Part shown: in pieces, positions 1-64,000 of the stretch
How the letters are laid out: the number at the start of each line of letters is the position of its first letter
Position numbering within the stretch: the first letter of the stretch is position 1
From: Isoetes taiwanensis
Lineage: Eukaryota; Streptophyta; Lycopodiopsida; Isoetales; Isoetaceae
Direction of reading: 5' to 3'
DNA length: 64,000 nucleotides
Assembly (NCBI GenBank): GCA_021234155.1
Contig: JAJEKV010000016.1
Location: 17,914,698 to 17,978,697, forward strand
Notes under the pieces: generated by a model
What the model saw: only the letters and a program-made list of their open reading frames with translations
What the model was told of the DNA's origin: nothing
The model's database searches: none
Program-made: the position numbers and the translations under genes

Positions 1-1454
1 ATTAAAACAGGAGCAGATGGAGTTACACCCAAATATAAGGCTCGACTTGTTGCCCAAGGTTTTTCTCAGAGAAGAGGGGAAGATTATGAAGAAACGTTTT
101 CACCTCTGGTCAAAATGAACAGTATTAGAATTCTCTTGGCAATGGCAAATGCTTGCGACCTGGAAATCCATCACATGGATGTTAATACTGCCTTTCTAAA
201 TGCACATCTGGAAGAAGAAATTTATATGAACAAGCACCAGGATTTGAAGAAGGGAATGATAAAGTTTGGAAACTGAACAAGGCAGTATACGGTCTGAAAC
301 AATCTCCCAGAGAATGGTATAAATGCATTGATAACTACCTGAGGGAGCAAAGCTTTATGAAATTAAAGAATGATGGAAATTTATATAAGTACCGGCTTGG
401 CGATGAATGGTGCATTATTGCACTTTATGTTGATGATAACATAATGGTCTCAAAGGGAGTTGGAAGTTCTGGAACATTGCAAAAGGATTCTCAATAAGAA
501 GTTTCTGATGACAGACTTGGGAGAACTAAAAAAATTCTTGGGAGTAGAAGTGCAACGAGATAGGAAAAATAAAAGACTAAGATTGACCCAAAAGAAGCAA
601 ATAGAAAAATAAAAGACTAAGATTGACCCAAAAGAAGCAAATAGAATCCATGCTTGAAAGGTTCAGGATGACAGATTGTAAAACTTGTAAAACCCCTGTT
701 GTTCCCGGAAACAAATTGTCTGAGAAGATGTGTCCGAAAAATACAGAAGAGAGAATGCAAATGAGAAATATACCATACAGTTCATTGGTCGGATGTCTTG
801 CTTATATAGCTAACTGTTCAAGACCAGACATAGCATATATTGTCAATATGCTCAGTAGGTATTTGAATGATCCTGGAATGAAGCATTGGATTGCTGCCAA
901 GCGAGTGTTAAGATATCTAAAAGGGACACAAAATGTTGGTGTAACTTACTGCTCTGAAAACTTAGAACTAAATGCATACTGTGATGCAGATTGGGCTGGA
1001 GACATCGATCAAAGAAAATCAACTTCAGGGTATCTAATCTTCTTGGGAGGAGCACCAGTAGCATGGAAATGTAAAAAACAAACCTGCACAGCCATGTCAA
1101 GTGCAGAAGCAGAGTATGCGTCAGCCACTCTTGCAGCAAAGGAAGGAAATAGTTTGGGAAAGAAGATTAATGCTAGAACTTGGTTATGACTAAAGTAATC
1201 CAACAGAATTGTTATGTGACAATATTAGCTGCATTGCCATGACAAAGGATCCAGTTCTGCATGAGAGATCGAAGCATATAGAGCTGGAGCTGCATTATAT
1301 TAGAGAAGTAGTAGCCAAAGGATATACCAGATTAATATATGTGAACACAGGGAACCAGCTTGCTGATCTTCTGACTAAACCTTTACCTGAACCAAGATTC
1401 ATAACATTGAACGAGATGATTCAGTGCAGGGGCTACAACATGAAGGGGGAATGA
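1..1454 (+). pseudogene. Copia-1 pol remnant (RT-RNase H end)
   Basis: This is the 3' part of a Ty1/copia polyprotein; the window edge cuts off its start. Frame 1 gives the reverse transcriptase N-lobe (KARLVAQGFSQ, then MDVNTAFLNAHLEEE), followed by LNKAVYGLKQSP and the catalytic LYVDDN near 425-440. The RNase H part follows (YCDADWAGD, RKSTSGYL, SSAEAEY at about 975-1120), and the protein ends in YNMKGE at 1452. The frame breaks near 225, around 455-490, at a 40-bp duplication (565-644) and near 1185, so it cannot make a working polyprotein. The order RT-RNase H then stop is standard for Ty1/copia. The family call is firm. Confidence 0.93.
565..644 (+). repeat. 40-bp tandem duplication inside copia-1 pol
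   Basis: Two head-to-tail copies of a 40-bp unit beginning AAAAATAAAAGACTAAG lie at 565-604 and 605-644 with no difference. Forty is not a multiple of three, so the duplication by itself shifts the RT reading frame. Confidence 0.92.
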
Positions 1455-1942
1455 AGACACTATGTCATGTTGTAGCAGTATGCTTAATTGCAGTGATATC
1501 TAAGGTTAAAAAGGCAAGTTATTTAAAGTTTGAAGGGGTCGAGATAATCATGCCGAAATATCAAGGGCCTTAGATAATTATATGCAATGATAAAATTAGA
1601 ATGGTTCACATGTATACACGCATTGCCAAAAGGGGTTCGATCCAAACAATGGATGAACCTGTCGGTCCGGCTAGGCAGCCGGATCTGCATATAAAATTGA
1701 AGTAGAAGTTTTTTATGGTTGATTCGGATCTTACAAGGTCGTTTTGGAGAAGTTCGGCTAGTGATAAATCCGATCCATGCTTGGGCTGTCGGGGAATGTT
1801 TAACGATCATAGTTTAATATATTGCAGTGAATCAATGGTATCCTATATTATAATGTTATTGGGTAAGTATGTCGTCAACGAAACCCTAAAATTGACGGCT
1901 CAGATTTAGTTAGAAAGTTAGGTTATGCGGTGGACCCTAACA
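1452..1942 (+). repeat. Copia-1 3' LTR (end tentative)
   Basis: A polypurine tract (AAGGGGGAA) sits directly before TGAAGACACT, and the TGA doubles as the pol stop codon, as in copia-3 of this window. The right end is set at CCCTAACA (1942) only because it resembles the CCTAACA end of the copia-3 LTR. The second LTR lies outside the window, so the end cannot be tested here. Confidence 0.5.
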
Positions 1943-2151
1943 TTCGACGGCTAAGATTTGTGGAAGATGAAAGCGAAAGAGAGAGGGAAAACGAAACTCT
2001 TAGACAGAGGGAATTAGAGCTCGAGAGGGAGAAGGAATCTGCTGCGACATTGCATATCAGTGGAGAGGAGGCATGGAAAAGAAGAGCAATGCTTAGTGCA
2101 TCAAAAGAAGCTGTTGCAAGCGCTGCTAGGGCAAGATCGCCATGCTGCTAG
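1930..2151 (+). pseudogene. Possible exon fragment resembling splicing factor SF45/DRT111
   Basis: A reading frame rich in Arg/Glu (DESERERENETLRQRELE) ends with SGEEAWKRRAML. From memory, a charged stretch followed by SGEEAWKRRA is a feature of the plant G-patch splicing factor DRT111/SF45 near its N-terminal third. No G-patch or RRM follows, so at most this is one exon or a captured fragment. It begins at or inside the tentative end of the copia-1 LTR, which makes the left border unclear. It could also be an unrelated charged helix. Confidence 0.3.
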
Positions 2152-2305
2152 GGCCCCAATCTTCCCTCTCTGCGTTTCTGAGCGGTTTATAACGCGTTAT
2201 TTTGCATTGCTTATGGATGTTGCTTTGCTTAATGCCTTCTTTGCTATTTGTGCCATCGTTTCTACTCCTCTTGCTTCATAATCTTTTCGACGTTATTCAT
2301 TAACT

Positions 2306-2440
2306 GTGGAAGATGCTTGGCTAAAGAATAACATCGCTCATCCTTCAAGAAACACAGGATGGAGGCATTACATTTATTTTCCGGCCAAGAAACTATTCGA
2401 AAGATATTATGGTGATGTCTCTAGAGGTATGCTATCCAGT
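2306..2440 (+). CDS. Hypothetical exon-like segment
   Basis: The open frame starts EDAWLKNNIAHPSRN, runs through WRHYIYFPAKKLFERYYGDV, and meets a good splice donor (GAG|GTATGC) at about 2425. After the donor the frame becomes low-quality. I do not recognise the family. The aromatic-rich, ungapped composition argues for past coding use. It may belong with the next fragment, but the phases do not match cleanly. Confidence 0.3.
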
Positions 2441-2730
2441 TATCTTAAAAACTGTTTATGTGCTTCTAAAGCCTTTCTTAACTATCTGCATATATGGCAA
2501 AGTGCAAGTTCATTGCATTCATGCTGTGACATTCGGAAGCAACAGAAGAAATTTGTGGCCTTGATTTGTGTATCTCAGATGATTAACACCCAGGAACAAT
2601 TGCAGGCCGCTTTTGCACGAAACTTGCTCCACTAGCATATTTTTTGGGCAACAGATGCTTCTACATTTGCATGCAACAGACGCTTCCTGCATAATGAAGA
2701 AATCATGATTAATTATGATATATGATGCAG

Positions 2731-3180
2731 ATTCGGGGAGCAGGTGTTTGATGCTGTGGGTTCAACACTGACAACCCTGCATATGCTTGAGCAGAGCACA
2801 CCCAACCTGAGCGCCAAAGAGCAGACTCTATCTGATTCACTTGATGAAGGGATGCTAGATTCAATTATTAGAGATTTTGCTTCATGCACTAAATTGGCTG
2901 CGCAGATTGCAGAGTGCATGGAAACTTCTATTGAAAGTGATACCTTCTCTAAAGAAGTTGTGCAACTAAAGTCTGAGAAGGCAGATGCAGAGATTAGCCG
3001 AGGAAAAGTACATGGTCTTTACCTTGATCAATGTATAAATTTGCTGGAGAAGGCCATGATGAGCAATATGAGATCACCAAGTGGCACACCAGAAAGGAGT
3101 GCGACTCCACCCTCTAGACAGATGACTATGCATGATGCTTCTAACAAGTTTCTCCTTTTCGACATTCCAATCCACAGGTA
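2731..3180 (+). CDS. Hypothetical helical protein fragment
   Basis: The frame opens after a plausible acceptor (ATGATGCAG|A) and reads FGEQVFDAVGSTLTTLHMLE, then a long helical part with KEQTLSDSLDEG and DQCINLLEKAMMS, and a Ser/Pro/Thr-rich tail (SPSGTPERSATPPS). It ends near a donor-like CACAG|GTACAG at 3176. No domain is recognised. The mixture of helices and a basic Ser/Pro tail suits a transposon-associated or nuclear protein, but that is a guess. Confidence 0.3.
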
Positions 3181-3299
3181 CAGCAGTCCCTTAAATTGTT
3201 TTTCCTTTGATGCTTCGAAATTTATAATGTTGTCATTCTTAATCTTTTGTGTGGCTTCTAAAGATAAAAAATAGGGCCTGACTTAAGTCCTACAACCCT

Positions 3300-5090
3300 G
3301 TTATCCTCATTTTTTACAGCCTTCTTTACTTATATGTGATCAAACAATTTGATAGGAGTTTTAGGGCTATGGTGCTTCTGCTTTCTAGTGTCAGCTATGC
3401 ATTTTCCTGAACTGTGTTTGCATTCTATGCCATGCAGCTTTCTGTAATTTAAGGCTACACCTCGCAGGCTACAACAGTGTCGCCGTAAGTATCTGTTAAT
3501 CCCTGTAAGTATCTGTTAGCATGTTTCCACTAGACCAAGACAACTTCAGCTTCATTATAAAAGGTTTGAGATTGAGTTCAAGTCGGAGATCTTGGTTTAT
3601 GAAGTATAGACATGGAATATATTTTTTGGCAGATCACTGATTTCATTGCCACACAAGGTTGGTGCTCTCTTTGCACATATTTGGTTTTGCTAGCATTACA
3701 TTGTAATGGTAGTACAAAAGCTATGGCCAAAGAGAATTGGTAAACCCAAGCTGCAATATGGAAATAGCAAGGTCAAAAACATAACTTGGTTACATGCATG
3801 CGAGCACATTTTGTGCACATATGACCACACAAGTTGTGCATCACCTTGCCTAATCACCTTGCCTAATGCATACACTGGTGTTCTGGTGTTTCGGATTTAT
3901 AAGCAGTATAATTATGTTAAAGTTTGTATTGCTAAATAGATTCGGCATAGAATAGAGTCCACGTGACATTAAATTAAAGAGTCCATAGAGAAGGATCTAA
4001 GTGAAGTTTGGTTTGGTTTAGCGCAATTCTCCATGCTGGTAGCCAAGTTGGTTCAGTTTCTTAAAAAGTAAAAGAACATTTGACATGGAAAAAGTTATTA
4101 ATAGATGTCTAAGGTCCATTCTATTAAAATTTTGGCTTAATTTTGTGGTTCAATTCTCCAATGCCTTGAAAAGCGCCAACCCCCCAAACTACCCAAACGC
4201 CAAGACCCCTCAAACCCCTTAAATGTAAAAAGCCCTTTAACAAAAAGGCACATTTTGAATTTTAACAAGGACAAAAATTACTTTTTTCCCCTAAATTCAA
4301 AATATTTTAAAGAAAAATGCACAAAAGACTTGAACTTAAAAAGGGACAACACCAAGACCCCTCAAAGGTAAAAAGCCCTTTAACAAAAAGGCACATTTTG
4401 AATTTTAATTTAAATTTTAACAAGGACAAGAATACTTTTTCCCCTAAATGCAAAATATTCTAAACAAAAAGGCACAAATGACACCCCTTGAACTTAAAAA
4501 AAAAAGGCACAAATGACACCCCTTGAAGGGTTCACGTATTTTCTAAGTGGTTGATTATAGTGATTGATTTCATACCAGTTAGGGCAGGTATGCATCCGCT
4601 CTTGAATCCTCCCTTGCCAAAAGTTGCAGATCAAACTCTTGCAATATCTGCAGATCAGAACTGGTAACACATTACTACCCCATTCTTTGTGAACAATCAC
4701 ATCGAACGATCACAAAAGGTGAACAATCACATGTAAAGAGCCCACCAACGGTGGGCAATTTACTAGTAATGGTATTATAGCATATATGCATTGATTGTTT
4801 CATATTAAACTTGACCACTAGTTTAAAGATCCATTAGACTAGTAAGATTGGGATTCAAACTTCATAGCATAAATTCCTTTAGAAACATGTTTCTTATATC
4901 TGTACAGAAAAGGATAGAAATAGTTCAGTTAACTAAAAGAACAGTGGAAACTAAGAGAACAGTTAAAGCAAAAAAAATAGTCACAACAGTTGTAGAGAAG
5001 AGGAGTTCTGTTAATCAAAAAGCTTTACAAAAAAATAGTTCTCATTAATCAAAAAGCTTTACAATTGAAACCCGGGATTAAAAAAACAAA
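3300..5090. other. Non-coding stretch with local duplications
   Basis: No convincing gene is visible. Between about 4190 and 4530 the sequence holds imperfect local duplications, including two copies of a segment containing AAAAAGCCCTTTAACAAAAA and two of AAAAAGGCACAAATGACACC. The rest is AT-rich and open frames are short. Confidence 0.6.
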
Positions 5091-5497
5091 TCTAAATACT
5101 AATCAGGGCTGGGGGGGCCATCCTCATCTCTATATGGAGGTGGTCCTCCATGGCATACATCTTCATTTCCAGAAGACGCTCCTCGTCAGGGTAACCTCGA
5201 TCAACCCATTCGAGAACCCGGATTGAACAAACAGCTTGTGCCTCTGTGATAAGTTTCTCCACTTGTGGTGGAGTGAACTTGGCCACCACTGTAACCAGAT
5301 GCCCTCCTGATGAGGACACGGATTCTGACCGAGCTGGCCATGAAGGAGCAGGCACAATACCTGGAGTACTCCTGCAAACTGTAGTTTTGAACCTGGCCAT
5401 TGACGGAATGAATGAACGGAATGGACGGAATGAAGCTGACCCGAGGAAGAGGAAGATGGACGGAATGAAGCTGCAGGGCAAAATTTTGGGAATAAAA

Positions 5498-5572
5498 GGG
5501 ATGTTTGCATGCATACGATTTTAGAAAAGAGGCAGAAGAGGAAAGGGATGTTTGCATGCATACGATTTCACA
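5498..5572 (+). repeat. Direct repeat pair, about 28 bp
   Basis: Two copies of AAGGGATGTTTGCATGCATA plus ACGATTT lie about 45 bp apart. Just upstream (5404-5470) the motif GACGGAATGAA recurs. No gene is supported here. Confidence 0.7.
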
Positions 5573-5921
5573 CCTCGGGAGCCGAGCCACCCACTTCAAT
5601 ATTTTTGCAAATGTAAAATGTATAGGTTGATCAATATTCCTTGGTATACAGTTAGCACAACCCTAACACAAAGTTAGAAATATCCCACATGCATATATCA
5701 CAAAAATCATGCACATATATAAATAGTGTTTTGCTACTTCATTGAAGAGTGTGGATAGAGATTAGATGATGAAAAGTTATGGCTCTATGGCTTGTAATCT
5801 TCAGTTACAGACCAGAGTGTCATGACTTGACTGTTCAAAATGTAATCCTCGTCCACCCTTTTTTTTAGTAAGGGCCTCAAATATCCCACATGCATTCAAT
5901 GTTCCACATGTTACCAAATCA

Positions 5922-5965
5922 ACAATTGCCAAATCAACAAATGCCAAATCAACAAATGCCAAATG
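5922..5965 (+). repeat. Short tandem repeat (GCCAAATCAACAAAT)n
   Basis: About three and a half copies of a 14-15 bp unit, GCCAAATCAACAA(A)T, in direct tandem. Confidence 0.8.
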
Positions 5966-6176
5966 AATGGATTATGTTAAGGCATATTGTGTACCTATGC
6001 ATATTGTGTTTGGTAAAGCGTGAGTCAACAATTTGAAAGTCAACAAGTGTGAATCACCCCCCTTTGTTACATGTTTGACTTTCATTGACCAACATGTTTG
6101 ACATAACGGGAACTGCATACCAAGAGATTGGTAAAGTTCCCTTGGTAAAATGTATATATCAATATAGAGATAATAA

Positions 6177-6350
6177 GGAATATTCCTTATTACCTTGAAA
6201 GGAATATTCCTTATTGCATTGAAAGGAATATTCCTCGGTGCCTAGTTATCAGGAATATTCTTTATTACCTTCAAAGGAATATTCTTTAGTTTGTTTAAGT
6301 GCACCCATAGTTACAAGGAATATTCCTTATTACATTGAAAGGAATATTCC
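6177..6350. repeat. Array of seven GGAATATTC(C/T) palindromes
   Basis: The 10-bp palindrome GGAATATTCC, or its one-base variant ending CT, starts at 6177, 6201, 6225, 6252, 6276, 6317 and 6341. Most spacings are exactly 24 bp and the linkers are similar (TTATTACCTTGAAA-like). It lies about 240 bp upstream of the start of the split gene at 6588. Confidence 0.9.
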
Positions 6351-6587
6351 TCATTGAGTATAGCCCTTTCATTTGAGCTAGGCTTGTGGGATATATGCCA
6401 GCAACAACCATTGGCCAATTGGGTCAGAAAAAGAGGACAGTGGGCAAGATTTTGAGAAAAGGATGTTGATATATTTTGGCAGAATGTCCAATCCATTGGC
6501 ATGGTACGAGCCATATCAGAAACAGGGGAGAAGGGAATAGACAGGGATAAAAATTCCTTTTTTACCTGTAGTGACTGGTTGATTCCG

Positions 6588-6680
6588 ATGGCGGGAGGAG
6601 ATCGAACGACTAGATCACAATCCATATCCCCAATTCAAATGCAAACTCACCTGATGCACCCGATTCTTGAGGAGATCAAT
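6588..6680 (+). pseudogene. Split gene, exon 1 (5' part)
   Basis: The start ATG (6588, context CCGATGGC) opens MAGGDRTTRSQSISPIQMQT and the frame runs to GAG ATC AAT (Glu-Ile-Asn) at 6672-6680, where the hAT element begins. The same three codons recur at 21151-21159 and the frame continues there. With the 21151-21652 exons the gene would encode a helical protein of about 173 residues, which I do not recognise. The insertion separates the start from the rest by 14.5 kb, so the gene is presumably inactive unless the hAT is spliced out or excised. Confidence 0.55.
6672..6680 (+). other. hAT target-site duplication, left copy
   Basis: GAGATCAAT directly precedes the CAGGGTAAA terminus and is repeated exactly at 21151-21159, after TTTACCCTG. 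hAT elements usually duplicate 8 bp; 9 bp match here, which may include one chance base. Confidence 0.85.
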
Positions 6681-8151
6681 CAGGGTAAATTTTAAGAGCA
6701 ATAATTTTTTATCACTAAAATTAAGGCTGGCTAAAGCTATAAGAATTCAAGGTCCTTGCAAAATTTTATGGCTAATCGCATTTATATGAAGTCTATTTTT
6801 TATTCTTCACATGGCGAAAGTAAGGAAATATTTTATTCCTCAAGTTTTAACTTTGGCGATTTTATCTAAATTTATAGTTTGGACCTTTCCTCTCGCAAAT
6901 GCCTAACGACCATACGGCCTATTATTTTAGAAAATACCAAATATTTGATATTTTATCTCATCTACTCACAAAGGATAAGTTGGTGAACCATTAAAGGACA
7001 TGGCGTCTTTAGAAGCATCATATGTATAGGGCATGATATGCATAGATTGTGAATGCTTGCTTAACAACAAAATGACATAGAGGTCGCCTGACGTATGGAA
7101 TGTTGGGAACTAAATATTTAATGAACCAAATATCATTATACACAGTTTTCCAAAATGTTGCATGTCATTTACATGTCATTTACATGCTCGATCGGATATT
7201 CGAATGGGATATTAGCCTTAGGGGGCGACCAATTTTCCCTAATCCTTCCATTCTAAAATGCCCGACTGCCTTATCAATTGATTTTTGGGTTGGAATAAAC
7301 TTCCAAATTCCTCATGCTAATTGCTAGGTTCACGAACGACATTTCCTTCAGAGCCAAAAAAACCGTCAATGTTAACTTTATTTGCAGGTCCACAGACCTC
7401 CAACTGCACCGATTTTCACGAATCCGACCTTGGGCGATTTGATCTTCATGACATAGATCTTTTACATGTAGTCTGAACCTGGCAAGGAATTATATTCAAG
7501 TTGCTGCAACTACCCTAAACACTGTAGACTCTATTACAGGGAAATTTGTGAGGCAAATTTGTGATTAAATAACAATGTCAAATGCGATGACAATATATGC
7601 AGAATAGTTTATGATTTCAATAGAGAACCTAACTTTCTGATACAACTAGCTTTTAAACTTTCTGATACAACTAGCTTATAAATAAGTGAATACTTCTGAT
7701 AACATTTCTTTGTGGTAGTGTTTAAGCATATTAGCATCAGAAATTTAAGCACATCGGTAAAGCACATTGCATTAACACAGATCTAGGAGTCTGCAAGATA
7801 GATTGCTATAGGTGCTGCAGAAAACAAGAGAGCCAAGATCATGCACAATAATGCATATTTAAATTTTGCAAGTGCTGCAAGAAAATAAAAGAGCCAAGAG
7901 CATAAACCATATGAATCTGCAAATGCATATTCAACACAAACTACAGCTCCATAATTCAAAATTCAAGATCTTCAAGAACAATCATTCTTTGTAAGTACAA
8001 TCATTATCATCTTCAAGAACAATCATTCTTTGCAAGAACCTCTTCAAGAACAATCATTCTTTGCATGTATTTCAACTTAAATAGCATTATCATGGTGCTC
8101 TTCAAGAACAGGAACACGATTTTCCTGTAAACATGACAGATATATTCATAC
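6681..8151. other. hAT left arm, non-coding
   Basis: This is the hAT 3' arm relative to its minus-strand transposase gene. No gene is visible. It contains local repeats: two copies of AACTTTCTGATACAACTAGC near 7630-7680 and three copies of CTTCAAGAACAATCATTCTT at about 7970-8065. Confidence 0.6.
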
Positions 8152-8155
8152 ATTA
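8152..8155 (+). other. Element A target-site duplication, left copy (ATTA)
   Basis: ATTA abuts the left terminal repeat and is repeated at 17809-17812 after the right one. Confidence 0.8.
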
Positions 8156-8176
8156 GGGTAAAAGCACGTTAGGGTG
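8156..8176 (+). repeat. Element A left terminal inverted repeat
   Basis: It starts GGGTAAAAGCACGTTAGGGT and is the exact reverse complement of 17788-17808. Beyond 21 bp the two ends diverge. Confidence 0.95.
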
Positions 8177-8563
8177 ATAAAATATTGGGTCATTTTAATA
8201 CATATACATTTTTAGAAATGTATAATAATTACTGCGAATTTTGGTTTTTTTTTTCGACCGAAAATAGGCATATCGAAAATTCCCTCCAATTCTTTCTTCC
8301 CCGTTCTTGTTTCTTTGTCATTTGATCTCTCTGCTTTTACCCTGCGATCCGGCACCTCGATCTCTTGCAAGCGACTAAAGCACTCTCTTCCGAAGTCGCT
8401 TGGCCATTCTCGACAAATCAAAGGTACAATCGTCTTCTTCCCTAGTTTTTTTCTTTCTGCTTTTAATTTATTACTTTAGGTTTTTGTTTACATGTGCAAG
8501 CTCAGATTGTTGCACCTTTAGGACAATTAAAAGATATTTCTTGTTGCATTGCAGGTCTAGACA

Positions 8564-9392
8564 ATGGCAAAGACACCAAAGAAGAGTGTTGCCCCTGCAT
8601 CAGTCCGAAAATCTCCTAGGGCTTCAAAAGCAGGGGACACATTTGAAGTCCGGAAGTCCCGGATGCGAAGAAGGAGGACACGATATTTTCCGCAAAAGGG
8701 ATCCGGCTAATATGAAATTCAAGGAAAAATTTGCGTAGTACAACTCTTTAGTGACGGGGTTTGGGGATCTAAGGAACCTACTGTGCGGGTACAAGGATGA
8801 GTCAGTGAAGTTGGAAGACCAGTGCAGAAATTTTTAAGTGGTATGAGTTTGCATTCGGTAGGAAAGATGTACGTAATCACTATGTTCCCCCAGTATTTTG
8901 CTAGAGCATTTGCCTTACACTTAAAAGGTGAATCGCTTGATTGGGATGATGTTAAAAAAACAGCCACGACTAAAAAGCAAGGTCAAAGAATCTGAGGTTT
9001 TGACCGGGGTTGTAAATATCAAGTCCAAAGAATGCCAAGGGCCACAAGTCCTATGATACTTTCTACAAAAAAGAGGATCTGGACAGTTTGAATGTATTTC
9101 TTGAGAGCAGATCCTCTTTGAAGGAAAGCATATGTAAGGAGATGCAGAATTTAAGGAGACGAGACTCAGCAGCTATAATGAGACTTTGAAGCATAGGGAA
9201 GGGGAAAGGGCAAGATATTCTAAGCTAGTCCATGAGGCCGAGACTAATTACTTGAATCTGATGTCAGAGTTGGAGGCATTTCAACAGCAGATGGATGGAA
9301 GTGACGGTAGTGCTATGAAGTTTGAGCACATAAAATGGAAGGTGGAGGATGCAATTGCTTGCTTGAGAAGAGCAAGCGGGGGCAGGATCTAG
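8564..9392 (+). pseudogene. Element A plus-strand gene, 5' part: basic N-terminus and coiled coil
   Basis: After a plausible acceptor (TTGCATTGCAG), an ATG at 8564 opens a Lys/Arg-rich segment (MAKTPKKSVAPASVRKSPRA) that stops at 8710. In other frames the region continues with ARAFALHLKGESLDWDDV near 8900, then a helical segment with heptad-like spacing at 9190-9392 (SKLVHEAETNYLNLMSELEA). More helix-like text follows to about 9530 (AKLSKEVEAKASELRQL). At least three frame changes make it non-functional as read. The basic start suggests a nuclear or DNA-binding protein. It probably belonged to the same transcription unit as the exons downstream, which is inferred from shared strand and order. 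Confidence 0.5.
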
Positions 9393-9779
9393 GCGAAGCT
9401 TAGCAAGGAAGTGGAAGCAAAAGCATCCGAGTTGAGGCAACTAGATTCCAACTCAATTTAAGGTCTTCAAAGAAGAGAGCAATTGAGGAGGGGGACACAA
9501 AGATTTTGGAGTTGAGGGAGTTCTTAGATCACTCCTCGGGTCCTTAGCTTGCAGCCTCCTCCTCTTTCTTTGGTTTCAAGCAGAGCGACCAAATGTGATT
9601 TTCAGTCCCGCACAAATTGTGAGCGTGTTTTGGTTCCTCCCAAAGTGGTATTGGCATCTTGCGCACATCCTTACGCCTATTATGTATCTCCTATCTTGCT
9701 AGCACAAGGAACAATCTACGGCAGTACCGAGTACTGCACATGGGATGTGAATCTACCTCGCGTGCATTGGGGCTGATTG

Positions 9780-10420
9780 GAAAAGGTAAGCATGCATAAT
9801 CGATTTCTTTCATGTCTTTCTTTATTAGTTCAGGTGTAAGATTGGTAGATGGATATTAGTTAGAAGTTGTGCATTGGTTGTGCATTAATTGTTCTGTAGT
9901 ATATTAATTACATTTGGGTTTTAAAATGTAGGTTGAAGTGAAGATTTGTAGGGTTGGATCGTTTTGCTTTTCTAGGCTGGTGTAAACATCATGTTAGTAC
10001 ATGCATATTATTAATGTGCATGATGTACAGTGTTGCCAGATAATATTGAGGAGTTACTTTTATATACTAAGAAAATAGGATAAGTAGGTAACTGCCTATG
10101 TGTACATTTGTATAACATGTGGTCTTCTACTGGGGGACATTTTGATACATGCTGTACTCTATGATACATCTTAATGCAATTACAATTTTCCAGTAAGCTT
10201 TTCTACAGTTGGCTCCAAATACATATATCTAATATATCTAATACAGCTACATGGAGGAGGCTTTCTACATTTGGATGTGGGTACATAAAACTGTACATAG
10301 TTCTGTAATACAGATACATGGAATACATTTGGAATTGGATTGTACATTGCTTTTTTGGATTGTACATTTCTTTCAGTCATCTAGTTATTATTGGTAATGC
10401 TTTCATTCTTGCAGGTGACA
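9780..10420. other. Intron-like AT-rich stretch of element A
   Basis: AT-rich with short imperfect repeats such as GATACATG and TTGTACAT. No gene is visible. It begins near a donor-like AAAAG|GTAAGC at 9785 and ends at TTGCAG|GTGACATG near 10417, so it may be an intron. Confidence 0.5.
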
Positions 10421-11448
10421 TGGGTAGTATAAAGAAGCCAGAGAAAGGTATGTGATATGTGGTTATGGTATTTTCATATGTATTTCAATTTCATCTCGTA
10501 TGCAGATGCCTAAGAACAAACGAGTAGATCCTCCCCGCAAAGACACTTGTTTTTTCAAGTTGTGTAGATGATTATTATGGAGGGAAGCATGATAAGTCAA
10601 CCCCGTCCACATCTAGGTCACCTCTGAACACATTCAACACATTTGTAGCAGAGCATGAGAGAGGAGGAAAAGGAACATCAAGTAAGTAATTAGTTTTAAA
10701 TGAATTTGCCGGGAGTTTATAAGGAAGCAAATTGAACTCATTTTTTAATAATGTATACTGCTTGTCACAAGCAAAGCTACAATTGTAGCTTCATATGCAC
10801 AACAAATTGAGCTCCTGAAGCAAAGGGCTGAATGTGGCAACACAGGTGTGTGTCCATATTAGTTTAATTTCTACATTTTCTTGATGTTTATGTTGTTGTT
10901 GACAATGAGTTATCTTGTAGTACTGGAACCAGCGAGCGAGGAGAACAATGAAGCCGTCTCTGACACTCTAAAGAAAAAAGATATTATTGTAGAGGTCTTG
11001 ACACTCCAAAAGAAAAAAAAGCTCTGCACAAATGTGCGAAAGGTATCAATTCTTAAGCCAATGCCACATCATCAGACCGAACTTGAAATGTTGTTTTCAA
11101 GTGGTAAGTCAAAAACTACTTATTGCATTTAGTTATTGCATGTTCATAAATTTTATTATTCGCAGAAACAGAGGAAACTAGTGGATCTATGGGCTTAGTT
11201 GAAACTACAATCGAAAAGATTGAAGAATCATGTAAGACAGGAACATATACAACTGGTACTGAAGAAATTTTAGTGGAGGATGTGGCTACAGATATGAAGC
11301 AGGTGGTTGTGGTGAAGCAAGAGAAGGAGGAATCTGAGGATAGAACGTCTACGATAGTGGTGTGAACGAAAAGAGTCAAGAAAAAAGAAAAGATACAAAG
11401 GTGTCGCCCAGCTAAGAGAACTAGAAGCCGGACATCGGTTGAGCAACT
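10418..11448 (+). CDS. Element A plus-strand gene, middle exons (low-complexity)
   Basis: Several short exon-like frames are separated by GT-AG introns: one at 10420-10450 (MGSIKKPEK), one around 10590-10680 (STPSTSRSPLNTFNTFVAEH), one near 10775-10845, one at 10921-11102 (VLEPASEENNEAVSDTLKKK) and one at 11166-11448. The last is acidic, then basic (KKEKIQRCRPAKRTRSRTS) and holds one in-frame TGA at 11363-11365. The final exon joins in frame to the peptidase exon at 11513 (GAG CAA CT|T GAC ATG). No fold is recognised; this looks like a disordered linker with nuclear-localisation-like basic runs. Confidence 0.45.
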
Positions 11449-11512
11449 GTAAGTGTAATTGGATTAGTAAATATGTGTTTTATGCTAGTTACCATTGATG
11501 CTTGGTTTGCAG

Positions 11513-14020
11513 TGACATGGATAACCTTCAGACAATGGTTCCATTCTATCCGTTCCAAGATGAACCTCTCATTAAGGTCCGCGAAATACGTGTGGAGACA
11601 TTGTTTAAAGATAGGTACATGTCTAACAGACATTTAGACATATTCGGAAGGTATGTGAGCAGCACATTGACATCCAAATGGCGAGATGTCTTCTTTTTCT
11701 TCCCTTCAGAAAACTTTTTGACTTATCGGGCAGCATTTAAAAGATTAGCCCTGGATGTTAATAGTATGGGACAGTTATGCAGAAGTGCAGTTGAGAAAGG
11801 GCTACAAGGCATTGTTGTTAGTAAATGCCAGTATATTATGGTTCCAGTTCAAGTTGAGGACCACCTTATCATGTTTTGGTGATTTTTGTTTTAGAGTCTT
11901 GCAAAAAATTGCGATACCACCTCAATGGCTTCTCCTGCAATTATTGTGTTGCACTCCATGGTTGGGTATAACAAATTGGACGACAAACTCCTAAATATGT
12001 GAGCATTTTCTTTCAGTATATGTACCACTGCTGCTTGCTTAAATCTTAGTTGCATGTTCTCATTTGTGTGTGCAGGCTTCATAAGGATGTCATCACATAT
12101 CTAACCAACTCTAGCTCACGTAGAGTTGAATTATATGTGAAGAATGCAGTGAAGAAGGAAACTATTCCAGAGGTTCCACAACAACCAGATAATGTAAGCT
12201 GCGGTCTTTATGTGATGGCCTTTATGCAAGCTTTTGTGGATGCCCAAGTGAATTCTAAAAGCATGGTGAGTTGTTCTTATATTTCACATAAATCTTTTGG
12301 GATGTTTTATTGTAGCGGATCTTAATTCTTGTGTTTGTTGCAGTTTTCATCAACATGGTTCGACAAGGATTTTGCACTTGGCAGAAGAAATGTATTAATA
12401 AAAGCCATGATTGAATATGGTTTGAGAAGAAGAGATGAGACAAAACAAGTTGTCACTGGGCATGGGCAGAAGAGTGGTAGTTAAACTCATTCCAACTTAT
12501 GGAATTTAAAGCTAATTGACTATTGTACTTTGAAATTTATTTGAATAAGAAATTGTTTGCAACGCTTTAATTTCTATCAAGGGTTAAAAACTAGAATTAG
12601 TTTAGACTTTCTGTCTTATCCTTAGGCTTGGTCAGGTTAGATGTATGGCTAACCTAACTGCCCTGGATTACTTACAGGGCTTATTATATTTGATCTCCAA
12701 GGCATTTTGGGTTACTATTGTAAATCAGCACCCAGTGACTATAATGGCACTCAAGTGCCAATCCAATTACCTGATGGAGTCTTCTTTTGTCGTCCATTGT
12801 CGAAATCATTGTTGTACTGGTGTTCCAACCATTGGGATTTGGCTGTTTGGTCAGATCTTCCCTTGGATGTTCTGACAGTCATTGTAGACAAGTTGTATGA
12901 GCAAGGCATACCAAGATTTAAATTCATTTATGGTGGCAATAGATGTTGGACCCTCTTCTTAGAGGCCAATGATGGGACAGACATATTTCTTTTCCCTTTG
13001 GATATTCCACTCCTCAAGTATCCAGAATACAGAAATAGATGTGTTATGATTACTGACCTTCCTTTCAAATGTATCTTCAATGAGGGTTGCTCTTGCTGCA
13101 GGCTAACTGGTGAAGACAAAGATTTGTGTTGGCTATTTGACTGGTTTGTAGGCTTGAAGAATGCAAATGACTTTACCACTTATGTCCAAGAGCATCAATT
13201 TGATACTTCTCGTGCATACAATGACACAATAGTGAAATGCATAAAATCTCAATATGGTGAAGACATTGATAGTTTATGGAGCTTTTGCAATAGAAGTTGC
13301 TTGCTAATTAAGAAGCCTAGCATCACAGTGAAGAGATTCACAATAATAGAAGAATCTAGTGAAGATGATGAAGGTGGGGTACAAGATGAGTGTGCTGGTA
13401 CATCAGATAGCAAACAAGTCGAGGACACGGGCACATCTTCGTGTATGTATCTAACTTAGGTAATACAATTATGCTTAGATGTTGTATGTTGTAGAGCTTT
13501 TGCAATACAGGCTGTATGTACATAACTTAGGTAATACAGTTAAGCTTTCACATGATATACTAATAATTTTGTATGCATTGTAGGTGTAAGGAATGATCTA
13601 CAAAACAAGTGTCAAATTCTTCAACCAGCTGAAGTAGATCTTCAACCAACTGATATAGAAGAAACAAATCTAAGTTCCCAATATGCTGGCCGGGGGACTA
13701 ATCCAAGGTCGAATACCATGCTTCCTGAGCTTTGGGAAATGGTTGAGAGAATCAGTGATTCAGATACTCGAAGCAATTTGCTAAATCTACTTGCAGTCCA
13801 AGGTTTACTACATAATCCTTGGGGGAGACCATCCTTTGCAGAAGTAGTTGATCAGCCAATAGGGTGGACCGGCCTTCCAATAGCCAGAGAATGCCCAACA
13901 GCAAGTGCTACTGCTGCAGCACATGTAAATCCTGAAAACCGTTGGAAGAAAGGCGTGCATGATGCAATAGTATTGAGATATTGTGTTCCAAATGACATAG
14001 TGATTAGGCACGCTTCTTAA
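11513..14020 (+). pseudogene. Ulp1-like cysteine peptidase joined to FCP1/HAD-like domain (element A)
   Basis: Exons read 11513-11883, about 11893-11998, 12076-12265, 12344-12476, 12678-13442 and 13584-14020. The introns from 11999 onward are GT-AG and phase-compatible. The first half resembles a Ulp1/C48 peptidase: His in VEDHL (about 11860), a Gln-Cys block PQQPDNVSCGLYVMAFM (about 12175-12225) and the tail WFDKDFALGRRNVLIKAM. The Asp expected in IIVLDS is His (VLHSM), and the frame breaks near 11880. The exon ending KSG joins directly to LIIFDLQGILGYYCK, an FCP1-like start in which DxDG has become DLQG. It is followed by FFCRPLSKSLLYWC, WDLAVWSD and KDLCWLFDWFVGL. The C-terminal exon (LPELWEMVERI, then HDAIVLRYCVPND) is unrecognised. 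Ulp1 enzymes cleave SUMO-like modifiers and FCP1-like HAD enzymes remove phosphates. The altered Asp residues suggest loss of both activities in this copy. Confidence 0.7.
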
Positions 14021-14229
14021 GTTATTAAGTGTGTACAATTGTACTATTTGCTCCGAAATATAATTATGTGTACCTTTTGCACTTGTCTACAATTTGAACT
14101 TCAACATGTTCCATGCTATATTTTACAAACCAGGTAGTTCACACAGTACAAACCACTGCAAATTCAATTCAATTCAAAAAGTAACACAATACAAAGCACT
14201 GCAAATTCAAAGCCTTCACCTAATCCAAG

Positions 14230-14640
14230 GCATCCACCATTTCGGGAAGACTTCCTAGCAACATCTCATGCACATCATCAGACAATGCAAAAGCTGCACT
14301 AGCACCTTTAACCACAGTGATTTATCTTCTTCATGGGAAATTTAGCTCAATAACAGGACTCTCACGGCACCACTACTTCTCTATCATCCAACGGCTTATA
14401 TTTGTTATGGCAACTTGGCAATTTCGATAATAGTAAGCTGATATGATCACGTCACACTGCATGATGCTCATTCTTGTAATCATCAATGACCATTTTGATC
14501 CAATACATGCTTTTCTCTAGTGCAAGCAAGAACATAGTATGTCACATCTTCCTCATTACCGGGAAGAGCAAAAGAAGCAAAATTATCACCAAAGCAGATC
14601 ACATCATGTAACTCCTCTACCTCATTTGCAAACATTGCAG
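14230..14640 (-). pseudogene. Element A transposase, C-terminal domain remnant
   Basis: Minus-strand frames contain DNFASFALPGNEEDVTYYVL followed by EKHVLDQNG (about 14490-14600) and, in another frame, ASAAFALSDDVHEMLLGSLP near 14240-14310. The first block aligns in pattern with VGDYFVSFTSPDNYERVSYY of element B (23371-23757), so both elements carry the same C-terminal domain. Stops and frameshifts are frequent. Its function is unknown. Confidence 0.55.
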
Positions 14641-14809
14641 TTTCTAGTTCTAATTACGTACCTTGACATGTGCACATGGGACTAGCTTCTTCAATGTCCA
14701 CTTTTCCACGGTGTTGAATAGACTCACATGCCGCCATTCAAAGTTTATGCGAATCTTTGCCAAAAACAAGATAGTGGTCTAACCATCGGTAAGGTTGGGT
14801 CCTCCGAAC

Positions 14810-15332
14810 TTATTGAAGATACACAGTGCCAGCTTTGGACACCGGGAAGGGTTGCACATCAAATGGCTTTGACCTGTCAATCTCAACCTCCTTCACTTCC
14901 CAATACACTCTACGAACTTGAGATTTCTTGTTTCTCAAAACAACACCAGCATCATGAGCACCCTTTATTTCAATCCCATGCTCTCTTCTTTTGCTCATTT
15001 TGGCCAAGAGTTGCTTGGCCTTGGCGACCTCTCCATCATGTTCCCCCTTCCCATGCCCCGATCAGAAGAAATTCCATTGTACCGAATGCCATCTTGACAA
15101 TGGTACCGCATATGAAGTAGAATGATCTTCTGGATTTGAACTGAGCAGCACAACCATCTGACCACACGAGATGATACCGCATGTGAGATCCTCCATTCTC
15201 TTTCAACCACTGAAGATGAAGTTGAAATGCATGTTGTACAAAATGTGTGTCATGACTTCTATCATCAGAAACATATAAGTGAACAGTCTTCTGCAACTTA
15301 CCATTTACCTTGAAGAGAGTGATGTGTACCAA
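14810..15332 (-). pseudogene. Element A transposase, catalytic core second half
   Basis: Reading the minus strand, ITLFKVNGKLQKTVHLYVSD leads to WSDGCAAQFKSRRSFYF (15129-15167 covers WSDGC to SR), then FF-stop-SGHGKGEHDG (about 15030-15070) and KQLLAKMSKREHGIEIKGAH. The Asp in WSDGC and the Asp in HGKGEHDG are candidates for the second and third metal-binding residues of a DDE/DDD nuclease. Element B keeps HGKGTHAGEG at the same place. A stop codon and a frame shift break this copy between the two motifs. The fold assignment is an inference from motif spacing and context. Confidence 0.65.
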
Positions 15333-16051
15333 AATAGTGATCCGGTGCGCATTCCAATGTTGGGTGACACTTCTTTGAAGGGCTGCAATGTGTAATTTTC
15401 TGCAAAGTCTACTACTGATATCACAGAATCATCTCTTAGACTCTGAATGCTTCTCCTAAATTCCTTGCTCTGCCAATGAGCTGCAAAGTTGTGATGCACA
15501 AACTTTTTCATGTGATCAAACATGGCAGATAGCATGAAAGGAGCATCTGTTTGCTTCTCCACCAATCTTAGTCTTCTAGAAGTGCCCTTCCTTGACTTCT
15601 CGTCCATATAACAGTAAGCCTGCCATTTAACATCATCTTCATTATTCTGATCAGTCTCTTTTGGACATAAGGGAATCTTTTGCTTACCACATTTTTCACA
15701 ATCCCCCCTTATGCACTTCAGATTGTGCCACTCTTCCCTTTCCTCTTTTTGGCAAACCATTTCTCTCCAAAGAGTGCTAACATTACAAAATGTAAGCTTT
15801 TGTGCCTGACAAACCCCATCATGTGTACCAACAGCACATACATCACAATTGCAATTGCAATTTATGTGAAACTTCAGCCTCATAGAGTTGAAAGCTTTTC
15901 TGAAATTCTCTGCTTGTTCATGCTTGACACAACAGCAAGTGTTTCTCTCCTTCAATTTCCTTATGCAACTTGGTTTCAGGTATTCGAACATTCTAATACC
16001 AACATCTGCATCTGGATTCTCCTCCACAAACTGCTCATACAGCTCAGCCTG
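15305..16051 (-). CDS. Element A transposase, Cys-rich and first catalytic motif
   Basis: This single long exon begins just after an acceptor-like site and reads AELYEQFVEENPDADVGIRM, then YLKPSCIRKLKERNTCCC, a Cys-rich block (CNCNCDVCAVGTHDGVCQ and CIRGDCEKCGKQ) likely to bind zinc, and GTSRRLRLVEKQ. It ends with HHNFAAHWQSKEFRRSIQSL and VISVVDFAENYTLQPFKEV. VVDFAENY has the beta-strand-then-acid form of a first DDE residue. Element B carries the same blocks in the same order (24564-25080). The frame is lost at 15305, where the catalytic core continues in another frame. Confidence 0.7.
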   Translation of the reverse strand, partial: QAELYEQFVEENPDADVGIRMFEYLKPSCIRKLKERNTCCCVKHEQAENFRKAFNSMRLKFHINCNCNCDVCAVGTHDGVCQAQKLTFCNVSTLWREMVCQKEEREEWHNLKCIRGDCEKCGKQKIPLCPKETDQNNEDDVKWQAYCYMDEKSRKGTSRRLRLVEKQTDAPFMLSAMFDHMKKFVHHNFAAHWQSKEFRRSIQSLRDDSVISVVDFAENYTLQPFKEVSPNIGMRTGSLFWYTSLSSR

Positions 16052-16780
16052 CACATTGCAAAAGAAAATATGTAAGTTGGAGAAGACTGTGCATTGAATA
16101 CCTTACATATCCAGTACATAAGTAAGAAATACTATGTATACCAGTACATATCAGTTGTACATGTAAAAAGATTTGATTGAATCTATACATATTCAGTACA
16201 TATGTACAGTAGATTATGTATAGTATCAATTTATAGCACATTTAATCCTACATCCTTACACTATGTACATATATATCACATATTATACATGAAATACTTC
16301 CAAGAGCAAGTAGATGACCCCATAAACCTCATTTACATGTATAATACATTAAGTAAAACAGACCGAAAAGGCTACATCAAAGCAAGTAAACTAAGATTGG
16401 CAAAGGAGTTCACTTCTGGCACATTTAATCTTACATCCTTACACTATGTACATATATATCACATAATATACATGAAATACTTCCAAGAGCAAGTAGATGA
16501 CCCCATAAACCTCATTTACATGTATAATACAGTAAGCAAAATAGACCGAAAAGGCTACATCAAAGCAAGTAAACTAAGATTAGTAGAGGAGTTCACATAT
16601 GTGCATGAAAATGTACATGAAAACAACAAAGAAACTGAAATGTAATAGTTTCTTTGACAAAAGCTTTAATACGAGGAATGTCAAGATCTTTGGATTGCCT
16701 CGCTTCTTTTTCCTCACATCCACTCAGACTTTGGTGAAACCTTGGTGTTGTTAAGCCCGGTGGATGACTTTTAGCTTGGT
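16051..16780 (-). other. Intron-like stretch of the element A minus gene
   Basis: The region between the N-terminal exon and the Cys-rich exon has no homologous coding text in element B. It holds a two-copy 183-bp tandem repeat (16235-16600) and many TACAT-rich short repeats. I read it as intron or inter-exon DNA. Confidence 0.5.
16235..16600 (+). repeat. 183-bp tandem duplication
   Basis: Two copies beginning GCACATTTAATC(C/T)TACATC start at 16236 and 16419. They differ at only a few positions. The 183-bp unit is 61 codons long, so an open frame runs through both copies on the plus strand, but that frame has no recognisable protein character. Confidence 0.9.
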
Positions 16781-17497
16781 TTATTCATCCAAACGATCAG
16801 ATCTAGCCTTCCTGCCTGCTAATGCCCAAATGTTTGAACCAGCAGTTGCCATTCTCTTTCTTCTGCTAGCAGCATATGAAAGATTTCGGGGATGGCATTT
16901 GAGCATCTTGCAAGCAATTCCCTTTTGCTTCAAATCACCATTTTTCCCCACAACCATTGATAAAACTGAGTGCTTGGCAGCCAATTTATCACCACTATTA
17001 GAGCATTTTACCTCTTCCAATCCATCTTTAAGGTTTTCTAAAATTGCATGCTTGACCACTGCTTGTGAAGGCAACCCAATCACAGGTTCAAAAAGCTCCA
17101 ATAGCATGTGATCTTGCAAGAATCTAGAAGCAAATAAGTACCTTTGATTAGGAGCCAGAGATTCAGCTTCTTTTCTCATAACAGTAACAGCATTTTGCAC
17201 ACTGGTCCTTATTTTTTTGGTAACATACCTTGAGGATGTACTACCCTTTTCAATTTCGCTATCATGCTCTGCCATCTTCTTTTTCTCTTTCTCATCTCTC
17301 CCACTTTCGAAATTACTGCATGCCACCTGTTGTTTACTCTTCACAATTTTGAATTCACCAGATGCCATCTGATGTTTGCCACATTCGGTTTCAAAATCAC
17401 CAGATTGCATGTTCTCCGATCCACATTCGGTTTCAAAATCACCGGTTGCATGTTTTTTCTGATCGCCACATTCAGTTTCAAAATCACCAGATTCCAT
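16781..17497 (-). CDS. Element A transposase, N-terminal exon with GDFETECG repeats
   Basis: From the ATG at 17497 the protein carries three near-identical GDFETECG repeats plus a fourth variant (GEFKIV) in the first 55 residues, spaced 15-17 residues apart. Next comes a charged stretch, then RYVTKKIRTSVQNAVTVMRK, KDGLEEVKCSNSGDKLAAKH with SVLSMVVG, and RRKRMATAGSNIWALAGRK. The part from RYVTK onward matches element B (25678-26240) block by block, so it is under shared ancestry; the GDFETECG repeats are not seen in B. The basic C-terminal half could bind the terminal repeats. No known domain is recognised. Confidence 0.7.
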   Translation of the reverse strand: MESGDFETECGDQKKHATGDFETECGSENMQSGDFETECGKHQMASGEFKIVKSKQQVACSNFESGRDEKEKKKMAEHDSEIEKGSTSSRYVTKKIRTSVQNAVTVMRKEAESLAPNQRYLFASRFLQDHMLLELFEPVIGLPSQAVVKHAILENLKDGLEEVKCSNSGDKLAAKHSVLSMVVGKNGDLKQKGIACKMLKCHPRNLSYAASRRKRMATAGSNIWALAGRKARSDRLDE

Positions 17498-17787
17498 GTT
17501 TCCTGATCCTGGAAAAAAATTCAAATTGTGTTCTACTTTCTTGGTTCAATCTGGGAATTTTCTTGGAAGGAAATTTTTCTGGAGGGAATTTTCCTGGAGG
17601 AAATTGGAGGGAGGAATTTCCTCCAGGAGTTTCGCATCAACCGCCGGCCTCTACTCGTCATAATTACAAACAAACGGGAATTTTGCCCCTTTTTAAATAT
17701 ATAAGACAAAATTTATACATGAAATAAGTACATTTAAAATTCAGCAACCCGTTCAAAAGTTTACATGAATTGCCCCCTAATGTATGA

Positions 17788-17808
17788 CACCCTAACGTGC
17801 TTTTACCC
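17788..17808 (-). repeat. Element A right terminal inverted repeat
   Basis: Reads CACCCTAACGTGCTTTTACC plus C, the exact reverse complement of 8156-8176, followed by ATTA. Confidence 0.95.
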
Positions 17809-18054
17809 ATTAGCATTTGAAGAAAAAAAGGGCAATCAGATTAACATACTTTCTGCCTTACAGATGTGCATGATTAACAAACAGATGTGCATGATCTGCA
17901 GCAAGTACAAATATGTATCAGACCATATTCTTCAAAGAGAAAGCAAGAGACAGTAAAAACAAAAGGGCTAAGATACCTTCACCTTAATTTATACCACCGA
18001 GTGCATATAAATTGAACAAAGTGTTGTCATCCTGCGCACTATTCACCTGCTCAT

Positions 18055-20569
18055 TCAATGATGTCTTGGATCTGTCACCTTCAATATGTGTTTTTGAGAC
18101 ACCGCGATGTTTGCAATCATCAAAATGAGACTTTTCATAAGGGAAATTATCCAAATCAAAATCACAACTGTATAAGCGCAGAGCTCAACCAAGCTGCCAT
18201 CCAATCTATTCCGTAGCTTATTTTTTATAAAGGTCATTGTACTAAAACACCTTTCATCCTCCACACTTCCAAGTATCATACATAAGCATAATTCGGATAA
18301 CTTAAAATATTCTGAAAGAGAAACACGTAACACGCTATTGGAACCTATCTTTTGCCAAAGGCGAGTTGGGGCTCCAAATTCTAAAGGATCCTCAAGTTCT
18401 TGGAACTGTTTGTACATTGTTTCACCAAAAAAATTTGATTGCACCTGTAGTTCTTTCCGATCCAAGATTCCATCAAGTGTCTCACCATCAACTATCTTGG
18501 GCATACAAAACTGCTCTTGTATAATTGCTGATTTCTTCACAAAATTTCTGGATATTGCAGAGCTGCCATGCACATTATTCCAAAATTGAGGAAACACAAT
18601 GCCAATAGCTTCTAGGACGTCACCATGGGGAAACCTTGAACACAATTCATTTGCCAAATTTCTCGCAACCTATATACACAGCCAACAAACATTAAACAGA
18701 TTTTTTAAACAACATTGACACTAATTCATTAAAACTTACTTGTTCCATGTGAAGCTTAACTTTGTCCATAAACACCTTCACATCAGCATTTTTGAAATCA
18801 CATTTCCGATAATGACCACCTCTGCCACTATTTTGCCTTACATACATCCGGATAAACTTACCTTTCACATGGATGCAAAGGATGCCACTGGGATCGTACC
18901 GTAAAAAGCTTGAAGGTGTTCCAATTGCTGCCATTTTATTCCATAAGTAAAAATGGTCTTTTTTGGACTGAAAACAAGTTTGTCCTGTTCTTATATTATT
19001 AGCATACATATGCTCAAGATCCGCCTGCATCATTTTTCTAGCCAATGTATACTCCGGTATAAAGATATTCCTGTCCTGTGAAATCTTTATCAAATAATTC
19101 AACTTTGATAAGAGCGGCTGCATTGCAAACAAAGTGAGAATAGTTTCAAAGTCTGCATCATTGTTAAAAGCTCATTTGCCTTTTCTGAAGTGCTACGATC
19201 TTCATCAAAACTCAGCTCATCTACTAAACCAATTAATGAGACAAACTCTTCACAAAGGCATTTGACAGGTCCATTTAAAGAAATCCAGCGTGTACTGACA
19301 TCCTTCAAAAGCTTTTTACCATCTGTCAACCCTTCGGCAAAAGCCTGAAATGCTGCACACCTTTGAGAACTCTTAGAAAAAAACTTATAAGATGTACGAA
19401 CGAGAATTTCTACCTTAGCAACATAAGGAGAATCTGAAATTGTTTTGTAAGCCAGATTTGTCCGATGACTCATGCAATGTATGATACTCATGTAAGGTGC
19501 AAGTTTACTTTGCAGCGCACCCAGTCCAGTTCTATTGCCTTGCATTATGGCAGCGCCACCAGCACCAAAACATATCAGTTTCTTGCTGCATTCCTTCTTG
19601 CTCAAACCAGCAACGTTAGATAAATTATCAACAAGCACATCAAACAATGTTTCTGCTGTAGCACTTAGACCAAGTTTTTGAATGCCTAGAAAGTAGGATT
19701 TACGCTCAAAATTCAGCATATAGATGCATTGCAACCCATGAAGTATTGTCAATTGCACTAACTTCGTCCATAGATAAGGATAGAAAATTAGCATTCTTTA
19801 GCACCAATCGGAGGTCTAACTTCAAAGCTTCATTCATGGAACATGCAAAATCCCATCCAGATGACTCACTCCAATGATAAATGGGACATGACGAAACTTT
19901 CTGGGCAAGTAAAAAATCGTGCATTTTTGGATAGTCCCTCATTGGTTTCCCATTTTTCAGCAAATGAAATATGCATCGCATTTGGACACTCTTAGCTTCA
20001 AAGTTCAGCTTGTCTTGCCTAGAAAGTGACATGCAACGGAGTGATTTTTTTCTGCTTTTTCTCAACCAATAACAACTCCTTTGTATACTTATCTACATAT
20101 TTTCTATGTTTGTTGTCTGGATCCCATTCAATAACCTCTTGCTGCTCACCATCTTTCCCTTGTGTAGAAAACCTCTTCTTACCATGGTGCTTCATGATAG
20201 TATCATATTTGCATTGCATAGTAATATCTTTTGAGCATGCCCATGTGCAAACCTTGCACCTCACCCACTCTTGGCCATCAATAATTGATTGTTCAATGTA
20301 AGGGAATTCTGTGACCCATTCTTCTCTGAAACAACGGCCAATAACCCATGAATTCTTTCTTTTCTTCCTCAAGCTCGCAGCAGTAAGAAGTGGTGCATCT
20401 TTTGAAGAGCGTCATCTGAAGACGTAGAAGAAACAAATGGCCCACTATTTGAAGTGATATGATTTGAAGGTTCCAAGCAATCATTACCAAGGTTTGCATC
20501 TGATGCACAACTAGGACGTACATCCTTAGGGGCAATTGCAAAATCACTAATCCTCCTCTGCGTTGACAT
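18055..20569 (-). pseudogene. hAT transposase pseudogene (zinc-finger/hAT dimerisation type)
   Basis: Read from 20569 downward, the blocks are: STQRRISDFAIAP; a BED-like zinc finger (WVRCKVCTWACSK, then IMKHHGKK); the first catalytic Asp in LSLSMDEVSAIDNTSWVAMH (about 19740-19790); CFGAGGAAIMQG with IHCMSHRTNLAY (about 19480-19570); TRWISLNG; and the C-terminal dimerisation motif LCMILGSVEDERCFSTMTF (about 18230-18300). The second catalytic Asp of the usual GADG is Gly here. Frames break near 20372, 20045, 19720, 19110 and 18690; the last may be an intron. It is not functional as read. It supplies the identity of the element bounded by 6681 and 21150. Confidence 0.85.
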
Positions 20570-21150
20570 TCTTTGCTGTAAAAAAACAGGATGCCACAGA
20601 CCAGTCACTCTATTATACAAAGAATGCCACAATAAATTAAAAAGACACAATGGTTTAACTATTTCAAAGGATCTGAAAATTGATATGAATATCATTGAAT
20701 CGGAAACTTCATTGTTTCTAGACTAAGACTTACATAAGCTTGTTGTTCTGGAGCCCAAATTTGCATTGTGTCTCCAGGAGTTTGACCAATTGAAGTTGTT
20801 TGTGAATGAAAAACCTGAAGAATAATCTGTCAATTAGAGGTGTTTGTGGCTGATTACCTGATGCTAAATAGATTGCAAAATCAAAATACGAAGTTACCTG
20901 CTACTAATTTTGCATTGAATCAAATGATTAGACATGGCTATTTGAATTGATCTGGGCGTGCCTAATTGGCTTCAGGGAAGGCGATTCAGCACGCCAATGC
21001 CGCAGTCAATCTCGGCTAAACCCTAAACGTCCAAAATTCCCCCCCTTTTGGAATGGCTAATTTTTTTTTTTTTTTTTTAAAGAAATGACCCTTATAAACT
21101 TTAGCCACGAAATTTTAGTAACTAAAAAATCGCCATTTGGCTTTACCCTG

Positions 21151-21159
21151 GAGATCAAT
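21151..21159 (+). other. hAT target-site duplication, right copy
   Basis: GAGATCAAT, identical to 6672-6680. Confidence 0.85.
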
Positions 21160-21652
21160 GCCGAACAGGGAAACCAATTGAACAAAATCAAACGGAGAGG
21201 CAGTCACGAGTTCAGAGGTACTCCTATTCTTAAACATGCTTTTGTTCCTAATCTAACAATTGCTTATGATGTTCTACACAGATGCACAGAGGAGACTTAA
21301 CAATGTTGGAAGCATGGATCGAGCTATGGGAATAGCAGCGGACAAGGAGGATGAGGAATCCCAATTATCTCAAGCAGAACTAGAAAGTATTCTAATTCAA
21401 CTTAAACAGGAAGTTGTGCATGCAAAAGCAATCAACAAAGTGCTAAAAAGGGCTGAGGTTTGGAGATTCAATAGCCTCAAACCATACTTTACCAATCTCT
21501 ATCATAAATGGCAACAGAAGCGAGAAGCACATGTCTTGCTTTTGTTAGATTTCACCAACTTCCAAACAGCTGTCCTGGACACTCTTCTCACAATTTTCAG
21601 GAACAGGACCATTGCTGATCTCACACTGCAGGACCTTCTGGATGAATCTTGA
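21151..21652 (+). pseudogene. Split gene, exon 1 (3' part) and exon 2
   Basis: The frame resumes at GAG ATC AAT GCC (EINAEQGNQLNKIKRRGSHE), runs to 21217, meets a donor (AGAG|GTACTC), skips a 64-bp intron ending CTACACAG at 21281, and continues in phase as DAQRRLNNVGSMDRAMG to a stop at 21652. The second exon is strongly helical and acidic at first (KEDEESQLSQAELESILIQL), then mixed (WRFNSLKPYFTNLYHKWQQK). The family is not recognised. Clean phase on both sides of the hAT is the best evidence that this is a real gene hit by the insertion. Confidence 0.55.
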
Positions 21653-21654
21653 GT

Positions 21655-21900
21655 CTTGAATCTTGAGACCTTCTCTTACAGTGTTTTTTACAGCTTGCAC
21701 TAAGTATAATAGTTTTGGAACTATATAAACAATATATTAATGTTTGTGTTTTAATCTGGTTCATGGATCCATTTTATAAGGACCATGACTTTTGAACAGT
21801 ATGCTTGGACATAAAAATATTTTCTGATTACATGAACATCACATTCTGATTACATTCAGTTTGCAAGTCCATGCCTTAGTGCATAGAAAAGTTACTTCAA
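21655..21900. other. Short 3' flank, no gene
   Basis: AT-rich sequence between the split gene's stop and the LINE. Nothing recognisable. Confidence 0.6.
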
Positions 21901-21903
21901 CAA

Positions 21904-23368
21904 CAGGTTAATGTATTACAGAGATTCTACATTGATCAATTGGAAGAATGGCTTGATAATCATGGTGGCGGAGGTCCACATTTGGCACACTATATCATTA
22001 GGCAACTTATGTATGCTGATGATGTTTCACTTCTGGCACATACCGCTGCTAGTATGCAGCAACATTTACATGCTCTGCACAATTTTTGTGAGAACACAGG
22101 TCTGCGTGTTAATCTCCAAAAGATCAAGCTTTTGGTAGTTCAATCTTCTCGTCACAATGTTCCCTCTATGCACTATGATAGCCGCGAAGTTGAAGTTGTA
22201 GATAGCTACAAGTATCTTGGTGTAGAATTCTGTAAGAACACACTTTGGGAACAGTGTACCAAGCGAGTGGCTGCTGGATGGAGAGCACTCTATGCAATGC
22301 AAAACAATTGTTTTCGTGCAGAAATTCATGATTGGCCACGGAAAGCCCACTTGTTTCAGGCTTTGGTAGAGCCTGTTTTACTGTATGGTTCTGAAGTGTG
22401 GGGGCCTGCCATTAGTGCTAGTGCTTGGGAGAGCTTGGAGCGGGTGCAAAAGTCATTTCTCACTTACAGCCTTGGAGTTAAAACAACGGTGCCCTATGCT
22501 ATTCTTTTACAAGAGACAGGTTTTTGGCCTCTTCAACATTCTGCCATGAAGCGCCATCTCCACTATATCTGCAAGGTGCACCACATGGATGATGTTAGGT
22601 ATCATGTTCTTGCACTTGCCATGGCTGAGTCTCCTCAGCGTTTGAAGCGATGTTGGAAAGAGCATTGCACTACATGGTTTACCCGTTGGGCTGTGCAACC
22701 AGAGCACTGCCTGATGCTTGCTCGTTCTGATCCTGAGCTTTTGCAACAATATCTCAATGCTCGTTTTTTTCAAAAGATATGGGACCCAGTTACTTTGGCC
22801 CAAGTGAAAACTGGTCATTATCATGCACACATAAATCCCACCTTGGCACCAGGGCCTCAAGCTTATTTGCTTGCTTCATTGTCCAGGAACAAGCTTGTAG
22901 CTATTGCATGAATTCGCACGGGGTCCCACAGGCTACGGATTGAGAAAGGTAGATGGGAGCGGCCGCAATTGCCGCGAGAAGCGAGACTATGTGCCTGTTG
23001 CCAGTTACAGGTTATTGAAGATGAAAGCCATACTCTTCTGAGTTGCCCTGCTTTGGAGATAGTCCGGAATCATTTTTTGACCTTAGCATTCTATTCCACG
23101 CTTCCACAACTTCTCAGAGCACCATCTGTACATGACTTGGCATTATACATACTTGAGGTTCTAGATAAACGTCTGCAATTACTGAGCCCTCAGTAGTCAT
23201 TATCTCCGCTTGTCTAGTATCATCATTACTGCAAAGGTTTTTCCCTTGAAAACCTTTCGAGGCAGGGGTTTTTTAATCCTAGTAGTAATTATTGTACTAG
23301 CCCATTGTATGGGTCCCATGACCTATTGGTCTCCGTGGACGTTAAAAAAACTATTCTATTCTATTCTA
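21904..23368 (+). mobile_element. 5'-truncated LINE (non-LTR retrotransposon)
   Basis: The ORF contains the RT active site LMYADDVSLLA (about 22005), then LRVNLQKIKLL, SYKYLGVEF, EPVLLYGSEVWGP and a C-terminal zinc knuckle (CACCQLQVIEDESHTLLSCP at about 22990-23050). An in-frame TGA at 22909-22911 interrupts the frame before the knuckle. The 5' two thirds are missing, typical of incomplete target-primed reverse transcription. The 3' end has a TTCTA repeat (ATTCTATTCTATTCTAC) that abuts element B. Confidence 0.9.
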
Positions 23369-23370
23369 CA

Positions 23371-23757
23371 ATCTCTGGCAAATTTTCCAGCATGCCAATA
23401 GTTAGTCAGTTCATATACATAAGATGTACCTTTAATCTTATGTTTGACTGGCTCCAATGGAAATTTCACCCCAATTACTGACTCGGGATGGACAAGAACT
23501 TTCTTTCCTTGAATAAGCATGTACTTTTGATGGCAATCAGGAATCAATTCAAAGTAGTTACCAGCTATAACTTCATTACCACAATAAAATTCATTTCCAT
23601 AGTCATCCTTGGTGTCTTCTTCGAGAGCATGTTTCACTTCTGTGCACTGGATGAGATAATAAGAGACCCTTTCATAATTGTCTGGGGATGTGAATGATAC
23701 AAAATAATCTCCAACCTGCACTGTCTCATCCACATTGTCCACGTCATTTGCCCACAA
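23371..23757 (-). pseudogene. Element B transposase, C-terminal domain
   Basis: An open frame reads VQVGDYFVSFTSPDNYERVS, then YCGNEVIAGNYFELIPD and YMLIQGKKVLVHPES. The pattern of short beta strands suggests a small globular domain such as a reader or SH3-like fold, but this is a guess. Element A has a degenerate equivalent at about 14490-14600. The LINE joins immediately after GKFARDC. Confidence 0.5.
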
Positions 23758-24119
23758 ATCCTCTCGCCTTCACCCATCTTCTTCAACATTGTCCCTGTTT
23801 GTAGGCTTTAGTTTTCTCAACTCCCACCGCCACAATGATCAGCATTCTCACAAGCGTGCCAATCAAAAATTGATGCATGCCTTACAAAAACATGAAAGAG
23901 ATCTACACATTAACTTTGTTGGATCATTTGGATCTATGGATGATACGCTAAATGAAGAGATTGCACCCTTTCACTTTGGAGCACATCAAATCTTTTGGGA
24001 ACGGTCAATGTCGGACACCTTCCAAAATACCCTTTCCACATCGTAAATTTTTCTCTTCAAGAACCTCACATGCGGCTTTCTGATTTTTTATCACTTTCCC
24101 ATCCTTTTTTTTTTGTTCG

Positions 24120-25080
24120 CCTCAAGCCATAGTTTTGGCTATGGCTCCTTCTCCGGCATGTGTGCCCTTCCCATGTCTTGAGCCAAAGAAATTCCAGGTG
24201 CATTCGATCTTATCTTTGTTGATGATACCTAGTTACATGATAGAAAGCTCTTCTCGACTTGAATTTGGTCTGCAAAGGCACACCCGGCCGGACCAAACTA
24301 AGTGGTATTTCATATGGCCAACACCATTTTCTCTCACCAATTGAGGTGCATAGTGAATGCTTTTTGTACAAAGTGAGTATCATGTATTTCGTCATCTGAA
24401 ATAAAGAAGTGCACACATTTCCTCATTTTACCCTGTACCTTGAACATCGTGATGCGGACCAATATGCTGATTTGTTCATTGTACCAATGTTGTGCTTGAA
24501 TCTCGTTGAATGGCTTAAAAGTATAATTCTCCGAGAAATCAACAACCGATAATACGTGTATCATCAATGAAGACTCTTCATGGATTCCTTGAATTGTTTG
24601 CTTTGCCAATGTGCCACAAAGTTATGATATACAAACTTCGACATATGATCAAACATGTTATCCAACATATTACTGGAGCTGCCTTTCTTGTCAATTAGCT
24701 TTAGTCTTCGTGAAGTTCCTTTCTTCCAGGGCTCATTAACGTAACCATAGACTTGCCAATCAAGCGTTTGATCAATCTGCTCATATTCTCTTGGACACAA
24801 CTCAATTAATTGTTTCCCACAATTTCCACAATCTCGATTTGATACATCGTAGCTTATGCCACTTTCGTTACTGCCTTTGCTCTCACACATACCATAGCCC
24901 TCCAAAATGTGCTAACATTATCAAATATCATGTTCTTGGCTTGACATATCCCAGCATGAGCTTCAGCTGCGCACACACCACAATTGCACGAACAGTTTTC
25001 ATGGAGTCTTGACCTCATCAAATTAAATGCCTGCTTGTACAAATCTGACGCAACAACATGTGTTTCTTTCCTTTAGCTTT
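24120..25080 (-). pseudogene. Element B transposase, Cys-rich and catalytic core
   Basis: Downward from 25080 the frames give LKPSCIRKLKER-like text, CNCGVCAAEAHAGICQAK, DCGNCGKQLIELCP, GTSRRLKLIDKKG, HHNF-like YHNFVAHWQSKQFKESM, VVDFSENYTFKPFNEI (about 24500-24550), the remnant LVWSGRVC...FKSRRAFYHV (24240-24300) and SRHGKGTHAGEGAIAKT (about 24130-24185). The first acid is kept. The second motif has lost SDG and the third has Ala where element A has Asp. Several frame breaks occur. This is the second independent copy that defines the family's motifs. Confidence 0.7.
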
Positions 25081-25199
25081 CTAATGCAAGAAGGTTTTAA
25101 GTATTCAAATTGCCTAAGCCCAATCCGAACCTCTGGATACTGATCCACAAAATTCTGGAATAATTCAACCTGTAAAATTACAGTGAAATAAAATTAGTC

Positions 25200-25240
25200 A
25201 CCTCATTACATTACATTACATTACATTACATTACATACAA
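25200..25240 (+). repeat. (TTACA)n microsatellite
   Basis: About seven units of ATTAC/TTACA in tandem, within the region between element B exons. Confidence 0.9.
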
Positions 25241-25677
25241 ATCTTTTACAACCTAAACTCCCATACATACATGTATATTTTGACATGAATTTTATTTCAT
25301 TTACTATGAAGTCACATAATTTCTTGACAATTAATACATCTCCACACTAATTTCTTCTTAGTTACTGCCTACATCTACAATACATCCAGAATATACATGT
25401 AAACAAATATACATGTACGTGTTGCCATGAAATAATTTGACATTTCCATGTAGAGCAAACTAATGCAGACTGCATCTATATTACATTCAAAAAGTAAAGA
25501 AATCTGTTACAAACTTTACATCAGTATTACAAAATAAAAAAACATCTTTATTCTGCAAAAAAAGATGCAATTACAGCTAAATTACAGTCGTACCTGTGTA
25601 ATGTCAATATATTGAATTGGTTGTGTCCTCTTCTTCATGACATCTCTAATTTTTGGTGAAACCTTTGAGTTATCTAA

Positions 25678-26324
25678 TCAAAACTGAGCAACCATATCCT
25701 TGATAGCCTGATCTATAGTATTTGTTCTTGGATTTCGACCTGCTAATGCCCACAGATTTGTTCCACCTAGTGACATTCTTTTCCTTCTCTCCACTGCTAG
25801 TTTCATAGTTCTAGCATGTATTTTTAGCAACTTAGCTGCTAGTGAAGTCTTCTGTAATTCTCCTTCCTCTCCAACCACCATAGATAGTACAGAATGCTTT
25901 GCAGCAAGTTTGTCATTGCTATTTGCATGTTTAACATCTTGGAGGCCATCCTTTAAATTCTTTACCAGATCTGTTTTCATGATAGCCTCTTGAATCTTTT
26001 GTCCTGCAATAAACTTCTTGCAAATATACTTTGCTGTTTTGGATTCAAATTAGATACCTCATTCATTATGAGATTTACAGCATCATTCACCTTTCTTCTA
26101 ATTGGCTTTGTCACGTATCCACCCCTACAACTGTTTCGATTTTCTTTGACTGCTTGTAACAGTGCTTTCCGAAACTTCATCAACAGGAGGATTGAAATCT
26201 CAACCTGATGCTGACCTCGAAGTGCTTGCATGAGAGTCCAATCCTTCTTCCATAGTTTCTTCTTCAACTGGTGCTTGAAGACATCGATCCATTCTGCAGA
26301 AAGGGGATACAACATCCTGCACAA
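25678..26324 (-). pseudogene. Element B transposase, N-terminal block
   Basis: Two frames together give GGYVTKPIRRKVNDAVNLIM, NPKQQSIFARSLLQDKRF, NLKDGLQDVKHANSNDKLAA, SVLSMVVGEEGELQK and RRKRMSLGGTNLWALAGRN. These match element A 16781-17290 in order and spacing. A frameshift lies at about 25978. The GDFETECG repeats seen in A are absent. Confidence 0.65.
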
Positions 26325-26684
26325 AAAATCAGATTATTAACCAGATTTGTATTACTGCTTGAAGGGATTTGTATTACTGTTGAAGGAAAGGGATTTCAAT
26401 TTCTTCAAGATACATTTGTTTCTTGAAATGCATTTGATTTAGGAGCAGGTATAATCGATTCGGGGCAAGATTTCCTTGAGATAGAATACGGAGCCATGTT
26501 TGATCGATTGAGGAAAGTTCAAAATGTGCGCCAAGATTTCGGGAGGATTTGGTATAATCATGGAGAATATTGTACGTCAACTGCCTTTATTAATGATAGG
26601 CAACTCCATGTAAAATTCAAAATGTACATTACAAATACTTTAACCCAGTTCAAATTTCTACATCAATATACAAAAAAATTCAAT

Positions 26685-26705
26685 CACCCTTTTATGCTTC
26701 TACCC
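26685..26705 (-). repeat. Element B right terminal repeat (degenerate)
   Basis: 16 of 21 positions match the element A repeat, including the outer TACCC and inner CACCCT. The next four bases are AATC. Confidence 0.6.
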
Positions 26706-27200
26706 AATCCATTAAGTGTAAATGTGCCTAAATCTAACTTGCTTCTATTCACAATATTAACATGTCTTCAAAAAATAAGCCAAAAGATGCAAAGGGCTTT
26801 TGAATGAGATCACATGGTAAATGGAATGTGCCACAACTTGGTAACTTTCAATTGCAATTATCACGATGATAAGGATCTTAGGCAACAAATTTGACATCAT
26901 GAAGCATTAGCCTTTGCAACTTTGATGCAATCTATGCAATCTTCAAATTTCTTTCCTTTCATAGCAAAGGTAGTTTACATCAAGTTTCCTATACATTCCA
27001 TCTACACAATCGAGTACAGTTGACATCCTTCAAGAACAATAATAGAAGAGAAGGACACAAAAAGAAAAAGCATAGGATTACACTCAGGCTTGAGGAATCA
27101 AATAGAAGTGCGCCTAACAAATAAAGCCATTGCTTCCTGTGCTCCAATGAAACCATTGCCATAAAATACATGTCCCTGCTTTAGTTTGACTTTAAGAGAG
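26706..27200. other. Non-coding stretch
   Basis: AT-rich; no gene or clear repeat recognised. Confidence 0.6.
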
Positions 27201-27214
27201 TAGTTATAGCAGTA

Positions 27215-27870
27215 ATAAGTCTAGATATCACTCCATTTCAAGTATCCTGCACAGATTCAAGATGTGCACAATTCATATTTCCCTTGGGACCGATGACAAA
27301 CCCATGACATAAAAGTCGCCTGAGTATTACAACTATCAAACAGTTAATATCTTACTTAACAATCATAGATATCACTCCATTCCAGTTCATCCTGCACAGA
27401 TCTAAAATGTGCATGATTTCTGTTTCCCGTTGGGAAAGATTGACATAAAAGCCATCTAGATATTTTCTTCTGTTGCACTCTGGCATAGCAAAATTCACTG
27501 GCATGCACTGTTGCAATCAGAGATCCCTGAACCCACCGGTCTGTATCTGACTATTTCTGAGCCCACAGAACTGTTCTGGAGTACTTCCGACAGCCCAAGC
27601 ACAATCCTGATACAAAGATTTCCCTGCACAGATCTCCTTTTCTCCTTCCGGCTCCTCCTCTTTTTCCCTGTCTGATCTCTTCTATTTCTTTCGATCTCTC
27701 TCCTCCAGATCCTCTCAGCCCACACGTACGTCTTTGTCACTTCCTCTTTTAGCTTCCCGTTGGCGCGTCTGCTGGATTCCCCTGATCGGATGTCCACCGC
27801 TTTCCAGGTTTAAACCACGTGTACACGTCTTCCTCCTCCTGTTTGTTCGACATAAAGGCTAATTTCAACA
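27215..27870 (-). repeat. Copia-2 3' LTR region (lower border unresolved)
   Basis: On the minus strand the polypurine tract AAAGGGGGAGT is followed by TGTTGAAATTAGCC, giving an LTR start at 27870. The other end cannot be set because no second LTR copy is in the window. The region holds a two-copy 143-bp imperfect tandem repeat (from about 27222 and 27365, each starting AGATATCACTCCATT). Confidence 0.55.
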
Positions 27871-27880
27871 AACTCCCCCT

Positions 27881-29497
27881 TTAGCCTTTATGGTCTGCAA
27901 CCCCCACTAGGTTCTTCGCGGTCACTAGTTTGGGCTCAGACAACGCCTTTGTTAACATATCTGCCTGCTGAAGATGGGTGGGAATATATGTCACATTCAT
28001 CTCCCCCTTTTCCACTTCATCTCGTATGAAATGATGGTGAATGTCAATGTGCTTAGTTCTAGAGTGTTGAATTGGATTCTTCGTCATTGCCCCGCTCTTA
28101 TTATCACAGTACAAGACGATAGCTTGGTTAATTCCCCAATTCTTTAAGCATTCTACGCAGCCAAATTATTTCTGAAGCTGCCATGGACACCGCTACATAT
28201 TCTGCTTCTGCACTAGATTTGGCAACGCATTCTTGCTTTTTACTTGCCCATGATATTACTGCATCCCCAAGTTTGCACAAATAACCAGATGTGGACTTCC
28301 TGTCATTGATATCTCCTCCCCAATCTGCATCTGCATAACCAACCAATTTGTTCTCTGCACCCTTTGAAAAACAAATTCCGTGTGTTGCTGTTCCTTTTAA
28401 GTATCTGAGCACTCTTTTCGCTGCTACCCAATGCTGTATTCCAGGGTTATTGCAAAATCTGCTTAGCAAGTTGACCACATAAGTGATGTCTGGTCGAGTG
28501 CAGTTTGCAATGTATAACAAGCAACCAACCAATGATCTGTAAGGTCTCGCCTTCATTTCCTTAGTCTCCTTTGGGGTCTTAGGACACATATCTCCGCAGA
28601 TTCTCACTCCCGAAGCCATAGGTGTTTTTGTTGGATTGCATTCAAGCATCCTGAATTTAGCTAATACTCCCTTAATATTTTGTTCCTGCGTAAGATAGAG
28701 CAATCCCCGTTCTTTATCCCTACGAACTTCCATTTCTAGCAATTTCTCCAAATCTCCCAAGTCTGTCATCTGGAATCGACCATTCAGCAATGCTTTGCAA
28801 TCTATCAACAAACTTCTGTCATTGCTTACGATGACGCAATCATCCACATAGAGGGCCATAATCAGACATTTGTCCCCACTCCTTTTCATGTACAGATTAC
28901 CCTCAGTTCTTAACTTTGCAAATCCTGCAGAAATAAGGAACCTGTTTATGCACAAATACCACTGCCTGGCCACTTGCCTCAGTCCGTAAACCGCCTTTTT
29001 TAATTTACACACCATGTTCTGACCTTGTTCATAGCCTTGTGGCTGCTCCATGTATATTTCTTCGTCTAAATCCCCATTCAAGAACGCAGTTATAACATCC
29101 ATATGGTTTATCTCCATATCATTCTGCACTGCAACTGCAAGAAGTGTCCTCAGACTGGTTACTTTGACAATAGGTGAGAATGTATCCTTATAGTCCACGC
29201 CTTCTTCTTGAGTATACCCTTTTGCAACCAGCCTCGCTTTATACCGCTCTACTGATCCATCTGCTTTTCTTTTAATTTTAAAAAGCCATTTACTCCCCAC
29301 GACGTTCTTATCTTTTGGCCGCGATACGAGTTCATAGGTGCCCGTCCTTTTAAATGAATCTAATTCACTTTGCATGGCCTCTTTCCATCGATCTGCATCC
29401 TTTCTTTCCAGGGCTTCTTCCACTGTTTCCGGCTCCACTATACAAGACAATATCTTAGGCTTCCTTGGTCTGGTTGTCTTCCCACTTTCTGCCCTGT
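27881..29497 (-). pseudogene. Copia-2 RT-RNase H
   Basis: Reverse transcriptase blocks in order: KNVVGSKWLFKIKR, YKARLVAKGYTQEEGVDY, MDVITAFLNGDLDEEIYM, KLKKAVYGLRQ, and the catalytic LYVDDCVIVS. RNase H: GYADADWGGD, RKSTSGYL, SSAEAEYVAVS. A frameshift near 28125 separates the last part (LYCDNKSGAMTKNP to ADHKG). Apart from that shift and the MITE at its upstream edge, the coding sequence is well preserved, so the element is not old. Confidence 0.92.
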
Positions 29498-29518
29498 GGG
29501 TAAAAGCATGTTAGGGTG
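29498..29518 (+). repeat. MITE left terminal inverted repeat
   Basis: Starts GGGTAAAAGCATG; exact reverse complement of 29798-29818. Confidence 0.95.
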
Positions 29519-29797
29519 TCCCTTAAAAAGTATTATTTAGTGACCAAAAAAGTACCTAAAAAGGTACCCAGGACTGGGTACTGGGTACCTGTGTAATATC
29601 TCAATAAAAGGTACATTCTAGAACTTTTATATATATTTTGGTCTCCAGTAGCATTATCTTTATCTTAACCTTGAATATTAATGCGTCCTTGACTTTTATT
29701 TTGGACTTTTGTACTAGTTTTAATGAAAATAAAAATGAGAAAGTACCCAGTTCTGAAGTACCTAGTGTATGTACTTTTGCAGGTTCCAAAAGTGGTA

Positions 29798-29818
29798 CAC
29801 CCTAACATGCTTTTACCC
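29798..29818 (-). repeat. MITE right terminal inverted repeat
   Basis: Ends CATGCTTTTACCC; exact reverse complement of 29498-29518. Confidence 0.95.
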
Positions 29819-31415
29819 CTGCCATACAAACTTGTGTCAAATGAAACTCCGGCTTTTAGACGTTCCGCATCACTACGTCGAGTTCTCCTACTTCCTTCTC
29901 CCACGTGAGGTCCAGGTTCTGGCGCACTATTGGTATCAACAACCTCATGCACCTCCTCTGGCTCGACTTCCGGTTCATGAGGTGCACTATCGGACTCAAT
30001 GACCTCATACACCTCATCTGGTCCCACGTCTGTTTCTTCTATCTCAGCACTAGTCTCCGTGTCCTCTTCACTTTCTGACTCCACATCGATTTCATCTTTC
30101 TTTAAAATCGTGGCCTTTGTTTCCTCTTTAACATCTGCCTGCTCAGTCTCCAAGTATTCGGTTGGCACCCACTCATCTGCTTCATGCTGGCTTAGACTTT
30201 TCCTGTCTTTGTATAGAACATTCTCATTAAAAACGACATCCCTACTAACATACACTTTACGTGTGACTGGTTCATACAATCTGTAGCCATTTGTCTGCTC
30301 ATCGTAGCCCACCAGGAATGTACAAATGCTCCGATCATCCAATTTTCTCCTTAATCATCATATAAGCTAGACACCCATAGACTTTAAATCTTTTCACTGA
30401 TTGTTTCCTGCCTGTCCAATACTCTTCTGGCACTCCTCCTTTCAATCGCAGAATCGCCGGCAACCTATTTTGAATGTAGCGGGCACCGCGGCGGCCTTCT
30501 TCCCATAGGTCGTTTAGGCAACCTGCATGCTTAAGCATGGATCTAGCATTTTGCATTCATGATGGTGCAATTTTTATGCGTTCTACTCCATTCTCTCATG
30601 GGTGTGTACTACCTGCATGTATATTGTCTCCGTATCCCTCGCACTTGACAATACCTACAAAATTCAGATGATCTATACTCTCCACCAAGGTCAGACCTTA
30701 GACATTTAACTTTTAGTGATGTTTCCCTTTCAACCTCCGCAACATATAATCTAAATGCATCAAATACTTGATCTTTGGTTTTTAAAAAATAGCATTTAGT
30801 ACGTCTACTGTAATCGTCAATAAAGGTAGCGAAGTAGGATTTCGCTCCTCTACTCTCAACCTGCATAGGCCCGCAAACATCCGAATGTACTAGTTCAAGT
30901 AATTCATGTGCCCTTTTCCCTTTATTTCTAAAAGCCACTCTATTTTGTTTTCCCAACATGCAAGCTTCACACACGTCATCAACCTCGCAATCCTCATAAT
31001 CAAGCTCATCTAAAAGATTGTGCCTTTTTGCTATTTTAATGTTGTCGTAGCAGACATGCCCTAACCTCAAGTGCCAAAGCCTTAAGCTATCAAGGGGAAA
31101 CACCTTATTGATGGTATCATTCACATCCAATTCAAACAGATTTCCTCTTCTTTGAGCTTCGAACAATTTAATGCCTCCTCTAATGAATTTGCATCCATAC
31201 TTATGAAAAAATAAATCATATCCATTATCTACCAAATTGGCAACTGAAATTAAATTAAACAACATTCCCGGCACAAATAATGTATCTGGCAAACTCAAAA
31301 CATTCTTGCCTTTAACTAGAATATGCAAACTCCCTTTTCCAAGCACCTTTTGCATTGCTCCATTGCCCATCTGAACAGCCTTGCAATCCATACTTGGCTC
31401 AATGCATTTCAACAT
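29819..31415 (-). pseudogene. Copia-2 integrase and linker
   Basis: The protease-integrase junction and integrase are readable: zinc-binding HLRLGHVCYDNIK with CEACMLGKQ, catalytic Asp in HSDVCGPMQ and in LRSDLGGEY, then an acidic linker (VEPEEVHEVVDT) that leads to RT. Frames break near 30600 and 30340. The text upstream of LKCIEPSMDCKAVQ lacks gag and the DSG protease motif; at about 31425 it changes to unrelated DNA. So the 5' end of the element is missing. Confidence 0.9.
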
Positions 31416-31429
31416 GTCAGGTGTTGACG

Positions 31430-32210
31430 GATTTTCCCCACAATCCCCAACAAGTGGCCTCGAGAGGCAAGAATCAAGATCAAATTTGATGCTGCAAGAT
31501 AAAGAATGAGAGGGCTGCTACAATGCAAAACAGAATGGATTAGAATGGATTGAACAGAAGCAAGAAATAAAGAAAAATCTTGGGCCCAAAATAATCTTCA
31601 ATCTATAAGAACAAAAGAAGAAAATACAATGTAAATAGCCCTCCATGCCTCTGAAACATGGAGGGCCTCTGAATCCATGATCAAGAGAGGTCTCTGAACC
31701 CTCTCAAGAATCGTGGATCAGGGGGAGAGGAGGAGCTCGTGCTCCTCATTTTTCTTTTATAATTCTTGCCCCTTAATCTCATCCATCCATCTCAACCACT
31801 TCATCTCCACCATCCTTTTTTGCCTCTTCATCTTTACCCTTCATTTCTGCCTCTTCATCCTAGCCTTAGATAATGTACCCCTCTTCAACCACTAACAAAA
31901 ATCTTAGAAGCCCTTAAATTTAAACAACTAGATCTAGGCCCTTTTATTTTTTGGTGCCTTAGACCTTTACAACATTTGGGCTTTATAATTGACCCCCCTT
32001 CCAATGGTTCTCTTTCTTTTCTCTTTTTTCATGTTGACCGGGTGCCAAAACCCCGGTCAACATCTCGCCCAAACAAAAAATGGGCCGGTCCCCTCGGCCC
32101 TCTTACTTCAAAGTTTTTCATATATTTAGTACAATAGTTGGTCCCTTAGACTCAATAAGGAACACAACCGAAGTTTTGATATCCGAGACTTCGAACTCGA
32201 AAAATGATCA
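31430..32210. other. Non-coding stretch with a hairpin
   Basis: No gene is supported. A perfect 10-bp inverted repeat, GCCCTCCATG and CATGGAGGGC, separated by 9 nt lies near 31639-31667. The region may be an LTR or UTR of another element; the junction with copia-2 is at about 31425. Confidence 0.55.
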
Positions 32211-32215
32211 TAATA

Positions 32216-32450
32216 ATAATTTGGAGGTTTTAAGGTGTACTCCAACACCATAGAATAATAATAATATTTGGAGGTTTTAGGGTGTACTCCAACACCATAG
32301 AATGATAATAAAACTTCGGAGGTTTTAGGGTGTACTCCAACACCATAGAATAATAATAATATTTGGAGGTTTTAGGGTGTACTCCAACACCATAGAATGA
32401 TGATAGAAATTTGGAGGTTTTAGGGTGTACTCCAACACCATATAATGAGT
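32216..32450 (+). repeat. 47-48 bp tandem repeat, five copies
   Basis: The unit GGAGGTTTTAGGGTGTACTC and CAACACCATAGAATRATRATA starts at 32223, 32270, 32318, 32365 and 32413. Copies differ mainly in the AT-rich spacer. Confidence 0.93.
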
Positions 32451-33900
32451 GTCATGATAATAGAATCAATGGTAATTTTGGGCTTTGGGGAAAGACATAT
32501 GTAATGCTTGGGGCAAGATGGCTATATTTTTTGGCAAAAATGATATAAGGAAAAGAGGGGCGGCGCCCAAACAAAATGTGTGAAGGTGCAAAAATGGCAA
32601 TAATATGTGCAAGGTATGGCAAGGCATAACAAATAAATAGGTGAAAAATAACAAGTGGTAAAAGGGCGGCGTGATAAGTGGTGAGAATAGTGAGTGGGCA
32701 TTAAAAAAAGAATCAAAAGGTGGGTGGGCTATAATTGGCAAGAAGAATAAGAAGTGGGAAAAAGCAACGTAAGGGCAAGTGGGTAAAAAAAAATTGCAAA
32801 GATAGGAGATGTGGTAAAAAATAAAAAGGTAGACGTGGCAATAGTTCCAAGAAAGGGCAAACGAAATTTTTTCCTTCATGCAAAACGAAATTTTTTCTTC
32901 CTCAGGCTTCTTTTTACCCGCGGCCGGCGGCCTACGACAAAGGAACGGGAGGCTATGGCGGGCAGACCGAATGGAGCTTCGCTTTCTATCCTTTGATTTG
33001 TTTTTATTGTGGTCCGTTGGCTTTGGCTTGAGCGGATGGATTCAAGAATAGAAGGACAAATGGCTATGGCGGTATGGCGGGCTATGTGGCTTCTTGCTTC
33101 TTGCCTTTCTTCTCCCTCCTTCCCACTTCTTCCCATTCTTTTTTTTTTTTCTGTAGGTCCGACGGTTTAGAACAAAAAACAGAGACTTGGCAGGGATCCG
33201 GCAGAAGAAAATGGCTATGGCAAATCTTCATCTTCTTTTTTCTATTTGTTACAGTTTAGCAAGCAAGTGCTTGTTATAAACGGCCAGTAGAGATGGAGTA
33301 ACAGATATGTAGGATTTTGTGGTAAAGGCAAGGATTGGAGAGCACTGGAAAAAACTATGAAGCAAGAGCAAGTTTTTCGACTAGTAAGAGCGGAGCATTG
33401 CAGATATAACAGAGCATGGCTTTGATAGGGATTTGGAGGGTGGCCTTGGCGGCTCTCCATAAATAATCTCAAGCGACAACACCGCCTTCTTTCTTTGATT
33501 CTTCTCTTTTTGCATTTTGATATTTACGCAAGCAAAGAACTCAAGAATCCTCGGCCAGTTGGCAAATGGAATGTGGTAGAATGAAAACAGATTTGTAAAC
33601 GGCACTTCCGACCCGTAGAGATGAAGTAGGCGGCAAGGAAGAAAAATGGCAATGAAAGCACGGATCAAAGAAAATGGCAATGAAAGCACGGAGAACAGAT
33701 CCATTAGAGGTTTGGTGGAGTCTATTAACGCCCTTGTAAGCCATTCCCAAATTTGGATTTTAGTTGGTACCCAACCCCAGGTATGGGCAAAAAGCCCCAC
33801 GAACCTCAACCAACCTCAGCCCCGAGCAACCAACACGGTAAACGTCATTATTACTTGTTGTTTTACTCATTACGCCTAAATCCCTCCTCCCCCACCTTCC
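32450..33900. other. Non-coding stretch
   Basis: Frames here are biased by low-complexity composition and show no conserved motif. A short doubled segment (GAAAATGGCAATGAAAGCAC) occurs at about 33643-33690. Confidence 0.55.
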
Positions 33901-33948
33901 CACCGGCCCGGAAGCTACAAGGGAGTAGCTTCGAAAGGACGCCCTCAA

Positions 33949-34630
33949 GAATGCCTCAATTGGGCCAAAGCTTTGGAGGGCATTTCGAATTTAGTTTTGA
34001 TGTCAATCCTGCGCCCAAATCGAAGGAATTCTCTAGTTTTCCTTCTCAGATTTTGGCAAAGAATTGCATCAATTTGGTCATGGACTGTGGAGCTCGAAAG
34101 CGATCATCACGACTCGAATTCGATCTATGGCGGAGGTAACTGCTGTTCTATTAATTTCTACCAATGACAATGAGTAATTCTTTTGAATCTGGCCCGAAAG
34201 GCCAATTCGGGTGGAGGTGCCCAAGAACTGCTTGCCCTACAAAAATCAATATAATCGGAAGGAATGCAGTCGATGAGAATGCTCTTGAAGTTTACGGTGC
34301 AATGAATATTGATCTCTCGGGCGCGTGGGGAATCTATCCCATCGATCCGATCACCGAGAAGACATCCTGAATTTCATTCTCCATCGGGGCTTATTCATTT
34401 TGCCTGTAAGGGTAATCAAGGTCTGCTTGGCTATTGCAATAATATTTCAAGTAATTCCGATGTGCATTTGAGAACAATGTACAATCAATTGTGTGGAGTG
34501 CATTGCAATATGGTAGCACATTGTAATTACCTCCAACAGTGTAACTATTTCTTAACCAACAGGTCTAAGAATACAGAAGAACCTGCAAGCTTCAATCAAA
34601 GGTTGCTTATGGAGGTGGAGTCACTTTAAA
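33949..34630 (+). pseudogene. Decayed coding region, unrecognised (part 1)
   Basis: Plus-strand frames such as PQLGQSFGGHFEFSFDVN, NSFESGPKGQFGWRCPRTAC and HPEFHSPSGLIHFACKGNQG, with LLGYCNNIS, look protein-like but change frame every 100-200 bp. The Cys/His spacing in the last block could bind metal. I do not recognise the family. It probably belonged to one gene with the following region because the strand and composition agree. Confidence 0.35.
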
Positions 34631-34695
34631 CAAGGATTGAAGAGATGCTCTGAGGACAATGACAAACCGGAGAGGAAGTTAAAAAAGACCTGAAA

Positions 34696-36746
34696 ATGAC
34701 ACCACTGGGCATGAGGGAGAGGAAAAAAGAACCGAAGGCCCTAAATATACTTGCCCCTAGTGGTGGGGGCTCTCGAAGAAGGATCCACGCTATTAAAAAT
34801 CTGGTGGATCCTACTATGGCTGAAAAGAAGAAGAGAAAACCTTGTAATATGGCTAGTTTGTTGAAAAAGCTTGTAACTAAAGATGATGTTATAGATATGT
34901 TGAAGCTTCTTGGAGCTAACCATTTAAGAAAAGCCGTTCTTTGAACAGTGCTTCTTGAATTGGGAAAGAGTCAAAGTCTTGATAACATGCAAGAATTATG
35001 TGACAATGTGGGTATCGGTCGACAAACTTACATTGCTCTCTTTAGATGTTTGCGGGATGGTATCAAACAAATGTGGTATTATAAGACCATACTGCCAAGA
35101 CTCAGTTATGTCAGAGCAAGCAGAACAAAGAGGAATGCAGAAGTACACGAACATTTGGGAGAGATGTACCAGATCACCACATCCGTGCACTTGGGATCAC
35201 TAATCATTGGGAAAAGTAAGAAGAAGGGTGGCTCCGGAAATGATCTATTTGCTCTTAATGAGAAGAATAATTGTTGGATGGATCTCTCTAAAATGCTTCT
35301 TCCTTAGTTCGCTTCTATGATATGAAAGTGGAAGAATGTGGAGGAAACTCCAAATTGCTATAAAGTTGGATGAGATGGAACCCATCAAAGGTGAAAAGTA
35401 TGAGAGGGTTTCTTTGACATTAATGAAACGTGGGGCATTGTCAAATTCGATAATGAGGAAGGGAAGTTCTGTTCAATCGAGGACCGTATTTGGTGGATAG
35501 GGGATATTTCAACCTAAGAAAATCATGGTGTTCTTCAAAGGTCTTTCAGCAGACACCTATTCCTACTATTATTGCTGCTCATGGAGCCGGAGAGAAGCTT
35601 CGTGTTCCCTGCTACCGGAGATTACGAGGTTGAATGGCATCCGGCCGCTGATCTAAAGACCATCAAGTGCATGTATAACATGAAACATGGTTACGGTAAG
35701 ACTACCCACGCATGTCCTTACTTGTTTGTATGCTAGGGTAGATGATAAGGGAAGGGAATGAGTACTCTCGAATGTGACCGGGATCTTTGAACCAACGCAT
35801 TGAGAAGGAGGACAAAACTTTGATCCCGTACTTGCAATTCTGTGAAGAGAGTACATATTTGCACTCTCCATGCCTTTCTAAGAATAGTGGATAAGATGGT
35901 GTACATGAGCATTCTTTTTTGCTTGGAATAAGTCTCCACAATCAGCCCAGAGAAAAAGTGTATGAAAGATGTTGAGAACGTGCTTTTCGATCTTGGTCTT
36001 CATGGTGGTGACTATAAAATCCTGCAAGATCCTAAGAAGGAGGCAAGGTTCCTTGTAAACCATCTATGGGTGGGGTGAAAGCGAAGAGATTTCTGCCTTG
36101 TACTAAATTACGTAAGAATGGATCATTGCCAACTGGAAAGTGCGAGGGGTATAAGGACTTGCTGGAAGCAGAAGATGGCCGTATTTCACGTGGGAGGGCA
36201 AAACTAAACTAAAGAAATTAAAGCGTGGCGCAATCCGAGCAATCGGGTAACTTTGATGGCGAGAAGAAAATGGTGGGTGGAAAGTTAGATGAATTCAGAG
36301 TAGCGAATCGAATTCACGTAAGTCGCTTATACAAGCATGGGGAGAATGCAATGTCACACATTACCTTCATATACTTCACGCCCATGGCTTGTGGTTTGCC
36401 AAAGAGTATGGGAGCTTGGGAATATGGAATAATCTGTGAGGAATGGAGAAGTCACATAAGCAAGCCAAGAATGCTTTTTTCAGGTTCACACAACATCGAG
36501 GTTCGTGTGGTAACTCATTGCAACAGATGTGCCAATGGTTCTATAGAAGGATTATCTCGCAAGCTAGAGAAAAAAGATAAAGCTAAACAAGACACGACGT
36601 TGGCTAGAATATTGAGGAGAAAAGTTGAGCAGGAAAAAAAGAAACAGATATGGTGTAGCTCTAGTGCAGCAGACAAGTTAAGGCAGTGGCGATCCACAAG
36701 GATCGGACAGGGTAGAAGATATACTTCTGGGGAATCAATTGTATGA
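34696..36746 (+). pseudogene. Decayed coding region, unrecognised (part 2)
   Basis: The blocks in order are a basic stretch (AEKKKRKPCNMASLLKKLVT), NVGIGRQTYIALFRCLRDG, IIGKSKKKGGSGNDLFALNE, a segment near 35950-36060 (VENVLFDLGLHGGDYKILQD), and 36225-36746 (GKLDEFRVANRIHVSRLYKH, SMGAWEYGIICEEWRSHI, THCNRCANGSIEGL, then a Lys-rich tail). At least six frame changes separate them. This pattern suits an old transposon protein of several hundred residues. I cannot assign a family. Confidence 0.45.
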
Positions 36747-36799
36747 ATAAATTCATATTAATGTATAACTATTGACCATGATGTGCAACTATAATGTTT

Positions 36800-37330
36800 C
36801 AAATATGTTAGGTTGGCAGCGTGGAGGCACCTGCGAAACTTAGTTGGTATTCAATTGTTGAATGACAAGTATTTCCGCGACCGTGTACCGCTCTGCATGA
36901 AGTTGGGAATTAGTTATAGATTAAGCGCTATTATTATTGCCGTGGCCACGGTCGCGAAAGCATTTGGTTTAATTGGCTATCTTTTGCCGTTTTCGCACGG
37001 TAGCAACGGTACTCTTTATATAATTATCTTTGTTATCGATGTTGTCTGCTTTTGATATTTGTTCTAAGTCATTACATTGCATATTTATCAATCTTGTCCA
37101 CTCATTTGTTGCATTACAGTTCAGAGACAATGGCACGCAGAATAGCGGTAATGCCGGATCTAACAATCCCAACAACCAAAGAACAGAAGAGAAGGCGCCG
37201 TCCCGGGCGCATTACATCATGGTGAAGACAAATGAGGGGGCGCCACTAACTATGTCGCTTCTAACAACCGCATCGCAGCACCGCCTTCCTTAGCCGAGGA
37301 AACATCCACCAAGCGTGTCCGACGGGTAGA
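36800..37330 (+). other. Gene-like fragment without identification
   Basis: After an acceptor-like ATGTTAG, a frame reads AAWRHLRNLVGIQLLNDKYF and a hydrophobic segment (SAIIIAVATVAKAFGLIGYL). The remainder to 37330 is Asn/Gly-rich (NSGNAGSNNPNNQ). Too little to call a gene. Confidence 0.25.
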
Positions 37331-37337
37331 GTTCGCA

Positions 37338-37940
37338 ATGTTGCCAATGACGCAGGGAGATTTTAGAGACATACCTTCCGAGCCAAGGCGTGTTTACCTA
37401 TTCTCTTCTGGCCATTTAGTCGGAGAAGGAACCTTCGTGCAGGCAGCTGTCTGTCATGGAGTTCCCGTGCCTGATGATTGCATCATCGTTAACGTCGATG
37501 TGGTAGTTGCACCAGACACGTCGTTGCCTGTTCCTTCGATGGGAGCTGACACCTTGCTTGAGGCACTCCATTCCTTCGTCGTGTGGCCCAGGTTGATGGC
37601 TTCTTTGACGCCAACTCTAACTCATTCTCTCAGACCGGCTAATGAGATAGATTACATAACCGGACTTCCTCGTAGAGTGCCGGAAGTTGGATTGGTGGAG
37701 ATAAACCAGGGGCCAGACTTGCCTGGAGCCGACAATGAGAATGCTAAGCCCAGGATGTTCCTGTTGGTGATGTGCCCGTCCGTCGAGCGTTCTATTGCTG
37801 TTCAAAGTTTTTTTGAACCCCGAATATTATGTACTTTCGGGTGTCCCTTTCCGGGTCCCCGCGTGGCGGCTCAATTAGAAGAAAATATCGTTCTACAAGA
37901 GGCAGCGGTACAGCACTGGTTGTGCACGAAACCATTGTAA
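37338..37940 (+). pseudogene. DUF8039-like (transposon-associated) ORF
   Basis: The open frame contains RRVYLFSSGHLVGEGTFVQA, CHGVPVPDDCIIVNVDVVV, then DTSLPVPS and LLEALHSFVVWPRLM. From memory, the series 'basic strand, HGVPL/V, V-V-V strands, ALG/S-F-V-x-WP' marks the plant DUF8039 domain, common in CACTA-type transposon proteins. The rest (PRRVPEVGLVEINQGPDLPG onward) is unassigned. The frame is uninterrupted for 200 codons, more than its neighbours. Confidence 0.5.
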
Positions 37941-38165
37941 CCATTGTATCGTCATGGTGGTTCCCCTGTTGATGAGCGCACATAGTCGAGGAATCCAAAG
38001 AGACGTAAGAGGAAGACTAAGCCTAAGCACCGCAGAAGAAATAGGTTCTGCAAAGGCCCTCCTAAAATTTGAATAAGAAGGGCCAGCCGTTTAATCAAAA
38101 GTTAAGATAGATCGCTGAATCCCAAGACTTCGAGAACCACGTGGAGTGGGTGCTTCCGGCTCACA

Positions 38166-38432
38166 ATGGCTAGAATATGTAAGGAGGTGGTTCAGGAGAG
38201 ATACAGTAAGATGAAGAGGGATAGTGCAAGGTACCGGAGAGCTGGTTACAGTTTTCCAATGCCAGAACAGGTGACTCGATTCACTGCAGATGCCCTTGAT
38301 GCTCTGCACGAGGCCGCTGAGAATCACATGGTCAGGTTCTTCGAAGACTGTGTGAAATGTGCTGTGCATTCCAAGAGAGTGACAATAATGAGGCAGGATA
38401 TTGCCTTGACAAATTACTTCCGAGGCATGTAA
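38166..38432 (+). CDS. Divergent histone H3-like protein (histone-fold part)
   Basis: The 88-residue frame shows the H3 core in order: [10 protein letters not shown] (alpha-N, compare FARLVREI), [20 protein letters not shown] (alpha-1 and alpha-2 start, compare alpha-2 ALQEAAEAYLV), [17 protein letters not shown] (loop 2, compare FEDTNLCAIHAKRVTIM) and [13 protein letters not shown] (alpha-3). Between alpha-N and the first long helix about 24 extra residues are inserted ([20 protein letters not shown] and MPEQ). No H3 tail precedes the ATG; an LPA codon run just upstream in another frame might be the start of alpha-N. The CENH3-type longer loop is not apparent. It ends 29 bp before the copia-3 LTR. 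Confidence 0.7.
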
Positions 38433-38461
38433 AGTGTTTTATATTAATGAAACGATCTTTG

Positions 38462-39129
38462 TGTTAGGATCTTATAAGAAATGTCTAGTCTATTGCATTC
38501 AATGGTCTATGCTTGCAAAATATTAACTTAAAATAAGAACACAACAATGCAAGTAGACAATAATCTTATTGTCAAATGACCATATAGGCAAATACTTTAT
38601 TTACACACGAGAGCCCAGGCATTCATCGTGAATGAATCCTTTTGCACAAAACAACTTGCCCCCACAGCTTACCGAAATGATGCTTCTACTTGTATTTATA
38701 ATCCGGCACCAATTCTCCAGGAATCGGCACCGATCTCAGCGTCGGTTTAGCACAGTTCTATATTTGAATTCGAACATGGCTCGATCTTATTTGACCGCCA
38801 TTTATAACTGTTTCTAACCATTGAAAACCTAAGGTTCATATTAAGATTCATATCGAACCATTACCTTAGATTTTCTTCTAGCCATTCAACTTTTATCACA
38901 TGATAACCTTCACCATTGAACTTCAATATCAAGCTTAACTTCAAGGCAAACCTTAGTTCTAACTTTGCATTCATGCACATGCACCCAATGCAACCTGTTA
39001 GAGTTAGATTTTCATCATTCGATCCCAGCCATTGTTATAATGTTTCTTCCATCTAGATCTCTAGATTACCAGAACAATTCTGGCTAGTAGAACTGCACCA
39101 TAATATTATAATATGAACCATACTCTTCA
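38462..39129 (-). repeat. Copia-3 3' LTR (668 bp)
   Basis: On the minus strand it begins TGAAGAGTATGG directly after the polypurine tract AAGGGAGAG, and ends GATCCTAACA. Its terminal ~110 bp match 43406-43517. The pol stop codon overlaps the first bases, as in copia-1. Confidence 0.85.
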
Positions 39130-41979
39130 CTCTCCCTTCATATTATAATCTTTGCAACTGATCAAACTTCTCAAATATGTAAATTTTGGCTCTGCTAATG
39201 CCTTGGTAAGTATGTCTGCTAGTTGCTTATCTGTTTGTACATATTCAACCTGTATAATATTCTTACGCACTAGATCTCTGATAAAATGTGCCTCCAATTC
39301 AATATGCTTTGTTCTTTCATGCAAAATGGGATTTTTGGTCATAGCAATACAACTTGTGCTGTCAGAGAATAGTATTAATGGATCTTCTTGCTGCATTCCA
39401 ATCTCATTCAATAGTCTTCTGCTCCAGACCATTTCTTTGGCTGCAAGTGTAGTAGCAGAATATTCTGCTTCTGCAGATGAGAGTGCTATGGCACTTTGTT
39501 TCTTGCATTTCCATGAAACAGGGCCACCTCCTAACATCAAAACAAATCCAGATGTAGACTTCCTTTCATCAGGATCCCCTCCCCAGTCTGAATCACAATA
39601 AGATTCAAGTTTGAGATTATTGGAATTGAACATGATTCCATAATTTACTGTCCCCTTCAAATACCTAATCACTCTTTTTGCAGCTTGCCAAATGCCAAAG
39701 TTGTTGCAATATCTGCTCAATATGTTGACAGCATATGAAATATCAGGTCTAGTGCTATTTGCCAAATAAAGAAGACATCCTATTAATTCCCTGTAAGGCA
39801 AATGCTGAACTTCATTCTTCTCTTCATCAGTTTGAGGGCATTGATCCATTGATATTTTGTTCCCTGCCACCATTGGAGTTTTTACCTCTTTGCAACTTTC
39901 CATGTTGAACCTTTTGAGTATTCCCAAAATATTCTGTCCTTGTGACAGAGTCATAATCTTGTTGCTTCTGTCCCTATATACTTCTATCCCTAAAAACCTT
40001 TTAAGTTCCCCCAGATCACTCATTTTGAATCTGCTTTTCAATATGTCTTTGCATGTTTGTAATATTCCGAGATTACTGCTAATCATCACATTATCATCCA
40101 CATACAGGGTTATATAACAGAATTCTGCTCCTTCTTTAAACAAATATATATTTCCATCATCTTTAAGTTTTGTGAAACCCTGCTCCCTCAAATATGTATC
40201 CATACACAAATACCATTTCCTAGGTGATTGTTTCAATCCATAAACAGCTCTTTTTAATTTCCACACTTTGTTTTTCCCTTGTTCAAACCCTGGAGGTTGT
40301 TTCATATAAATATCCTCTTCTAGTTTTGCATTAAGGAAAGCAGTGGTCACATCCATATGATGTACCTCTAAGTCTTGAGCATTTGCCATAGCTAACAACA
40401 TTCTTATGCTTGTCATCTTCACTATAGGAGAAAAGGTATCATCATAATCAATCCCTTGTTTTTGGGAAAAACCTTGAGCCACTAGCCTTGCTTTGTGCTT
40501 TATCTTATCTCCTTCAGTGCTCTGCTTAATTTTGTATATCCATTTGCATCCTACAACATTTTTACCATTAGGTAAGTCTACTAATTCAAAGGTTTCAGTT
40601 CTCTTGAAAGCATCAAGTTCTTCTTCCATTGCATTAGTCCAATGATTTGCATCTGAACTCTCCATAGCTTCTTTGAATGATTTGGGAACTTCAAAATCTA
40701 TCATTGCCAATATCTCAATGATATTTATTTCTGCTGCATTAAATCTCAATCTCCTGCTTCTACCTGAGGAATCTCTACCAAGTAGGTCAGTACTTACCTC
40801 TTTGGCCTCGTCTTGTAATATTTGAGCATTAGTTCTTCTCCCAATCCGAGCTTTGACTTCTGTTGTTTGCTCCTCTTGTGCAATGATTTGTTCTTCCTCT
40901 AATGGTTGTTCTACTTGTACATCTGCAACTTTGTTATCCTGCAAAACTGTTGCATTAGTTTCAATGTCATCGTCATAGATATTGGTTAGTTTGTCAAATG
41001 ATTGTGCCTTTTGAGGTGAATCCTCTTTCTTGACTGTCACATCTCCTGATTTATAATCCTTATAATGTTGACTTTCATCAAATACAACGTCCCTGCTGAC
41101 TACTACTTTCCTTCTTGCAGAATCAAACAGCCTATAGGCTTTTGAGTGCTCATCATATCCAACAAGATAGGCTATTAAAGCTCTATCATCAAGTTTCTTC
41201 CTTTGCTCTTTGGGAATATGCACAAATCCTAGACATCCATAACTCCTTAGCTTGTCATAATTTGGCTTATTACCAGACCAAAGTATCTCAGGTAAGGATC
41301 CATTAATGCTTGCTGATGGAAGTATGTTTTGTACCTCAACTGCAGTTCTAACTGCCTCTTCCCATAAGAAGTTTGGCAACCCTGTGTGTTTAATCATTGC
41401 TCTCACTGCATTTAGAATTGTTATGTTCTTCCTCTCTGCCACACCATTTTGTTGTGGAGAGTGAGAACATGTTAATTGCCTTTTTATTCCCCTTGCTTTG
41501 CAATAAACTTTAAATCTGGTTGACAAGTATTCTCCACCCCTATCCGATCTTACACACTTCACCTTGTCTCCTGTTTCAAGCTCTACTTCTGCAACATAAT
41601 TTTTGAAAGCCTCAAAGGCTTCATCTTTTGTTCTCAAGCACTTTACCTTGGCTTTTCTACTAAAATCATCTATGAATGTAATGAAGTATTTTTTTCCTGT
41701 AATACCTCTTACATTAAGGGGTCCACATAAGTCAGTATGTACCACTTCCAAGATTCTCTTAGCTTTCTTATTTGATTTTTTGAAGGGTAATCTGGTATGC
41801 TTTCCAACCATACAACCATAGCATAATTTCTTTTCATTCTCAATTTGGCAATGCTCGATTAATCCCTGTTTTCCCATGGCCAGAATGTTTTTGTTGCTTG
41901 TATGACATAATCTTTCATGCCAAATATTGATATCTGATCCTATAATTGCATTTACACATGGCACTTGATTATTTTCCAA
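39127..41979 (-). CDS. Copia-3 pol (integrase, RT, RNase H)
   Basis: A single 950-codon frame. Integrase zinc domain: WHERLCHTSNKN with CYGCMVGKHT. Integrase core: HTDLCGPLN, VRSDRGGEY, and HSPQQNGVAERKN. Then RT: KARLVAQGFSQKQGIDY, MDVTTAFLNAKLEEDIYM and catalytic LYVDDNVMIS. RNase H: YCDSDWGGD, RKSTSGFV, SSAEAEYSATT. It ends YNMKGE, like copia-1, with which it shares many blocks; the two are subfamily relatives. One small in-frame loss (NNFGIWQ lacks two residues usual before WQAAKR) is visible. The gag frame is offset by one base at 42020-42035, so gag and pol are no longer one frame. Confidence 0.97.
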   Translation of the reverse strand: MENNQVPCVNAIIGSDINIWHERLCHTSNKNILAMGKQGLIEHCQIENEKKLCYGCMVGKHTRLPFKKSNKKAKRILEVVHTDLCGPLNVRGITGKKYFITFIDDFSRKAKVKCLRTKDEAFEAFKNYVAEVELETGDKVKCVRSDRGGEYLSTRFKVYCKARGIKRQLTCSHSPQQNGVAERKNITILNAVRAMIKHTGLPNFLWEEAVRTAVEVQNILPSASINGSLPEILWSGNKPNYDKLRSYGCLGFVHIPKEQRKKLDDRALIAYLVGYDEHSKAYRLFDSARRKVVVSRDVVFDESQHYKDYKSGDVTVKKEDSPQKAQSFDKLTNIYDDDIETNATVLQDNKVADVQVEQPLEEEQIIAQEEQTTEVKARIGRRTNAQILQDEAKEVSTDLLGRDSSGRSRRLRFNAAEINIIEILAMIDFEVPKSFKEAMESSDANHWTNAMEEELDAFKRTETFELVDLPNGKNVVGCKWIYKIKQSTEGDKIKHKARLVAQGFSQKQGIDYDDTFSPIVKMTSIRMLLAMANAQDLEVHHMDVTTAFLNAKLEEDIYMKQPPGFEQGKNKVWKLKRAVYGLKQSPRKWYLCMDTYLREQGFTKLKDDGNIYLFKEGAEFCYITLYVDDNVMISSNLGILQTCKDILKSRFKMSDLGELKRFLGIEVYRDRSNKIMTLSQGQNILGILKRFNMESCKEVKTPMVAGNKISMDQCPQTDEEKNEVQHLPYRELIGCLLYLANSTRPDISYAVNILSRYCNNFGIWQAAKRVIRYLKGTVNYGIMFNSNNLKLESYCDSDWGGDPDERKSTSGFVLMLGGGPVSWKCKKQSAIALSSAEAEYSATTLAAKEMVWSRRLLNEIGMQQEDPLILFSDSTSCIAMTKNPILHERTKHIELEAHFIRDLVRKNIIQVEYVQTDKQLADILTKALAEPKFTYLRSLISCKDYNMKGE

Positions 41980-42019
41980 ACCAAAAAGGTTTCCAACTCT
42001 TTTTCCAAGAAATTTGACT

Positions 42020-43378
42020 TCATTTATGCATCATAATAGTACATTTCTTTCTGTCAAATATGACAGTATATCCCATGTCCACAAGCTGGCTGATTGAGAT
42101 CAAATTTCTTACTAATGTAGGTACACACAAAACATCCTTTAAGACAACTGCATTTCCTTGAAGATCAAATAATTCTAAGGTTCCAGAAAGTTGAATCTTT
42201 TGCAAGCCTCCATTCCCCAATCTGATGTAGCCTCCTTTCTCATGTTTTTCATCCTTAAGAAGTTTGGCAGACCCTGTTACTGTTTTCTCTGCTCCACTAT
42301 CTAATATCAACATATCATTTCCACTATTAGATTGTTTCCTAGAATTATCAACAGAGATATTACTTACCTCAGCGTCCTCATCATCTTCACTACTTCCTTC
42401 TTCAGCTTCTTGAGTCAGATTTACCCCTGGTTCCTGCCTTCCACCACCTTTTGCTTGTTTTCCTTTATTTAACTTGCCTCTCCTTCCTTTGCTGCTAGAG
42501 CACCTGTTAGCAAAATGACCTTTGCCACCACAGTTATAGCATTCAACCTCTTTGAGTTTAGGGCAGTCAGCCTTCAAGTGACCATGTGCTTTGCAGTGAT
42601 AGCAAGGACCAACATTCCCCTTTTGTTTTGCTAATTTTGTGTTGCTCCCTTTGTACTTGGATCTACCTGCATAAAGAACTTCAACATTTTCATCAACTTC
42701 GTCTGTTAGAATTTTATTTTGTTCAAATTCAGTCCTTATCATCTCCTCAGCAACTTCTCTACTTCTGGCTACATTCCTGATTAGTGTGGCTAACTGCTTG
42801 TTTTCTCCAACTGCCCTGGCCACATGCAAAAGTTTTTGCTGATCTGTCATGATCACGCCTGCACCTTCTAGGTCTGCAATGATATTATCAAACTTCGAGA
42901 AGAAAACAGTCAGGTCATCCTCTTCTCTAAGTCTAAGCTTCCTTAACTCTTTATCTAAAATATCAATTTGAGATGAACTCTTTTCTTCATAATGCTTCAG
43001 AAGATATTTCCAAATTTCTGCAGGACTTTTACCTCTAACCTTCAGTAAAATGGAAGCTCCTACTTTGCTAGTTAAAATTGCATAGGCTTCTTTTAACTTA
43101 GCTTTATCAACACCAACAAGGCCACCACCAATACTGCTTGTTGCAGTAGCATTTACACCTTTTGTTGCAGATTCTTCATCAGAAGCATTGCTCTCCCTTC
43201 TTCCTGCAACCAATCTCACTATTCCATTAGTATTACTAGAGCTAGTTTCATCTAGTAATTCCCATAGATTTTCATTTTCAAGAACATTTTTCATCTGTTC
43301 TTTCCAGATTTGAAATCCAGGGCCCCCTTCATAAACCTTAATTCCATTTAGCAGTGCAGCTCCAAACCTACTAGACAT
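42020..43378 (-). CDS. Copia-3 gag with protease
   Basis: The likely start is the Met at 43378 (MSSRFGAALLNGIKVYEGG), just inside the primer site; a longer frame to 43474 would run through the LTR. It shows the UBN2-like capsid region (IWKYLLKHYEEKSSSQIDIL, then LRKLRLREEDD), two CCHC zinc knuckles (CYHCKAHGHLKADC and CYNCGGKGHFANRC) and the aspartic protease motif LILDSGAEKTVTGS. The frame ends at TGA after TIMMHK. The next pol codons are in the +1 frame, consistent with one lost or gained base. Confidence 0.95.
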   Translation of the reverse strand: MSSRFGAALLNGIKVYEGGPGFQIWKEQMKNVLENENLWELLDETSSSNTNGIVRLVAGRRESNASDEESATKGVNATATSSIGGGLVGVDKAKLKEAYAILTSKVGASILLKVRGKSPAEIWKYLLKHYEEKSSSQIDILDKELRKLRLREEDDLTVFFSKFDNIIADLEGAGVIMTDQQKLLHVARAVGENKQLATLIRNVARSREVAEEMIRTEFEQNKILTDEVDENVEVLYAGRSKYKGSNTKLAKQKGNVGPCYHCKAHGHLKADCPKLKEVECYNCGGKGHFANRCSSSKGRRGKLNKGKQAKGGGRQEPGVNLTQEAEEGSSEDDEDAEVSNISVDNSRKQSNSGNDMLILDSGAEKTVTGSAKLLKDEKHEKGGYIRLGNGGLQKIQLSGTLELFDLQGNAVVLKDVLCVPTLVRNLISISQLVDMGYTVIFDRKKCTIMMHK

Positions 43379-43391
43379 TTCAAACAAACTT

Positions 43392-43405
43392 GGCTCTGAT
43401 ACCAC
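43392..43405 (-). other. Copia-3 primer binding site
   Basis: The minus strand reads GTGGTATCAGAGCC right after the LTR end CTAACA. TGGTATCAGAGC is complementary to the 3' end of plant initiator methionine tRNA, the usual primer of plant copia elements. Confidence 0.92.
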
Positions 43406-43517
43406 TGTTAGGATCTTATAAGAAATGTCTGGTCTATGCTTGCAAAATATTAACTTAAAATAAGAACACAACAATGCAAGTAGACAATAATCTTATTGTC
43501 AAATGACCATATAACCA
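43406..43517 (-). repeat. Copia-3 5' LTR remnant
   Basis: TGTTAGGATCTTATAAGAAA and the following ~90 bp match 38462-38590, apart from a ~16-bp segment that only the other LTR has and one substitution. After GACCATATA (43517) the match stops, so about 550 bp of the LTR are missing. Confidence 0.85.
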
Positions 43518-43917
43518 TCATTCAATTAAATTGGGATTATGTCTATTCCAAAATCGCGCCGTATAAGCTATTTATTGACCATTATATTGAATTAACCACA
43601 CTTTTGCACTGAGTTCATTTTCGGGCTAGGAAGATGCATTTTATGTTGAAATGCAAGGGCATCCAAATATTCGGTCCAAATGACCCATATTATGAAAGAA
43701 TGTTGGCAATATAAAAAGTAGGAAATTGCTTATTAATTCGTACAATCACCGACGACAACGAAATCTAAACATTGAAATTGTAGTGTTTTACGAATAAATA
43801 ATAAATGCAAAAGCAAGTTGCTACGTAACGTAGATTTTCAAAAGGGTCAAATCGCTGCTGCGGGCGCGATTTTATTCCCATAAATAACGTATTATAGTGG
43901 AACATAAACTTTAAAAA

Positions 43918-44148
43918 CTAATCCGAATCATCGTCGACAGGCGCTGCAGGCGGTGCTGAGATCCTTTCGATCATGAACAAACCATGCTCTGGATTCCATA
44001 TAAGATGGATTACAACATCAAAGGGATCAGGATAGAAGCGGACGGGATTCATAGCAACGACATCAAGCCAGTCCTGAAGTTCTATTTCTAGCTCGCGGCA
44101 CCTGCAGAGGTCTGCGTGGTTCATCTGGCAGGTAATAGAATGTGCCAT
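43918..44148 (-). CDS. Small hypothetical protein
   Basis: A 76-codon frame, MAHSITCQMNHADLCRCREL to APVDDDSD, with a good Met start and an acidic C-terminus. The central part (RFYPDPFDVVIHLIWNPEHG) alternates strand-like hydrophobics. No family is recognised. A GC-rich palindrome lies just beyond the stop. It is one of the few intact frames in the region. Confidence 0.4.
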   Translation of the reverse strand: MAHSITCQMNHADLCRCRELEIELQDWLDVVAMNPVRFYPDPFDVVIHLIWNPEHGLFMIERISAPPAAPVDDDSD

Positions 44149-44379
44149 AATAACAAGCAGAAGGCGGAAGCCGAAGCCGATGGTTTGCCAATTTCATGCA
44201 TACCGTATTTATAGACACCTAAATTATTGACGGTATATACATACAAATTATTGCAAGTATAGCAAACCATACACGTAATATAAAAGAACAATACATGAAC
44301 CAATAATGCTGATATAAGAACACAATATATATTCGAAAGAGTTTGGTGTAAAGTATATTTCATATTCAAAACTTTTTGG

Positions 44380-45040
44380 AAAGTGTATTTCCTGTATACA
44401 TATATATATATATCAAAAAAGTTCCCTTTCTAGAACGATCTTCTCTAGGTCCCTGTCAATTTCCCCTGTCCGATTAAGTTGCGGGTATAGTGTTTGTATC
44501 TCTTCGACCTTTTTTCCCAGCTATTTCGCAAGATGCTTGCGACAAAACGGCGCAGAAGTCATCTTTGTCAAAATCCTCGTGATGATAGGATGGTGGATTT
44601 AGTGATCGTGGACTGATTGAAGCAACACTTCAAGGCGTCATCATCAACTATAATGATGTCTTCCTTCTCCTGAACGCCAAGTCATCCATCATGTCGCTCA
44701 AGCATTTCACAAATATTTTTTACCCTCAGGGATCCTTTGGGTTATTGAATGACTTACATTTGCTCGATCCCAAACAGATGCCCAATCTCTATGTAACTTC
44801 GTGAACTACTCTCAAAACTTCCTCGTGATATTTCTATTCTCCATCGACGACCAAATTGCACAAACGAAAATAAAAAAGAAAGCTTGGTCTAACATCTCCT
44901 TCGAGATCTGACCGCTGATATACCCATTTCAGATATGTCTCAAATGGTTTCGTGCATACCATGATAAAGGAAATTGTGCTTTAGGTAACGCTTTTGCGAG
45001 CACTCCATTCAAATCGAACACCGTAATTTTGGAGGAAACC
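44380..45040. other. Unassigned stretch
   Basis: Minus-strand text such as KEDIIIVDDDALKCCFNQST (about 44600-44680) looks protein-like but is not continuous, and no domain is recognised. Confidence 0.35.
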
Positions 45041-45199
45041 GGATTAGGTCCAGTAATAATAAAGCACACACTTGTGAGACAAAGAAAAAAAATTGAAATC
45101 GCTTGGCGCGATTTTCAATTCTCGTTGAATAATTGAAATCGCTACCGCGCCATTTTCAATTCGCTGAAGAATTGAAATCGCGCCGGGCGCGATTTTCAT

Positions 45200-46330
45200 T
45201 GCTTGAATAACATACCTTTCTCGTTCCCCGCTCAACATCCGCAATGATGAGCTTACTCTACCGCCTTCTGGCCCGCCGTAAGTGTCATCCACATCACTTA
45301 GTGTTTGAACTATGGTTGATACTTCATTACTCTTTATGCTAACCCCGACTCGAAGCTTTCCAATCCACCGTATCATCTAGGATTTTGTCTTCTTCGCTTA
45401 TGCTACCTACATCCACTTCTTCGCCGGATTTTCCAATGTGATTGGAATGATAGGCACGCCTCGTCGCATAGTTAAGCCGTTGTTTGTCGATATTCTTCTT
45501 TATGCCCTCTAGGTGCTTTCTCATTTCTTCCCGCCCGCACCCGGATCTGCAGTAAATTGACTTAGAGCTGGAAGCTTTATTTTTTGCACTACCTAGCGGA
45601 CCCCGAGGTGCCACCTCTAGCACTTTCTAAAAAAATATCGAGGAAGTCCTTGGCTTGACCATCGAGACCACACTTTGGCATTTCCTAGCTAGCTTCGTGA
45701 GCTTCCCCGCCGACGACATAACCTCCAACATGAAACTCCCAACATCGTAGACTCTAAAGGGCGTAAGGCTTCAATCGAAAAACTCGAAAGGCCAAAGAAA
45801 ACCCGCACTTATTCAGCCTCCCTTATGCCGCCCAAGAGCTCATACTTGATTGGTGAATTAAGGACGTGGTCGACCCGCTTTTCTTCTTCCTCTTCCTCTT
45901 CCTCTTCTTCGTCCAAGTCCACATCCACATCTGCAGGTCCCTTTCCCTTTGTCTTCGCAATTGATTCGACATAAAAAACATTCTTCAATAGGGGTTCATC
46001 TAGCCGATAGCACCGCCAAGCAATCTTCTCACCTTCCTGGTTTCCCCTTGAGTCTTTCATATTCTTTATCATCCATAATGGCTATCATAAGGACTAGCAC
46101 ATGTGAGATCTTACTTTCGGTACTAAACTCACTATCTTTGTTTTCATCTATCATTACCGCTGCCCTCATCACTTTAATGCATTCGACATCATTTGCGCAG
46201 CAGCCTAGTGCATATGCGTAGGAAATGCCTGAGTGGCAAACCGTCACGATAGTATAATGCATCTCGGTCGTCAAACCACCGCATGTGTTGAAGAAGGTGT
46301 CAGAATCATCCCTCAGGTCCATCTCGTTAC
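45200..46330 (-). pseudogene. Decayed minus-strand gene with acidic run
   Basis: Frames read HYTIVTVCHSGISYAYALGC (about 46200-46260), then WRCYRLDEPLLKNVFYVESI and an acidic run of about 18 residues (45890-45930), then RKHLEGIKKNIDKQRLNYAT (45490-45530) and a SEEDKILDD-like end. Several shifts separate them. The protein is not recognised. Confidence 0.35.
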
Positions 46331-47250
46331 CCGGCTATCAAGAACAAATAGAGTGATGTCGGCTTGGCCCTTCACCCACCTCTCGCATGGCACACTTATA
46401 ACCAAAGTGGACACCTTATAGAAAAAAGGAGACTCGCTTCATCGCCGCCTTCTTCACCAAAGCAACTTTTCTTTTAGGTCGACGCAACTTTCGTGGTGAA
46501 TCCCCTTAAGAGTTGCCACATTCTTCGCCTTTTGTCGCTTCACAAAATCTTTTGACCAAAATACATATTTCTTAATGTCATCATTAGATACGCTTGTACT
46601 TTTGCATTAAGCCTATCTCTCGATAACATCATGTCTCCCCGAGAGCCTTTGCGCTTCACCAACAAATTTTTTTCAGACTTTCATATTTTTATCGATTCGC
46701 ATGCATCTTCGAAAGATGTCAAGTGCTTTGTCGCAGACGCTTTTTTTTGTAGATAACTTCCTTTCTCGATGCAACTATCTAGAACGTAGATTAATTCTCG
46801 CATCATCCAATCCTTGTGCCTTTCTCATTTCTGTGATACCTATATAAAAATAGACGATCTTGGAGAGGAAAACCGCCATACGACCGCAACTTCTTTTCCC
46901 GAATAGGGCCCCAAAATTCGCTCCACTTTTCCCATACCCGGGTCAAGAAAAACAATCTTGGCAGTGCATCCTTTGGCACCGCTTTGCTCTTTCCCGTACC
47001 AGCTTTGTGCATCCCCTTTTTCTCTTTGATCTAGTGTCCTTGTTCTTGTCCCCAGATATGGTTTGGCACGTTGTCCTTTCTAGTAATTTGAATTCGCACT
47101 CTTAGATTGCCCTTTGTCCGGTCGGCATTGGTTTTCCATATTCGATCCATTGGTTACGAAGCGTGTCGCGAATCGCCCACATACCTGACCGCAAAATATG
47201 GGCCGTTAGATAAAAAAATAAACAGTCGCGGAAAGTAACAATATAAAACG
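46330..47250. other. Unassigned stretch
   Basis: Only one suggestive minus-strand block is visible (WEKWSEFWGPIREKKLRSYG at about 46900-46960). Otherwise no gene is supported. Confidence 0.35.
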
Positions 47251-47479
47251 CCAGCGCCCGCTGCTGTTAATCACGATTTATTTAAGAAACGCCGGCGGGC
47301 GCGATTTCTTCATGATGAAGAATTCCGCCAGCGCCGCTTTTGTAAATCCGTCACACAAATAACAACATAAAACGCGCCAGCGCCGCTTTTGCTAATCACG
47401 ATTTAGAAAATCGCAGCCATATGAAGAAATCGCCAGCGCGCTTCTTTGTAAATACGCGATTAGCGAATACGCGATTAGC

Positions 47480-48460
47480 GAACGCTATGTGTGGAACATA
47501 AAATACCTTTTGTATAGGAATGTCTTTCCCATGTCATTCAAGAGCGCTACCGATTTCGCTAATTTCGCTGGCCGCTGTGGAGCCACCGAGGAATCGGTAA
47601 TTTCGATCAATACGCCTATAGAATAACCGATTTCCGCTTTTTGTGCTTGATCGATCAAAACCTTCTCATGCCTCCACCTCAATGCCGCCATCTATTATCA
47701 TGAAGTGAATATCGAGGTTGCCGCTAAATCTTCAAGTTTATTCCATATCAACACCTTCTTCGCCTTCATATCAAAAGGCACCACATCCGCCCGCATTGGC
47801 ACCTCGCCCCGGGTTTTCTATCATGCCGTTGACTATTTCCATTATGTACGTCGCTTTGTCAAATCTTCTCACGACAAACATAGCCTTCGTGGACCTGAAA
47901 AGCCCGGCCGACATGGATAGGATGCGGAAGCTAAGGCCCAAAGTGGATACTTGTCGGCATATTTCTTGAGTTTGCTCATGGCCTCTAACCTGCTCTCGCC
48001 TTGTCATCATCACTAGTCATATCCGTAATGCCTAGAACGCCCGGGTGTTTCCCCGGCTCTAGAACTTGCATCTTCCTTCTCTTTTTAAAGCTTGTAGGTA
48101 CGCACTAGCCGACGGCCTTGTACCGATTGCTCTTCTCACACCGAGAGACCTTCACATATTTTTTTTTGGTGTCAATAGATCACCACCGACCAGCCAAATT
48201 TGAAGAGGTTATCTGCTGCCCTCATCCGCTCTTAGGGCGCCTTTTAAAGGAACTAGCACCGCAGTAATGTTAACTTCTTCAATACCTTTTTATTTTTCTC
48301 GACCCGCTTCCAAGTAATACGGAATGCAAGAAGAATCGCCCCGTTTCTTCGCATGTGATCGTAATACCTTGTTTCTTCATTTGATCTGCTTTCCTTAACT
48401 CTAGACATGAAAATCAGATCTCGCTTTTCCGCTAGTCTTGAAGATCTCCACATACCATTC
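47480..48460 (-). pseudogene. Decayed minus-strand coding region, unrecognised
   Basis: Frames read SRSNEETRYYDHMRRNGAIL (about 48360-48400), RRFDKATYIMEIVNGMIENP (about 47810-47870) and ALRWRHEKVLIDQAQKAEIG (about 47620-47690). The hydrophobic-basic alternation supports past coding use. No domain is recognised. Confidence 0.3.
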
Positions 48461-48699
48461 GAGCCCTCTCGTAGATCTTCTTCGACATGGAGGCTCTACC
48501 GAGCCTTCATTATTTCGGGTCAGATCGCCAATGGTCACAACGCAGCCAAATCAGAATCGATACATCTTCATCCGTTTTGGTTTTTTTCGCGGCATGTCCT
48601 CGACCCCGCGCGCAGCTTTGCTTTTCTTTTCACATTTTTAGAAGATCCCGAAAAGTTACAATCATGTGGTGAGTAATGAAATCGCTACCGAAGCGCTTT

Positions 48700-50170
48700 T
48701 CATAGACGCCTTTACTTTCAAAAACATAAATTGTACCACCGTGGAAAGTAGCGAGACAACCAAAACCACTCATAATTATAAATCAACGAAAAAGCCGTTT
48801 TAAGAGGGGACCTACGTGACACTTCTCTTTTTATAAGAGACATACTAGGCTACAAAAAGACTTGTCAAAAAGAACCGAGAATACGTATAAAGACTTACAC
48901 GGTCTACATTATACAAAATGGAGAATTGTTCCAACAAAAAATATATCGGAGTAAAGGAGAAGATTATAACAAAAAACACACAAAACAAGGTAGTAAAAGC
49001 AAGAGAAATGACACGTAAAACAATATGAAAGGTAGACAATACACGTAGACACGATACACGAAAAAATACACAAAGTTGAAAACATCCTAGAAACCCAACA
49101 ATAAAAGGGACACGTAAATCAATTACAAAACAAAACAGATCAATTACCCGAGGCGCTTTGTTGATTCGGTGGTCTTTCGCTTGTTCAAGCAGCCTCCGTG
49201 CTTGGGATTTGTGCTTTGGGTTGTTGCCCACCTCTACCAATACCTCGCCGCGGCCGATCCTCTAGACGCCATAGAACTGCAAGTGCGGATAGTATGAGAC
49301 TGGGGTTTTTGGTTTAAACTTATATGTATGCTCATAATCTAGGGCCGCCGATTTACAAATCAGAATTCAAATTCGCCCTTTTAAATTTATACCGCTTTAA
49401 TTAACCGCCTGGCCCCGCCATTTACAAATTTAAATTGTGTTTTTCTTTTTAGTGCAATTTCAAGATAACAATTAATTATTAATTTCAAGAAACGCATATG
49501 TGGCAATCTACTACCACCTAATCGCCACCTACTATCGTCGAGCGCCCAAGATCATTCCTAGTATCGAGAGCGCCCAAGAACAATCGACTATCGAGCGCCC
49601 AAGATCCGCTCGATCCCATTCGATCGATCGAGCCTTCAATCCATTCGACGAGCCGCCTTCAATTCCCATTCGATGTCTCGCTGAACTATGGTGAATTCAA
49701 TGCATTCTCTTGTTCTCAATTTTTCGCCCTCTATTTTTACAATGCATTCTCGTTCTTTATCGCTAATTCGGAGAAGAATGCTATCTTTAACAAAGAAACT
49801 TGAAGCCGAAAGGGATTGTGTAAAATCAAGATTTGAATCCAAGTTCTATGTGTCATGGTGTTCCTCTTAGAAACAGTTTCAGAAGATTTCTATTCTAAAC
49901 CGCAATTATGAAGATGAGGCTCTTCCAAGAAGACATCCCTAAGCGCGATACAGTTTGGTGAAAGCGGGCACATTTGTAGCATGGCCAAAAAGAACGTCTG
50001 AAAAGGTATGTATATTTGGATATTCAAAAAAAAAGAATATATCATATCATCTCGTGATGTTGTGAACTTTGAATTCTCGATGATGGTCTTTAGCTTTTTA
50101 TCAACCCCATGAAACTACACATTAATGAAAATATGTAGTTTCTTGGGGTTGGTCATACCGGGCCGGAGGG
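48700..50170. other. Unassigned stretch
   Basis: AT-rich in 48700-49200. GAGCGCCCAAGA(A/T) repeats three times at 49539-49605. No gene is supported. Confidence 0.4.
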
Positions 50171-50992
50171 CATCACAGATTCAATGTTTTCGACATTGCA
50201 TATAAAAAAAAAAAATAAACTAATGACGTAAAAGTATAGTGCAAATTGCGCCAGCGCGAGTTTGTATTCATATTCCAAAAAGTATATGTACATTTCTTCT
50301 TCGCAAAAATGCGCCAGCGCCAATTCTTTCTATCTCTACAATATGTCACACAAGCCCACTTCATCGCCCCAATCCCATAAAAAGTCCCACCTGAACCACC
50401 ACGATATGACAGATCCTCATCTTCCCCGCAAGGATGTCGAAGTCTCCAAACCGTAGTGTTGTATCGATCCTTGATACTATAAAGCAAATCCTCATTACTT
50501 ATTTGTTGGCATGAGCCTTACTAAGAGCATGAGGAGTCGGATATGTCCATAGATGCGATGGAAGTGTTCCCATGGCCCCGATACGACATCGTCTAATGGA
50601 TTCTCCAACTCTCTTTGAACGCTTTGAACAAAGACAATCAAGTAATATCTTGTATAGGGTCCGTGAGTTGATGGTCGCCCGTGGAAGTGTATTTGATCTA
50701 GAACCACCCGCTGTCCATGCATAAGGAAAATCCATGGCACTAGAACGAGATAAATTAAGTAATTAGCAAGTAATATATTAGGCTCCCCATAAAACGATTC
50801 TCAACATACATAATTCAAAACGCCAGCGCTTTGCCTTGTTTTTTCACGTATCTATTTCACACGCCACCGGGCGCGATTTGTATAGAGCCATATGAAATAG
50901 AAAAGCCAAACTAAAAACGCTACCGGGCGCTTTTATTAACCTAGTGGAAAATCGAACCCAAAATTGCCATTCTAACATATTATTCTAATGTA

Positions 50993-51300
50993 ATGCATAA
51001 TGCGTAATGCATAATGCGTAATTCAAAATATGAAGCCGGAGTATGAAGGCAAAGAGAGTAGAATAGAATAGAATGAAGGCGATAGAGCGATATATAATAA
51101 TAATACTTTTGTTTAGTTCATTGTTTTAGTTCATTATTTAGAGCAGATAGAGGAAGAGCTAGTGAAATAGAATAAGAGCAGATACAAAAAAATCATATAA
51201 GCAAGATCATAGAGCGTATAGATCATAGAGCAAGATCATATAGGAAGATCATAGAGCAAGATCATATAAACAATAGAACATGTTTATAAGCAATAGATCC
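50993..51300 (+). repeat. Short tandem repeats
   Basis: AATGCATAATGCGT is doubled at 50993-51022, and units of AAGATCATA(T/G)A repeat in 51185-51290. Confidence 0.7.
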
Positions 51301-51559
51301 AGATATGAAGGTGCTAGGGCGCTTTAGGACCCGATGCATGTAAAAGTCTAAGACGTAAAGCACTCCCCTTGATTAACCCCCAAGCTCATATAACGTATAA
51401 AGAAACGATAAAGCCGATAGAACGTAACTTTCAAATACTAGAATAAAACAAGAATAAGATAAAGACTTTAAGTAAAGAACATGAAATACTAACCTCCTGA
51501 ATACGACTTTTAATATAGAAGTCGAGAAAACTTTCAAATTAAAGCTTTGTAGAAAGCTT

Positions 51560-52340
51560 TGAGCGTAAAACCAAAAGCGTAAGATTGTAGAAGCCGAAAA
51601 AGCCACGAGAAAAAAAAAAAGGTTGTAGAAGCCGAAAAGCCACCGAGAAAAAAGCGTAAGATTGTAGAAACCACATAGACAGAAAACTCGAAAGCCAGAA
51701 AGCTCGAAAAAATTACTTACCGGTGCCGTAAAAGCCGAAAGCCGGTTTTAAAAAGCCGAAAGCCGAGATTGTTAAAAAATAACAGATGATTGTTAAAAAT
51801 TAACAGATGATTGCAAAGTCGGTAGAAGCCGGTGAAGCGCACACCGAAAAAGCACTATGAAATCGCACTATGAAATCGAAATGCACTATGAAATCGCACC
51901 GCCAGCTTCGAAAAGAGAGACGTAAATTGGAAAGGAGTGTAAACCGAAAGTAATAACTACTTTAAAAATCGCACCACGCCATTATAAACTGCCGAAAAAT
52001 TTATTGCAAGGGGGCTAAGGTTATAAGTTATAGGAAATTTTAAGTTTAAAGGTTATAAGCTTTAAGTTTTAGAAGTTTAAAGGTTATATTTATTTAAGGT
52101 TAGAAGTTTTAACCTTGGAACTTCTAACCTTAAAAGTTGTAAACTTACTTCTTCTAACCTTAACTTTTAACCTATAATAACCTACCTTAAAACTTCTAAC
52201 CTATAATAACCTATAATTAACTTCTAACCTAAAAATTGCTAACCTATAATACCCTCAAAAGTTTTTTCGAAGGTGACAACATTTAAGGTTATTATAGGTT
52301 AATATATTATAGGTTAACTCATGCTAAGGAGATGTTATTT
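51560..52340. repeat. Low-complexity stretch with inverted AACCT/AGGTT motifs
   Basis: GCCGAAAAGCC-type units repeat in 51590-51780. From 52020 to 52320 TTTAAGGTTA, AGGTTATAAG and their reverse complements (CTTCTAACCT, AACCTATAAT) recur many times and can pair. No gene is supported. Confidence 0.65.
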
Positions 52341-52377
52341 GGATATGCTAACTTACTATAAGTTTTTATGCATTTTA

Positions 52378-52867
52378 GGTCAAGGGCAAGAGGCCACTTC
52401 CAACTTTCAAACATTATCCCACCAAAAGATGCAAGTCAGATTATGATTGTTCTCCTGAAGCTATGATGAAGGTTAGAGGAGGTGAATGTTGTTGGGCTTC
52501 TTGTGTTAGAATGTTCACAATAGAGGAGTTGGTGGGAGCAAGAGCTACATATCAGGAACATAAGTGTGATAGCAGGAGGAATTTCATGTACACCATATTT
52601 GGCTATGCAATTCAGGATGAAAGATCAAAGAAGAAAAGATTCCCATTGAATGGAAAGTGGATATGTTCAAAAGCATGGATGGCTATACATGGAATTCCAA
52701 CCTCTTCTTGGCACAACTGGCAAAAGAGACATGAAAATGGTAGTAAAATTGCATTGCATGGGAACACTGGCCTGGTAAGGCCTACCTCAAGAACTATAGC
52801 TGCAAAGGAAATATTTGAAAGATATGTGGATTTCAATGCAGAAAACATGCCACATAAGAGTAAGAAG
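52378..52867 (+). pseudogene. Truncated N-terminal part of a DDE-type transposon protein
   Basis: After a plausible acceptor (ATTTTAG) the frame reads GKRPLPTFKHYPTKRCKSDY, CCWASCVRMFTIEELVGARA, NGKWICSKAWMAIHGIPTSS, then ALHGNTGLVRPTS and FNAENMPHKSKKH, where a CACTA end interrupts it. From memory, 'Cys-x-x-(F/W)-x-x-(L/I)-(H/Y)-G-(I) ... HGN(T)G' is a recurrent N-terminal pattern of metazoan and plant DNA-transposon proteins with a later DDE core. The core itself is not in the window. It is not the same N-terminus as elements A and B. Confidence 0.45.
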
Positions 52868-54065
52868 CACTACAAGGGATCGTCGACGTCCAACGACGTC
52901 GCGTCGTCGATGAACGACGGACTGTCGTCGTTGATCGATGACATCGTCGTTCAACGACGACGACGTCGTTTCGAGGTCGCTCAACGACGGCCATCGTGGC
53001 CGACGCGGTTCGGATTTGCTCGCTGCGGGCATGGGTACCGCTGCCAAACCGGCAGCTCGCGGTGTCAAACACGCCGCTTCGCCGCTCAACGACGCTTAAG
53101 AACCGACGCCGCTACCAGCCATGCGGAAATGGGCAGCGTTGCCGGGTAGCCAAGGCGGTCAAGACGCTGCGGCCGCCGTTGAACGACGTTGTAATAACGC
53201 CGACGCGGCTCGCCCGCCATGGGTATGGTGCCGGTGCGGTGCCAAGTCAGCCAGCTGCGTCAAGACATCGCCAGCTTAAAAACGCCGCTTAACGACGCCA
53301 CACGAGGGAATTTTTTTTTTTGCCAAATAAAACCCTAACCCTAACCCTAACCCTACATCCACGCTATAAGTGGATCCATCAAGAGTCGCCGTTATTCTTA
53401 TTTTTGAGTGTTCTTCCCTATCTTGCTATAATGGTCCCAAGGCAGCTTGAAGACCACCTTCGCGATATGTTCCTTCTAGCAAGAATCCTCCTCCTCCAAG
53501 GGAAGACAACTCCAAAGAACCCCCGCTTTCTCCCACCGAGAACCCTCCCTTCACCATCGTGGGCAAAGATGAGTGAAAAGGAGCTTCGATTGCACTAACA
53601 TCCGGGCGCTCCATGCGGAACGACCGGTAGAATGGCTCACCGAGCCAAACAAAGAGAAAACGACATTAATGGTGCGTATAATGATGCAAATGGTTGCATC
53701 AAACCGCCACGCCCTCGATGGACATAAGTAATGTATGCTTTTTTATGAATGGAAACAATAAGTTTTTTTATCTATTTGTGTTGTCGCTGTATAAGCTTAT
53801 TTTATGAATGGGAACAATCAAGATTTTTATTTATTTGTGTTATTTGTATTGTATGTTGTTTCGCTATGTTAAACAATCACAGCTTGGTCGCTTAACGACG
53901 CATGATCATTTGACGCCGCTAAACGACGCCATGATCATCCGACGTGGCATATGAGGGGGCATCGACGACGCGCAAGCTGATGTGGCATGCCTAGGTGTCG
54001 ATCGACGTTACCTTTGGCGCCGTTAAACGACGTTACGCAGACGCCGATAAACGACGCCACATATG
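52868..54065 (+). repeat. CACTA subterminal AACGACG array
   Basis: AACGACG occurs at about 52889, 52911, 52954, 52982, 53087, 53178, 53290, 53894, 53923, 54024 and 54049, mostly as GCCG(T/C)T(G/A)AACGACG. All copies have the same orientation. A gap at 53300-53880 holds other sequence. Confidence 0.8.
53331..53355 (+). repeat. Telomere-like (CCCTAA)n run
   Basis: Four CCCTAA-type units in AACCCTAACCCTAACCCTAA plus CCCTA. The unit corresponds to TTAGGG rather than the common plant TTTAGGG. It is short and may simply be a telo-box-like promoter element of the CACTA gene. Confidence 0.7.
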
Positions 54066-54825
54066 GCGGAACCCGCCGCCGTTATTTACTTGTTATTTTC
54101 ACTCGCTTGTTTCGATTTTTTGCTCGCGGGTCTTCATAAGGTAAGATCTCTCGCTTTAATCTTTGTGTTAGAGTTAAACACCTCCAAATGCTAATAGATT
54201 AGAAAAATCTATGTTAAAAACTTGAGGGATGCATGATCAAGGTAATCGGCCTGGTTCCATCCCTAATGGAGAAGACTAAATGTATCGGGTTTATGCACCT
54301 CGTAACGTAAGTTTCAATCTTCATAGATTACAAAAAGATTTGAAAGGTTGCGAATATAAGGTAATCGGGTCGACTCCATTTCAAATGGAGAGGACTAGAT
54401 GTATCGTTCAGCACCCTTCAATCAAATGCTTTTAAATATCATAAACGCTTGTATGAATCAATCTTAAGAATAAACATTTGATAAAAATCATGAAAAAACA
54501 TGGATATTTATAATTATTATATTATTACATGGTTTTTATTAATATTTTTATTGTTTACTAGAAAACAACATGGACCTAACGCCGTAAGGAATTTGAACGT
54601 AAAGTGAGACGTAAAGCTTTGAGAAAGTTACATGGCGACTTTATGCGCAAGAATGTTACCCCAACAATTGCCACAAATAGTCCAATTAGACCCAAAGGAC
54701 CTAGTCTTCCTAGAGGTCGGGTGGTGTGCATGAAATGAATGTCACCGATGTATGTACCATAAACATGTTTCAATGATTAGTTAACTTTATATCTTGATGT
54801 TATTTTTTTTTTTTTGCAGTTGTAC

Positions 54826-55003
54826 TTTGACAGAGCTGTTATATTGCAATTGTTCGATGTGCAAAGGACAAATAAAACGGATGAGAAAGACCGCCCCCGA
54901 CCATGTTGAGAAATATGGTGAATGCCCGACAAATCCAAAGGTTTCTGACGCATTACGTGGGGTATTCCAACGAGGTATAATACACGCATCTTATGAACGA
55001 TAA
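54826..55003 (+). pseudogene. CACTA transposase N-terminal Cys block
   Basis: LTELLYCNCSMCKGQIKRMR followed by HVEKYGECPTNP has the C-x-C-x-x-C, basic, H-x-x-x-Y-G form of the TNP2 N-terminal region. It is one exon-like segment; introns or decay follow. Confidence 0.5.
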
Positions 55004-55479
55004 TCAACTACTTTCATGTACTTGAATCGATGTCTTAACTTAGTTTGCTTGTATTTTGTTAGGAAGAAATTGAGAATGAAGTGAGCTCGGCAAAGATATA
55101 GATTTTGGGGTTATGTTGTCATTGGAAGTAGATGATGTTGATACTATGAATGCGCTCATAGAAAACCCTACAAAAAGAAAGCCATCAACTTCCTCAAAGA
55201 GTATCCCATTACGCGATAGAACTCGGCGCGGCAAATGGCCGCTGCCAAGATTGGAGGGAATGACAATGTTCATCAAAATTGGAATGTACTAGATCATGTC
55301 AAGAAAATAATCTTCCACCTTCACTAGTCCATTTGGTCCAAAATTTTTTACGATAAAGATCGAAGAAATTCAATGCATGGCCTAGAGGCAAGCCAATTAT
55401 TTATGGGGAGCAATTTACATATTGGGGTAGGCAAGACATGATTAAAAATAGTCGTCCCCTGTGCTGGCCCTCGATTATA

Positions 55480-55880
55480 TATTATGACTAGTGTGAAAGT
55501 CAAAGATGGTAATGACTCGCTCCTTTAATGCCATATGTAGGTCCCGAATATAACTCGACACTTGGCATAAATTGAGTAAGCATCGCTGGCGATGCTCATC
55601 TATGGCCTAAATTCAAATGCACCTAACAATATCCAAGCCCAAAGACTCACGCAAGCTTCACATATATTGATGGTCGCCCCGCCAGCATGGAAACCTTGTC
55701 GCTTTTATTAATAGCTCTATCGAGAATCCCCGGCTACCAATTGTGAATTTGTCGAGGCAAACAAAGACCAAGAAGATTTTTTAGCCGTAAAATTGACTCG
55801 AGATATATCATGGTTTATGCTATAAAAACTTTGTGTATTGGTGATGAATTGTTCATTGAATATGAATACGGTAGACCAAT
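55480..55880 (+). pseudogene. SET-domain-like fragment within the CACTA element
   Basis: Across three frames the text reads VGPEYNSTLGI, YIDGRP (55662), NLVAFINSSIENPRLP (55690-55740), then CEFVEAN, VKLTRDI and IGDELFIEYEYGR (55836-55876). The order 'Gly-rich strand, F-I-N-S, N/C, A/L-T-R-D-I, G-D-E-L-x-x-x-Y' is that of the SET fold's C-terminal half (N-H-S-C and G-E-E-L-x-x-D-Y). The catalytic Tyr-containing end is only weakly conserved. Either the element captured a SET-like gene or the element family carries it normally. Confidence 0.45.
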
Positions 55881-56299
55881 AATGAGAGGTCCTTTGATGA
55901 TGTACTCAAATTACTCATATAATTTTTGTCTAATGCACCATTTTTCTTCTTCTTCTTCTTCAATTCTTCTTCTTCTTCTCTTGAATGAGATTGCACATAT
56001 TGAAGATAAATGTGTATTATATCTTCAATATATGCTTTGATTATGACATAAAATTTTATATTTCGCTCGTTATTAAATGCTTAAAATTTAACAAACACCT
56101 GCTCTCAATGTATGTATCAATCACGCATATATTTCGCTTAATCCGACGACGCGGTGGTAGGCAAGTGGATATAAGACCACATCCAAGCCGCATCAATTGG
56201 CGACATCAAAAGTCATTATGATAGCGTAATTAGAATACATTGAGCAAGATGGTACAAACATGGGCACAACGCGATAATGAAGAGTACAATGATGAAGAT

Positions 56300-59200
56300 G
56301 AACAGAATACGATGATGAAGATGATGACAATGCCCCTATGGACGACTTCATGGAAGTTGAAGAACCCATAGTCGACATGTTAGATGCATTTGGCCCAATC
56401 TTCTATTAAAATCCACCTAGATGACTATATAAATACTCCTAACGATGGTCATGAAGATCACGCTTTATTGAGGAGGCGATAAAGCATTATATCCGTGTGC
56501 AAGCATATCTAGATTGACGACATCTTTATTGATATTAAACCTTCAAGCCAAATTCAAATGGAGCAATGCCGTTTACGGCTTTGTTAGAGTAAGTACAATT
56601 GCAATCACTTGACTTATTGAATTTGTAGTTGAATGTATACGAAGGTCCTGCTTTTATACAAAGTTATTGCAAGAGAAAATACTCCCACAAGGGAACACTA
56701 TGCCCAAAAGTCGACCGAATAAAAAAATATATTGGCAAAATCGGGTTTAGGCTACCATAAGATTCACGCTTTGTCCAAATGATTGCATGGTATATTATCC
56801 TGATGACATCTACAAGAACACGTAAACATGCCCTAAATGTGGTGCCTCTAGGTACAATGCATGCCAAGGGAAAGACCGCCCCGATGAAGGTGGTTCGCTA
56901 CTTTCCATTGATCCCTCGCGATAAGGCTATTGTTTCGATGTGAATCTCTAGCTTCGCCATGGGTTGGTGTGCCGCCACGCGCCGAAAGTGACAATGTACT
57001 CCGCGGGTTAGTGACTGCAAGCAATGGAAGCATATTGATGAAACATGGCCGAATTTGAAGAGAGCCACCAAATCTCGAGATTAGGGTTGGCAACGGATGG
57101 TGTTAATCCTTATGGACGCCAATCACCGCTGGTCAACTTGGCCAAGAGTGTTGATCAACTATAATTTACCACCGTGGTTACTCATGAAGACTAGCCATTT
57201 AATGGTAGTACTATTAGTTCCGTGACCTAAGAAGCCTGAAAAGTCTAGATCCATATCCGAAAAATAGTTATTGATGAGCTTTTGACATTGTGGAGTGAAG
57301 GTATTGAAGTTTACGATGTCTCAAGAGAACTTCGTCTTGAACTAAGATTTACCTTGAGAGCAATCTTAATGTGGACAACGAAGCGATTGGCCCGGGTTTG
57401 TATGAACTCTCTCGACTCCAAGTGTCCGGATATGCATGTCACTTGTGGGGTTTGAACAGCTGAACTCTCGCGGCCAACCAAGATTGCACAAAAAAATGTC
57501 TATGCAAACTTCAAGAGATATCCGCCAATGGAAAATCGACTTTCGATAATGTAGGTCCAAGAGAAAAACATTGCAATCAAGAGCCTCCCAAAAGGTTGAC
57601 AATGAGAGATTGGGGTAACATGTGGGATGCCAAGGAAAAATAAGGTTAAGGGAATGAAGTGGAAAGCATCCTTCTTCCTTCTACCCTATTGGACGTAATT
57701 GAAGATTCATCATCTTCTTGATCCCATGCACATCTTTAAAAACGCTTCGCTGCCTATTTGGAAGCATGTCACCGGACGAAGGACACGATGCAAAGACGAG
57801 AAGATCTACAAGAAGCTGGATCAAAATCTAAAGCATGGTTAAATGTCGAAGAAGGAATAAGGCCACAAGTGGATTGGATCGCGCCTAGAAAATGTATGAA
57901 ACCCGCTCGGTAGCTTTATCAAGGCAATAAAGACTGACAGATATATGCATTCGCTATGCAATTGTTTCTCCAACGGCGGGGAGTTAACCGGGTTGAAATC
58001 TCATGATTGGCATAAGATGTTGCGCTTTGTTATGCCTATTGTTCTCAGGGTCGCCTCACCGACGGTCCACTACATGCAATATGTCTCCTATCGAAGTTTT
58101 CCGTGTTCGCACGGATTTAGAAAACACTCGATGCTGAACTCTCACTTAACTTTTTTCTTTCTTAAATCATATTTAGATGGATTACAAGGAAGGAGATACC
58201 GACAAATGAAATTGCGACATGCTAACTAAGGTCGCTGAGGCATGTTGTATGCTAGAGAAAGAATTCCCAACAAGTTTTCTCGACATACAAACTCACTTAC
58301 TAGTGCATTTAGTGGACGGCGTAGAGCTTGCAGTGCACAACAAATCCTAGATGGATGTTTTTTATAGAACGCTCAAGGTCCTCAAGGACTTCAGACAGAC
58401 GTCGGAAAGGCAAGGCCGAGGGTTGCATGGCCGAGGGTTGGTTAGCACGAGAGTCATTATTCTATGTCACCGAAGTTCTTGGCCGATCTACACCCCAATG
58501 CTCCACGATTATGGACCGATGAAGACACTCCAACTATAGTTGGAGAAGTTCCCCGGAGGAAGACCACGTAAGAAATTGTTCACACTAGAAGAACAGGCAA
58601 AAGTCAATAAGTTTCTCATCTACAACTCCACCCCCATGGAGAAATGGATAAAAAAATACGAGGAAGAAAAAAATAAAGAGAGATGAGGAGAGAAGACGCT
58701 TATCGACAAAAGAATCGCAAACAACCACTTCCGTGATCATCTAGGGTCCCCGCCAAGTGAGATAAACAATAAATGGCTGCTCGAACAACTAGAGATGGCA
58801 AGGCAACGCATTAACATGTTTCTAGCGAAGAATTTGCATATGCTAAAGGCGTCACTATTTGTAAGTGCAACTTAATAGCATATAATTCACGAAGTTTCGC
58901 TCGCTATTTTGAACATTTGTTCCTTTACTTTGTAGTATAATTCATATGCATCAATATGGTCTTCCGGTGCTCACTTTCGACGACAAAGTGTGGATCATGG
59001 CAAACGACTTATGATTGTGGTATATCAGCAAAAGTTTAGTACGCTTTGCCGACCGGTAGTGCACCCAAACCCAATCGAGGCAATGTTGGAATGGATTGGT
59101 ACTATAAAGACTATCATGGAGGTTGATGTCGGTAGTGCATTCAAAACAATGTTGTTTGATGCCTAATGGTTTGATCTTTGTGTGTATCGGGTGCTCATGC

Positions 59201-59330
59201 CACGATACGCAAAGATCCGAAAGTGGCCCTGAGATTCACTAGATTCAACTCGGCTTCAGATCGTGGGTCAAGACACACTCGTGAGGGTTGAGCAATGTGA
59301 ACAAGTATGTTTACTTGGATGCAATAAAAT
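56300..59330 (+). pseudogene. TNP2-like CACTA transposase
   Basis: Homologous blocks in order: GLGYHKIHA (about 56742), CPNDCMVYYPDD, CPKCGASRYNACQG (56840-56870), PMKVVRYFPLIPR (56880-56925), DCKQWKHIDETWPN (57005), NYNLPPWLLMK (57157-57190), ELLTLWSEGIEVYDVSRE (57276-57330), LSGLQVSGYAC, HLLDPMHIFKN (57712-57750), LTGLKSHDWHKMLRFVMPIV (57982-58040), VAEACCMLEKEFPTSF, RWMFF with AEGWLARESLFYVTEVL (58345-58480), and near the C-terminus a DUF4216-like AFKTMLFDA(stop)WFDLCVYR (59135-59190). Nearly every block is in a different frame from its neighbour, with stops, so it is inactive. The identification by block order is secure. Confidence 0.88.
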
Positions 59331-59930
59331 TTATATATGTCATTAACAAAGGAACTAATGTAATAGAGGTTTTGTAGGTCACCTTCGCTCCATCCTTTGC
59401 AAGATCAGCTGGTGGTTCAGAAGTTCCATGTAAGGCTCGCCCCCCCCCACATATTTGAAGGTGAAGAAGAGATGGCGGCCTAATAGGGAGGTTGGGGGTT
59501 GGGGGCGTACTATTGTCATGATAGAAGACTACCATCGATTGAACCTTCATTACTTTATTATGATTATTATATTTTCTTCCCACATATGAATAAGAAAATA
59601 CTTTGGCATGCTTAATTTGTGTATACTACAAACCATATTAGGCAACATTAGTATTGCAACTTCGGGTTATCATAGACATTTATGCCAAGTTAATTGGCAT
59701 CCTAGTATAGACCTATGGCTTGCAAGCCGTCGTAGTAAAACTACATACGCTTGAGTACACGCTTTTATGTTTAATTAATCATAAAATGTGAAGATTCCCT
59801 TCAAAATGCAAGATTCATATACAAAAATCATATATGTATTCCCTTCAAAATACAAAATTCATATAAAAACCCATACACAATTCAAATACACAAAACAAAG
59901 TGGATGCCAAAGGCACATCTAGTGGTATAT
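59330..59930. other. Non-coding stretch
   Basis: Downstream of the transposase. A doubled ATTCCCTTCAAAATRCAARATTCATAT segment lies at about 59788-59865. No gene is seen. Confidence 0.5.
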
Positions 59931-59931
59931 A

Positions 59932-60434
59932 TCAGCATCCAAGCAGGATCCACTCAAGTGTTCGGCGGTGCTCGACGGTGATTTCCTCCACCCCGCCGTA
60001 ACAAGCCTCCCCAAGCATGGAATCCAAGCCCTCCTGCTGCAGGTGTCCTGCTTCCCCAAGGAATTCATGTAATGAGCACTTCCCCGCATGCCCCGGGTTG
60101 GTCCGGTGCAACTTTTGAAAGTAGGGCTTCAAAGAATGTTTCCCTTCCCAAAGGCCCCTATCCTCTAGCATACCTGCCAAGCACAACGAGTTCACCATGC
60201 ATTTCTTCGTGCACTCGAGCCCTCAGATTGAGGGAAGGTTCCGCCTCCCCAAGAATGCGAAGCAGGTCTTTCTTGCCCCCTATCATGCAGCTTTGTCATG
60301 GCTTGCTTGAACTCCGCCTTTCTTGGGTTAGGTTCGCCTCTAGCCACCTCGACATCGAGGGCGCTCAGTGCTCCAAAGCAGCGCATGACGGCCTCGCCTC
60401 GTGCATCAAGCGGGCATGCATCGAGAAGCGCCAT
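59932..60434 (-). CDS. Hypothetical minus-strand gene in the CACTA element
   Basis: From 60434 the frame reads ALLDACPLDARGEAVMRCFG, ARGEPNPRKAEFKQAMTKLH, then after one shift near 60200 MVNSLCLAGMLEDRGLWEGK and SLKPYFQKLHRTNPGHAGKC to a stop at 59932. The helical, Cys-containing text is not recognised. CACTA elements often have a second gene for a DNA-binding protein; position and convergent direction would fit, but that is inference. Confidence 0.35.
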
Positions 60435-60589
60435 GGCAGATGTAGGTGAGGAGCCCCACGGCGAGGAGGAGGAGGAGGAAGCCGGAGGGCGCAGGAGCAG
60501 AGGGACGAGGGCGGCGAGAAGCCGGAGGACTAATAGGGCAATATATATGGCATCTCAAAGATACCTAAAACAAAACAAATTTCAGACGA

Positions 60590-60675
60590 CGCCGTTATAG
60601 CCGCTAACGCCGCTATAGACGCCGTTGAACGACCTTTTAAACGCCGTTGAACGACGCTTATACGCCTTAAAACGA
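60590..60675 (+). repeat. Second AACGACG cluster
   Basis: GCCGTTGAACGAC, GCCGTTGAACGACG and AAAACGACGCC follow each other together with GCCGCTA(A/T)A units. Orientation is the same as in the left array. Confidence 0.75.
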
Positions 60676-60799
60676 CGCCTCTCGTTTTTAAAAAGTCATC
60701 GGGCTTTCATTTTTCCCATTTCTTTTATGATTTGAGTATTGCTAATCCATCCTCTGATCCTAGTTTTTCATTGCGCTTATTGTGAGTTTTTTTTCTTTA

Positions 60800-61770
60800 T
60801 TGCTTTTGGGATACATGGCCATGGAAGGTATGCTTCGGACGCTTGAACCGCATTCGTGGAGGAGATGAGGATTCAAGAGCGTAGAGATATGGAACCCCGC
60901 CTTCACAAGTAAGGCTACACTCTCAGAAGTTTATACACTTTATTGTATTTTATCTATTTTCTAATCTATAGCTTGGTGTAGGAGCCGCCGAGGGCATGAG
61001 AAGGAAGGGAATCCTCCGTGAACCCCCCCTCCACTCAAGATGAGGACTATGAAACAACGATCCATCTGGATGAAAGTGTTAAAGAAGTATGTGATTGGTG
61101 AGAAGGCATCGACCAAATTTGCTAGGAACCAAAGAGTCGCCTAGCATGATGAGGGTGCTTCTTGAAAAGATGGTCGTGGTTTGGAAGCACCACAGAAAAA
61201 AAAGATTAACATGATACTAGCGCCGACATATGCATGGTCGACGCCGCATATACTTGACATGGAGCTATGGTTCAAAGGGGATGGACAAGTGGAGGACTTC
61301 ACGATAGAAACCATAAGCCAAGCTCGTGAGGAGTATGTCAATTGTTCAAGTGATCTTTTGTTCAATAAACCTATGTTTTGTACATTGTTATATTTTCTCT
61401 TGGGTACAATCTAGCATTGATACATATGCATGAACATGATCCGGGATTCTTGAAGATATTTTGCATTCTTCCTCGTTGGATATCGCCTTCTTCAGCCTCG
61501 ATTTGCCATTTCTGAGCCCCCGAGGTTTCTCGCGACATTTCGACTTGGACTGGTAGAACCAAATTTTCCGAGATTATTTGTGGTTTGACTCTCCCGTAGC
61601 TCTTACAAAATGGGACACTTCCATGTTCTAAATCTTCAAATGCACATTCTTAGAAGTTTAGATGGACAAATAAATTTTGGATTTTTTCTCCAACCCCGAC
61701 CGATAGAAGCAGCCACTAAATTTATGTTTCTTTGTGGCTTGAAGTCAACCGCATCTTCCAAATCTTCCAA
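60800..61770 (+). other. Gene-like but unassigned stretch
   Basis: A plus-strand frame at 61181-61414 reads APTYAWSTPHILDMELWFKG, then DFTIETISQAREEYVN. It may be an exon of a further transposon protein. No family is recognised. Confidence 0.3.
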
Positions 61771-61777
61771 ATCAGCT

Positions 61778-62008
61778 CTGTTGCCTCGCAACGGGCTGCC
61801 CCGACGGTTCTAATGCTAACCCTTTGACCTAGACCTTCTCCAAAAATTCAAAAAATTGGGCCGCAGGCCGAGATGAATTAGGATCCAAACCGCAAAAAAT
61901 CAGAATTTATTTTCGCAATGCATTAATTATGAATTTAATCGCAGGTTGCCATCGCAAAAGCTCCGACTTCTAATTGCCACATCGGGAGGAGGACAGTCCA
62001 AACTCCGC
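61778..62008 (+). repeat. Direct repeat, copy 1
   Basis: The segment from GGCTGCCCCGAC through CTAACCCTTTGACCTAGACC and GCAATGCATTAATT to CACATCGGGAGGAGGA recurs at 63780-64000, 2.0 kb downstream and in the same direction, with small indels. Confidence 0.88.
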
Positions 62009-62090
62009 TCCGCCGGCCTCCCCTTGCTATGCTTTCTGGCCGCAGCCTTCTGGCCACGCCCAATCCCAATGTAGATTAGATTCTCGTTTC

Positions 62091-63290
62091 AAAACGTAAA
62101 CCCCTTCTAGAGCCCGGCAACTCACAGGGTTTACGCTTCGAGGCCCTCTCCTTGTCGATTCGGCCGGACCTAGCGACGTGTCTTGAAGTGGAGTTGGGGT
62201 GTTGACGCCGAAGCTGACCCTAAAATCCCTCCCAGGCTGCTTTCCCCAAATTTCTCTCCCTAAGGCCCCGGGAAGAACGGGCAACCTCCCTCTCCTGAAC
62301 CACGATTTGGCTCGCCAATGGACTCGTAACGCTGACATTGCTCGAAACCAAGTTCCGCGGGCCAAAAGACCAGATTCGCCCCCAAAACGAAACCCTTCTA
62401 GAGCCCCGCAACCCACGTGGTTTACGCTGAGGCCCTCCTTGTCGATTCGGCCGACTTTGGCGCCATGTCTTGAAGTGGAGTTGGGGTGTTGACGCCGAGA
62501 GCGCCGACACTAAAATCCTCCTAAGCCGCTTGCCCTCCCTCTCCCCAAGGCCCTCGGGAAGGACTCCGCAACCTCCCCTCACTGAACCGCTGATTTGGCT
62601 CTCCAATGGACTCGTAATGCCGACATTGCCCCGGGATCAAGTTCCGCGGGCTGTAAGACCGTGACTCGCCCCCAAAACGTAAACCCTTCTAGAGCCCGCA
62701 ACCCACGTGGTTTACGCTTCGAGGCCCTCTCCTTGTCGATTCGGACCGGCCGACTTTGCGCCATGTCTTGAAGTGAAGTTGGGGTGTTGACGCCGATAGG
62801 AGCCGGACACTAAAATCCCTCCCAAGTCGCTGCCCCCGGGGTCCCACTTCTCTCCCCAAGCCCTCCCGGGAAGGACGGCAACCTCCCTCACCGAACCAGC
62901 GATTTGGCTCGCCAATGGACTCGAATGCCGACATTGCCCCTCGGGATCAAGTTCTGCCAGCGGGCCCCAAACTTCGTAGACTCAGACTCCTAAGTGCCCC
63001 CCAAAACGTAAACCCTTCTAGAGCCCCGGCAACCCACGTGGTTTACGCTTCGAGGCCCTCTCCTTGTCGATTCGCCGACCTTTGGCGCCGTCTTGAAGTG
63101 GGTTGGGGTGTTGACGCCAGAGCTGACCCTAAAATCCTCCTGAGGTCGCTTGCCCCAAATTTCCTCTCCCCAAGGCCCCGGGACGACGGGCACCTCCCCT
63201 CCCTCCGACAAGGACTGACTCGCCAATGGACTCAGAACGTCGACATTGCCCTCGGGACCAAGTTCCGCGGGCCAAGACCACCCAACTCCA
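62091..63290 (+). repeat. GC-rich tandem repeat, four units of 290-330 bp
   Basis: Units start AAAACG(T)AAACC(C)CTTCTAGAG at 62091, 62384, 62674 and 63003. Each contains GGTTTACGCTTCGAGG, TCTTGAAGTGGAGTTGGGGT, GTTGACGCC, and CGCCAATGGACTCG in the same order. Indels are frequent, so frames do not persist. The open frames over it come from composition. Confidence 0.93.
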
Positions 63291-63770
63291 AGAAGCCCAA
63301 AGTAGCTCACTTCCATCACACTCGAGTCAATTGGCCTAGGATGTGCATGCGATACCGCCGAGGGCGGAGTGTTTCCTTCTTTCGCAAAACCGACCGCGGT
63401 AACTTGCTCCCTAGGGTAATTTCGCCATTCCTGACGATTTGGCAGGGTCTATTTGCCATTCCCGAGCATCCCTGCGTCCGAACGACAAAAACAAAGGCGG
63501 TTTCTACAAGGCCGACATCGAGACGCCCGCGGTTTGACAAGTTCTCCCTTTACCGATCTGAATCTTTTTGACCTTCCCCAAGAGGGGCCCCTGAACGGAG
63601 GATCCAACGGCCGGATAGGGGAACCGCTCCGGAGGGTGGTCATTAGCGCAGCCCCGGGAGCGCCGCCAGAAGGGCTGCCTGAACTTTTTGATCCCGGCCG
63701 TCCTGGACTCTCCCCTCTTGTGAGGGATCCCCGCAAGGTCCCCGGCCTCGCTTGACTTGGGGAAGGGTGC
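63290..63770. other. Unassigned GC-rich stretch
   Basis: It holds frames of up to 100 codons that reflect GC content. No domain or motif is recognised. Confidence 0.5.
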
Positions 63771-63779
63771 CACCCTCTG

Positions 63780-64000
63780 CTGTCTCCGCAACGCTGCCCC
63801 GACCGCTCTAATGCTAACCCTTTGACCTAGACCTTCTCCTAAAATTCAAAATTGGGCCGTAGGCCGAGATGAATTAGGGATCCCACCGGCAAAAACCGAA
63901 TTTATTTTCGCAATGCATTAATTGCGAATTTATTTAATGTCTTGCCATCGGCAAAGCCTCGACTTCTACTTTGCCACATCGGGAGGAGGAAAGGCCCAAA
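63780..64000 (+). repeat. Direct repeat, copy 2
   Basis: Second copy of 61778-62008, running into the window edge. The pair may be LTR-like or part of a 2-kb higher-order tandem unit. Confidence 0.85.

Follow-up and report, generated by a model that had tools for sequence, protein, structure and literature searches.

The 9,653 bp between positions 8156 and 17808 of the Isoetes taiwanensis window (the whole stretch of DNA analysed, 64 kb) are, with high confidence, a cut-and-paste DDD transposon in their manner of working (Table 1). The element is a dead autonomous copy of a TIR transposon which, matched by description, is most likely to belong to the Sola superfamily, an assignment that we consider somewhat probable. 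Its minus-strand gene, now broken, belongs to a transposase family with a predicted RNase-H-like core and a C-terminal tail that looks like a BAH chromatin reader, and its plus-strand gene includes an Ulp1-type protease domain.

Table 1. Positions of the elements described here and of their parts within the window.
Feature	Position	Strand	Basis or remark
Target-site duplication ATTA, left copy	8152-8155		Read directly
Left TIR	8156-8176	+	21 bp, 100% complementary to 17788-17808
Plus-strand gene block	8564-14020	+	Three-frame translation; intron joins inferred
Ulp1 (Peptidase_C48) domain, in pieces	11499-12480	+	Pfam PF02902
FCP1/NIF-like piece	12653-13459	+	Pfam PF03031, E 0.012, under cut-off
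Transposase gene	14490-17497	-	Frames; 71 relatives, best E 1.3e-85; tblastn block 14492-16069
Transposase C-terminal remnant	14638-14490	-	Reading frames
Transposase main exon	from about 16048	-	Broken in frame near 15355 and 15060; contains a TGA
183-bp tandem duplication	16231-16596		95% alike; in inferred intron between first and main exon
Transposase N-terminal exon	17497-16784	-	Reading frames
Right TIR	17788-17808	-	21 bp, partner of 8156-8176
Target-site duplication ATTA, right copy	17809-17812		Read directly
Second element	23386-26705	-	Diverged and decayed, without its left part; right TIR at 26685-26705, transposase at 23386-26117
BAH-like C-terminal module of second transposase	23401-23745	-
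321-bp non-autonomous (MITE-like) relative	29498-29818		Interrupts a Copia polyprotein gene; ends as in the 9.65-kb element but for 1 mismatch each; flanked by CTGT / CTGC

Ends, target site and related elements

The perfect 21-bp inverted ends, the 4-bp ATTA duplication and the two convergent gene blocks described in the first-pass annotation were all confirmed. The ends are complementary at 21/21 positions, with base 22 as the first mismatch, and the plus-strand Ulp1 and FCP1-like frames (11499-14020) face a transposase that reads from about 17497 down to 14490. With up to three mismatches allowed, the 21-bp end occurs four times in the window against an expectation of 0.00, these occurrences being both ends of this element and both ends of the 321-bp relative. 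The ends therefore belong to more than one element; they form a family, and a consensus of GGGTARAAGCA followed by AGGGTG is common to all three elements of the window. The 13-mer TCATACATTAGGG is present twice, at 8146-8158 across the left target site and the start of the end, and inverted at 17775-17787 just inside the right end. This doubling may reflect chance, target preference or nesting.

The 321-bp relative splits its Copia gene between RVT_2 on one side and a polymerase SH3-like domain on the other. When the Copia flanks were joined with 0 to 9 bases removed, a single open frame returned at 1, 4 and 7 only. Read as a 4-bp duplication, the flanks are alike at 3/4 bases, and since the frame is restored at 4, a duplication of this length is supported, imperfectly, in a second insertion. 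Fragments of RVT_2, SH3-like, rve, Pol_BBD and gag_pre-integrs domains survive in the split Copia polyprotein itself (28128-31517, minus strand).

The right TIR of the second element is changed at 5/21 bases. On its minus strand, 23386-25187 and 25585-25980 are matched by transposase relatives and 25708-26117 by exon A of the first element's transposase. Over 339 aligned columns the two transposases share 58% identity, and they are paired with 100% SH-aLRT support; the second contains many frame breaks and stops. A search of bases 5-24000 for its left end gave, the first element's own end aside, best candidates with 7/21 mismatches, which were not accepted. To the left of this truncated element lies an RVT_1 reverse-transcriptase frame (21880-22911, plus strand, E 2.6e-8) that appears by eye to be the 3' part of a LINE.

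Elsewhere in the window, minus-strand frames at 18055-19797 gave no Pfam match in three pieces scanned; by eye we take them to resemble a hAT transposase. A long Copia frame of 967 aa (39127-43492, minus strand) adjoins a frame that is gag-like by eye, and its protein is about 32-42% identical to named plant proteins, none of them close among the 120 of 1973 matches listed. GC content reaches 58% at 62001-64000 and is 36-47% in the other 2-kb steps.

The transposase family and its predicted fold

The transposase gene of this copy is broken (Table 1), and all three motifs of the catalytic triad are still recognisable when the frame is followed through the breaks. A search with the minus-strand protein produced relatives, 71 of 898 candidates at E<=0.01 for the joined query (best value in Table 1), among them a Taxus chinensis protein, but no shared Pfam family. 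Since a precomputed Pfam domain is present in 0/71 of the relatives, proteins of this type go without a Pfam family name, and when 29 members were scanned at E up to 1 no family was matched by more than three. No solved structure with sequence kinship to the transposase alignments was found. Contig searches gave 15 pattern matches in viral contigs and 126 in genome contigs, of which none proved to be a relative, so that the ends and neighbouring genes of relatives were observed inside the window only.

Residues D222, D270, H274, D275, D305 and D346 (P0001 numbering) are invariant in the 29-row alignment. The spacings within the triad are 82-94 and 40-72 residues, the second being 40-48 in 28/29. 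Cys/His clusters precede the core at 44-49, 70-87 and 106-135 of P0001 and follow it at 427-460, and conserved aromatic residues of the tail lie near 522-523 and 557-558. Among the 71 relatives, some of which are short, the DF(S/A)xNY-type motif was counted in 64, WSDG in 65 and HGKGxxDG in 50. A tree of 73 rows contains several deep groups.

A structural model of one relative predicts a core of the integrase/mariner type, in which the Asp-Asp-Asp triad is invariant. The three Asp, found in 29/29 relatives, are placed in the model as in RNase-H-like transposases, and the RNase-H-like catalytic fold that is a general trait of DDE/D transposases is likewise predicted. On this evidence the proteins are a transposase family with a predicted RNase-H-like (retroviral-integrase-like) fold and an invariant DDD. 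For the C-terminal module the nearest folds among the matches listed were mostly BAH chromatin readers, with modest scores, and in the model this tail looks like such a reader. A viral fold library gave 0 matches at E<=0.001. In a literature search, the matches listed mentioned the BAH domain only for DNA methyltransferases, which does not show that the idea is unpublished.

The plus-strand gene

The plus-strand block comprises, in order, a possible start ATG at 8564, a decayed N-terminal part, Ulp1-type protease pieces, an FCP1-like piece and a C-terminal piece, its reading frames being heavily broken. Of the Ulp1-FCP1 protein envisaged at first pass, the Ulp1 part is upheld. The presence of Ulp1 is supported by PF02902, with E 8.7e-8 on 12050-12325 alone and 9.6e-9 on the joined pieces, which at 35.8 bits score above the Peptidase_C48 cut-off of 20.7. 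Within the domain is the motif PQQPDNVSCG, which presumably surrounds the catalytic Gln and Cys of Ulp1. Comparison of the Ulp1 piece with solved structures gave nine weak matches, including yeast Ulp2 (E 0.087) and a viral papain-like protease (E 0.086).

The FCP1 assignment is weak. The NIF score of 15.7 bits is under the cut-off of 21.8, E being 0.012 for the piece alone and 0.037 in the joined protein, and two matches to solved chains were at chance level. The usual motif of FCP1/NIF phosphatases is DxD, in the form DxDx(T/V); the piece has DLQ (DLQGI) at the position of this acid motif. Because of this and of the score under the cut-off, the piece, if it has a phosphatase fold, may be inactive. 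An intron at about 12477-12677, as suggested by the reading frames, would join the Ulp1 and FCP1-like pieces in frame.

The idea of a conserved accessory protein found no support, with 0/4038 candidates related to the Ulp1-FCP1 protein at E<=0.01. This result, together with the broken frames and the finding that the plus-strand pieces match nothing in the window outside the element, is consistent with a transposon as described here in which the Ulp1-FCP1 block was captured from the host and does not work as an accessory gene, a reading to which we give serious weight without favouring it. Against it, Ulp1 domains have turned up repeatedly among Ginger1, Mutator and CACTA elements (PMC2836005, PMC2528002), and a role for Ulp1 in transposition is suggested in the Ginger paper (PMC2836005). 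The absence of an Ulp1 block from the second element is uninformative because the left part of that element is missing. Literature searches found no work combining Ulp1, FCP1, DNA transposon and superfamily, and none combining Sola, Ulp1, transposon and plant, which does not show such work to be unpublished.

Superfamily placement

Sola elements are described as having a DDD transposase, a 4-bp duplication and TIRs 11-1124 bp long; most measure 2-9 kb, and some exceed 15 kb (PMC10741241). A moss and, by annotation, a fern have been recorded as hosts (PMC10741241, PMC6890710), and according to a review of plant transposons Sola elements seem not to be common in flowering plants (PMC10741241). 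The present element agrees with this description in its DDD, in its 4-bp duplication (n=2 insertions, perfect as ATTA in one and alike at 3/4 bases in the 321-bp relative) and, by a looser criterion, in its 21-bp TIRs and its length, which is slightly above the usual size. The suggestion of a distinct TIR superfamily, or a deep branch of one, is thus sustained as regards a TIR DNA transposon, while a distinct superfamily is not needed, because the published traits of Sola are matched by the DDD, the 4-bp duplication, the 21-bp TIRs and the size of about 10 kb. Sola is likely and not proven, since the placement rests on described traits and not on protein comparison.

It is rather unlikely, though worth weighing, that the element represents a separate superfamily, distinct from Sola, broadly distributed in eukaryotes and not yet named, which shares the DDD triad and 4-bp duplications. 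In keeping with this are the Pfam scan, the lack of a solved sequence relative of the transposase and the deep groups of the tree, as well as the conserved Cys clusters and BAH-like tail, which the Sola passages of PMC10741241 leave unmentioned. However, the structural traits open to comparison fit Sola, and the missing Pfam match carries little weight, as a Pfam model may be lacking for many transposase families. A fuller version, for which we would claim still less, is that the element comes from an unnamed eukaryote-wide superfamily or a deep branch of Sola; its transposase would carry its own BAH histone-reader tail and aim integration by chromatin marks, and a plant lineage would have added a SUMO-protease/phosphatase-like helper gene.

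A branch of Kolobok or of another C/DxxH superfamily (hAT, MuDR, P, Dada) is very improbable. Kolobok duplications are also of 4 bp (PMC9587614), 4-10 bp are given for hAT, Kolobok, P and MuDR together in one passage (another puts hAT and P at about 8 bp), and a conserved SDDxxHD stretch with D-x-x-H spacing is present in the family. This stretch, however, precedes the predicted second Asp; C/DxxH lies between the second and the third acid in only 3/29 members, and the third acid is D in 29/29. Kolobok itself is described with a TTAA duplication, C/DxxH and a last catalytic E (PMC9587614); the duplications here are ATTA and, in the 321-bp relative, CTGT/CTGC.

The misfit to CACTA, Mutator and hAT remarked on at first pass was borne out. 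CACTA/CACTG ends and a 3-bp duplication would be expected of CACTA, and neither is present; for hAT a duplication of about 8 bp would be expected where 4 bp are found, and C/DxxH fails for both hAT and Mutator. On duplication length descriptions of Mutator differ, with 7-12 bp for MULEs (PMC10741241, which gives 3 bp for CACTA) and 4-10 bp for MuDR and IS256 together in one source. Ginger1 would call for a CCGG or CCGT duplication and TGTNR ends in place of ATTA and GGGTA ends, and piggyBac for 5'-CC..GG-3' termini in place of 5'-GGG..CCC-3'. Finally, an origin of the ends and duplication by chance or through an assembly artefact has a negligible probability and is refuted, even with a perfect duplication in one copy only, by the three related-ended elements in one 64-kb window and by the three 21-mer inverted pairs within 15 kb found there, against 0 in each of 30 random sequences built with the window's base-to-base transition frequencies.

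A possible mechanism

In the mechanism proposed here, the cysteine-rich N-terminal modules of the transposase would bind the 21-bp ends, which the DDD core (D222, D305 and D346 in P0001) would cut and join to the target with a 4-bp stagger between its strands. By docking the complex on nucleosomes, the BAH-like tail may steer or license insertion, and the Ulp1 protein could remove SUMO or a related tag from host factors present there. An intact copy elsewhere would have mobilised the 321-bp element in trans.

Comparison with known systems

Compared by description only, Sola (Sola1-3) shares with the element a DDD transposase, a 4-bp duplication, TIR length within range and large size; the BAH-like tail and the Ulp1-FCP1 neighbour differ from it in finding no mention in the descriptions of Sola within PMC10741241 and PMC6890710. 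Kolobok is similar in its 4-bp duplication and in having lineages with extra accessory proteins (PMC9587614), and differs in its TTAA target, C/DxxH and last catalytic E. Ginger1, which has a GPY/F integrase, is similar in its 4-bp duplication and in the Ulp1 attached to its transposase, one family also having a PHD finger (PMC2836005). Its target and ends are different, as set out above. The CACTA-ULP and MULE-ULP elements have other transposases than this family. They too have an Ulp1-like region beside the transposase in plants (PMC2528002), but differ in the ends and 3-bp duplication of CACTA and in the 7-12 bp duplication of MULEs (PMC10741241). The Ulp1 gene described here would make a further transposon group with a SUMO-type protease, beside Ginger1, Mutator and CACTA.

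The BAH domains of EBS, SHL, ZMET2, DNMT1 and ORC1 are the closest known counterparts, at modest scores, of the fold predicted for the C-terminal module of the transposase. Should this tail prove to be a true BAH reader, the reading of histone marks by a domain built into a cut-and-paste transposase could be tested here. The chromodomains in some retrotransposon integrases represent a comparable idea.
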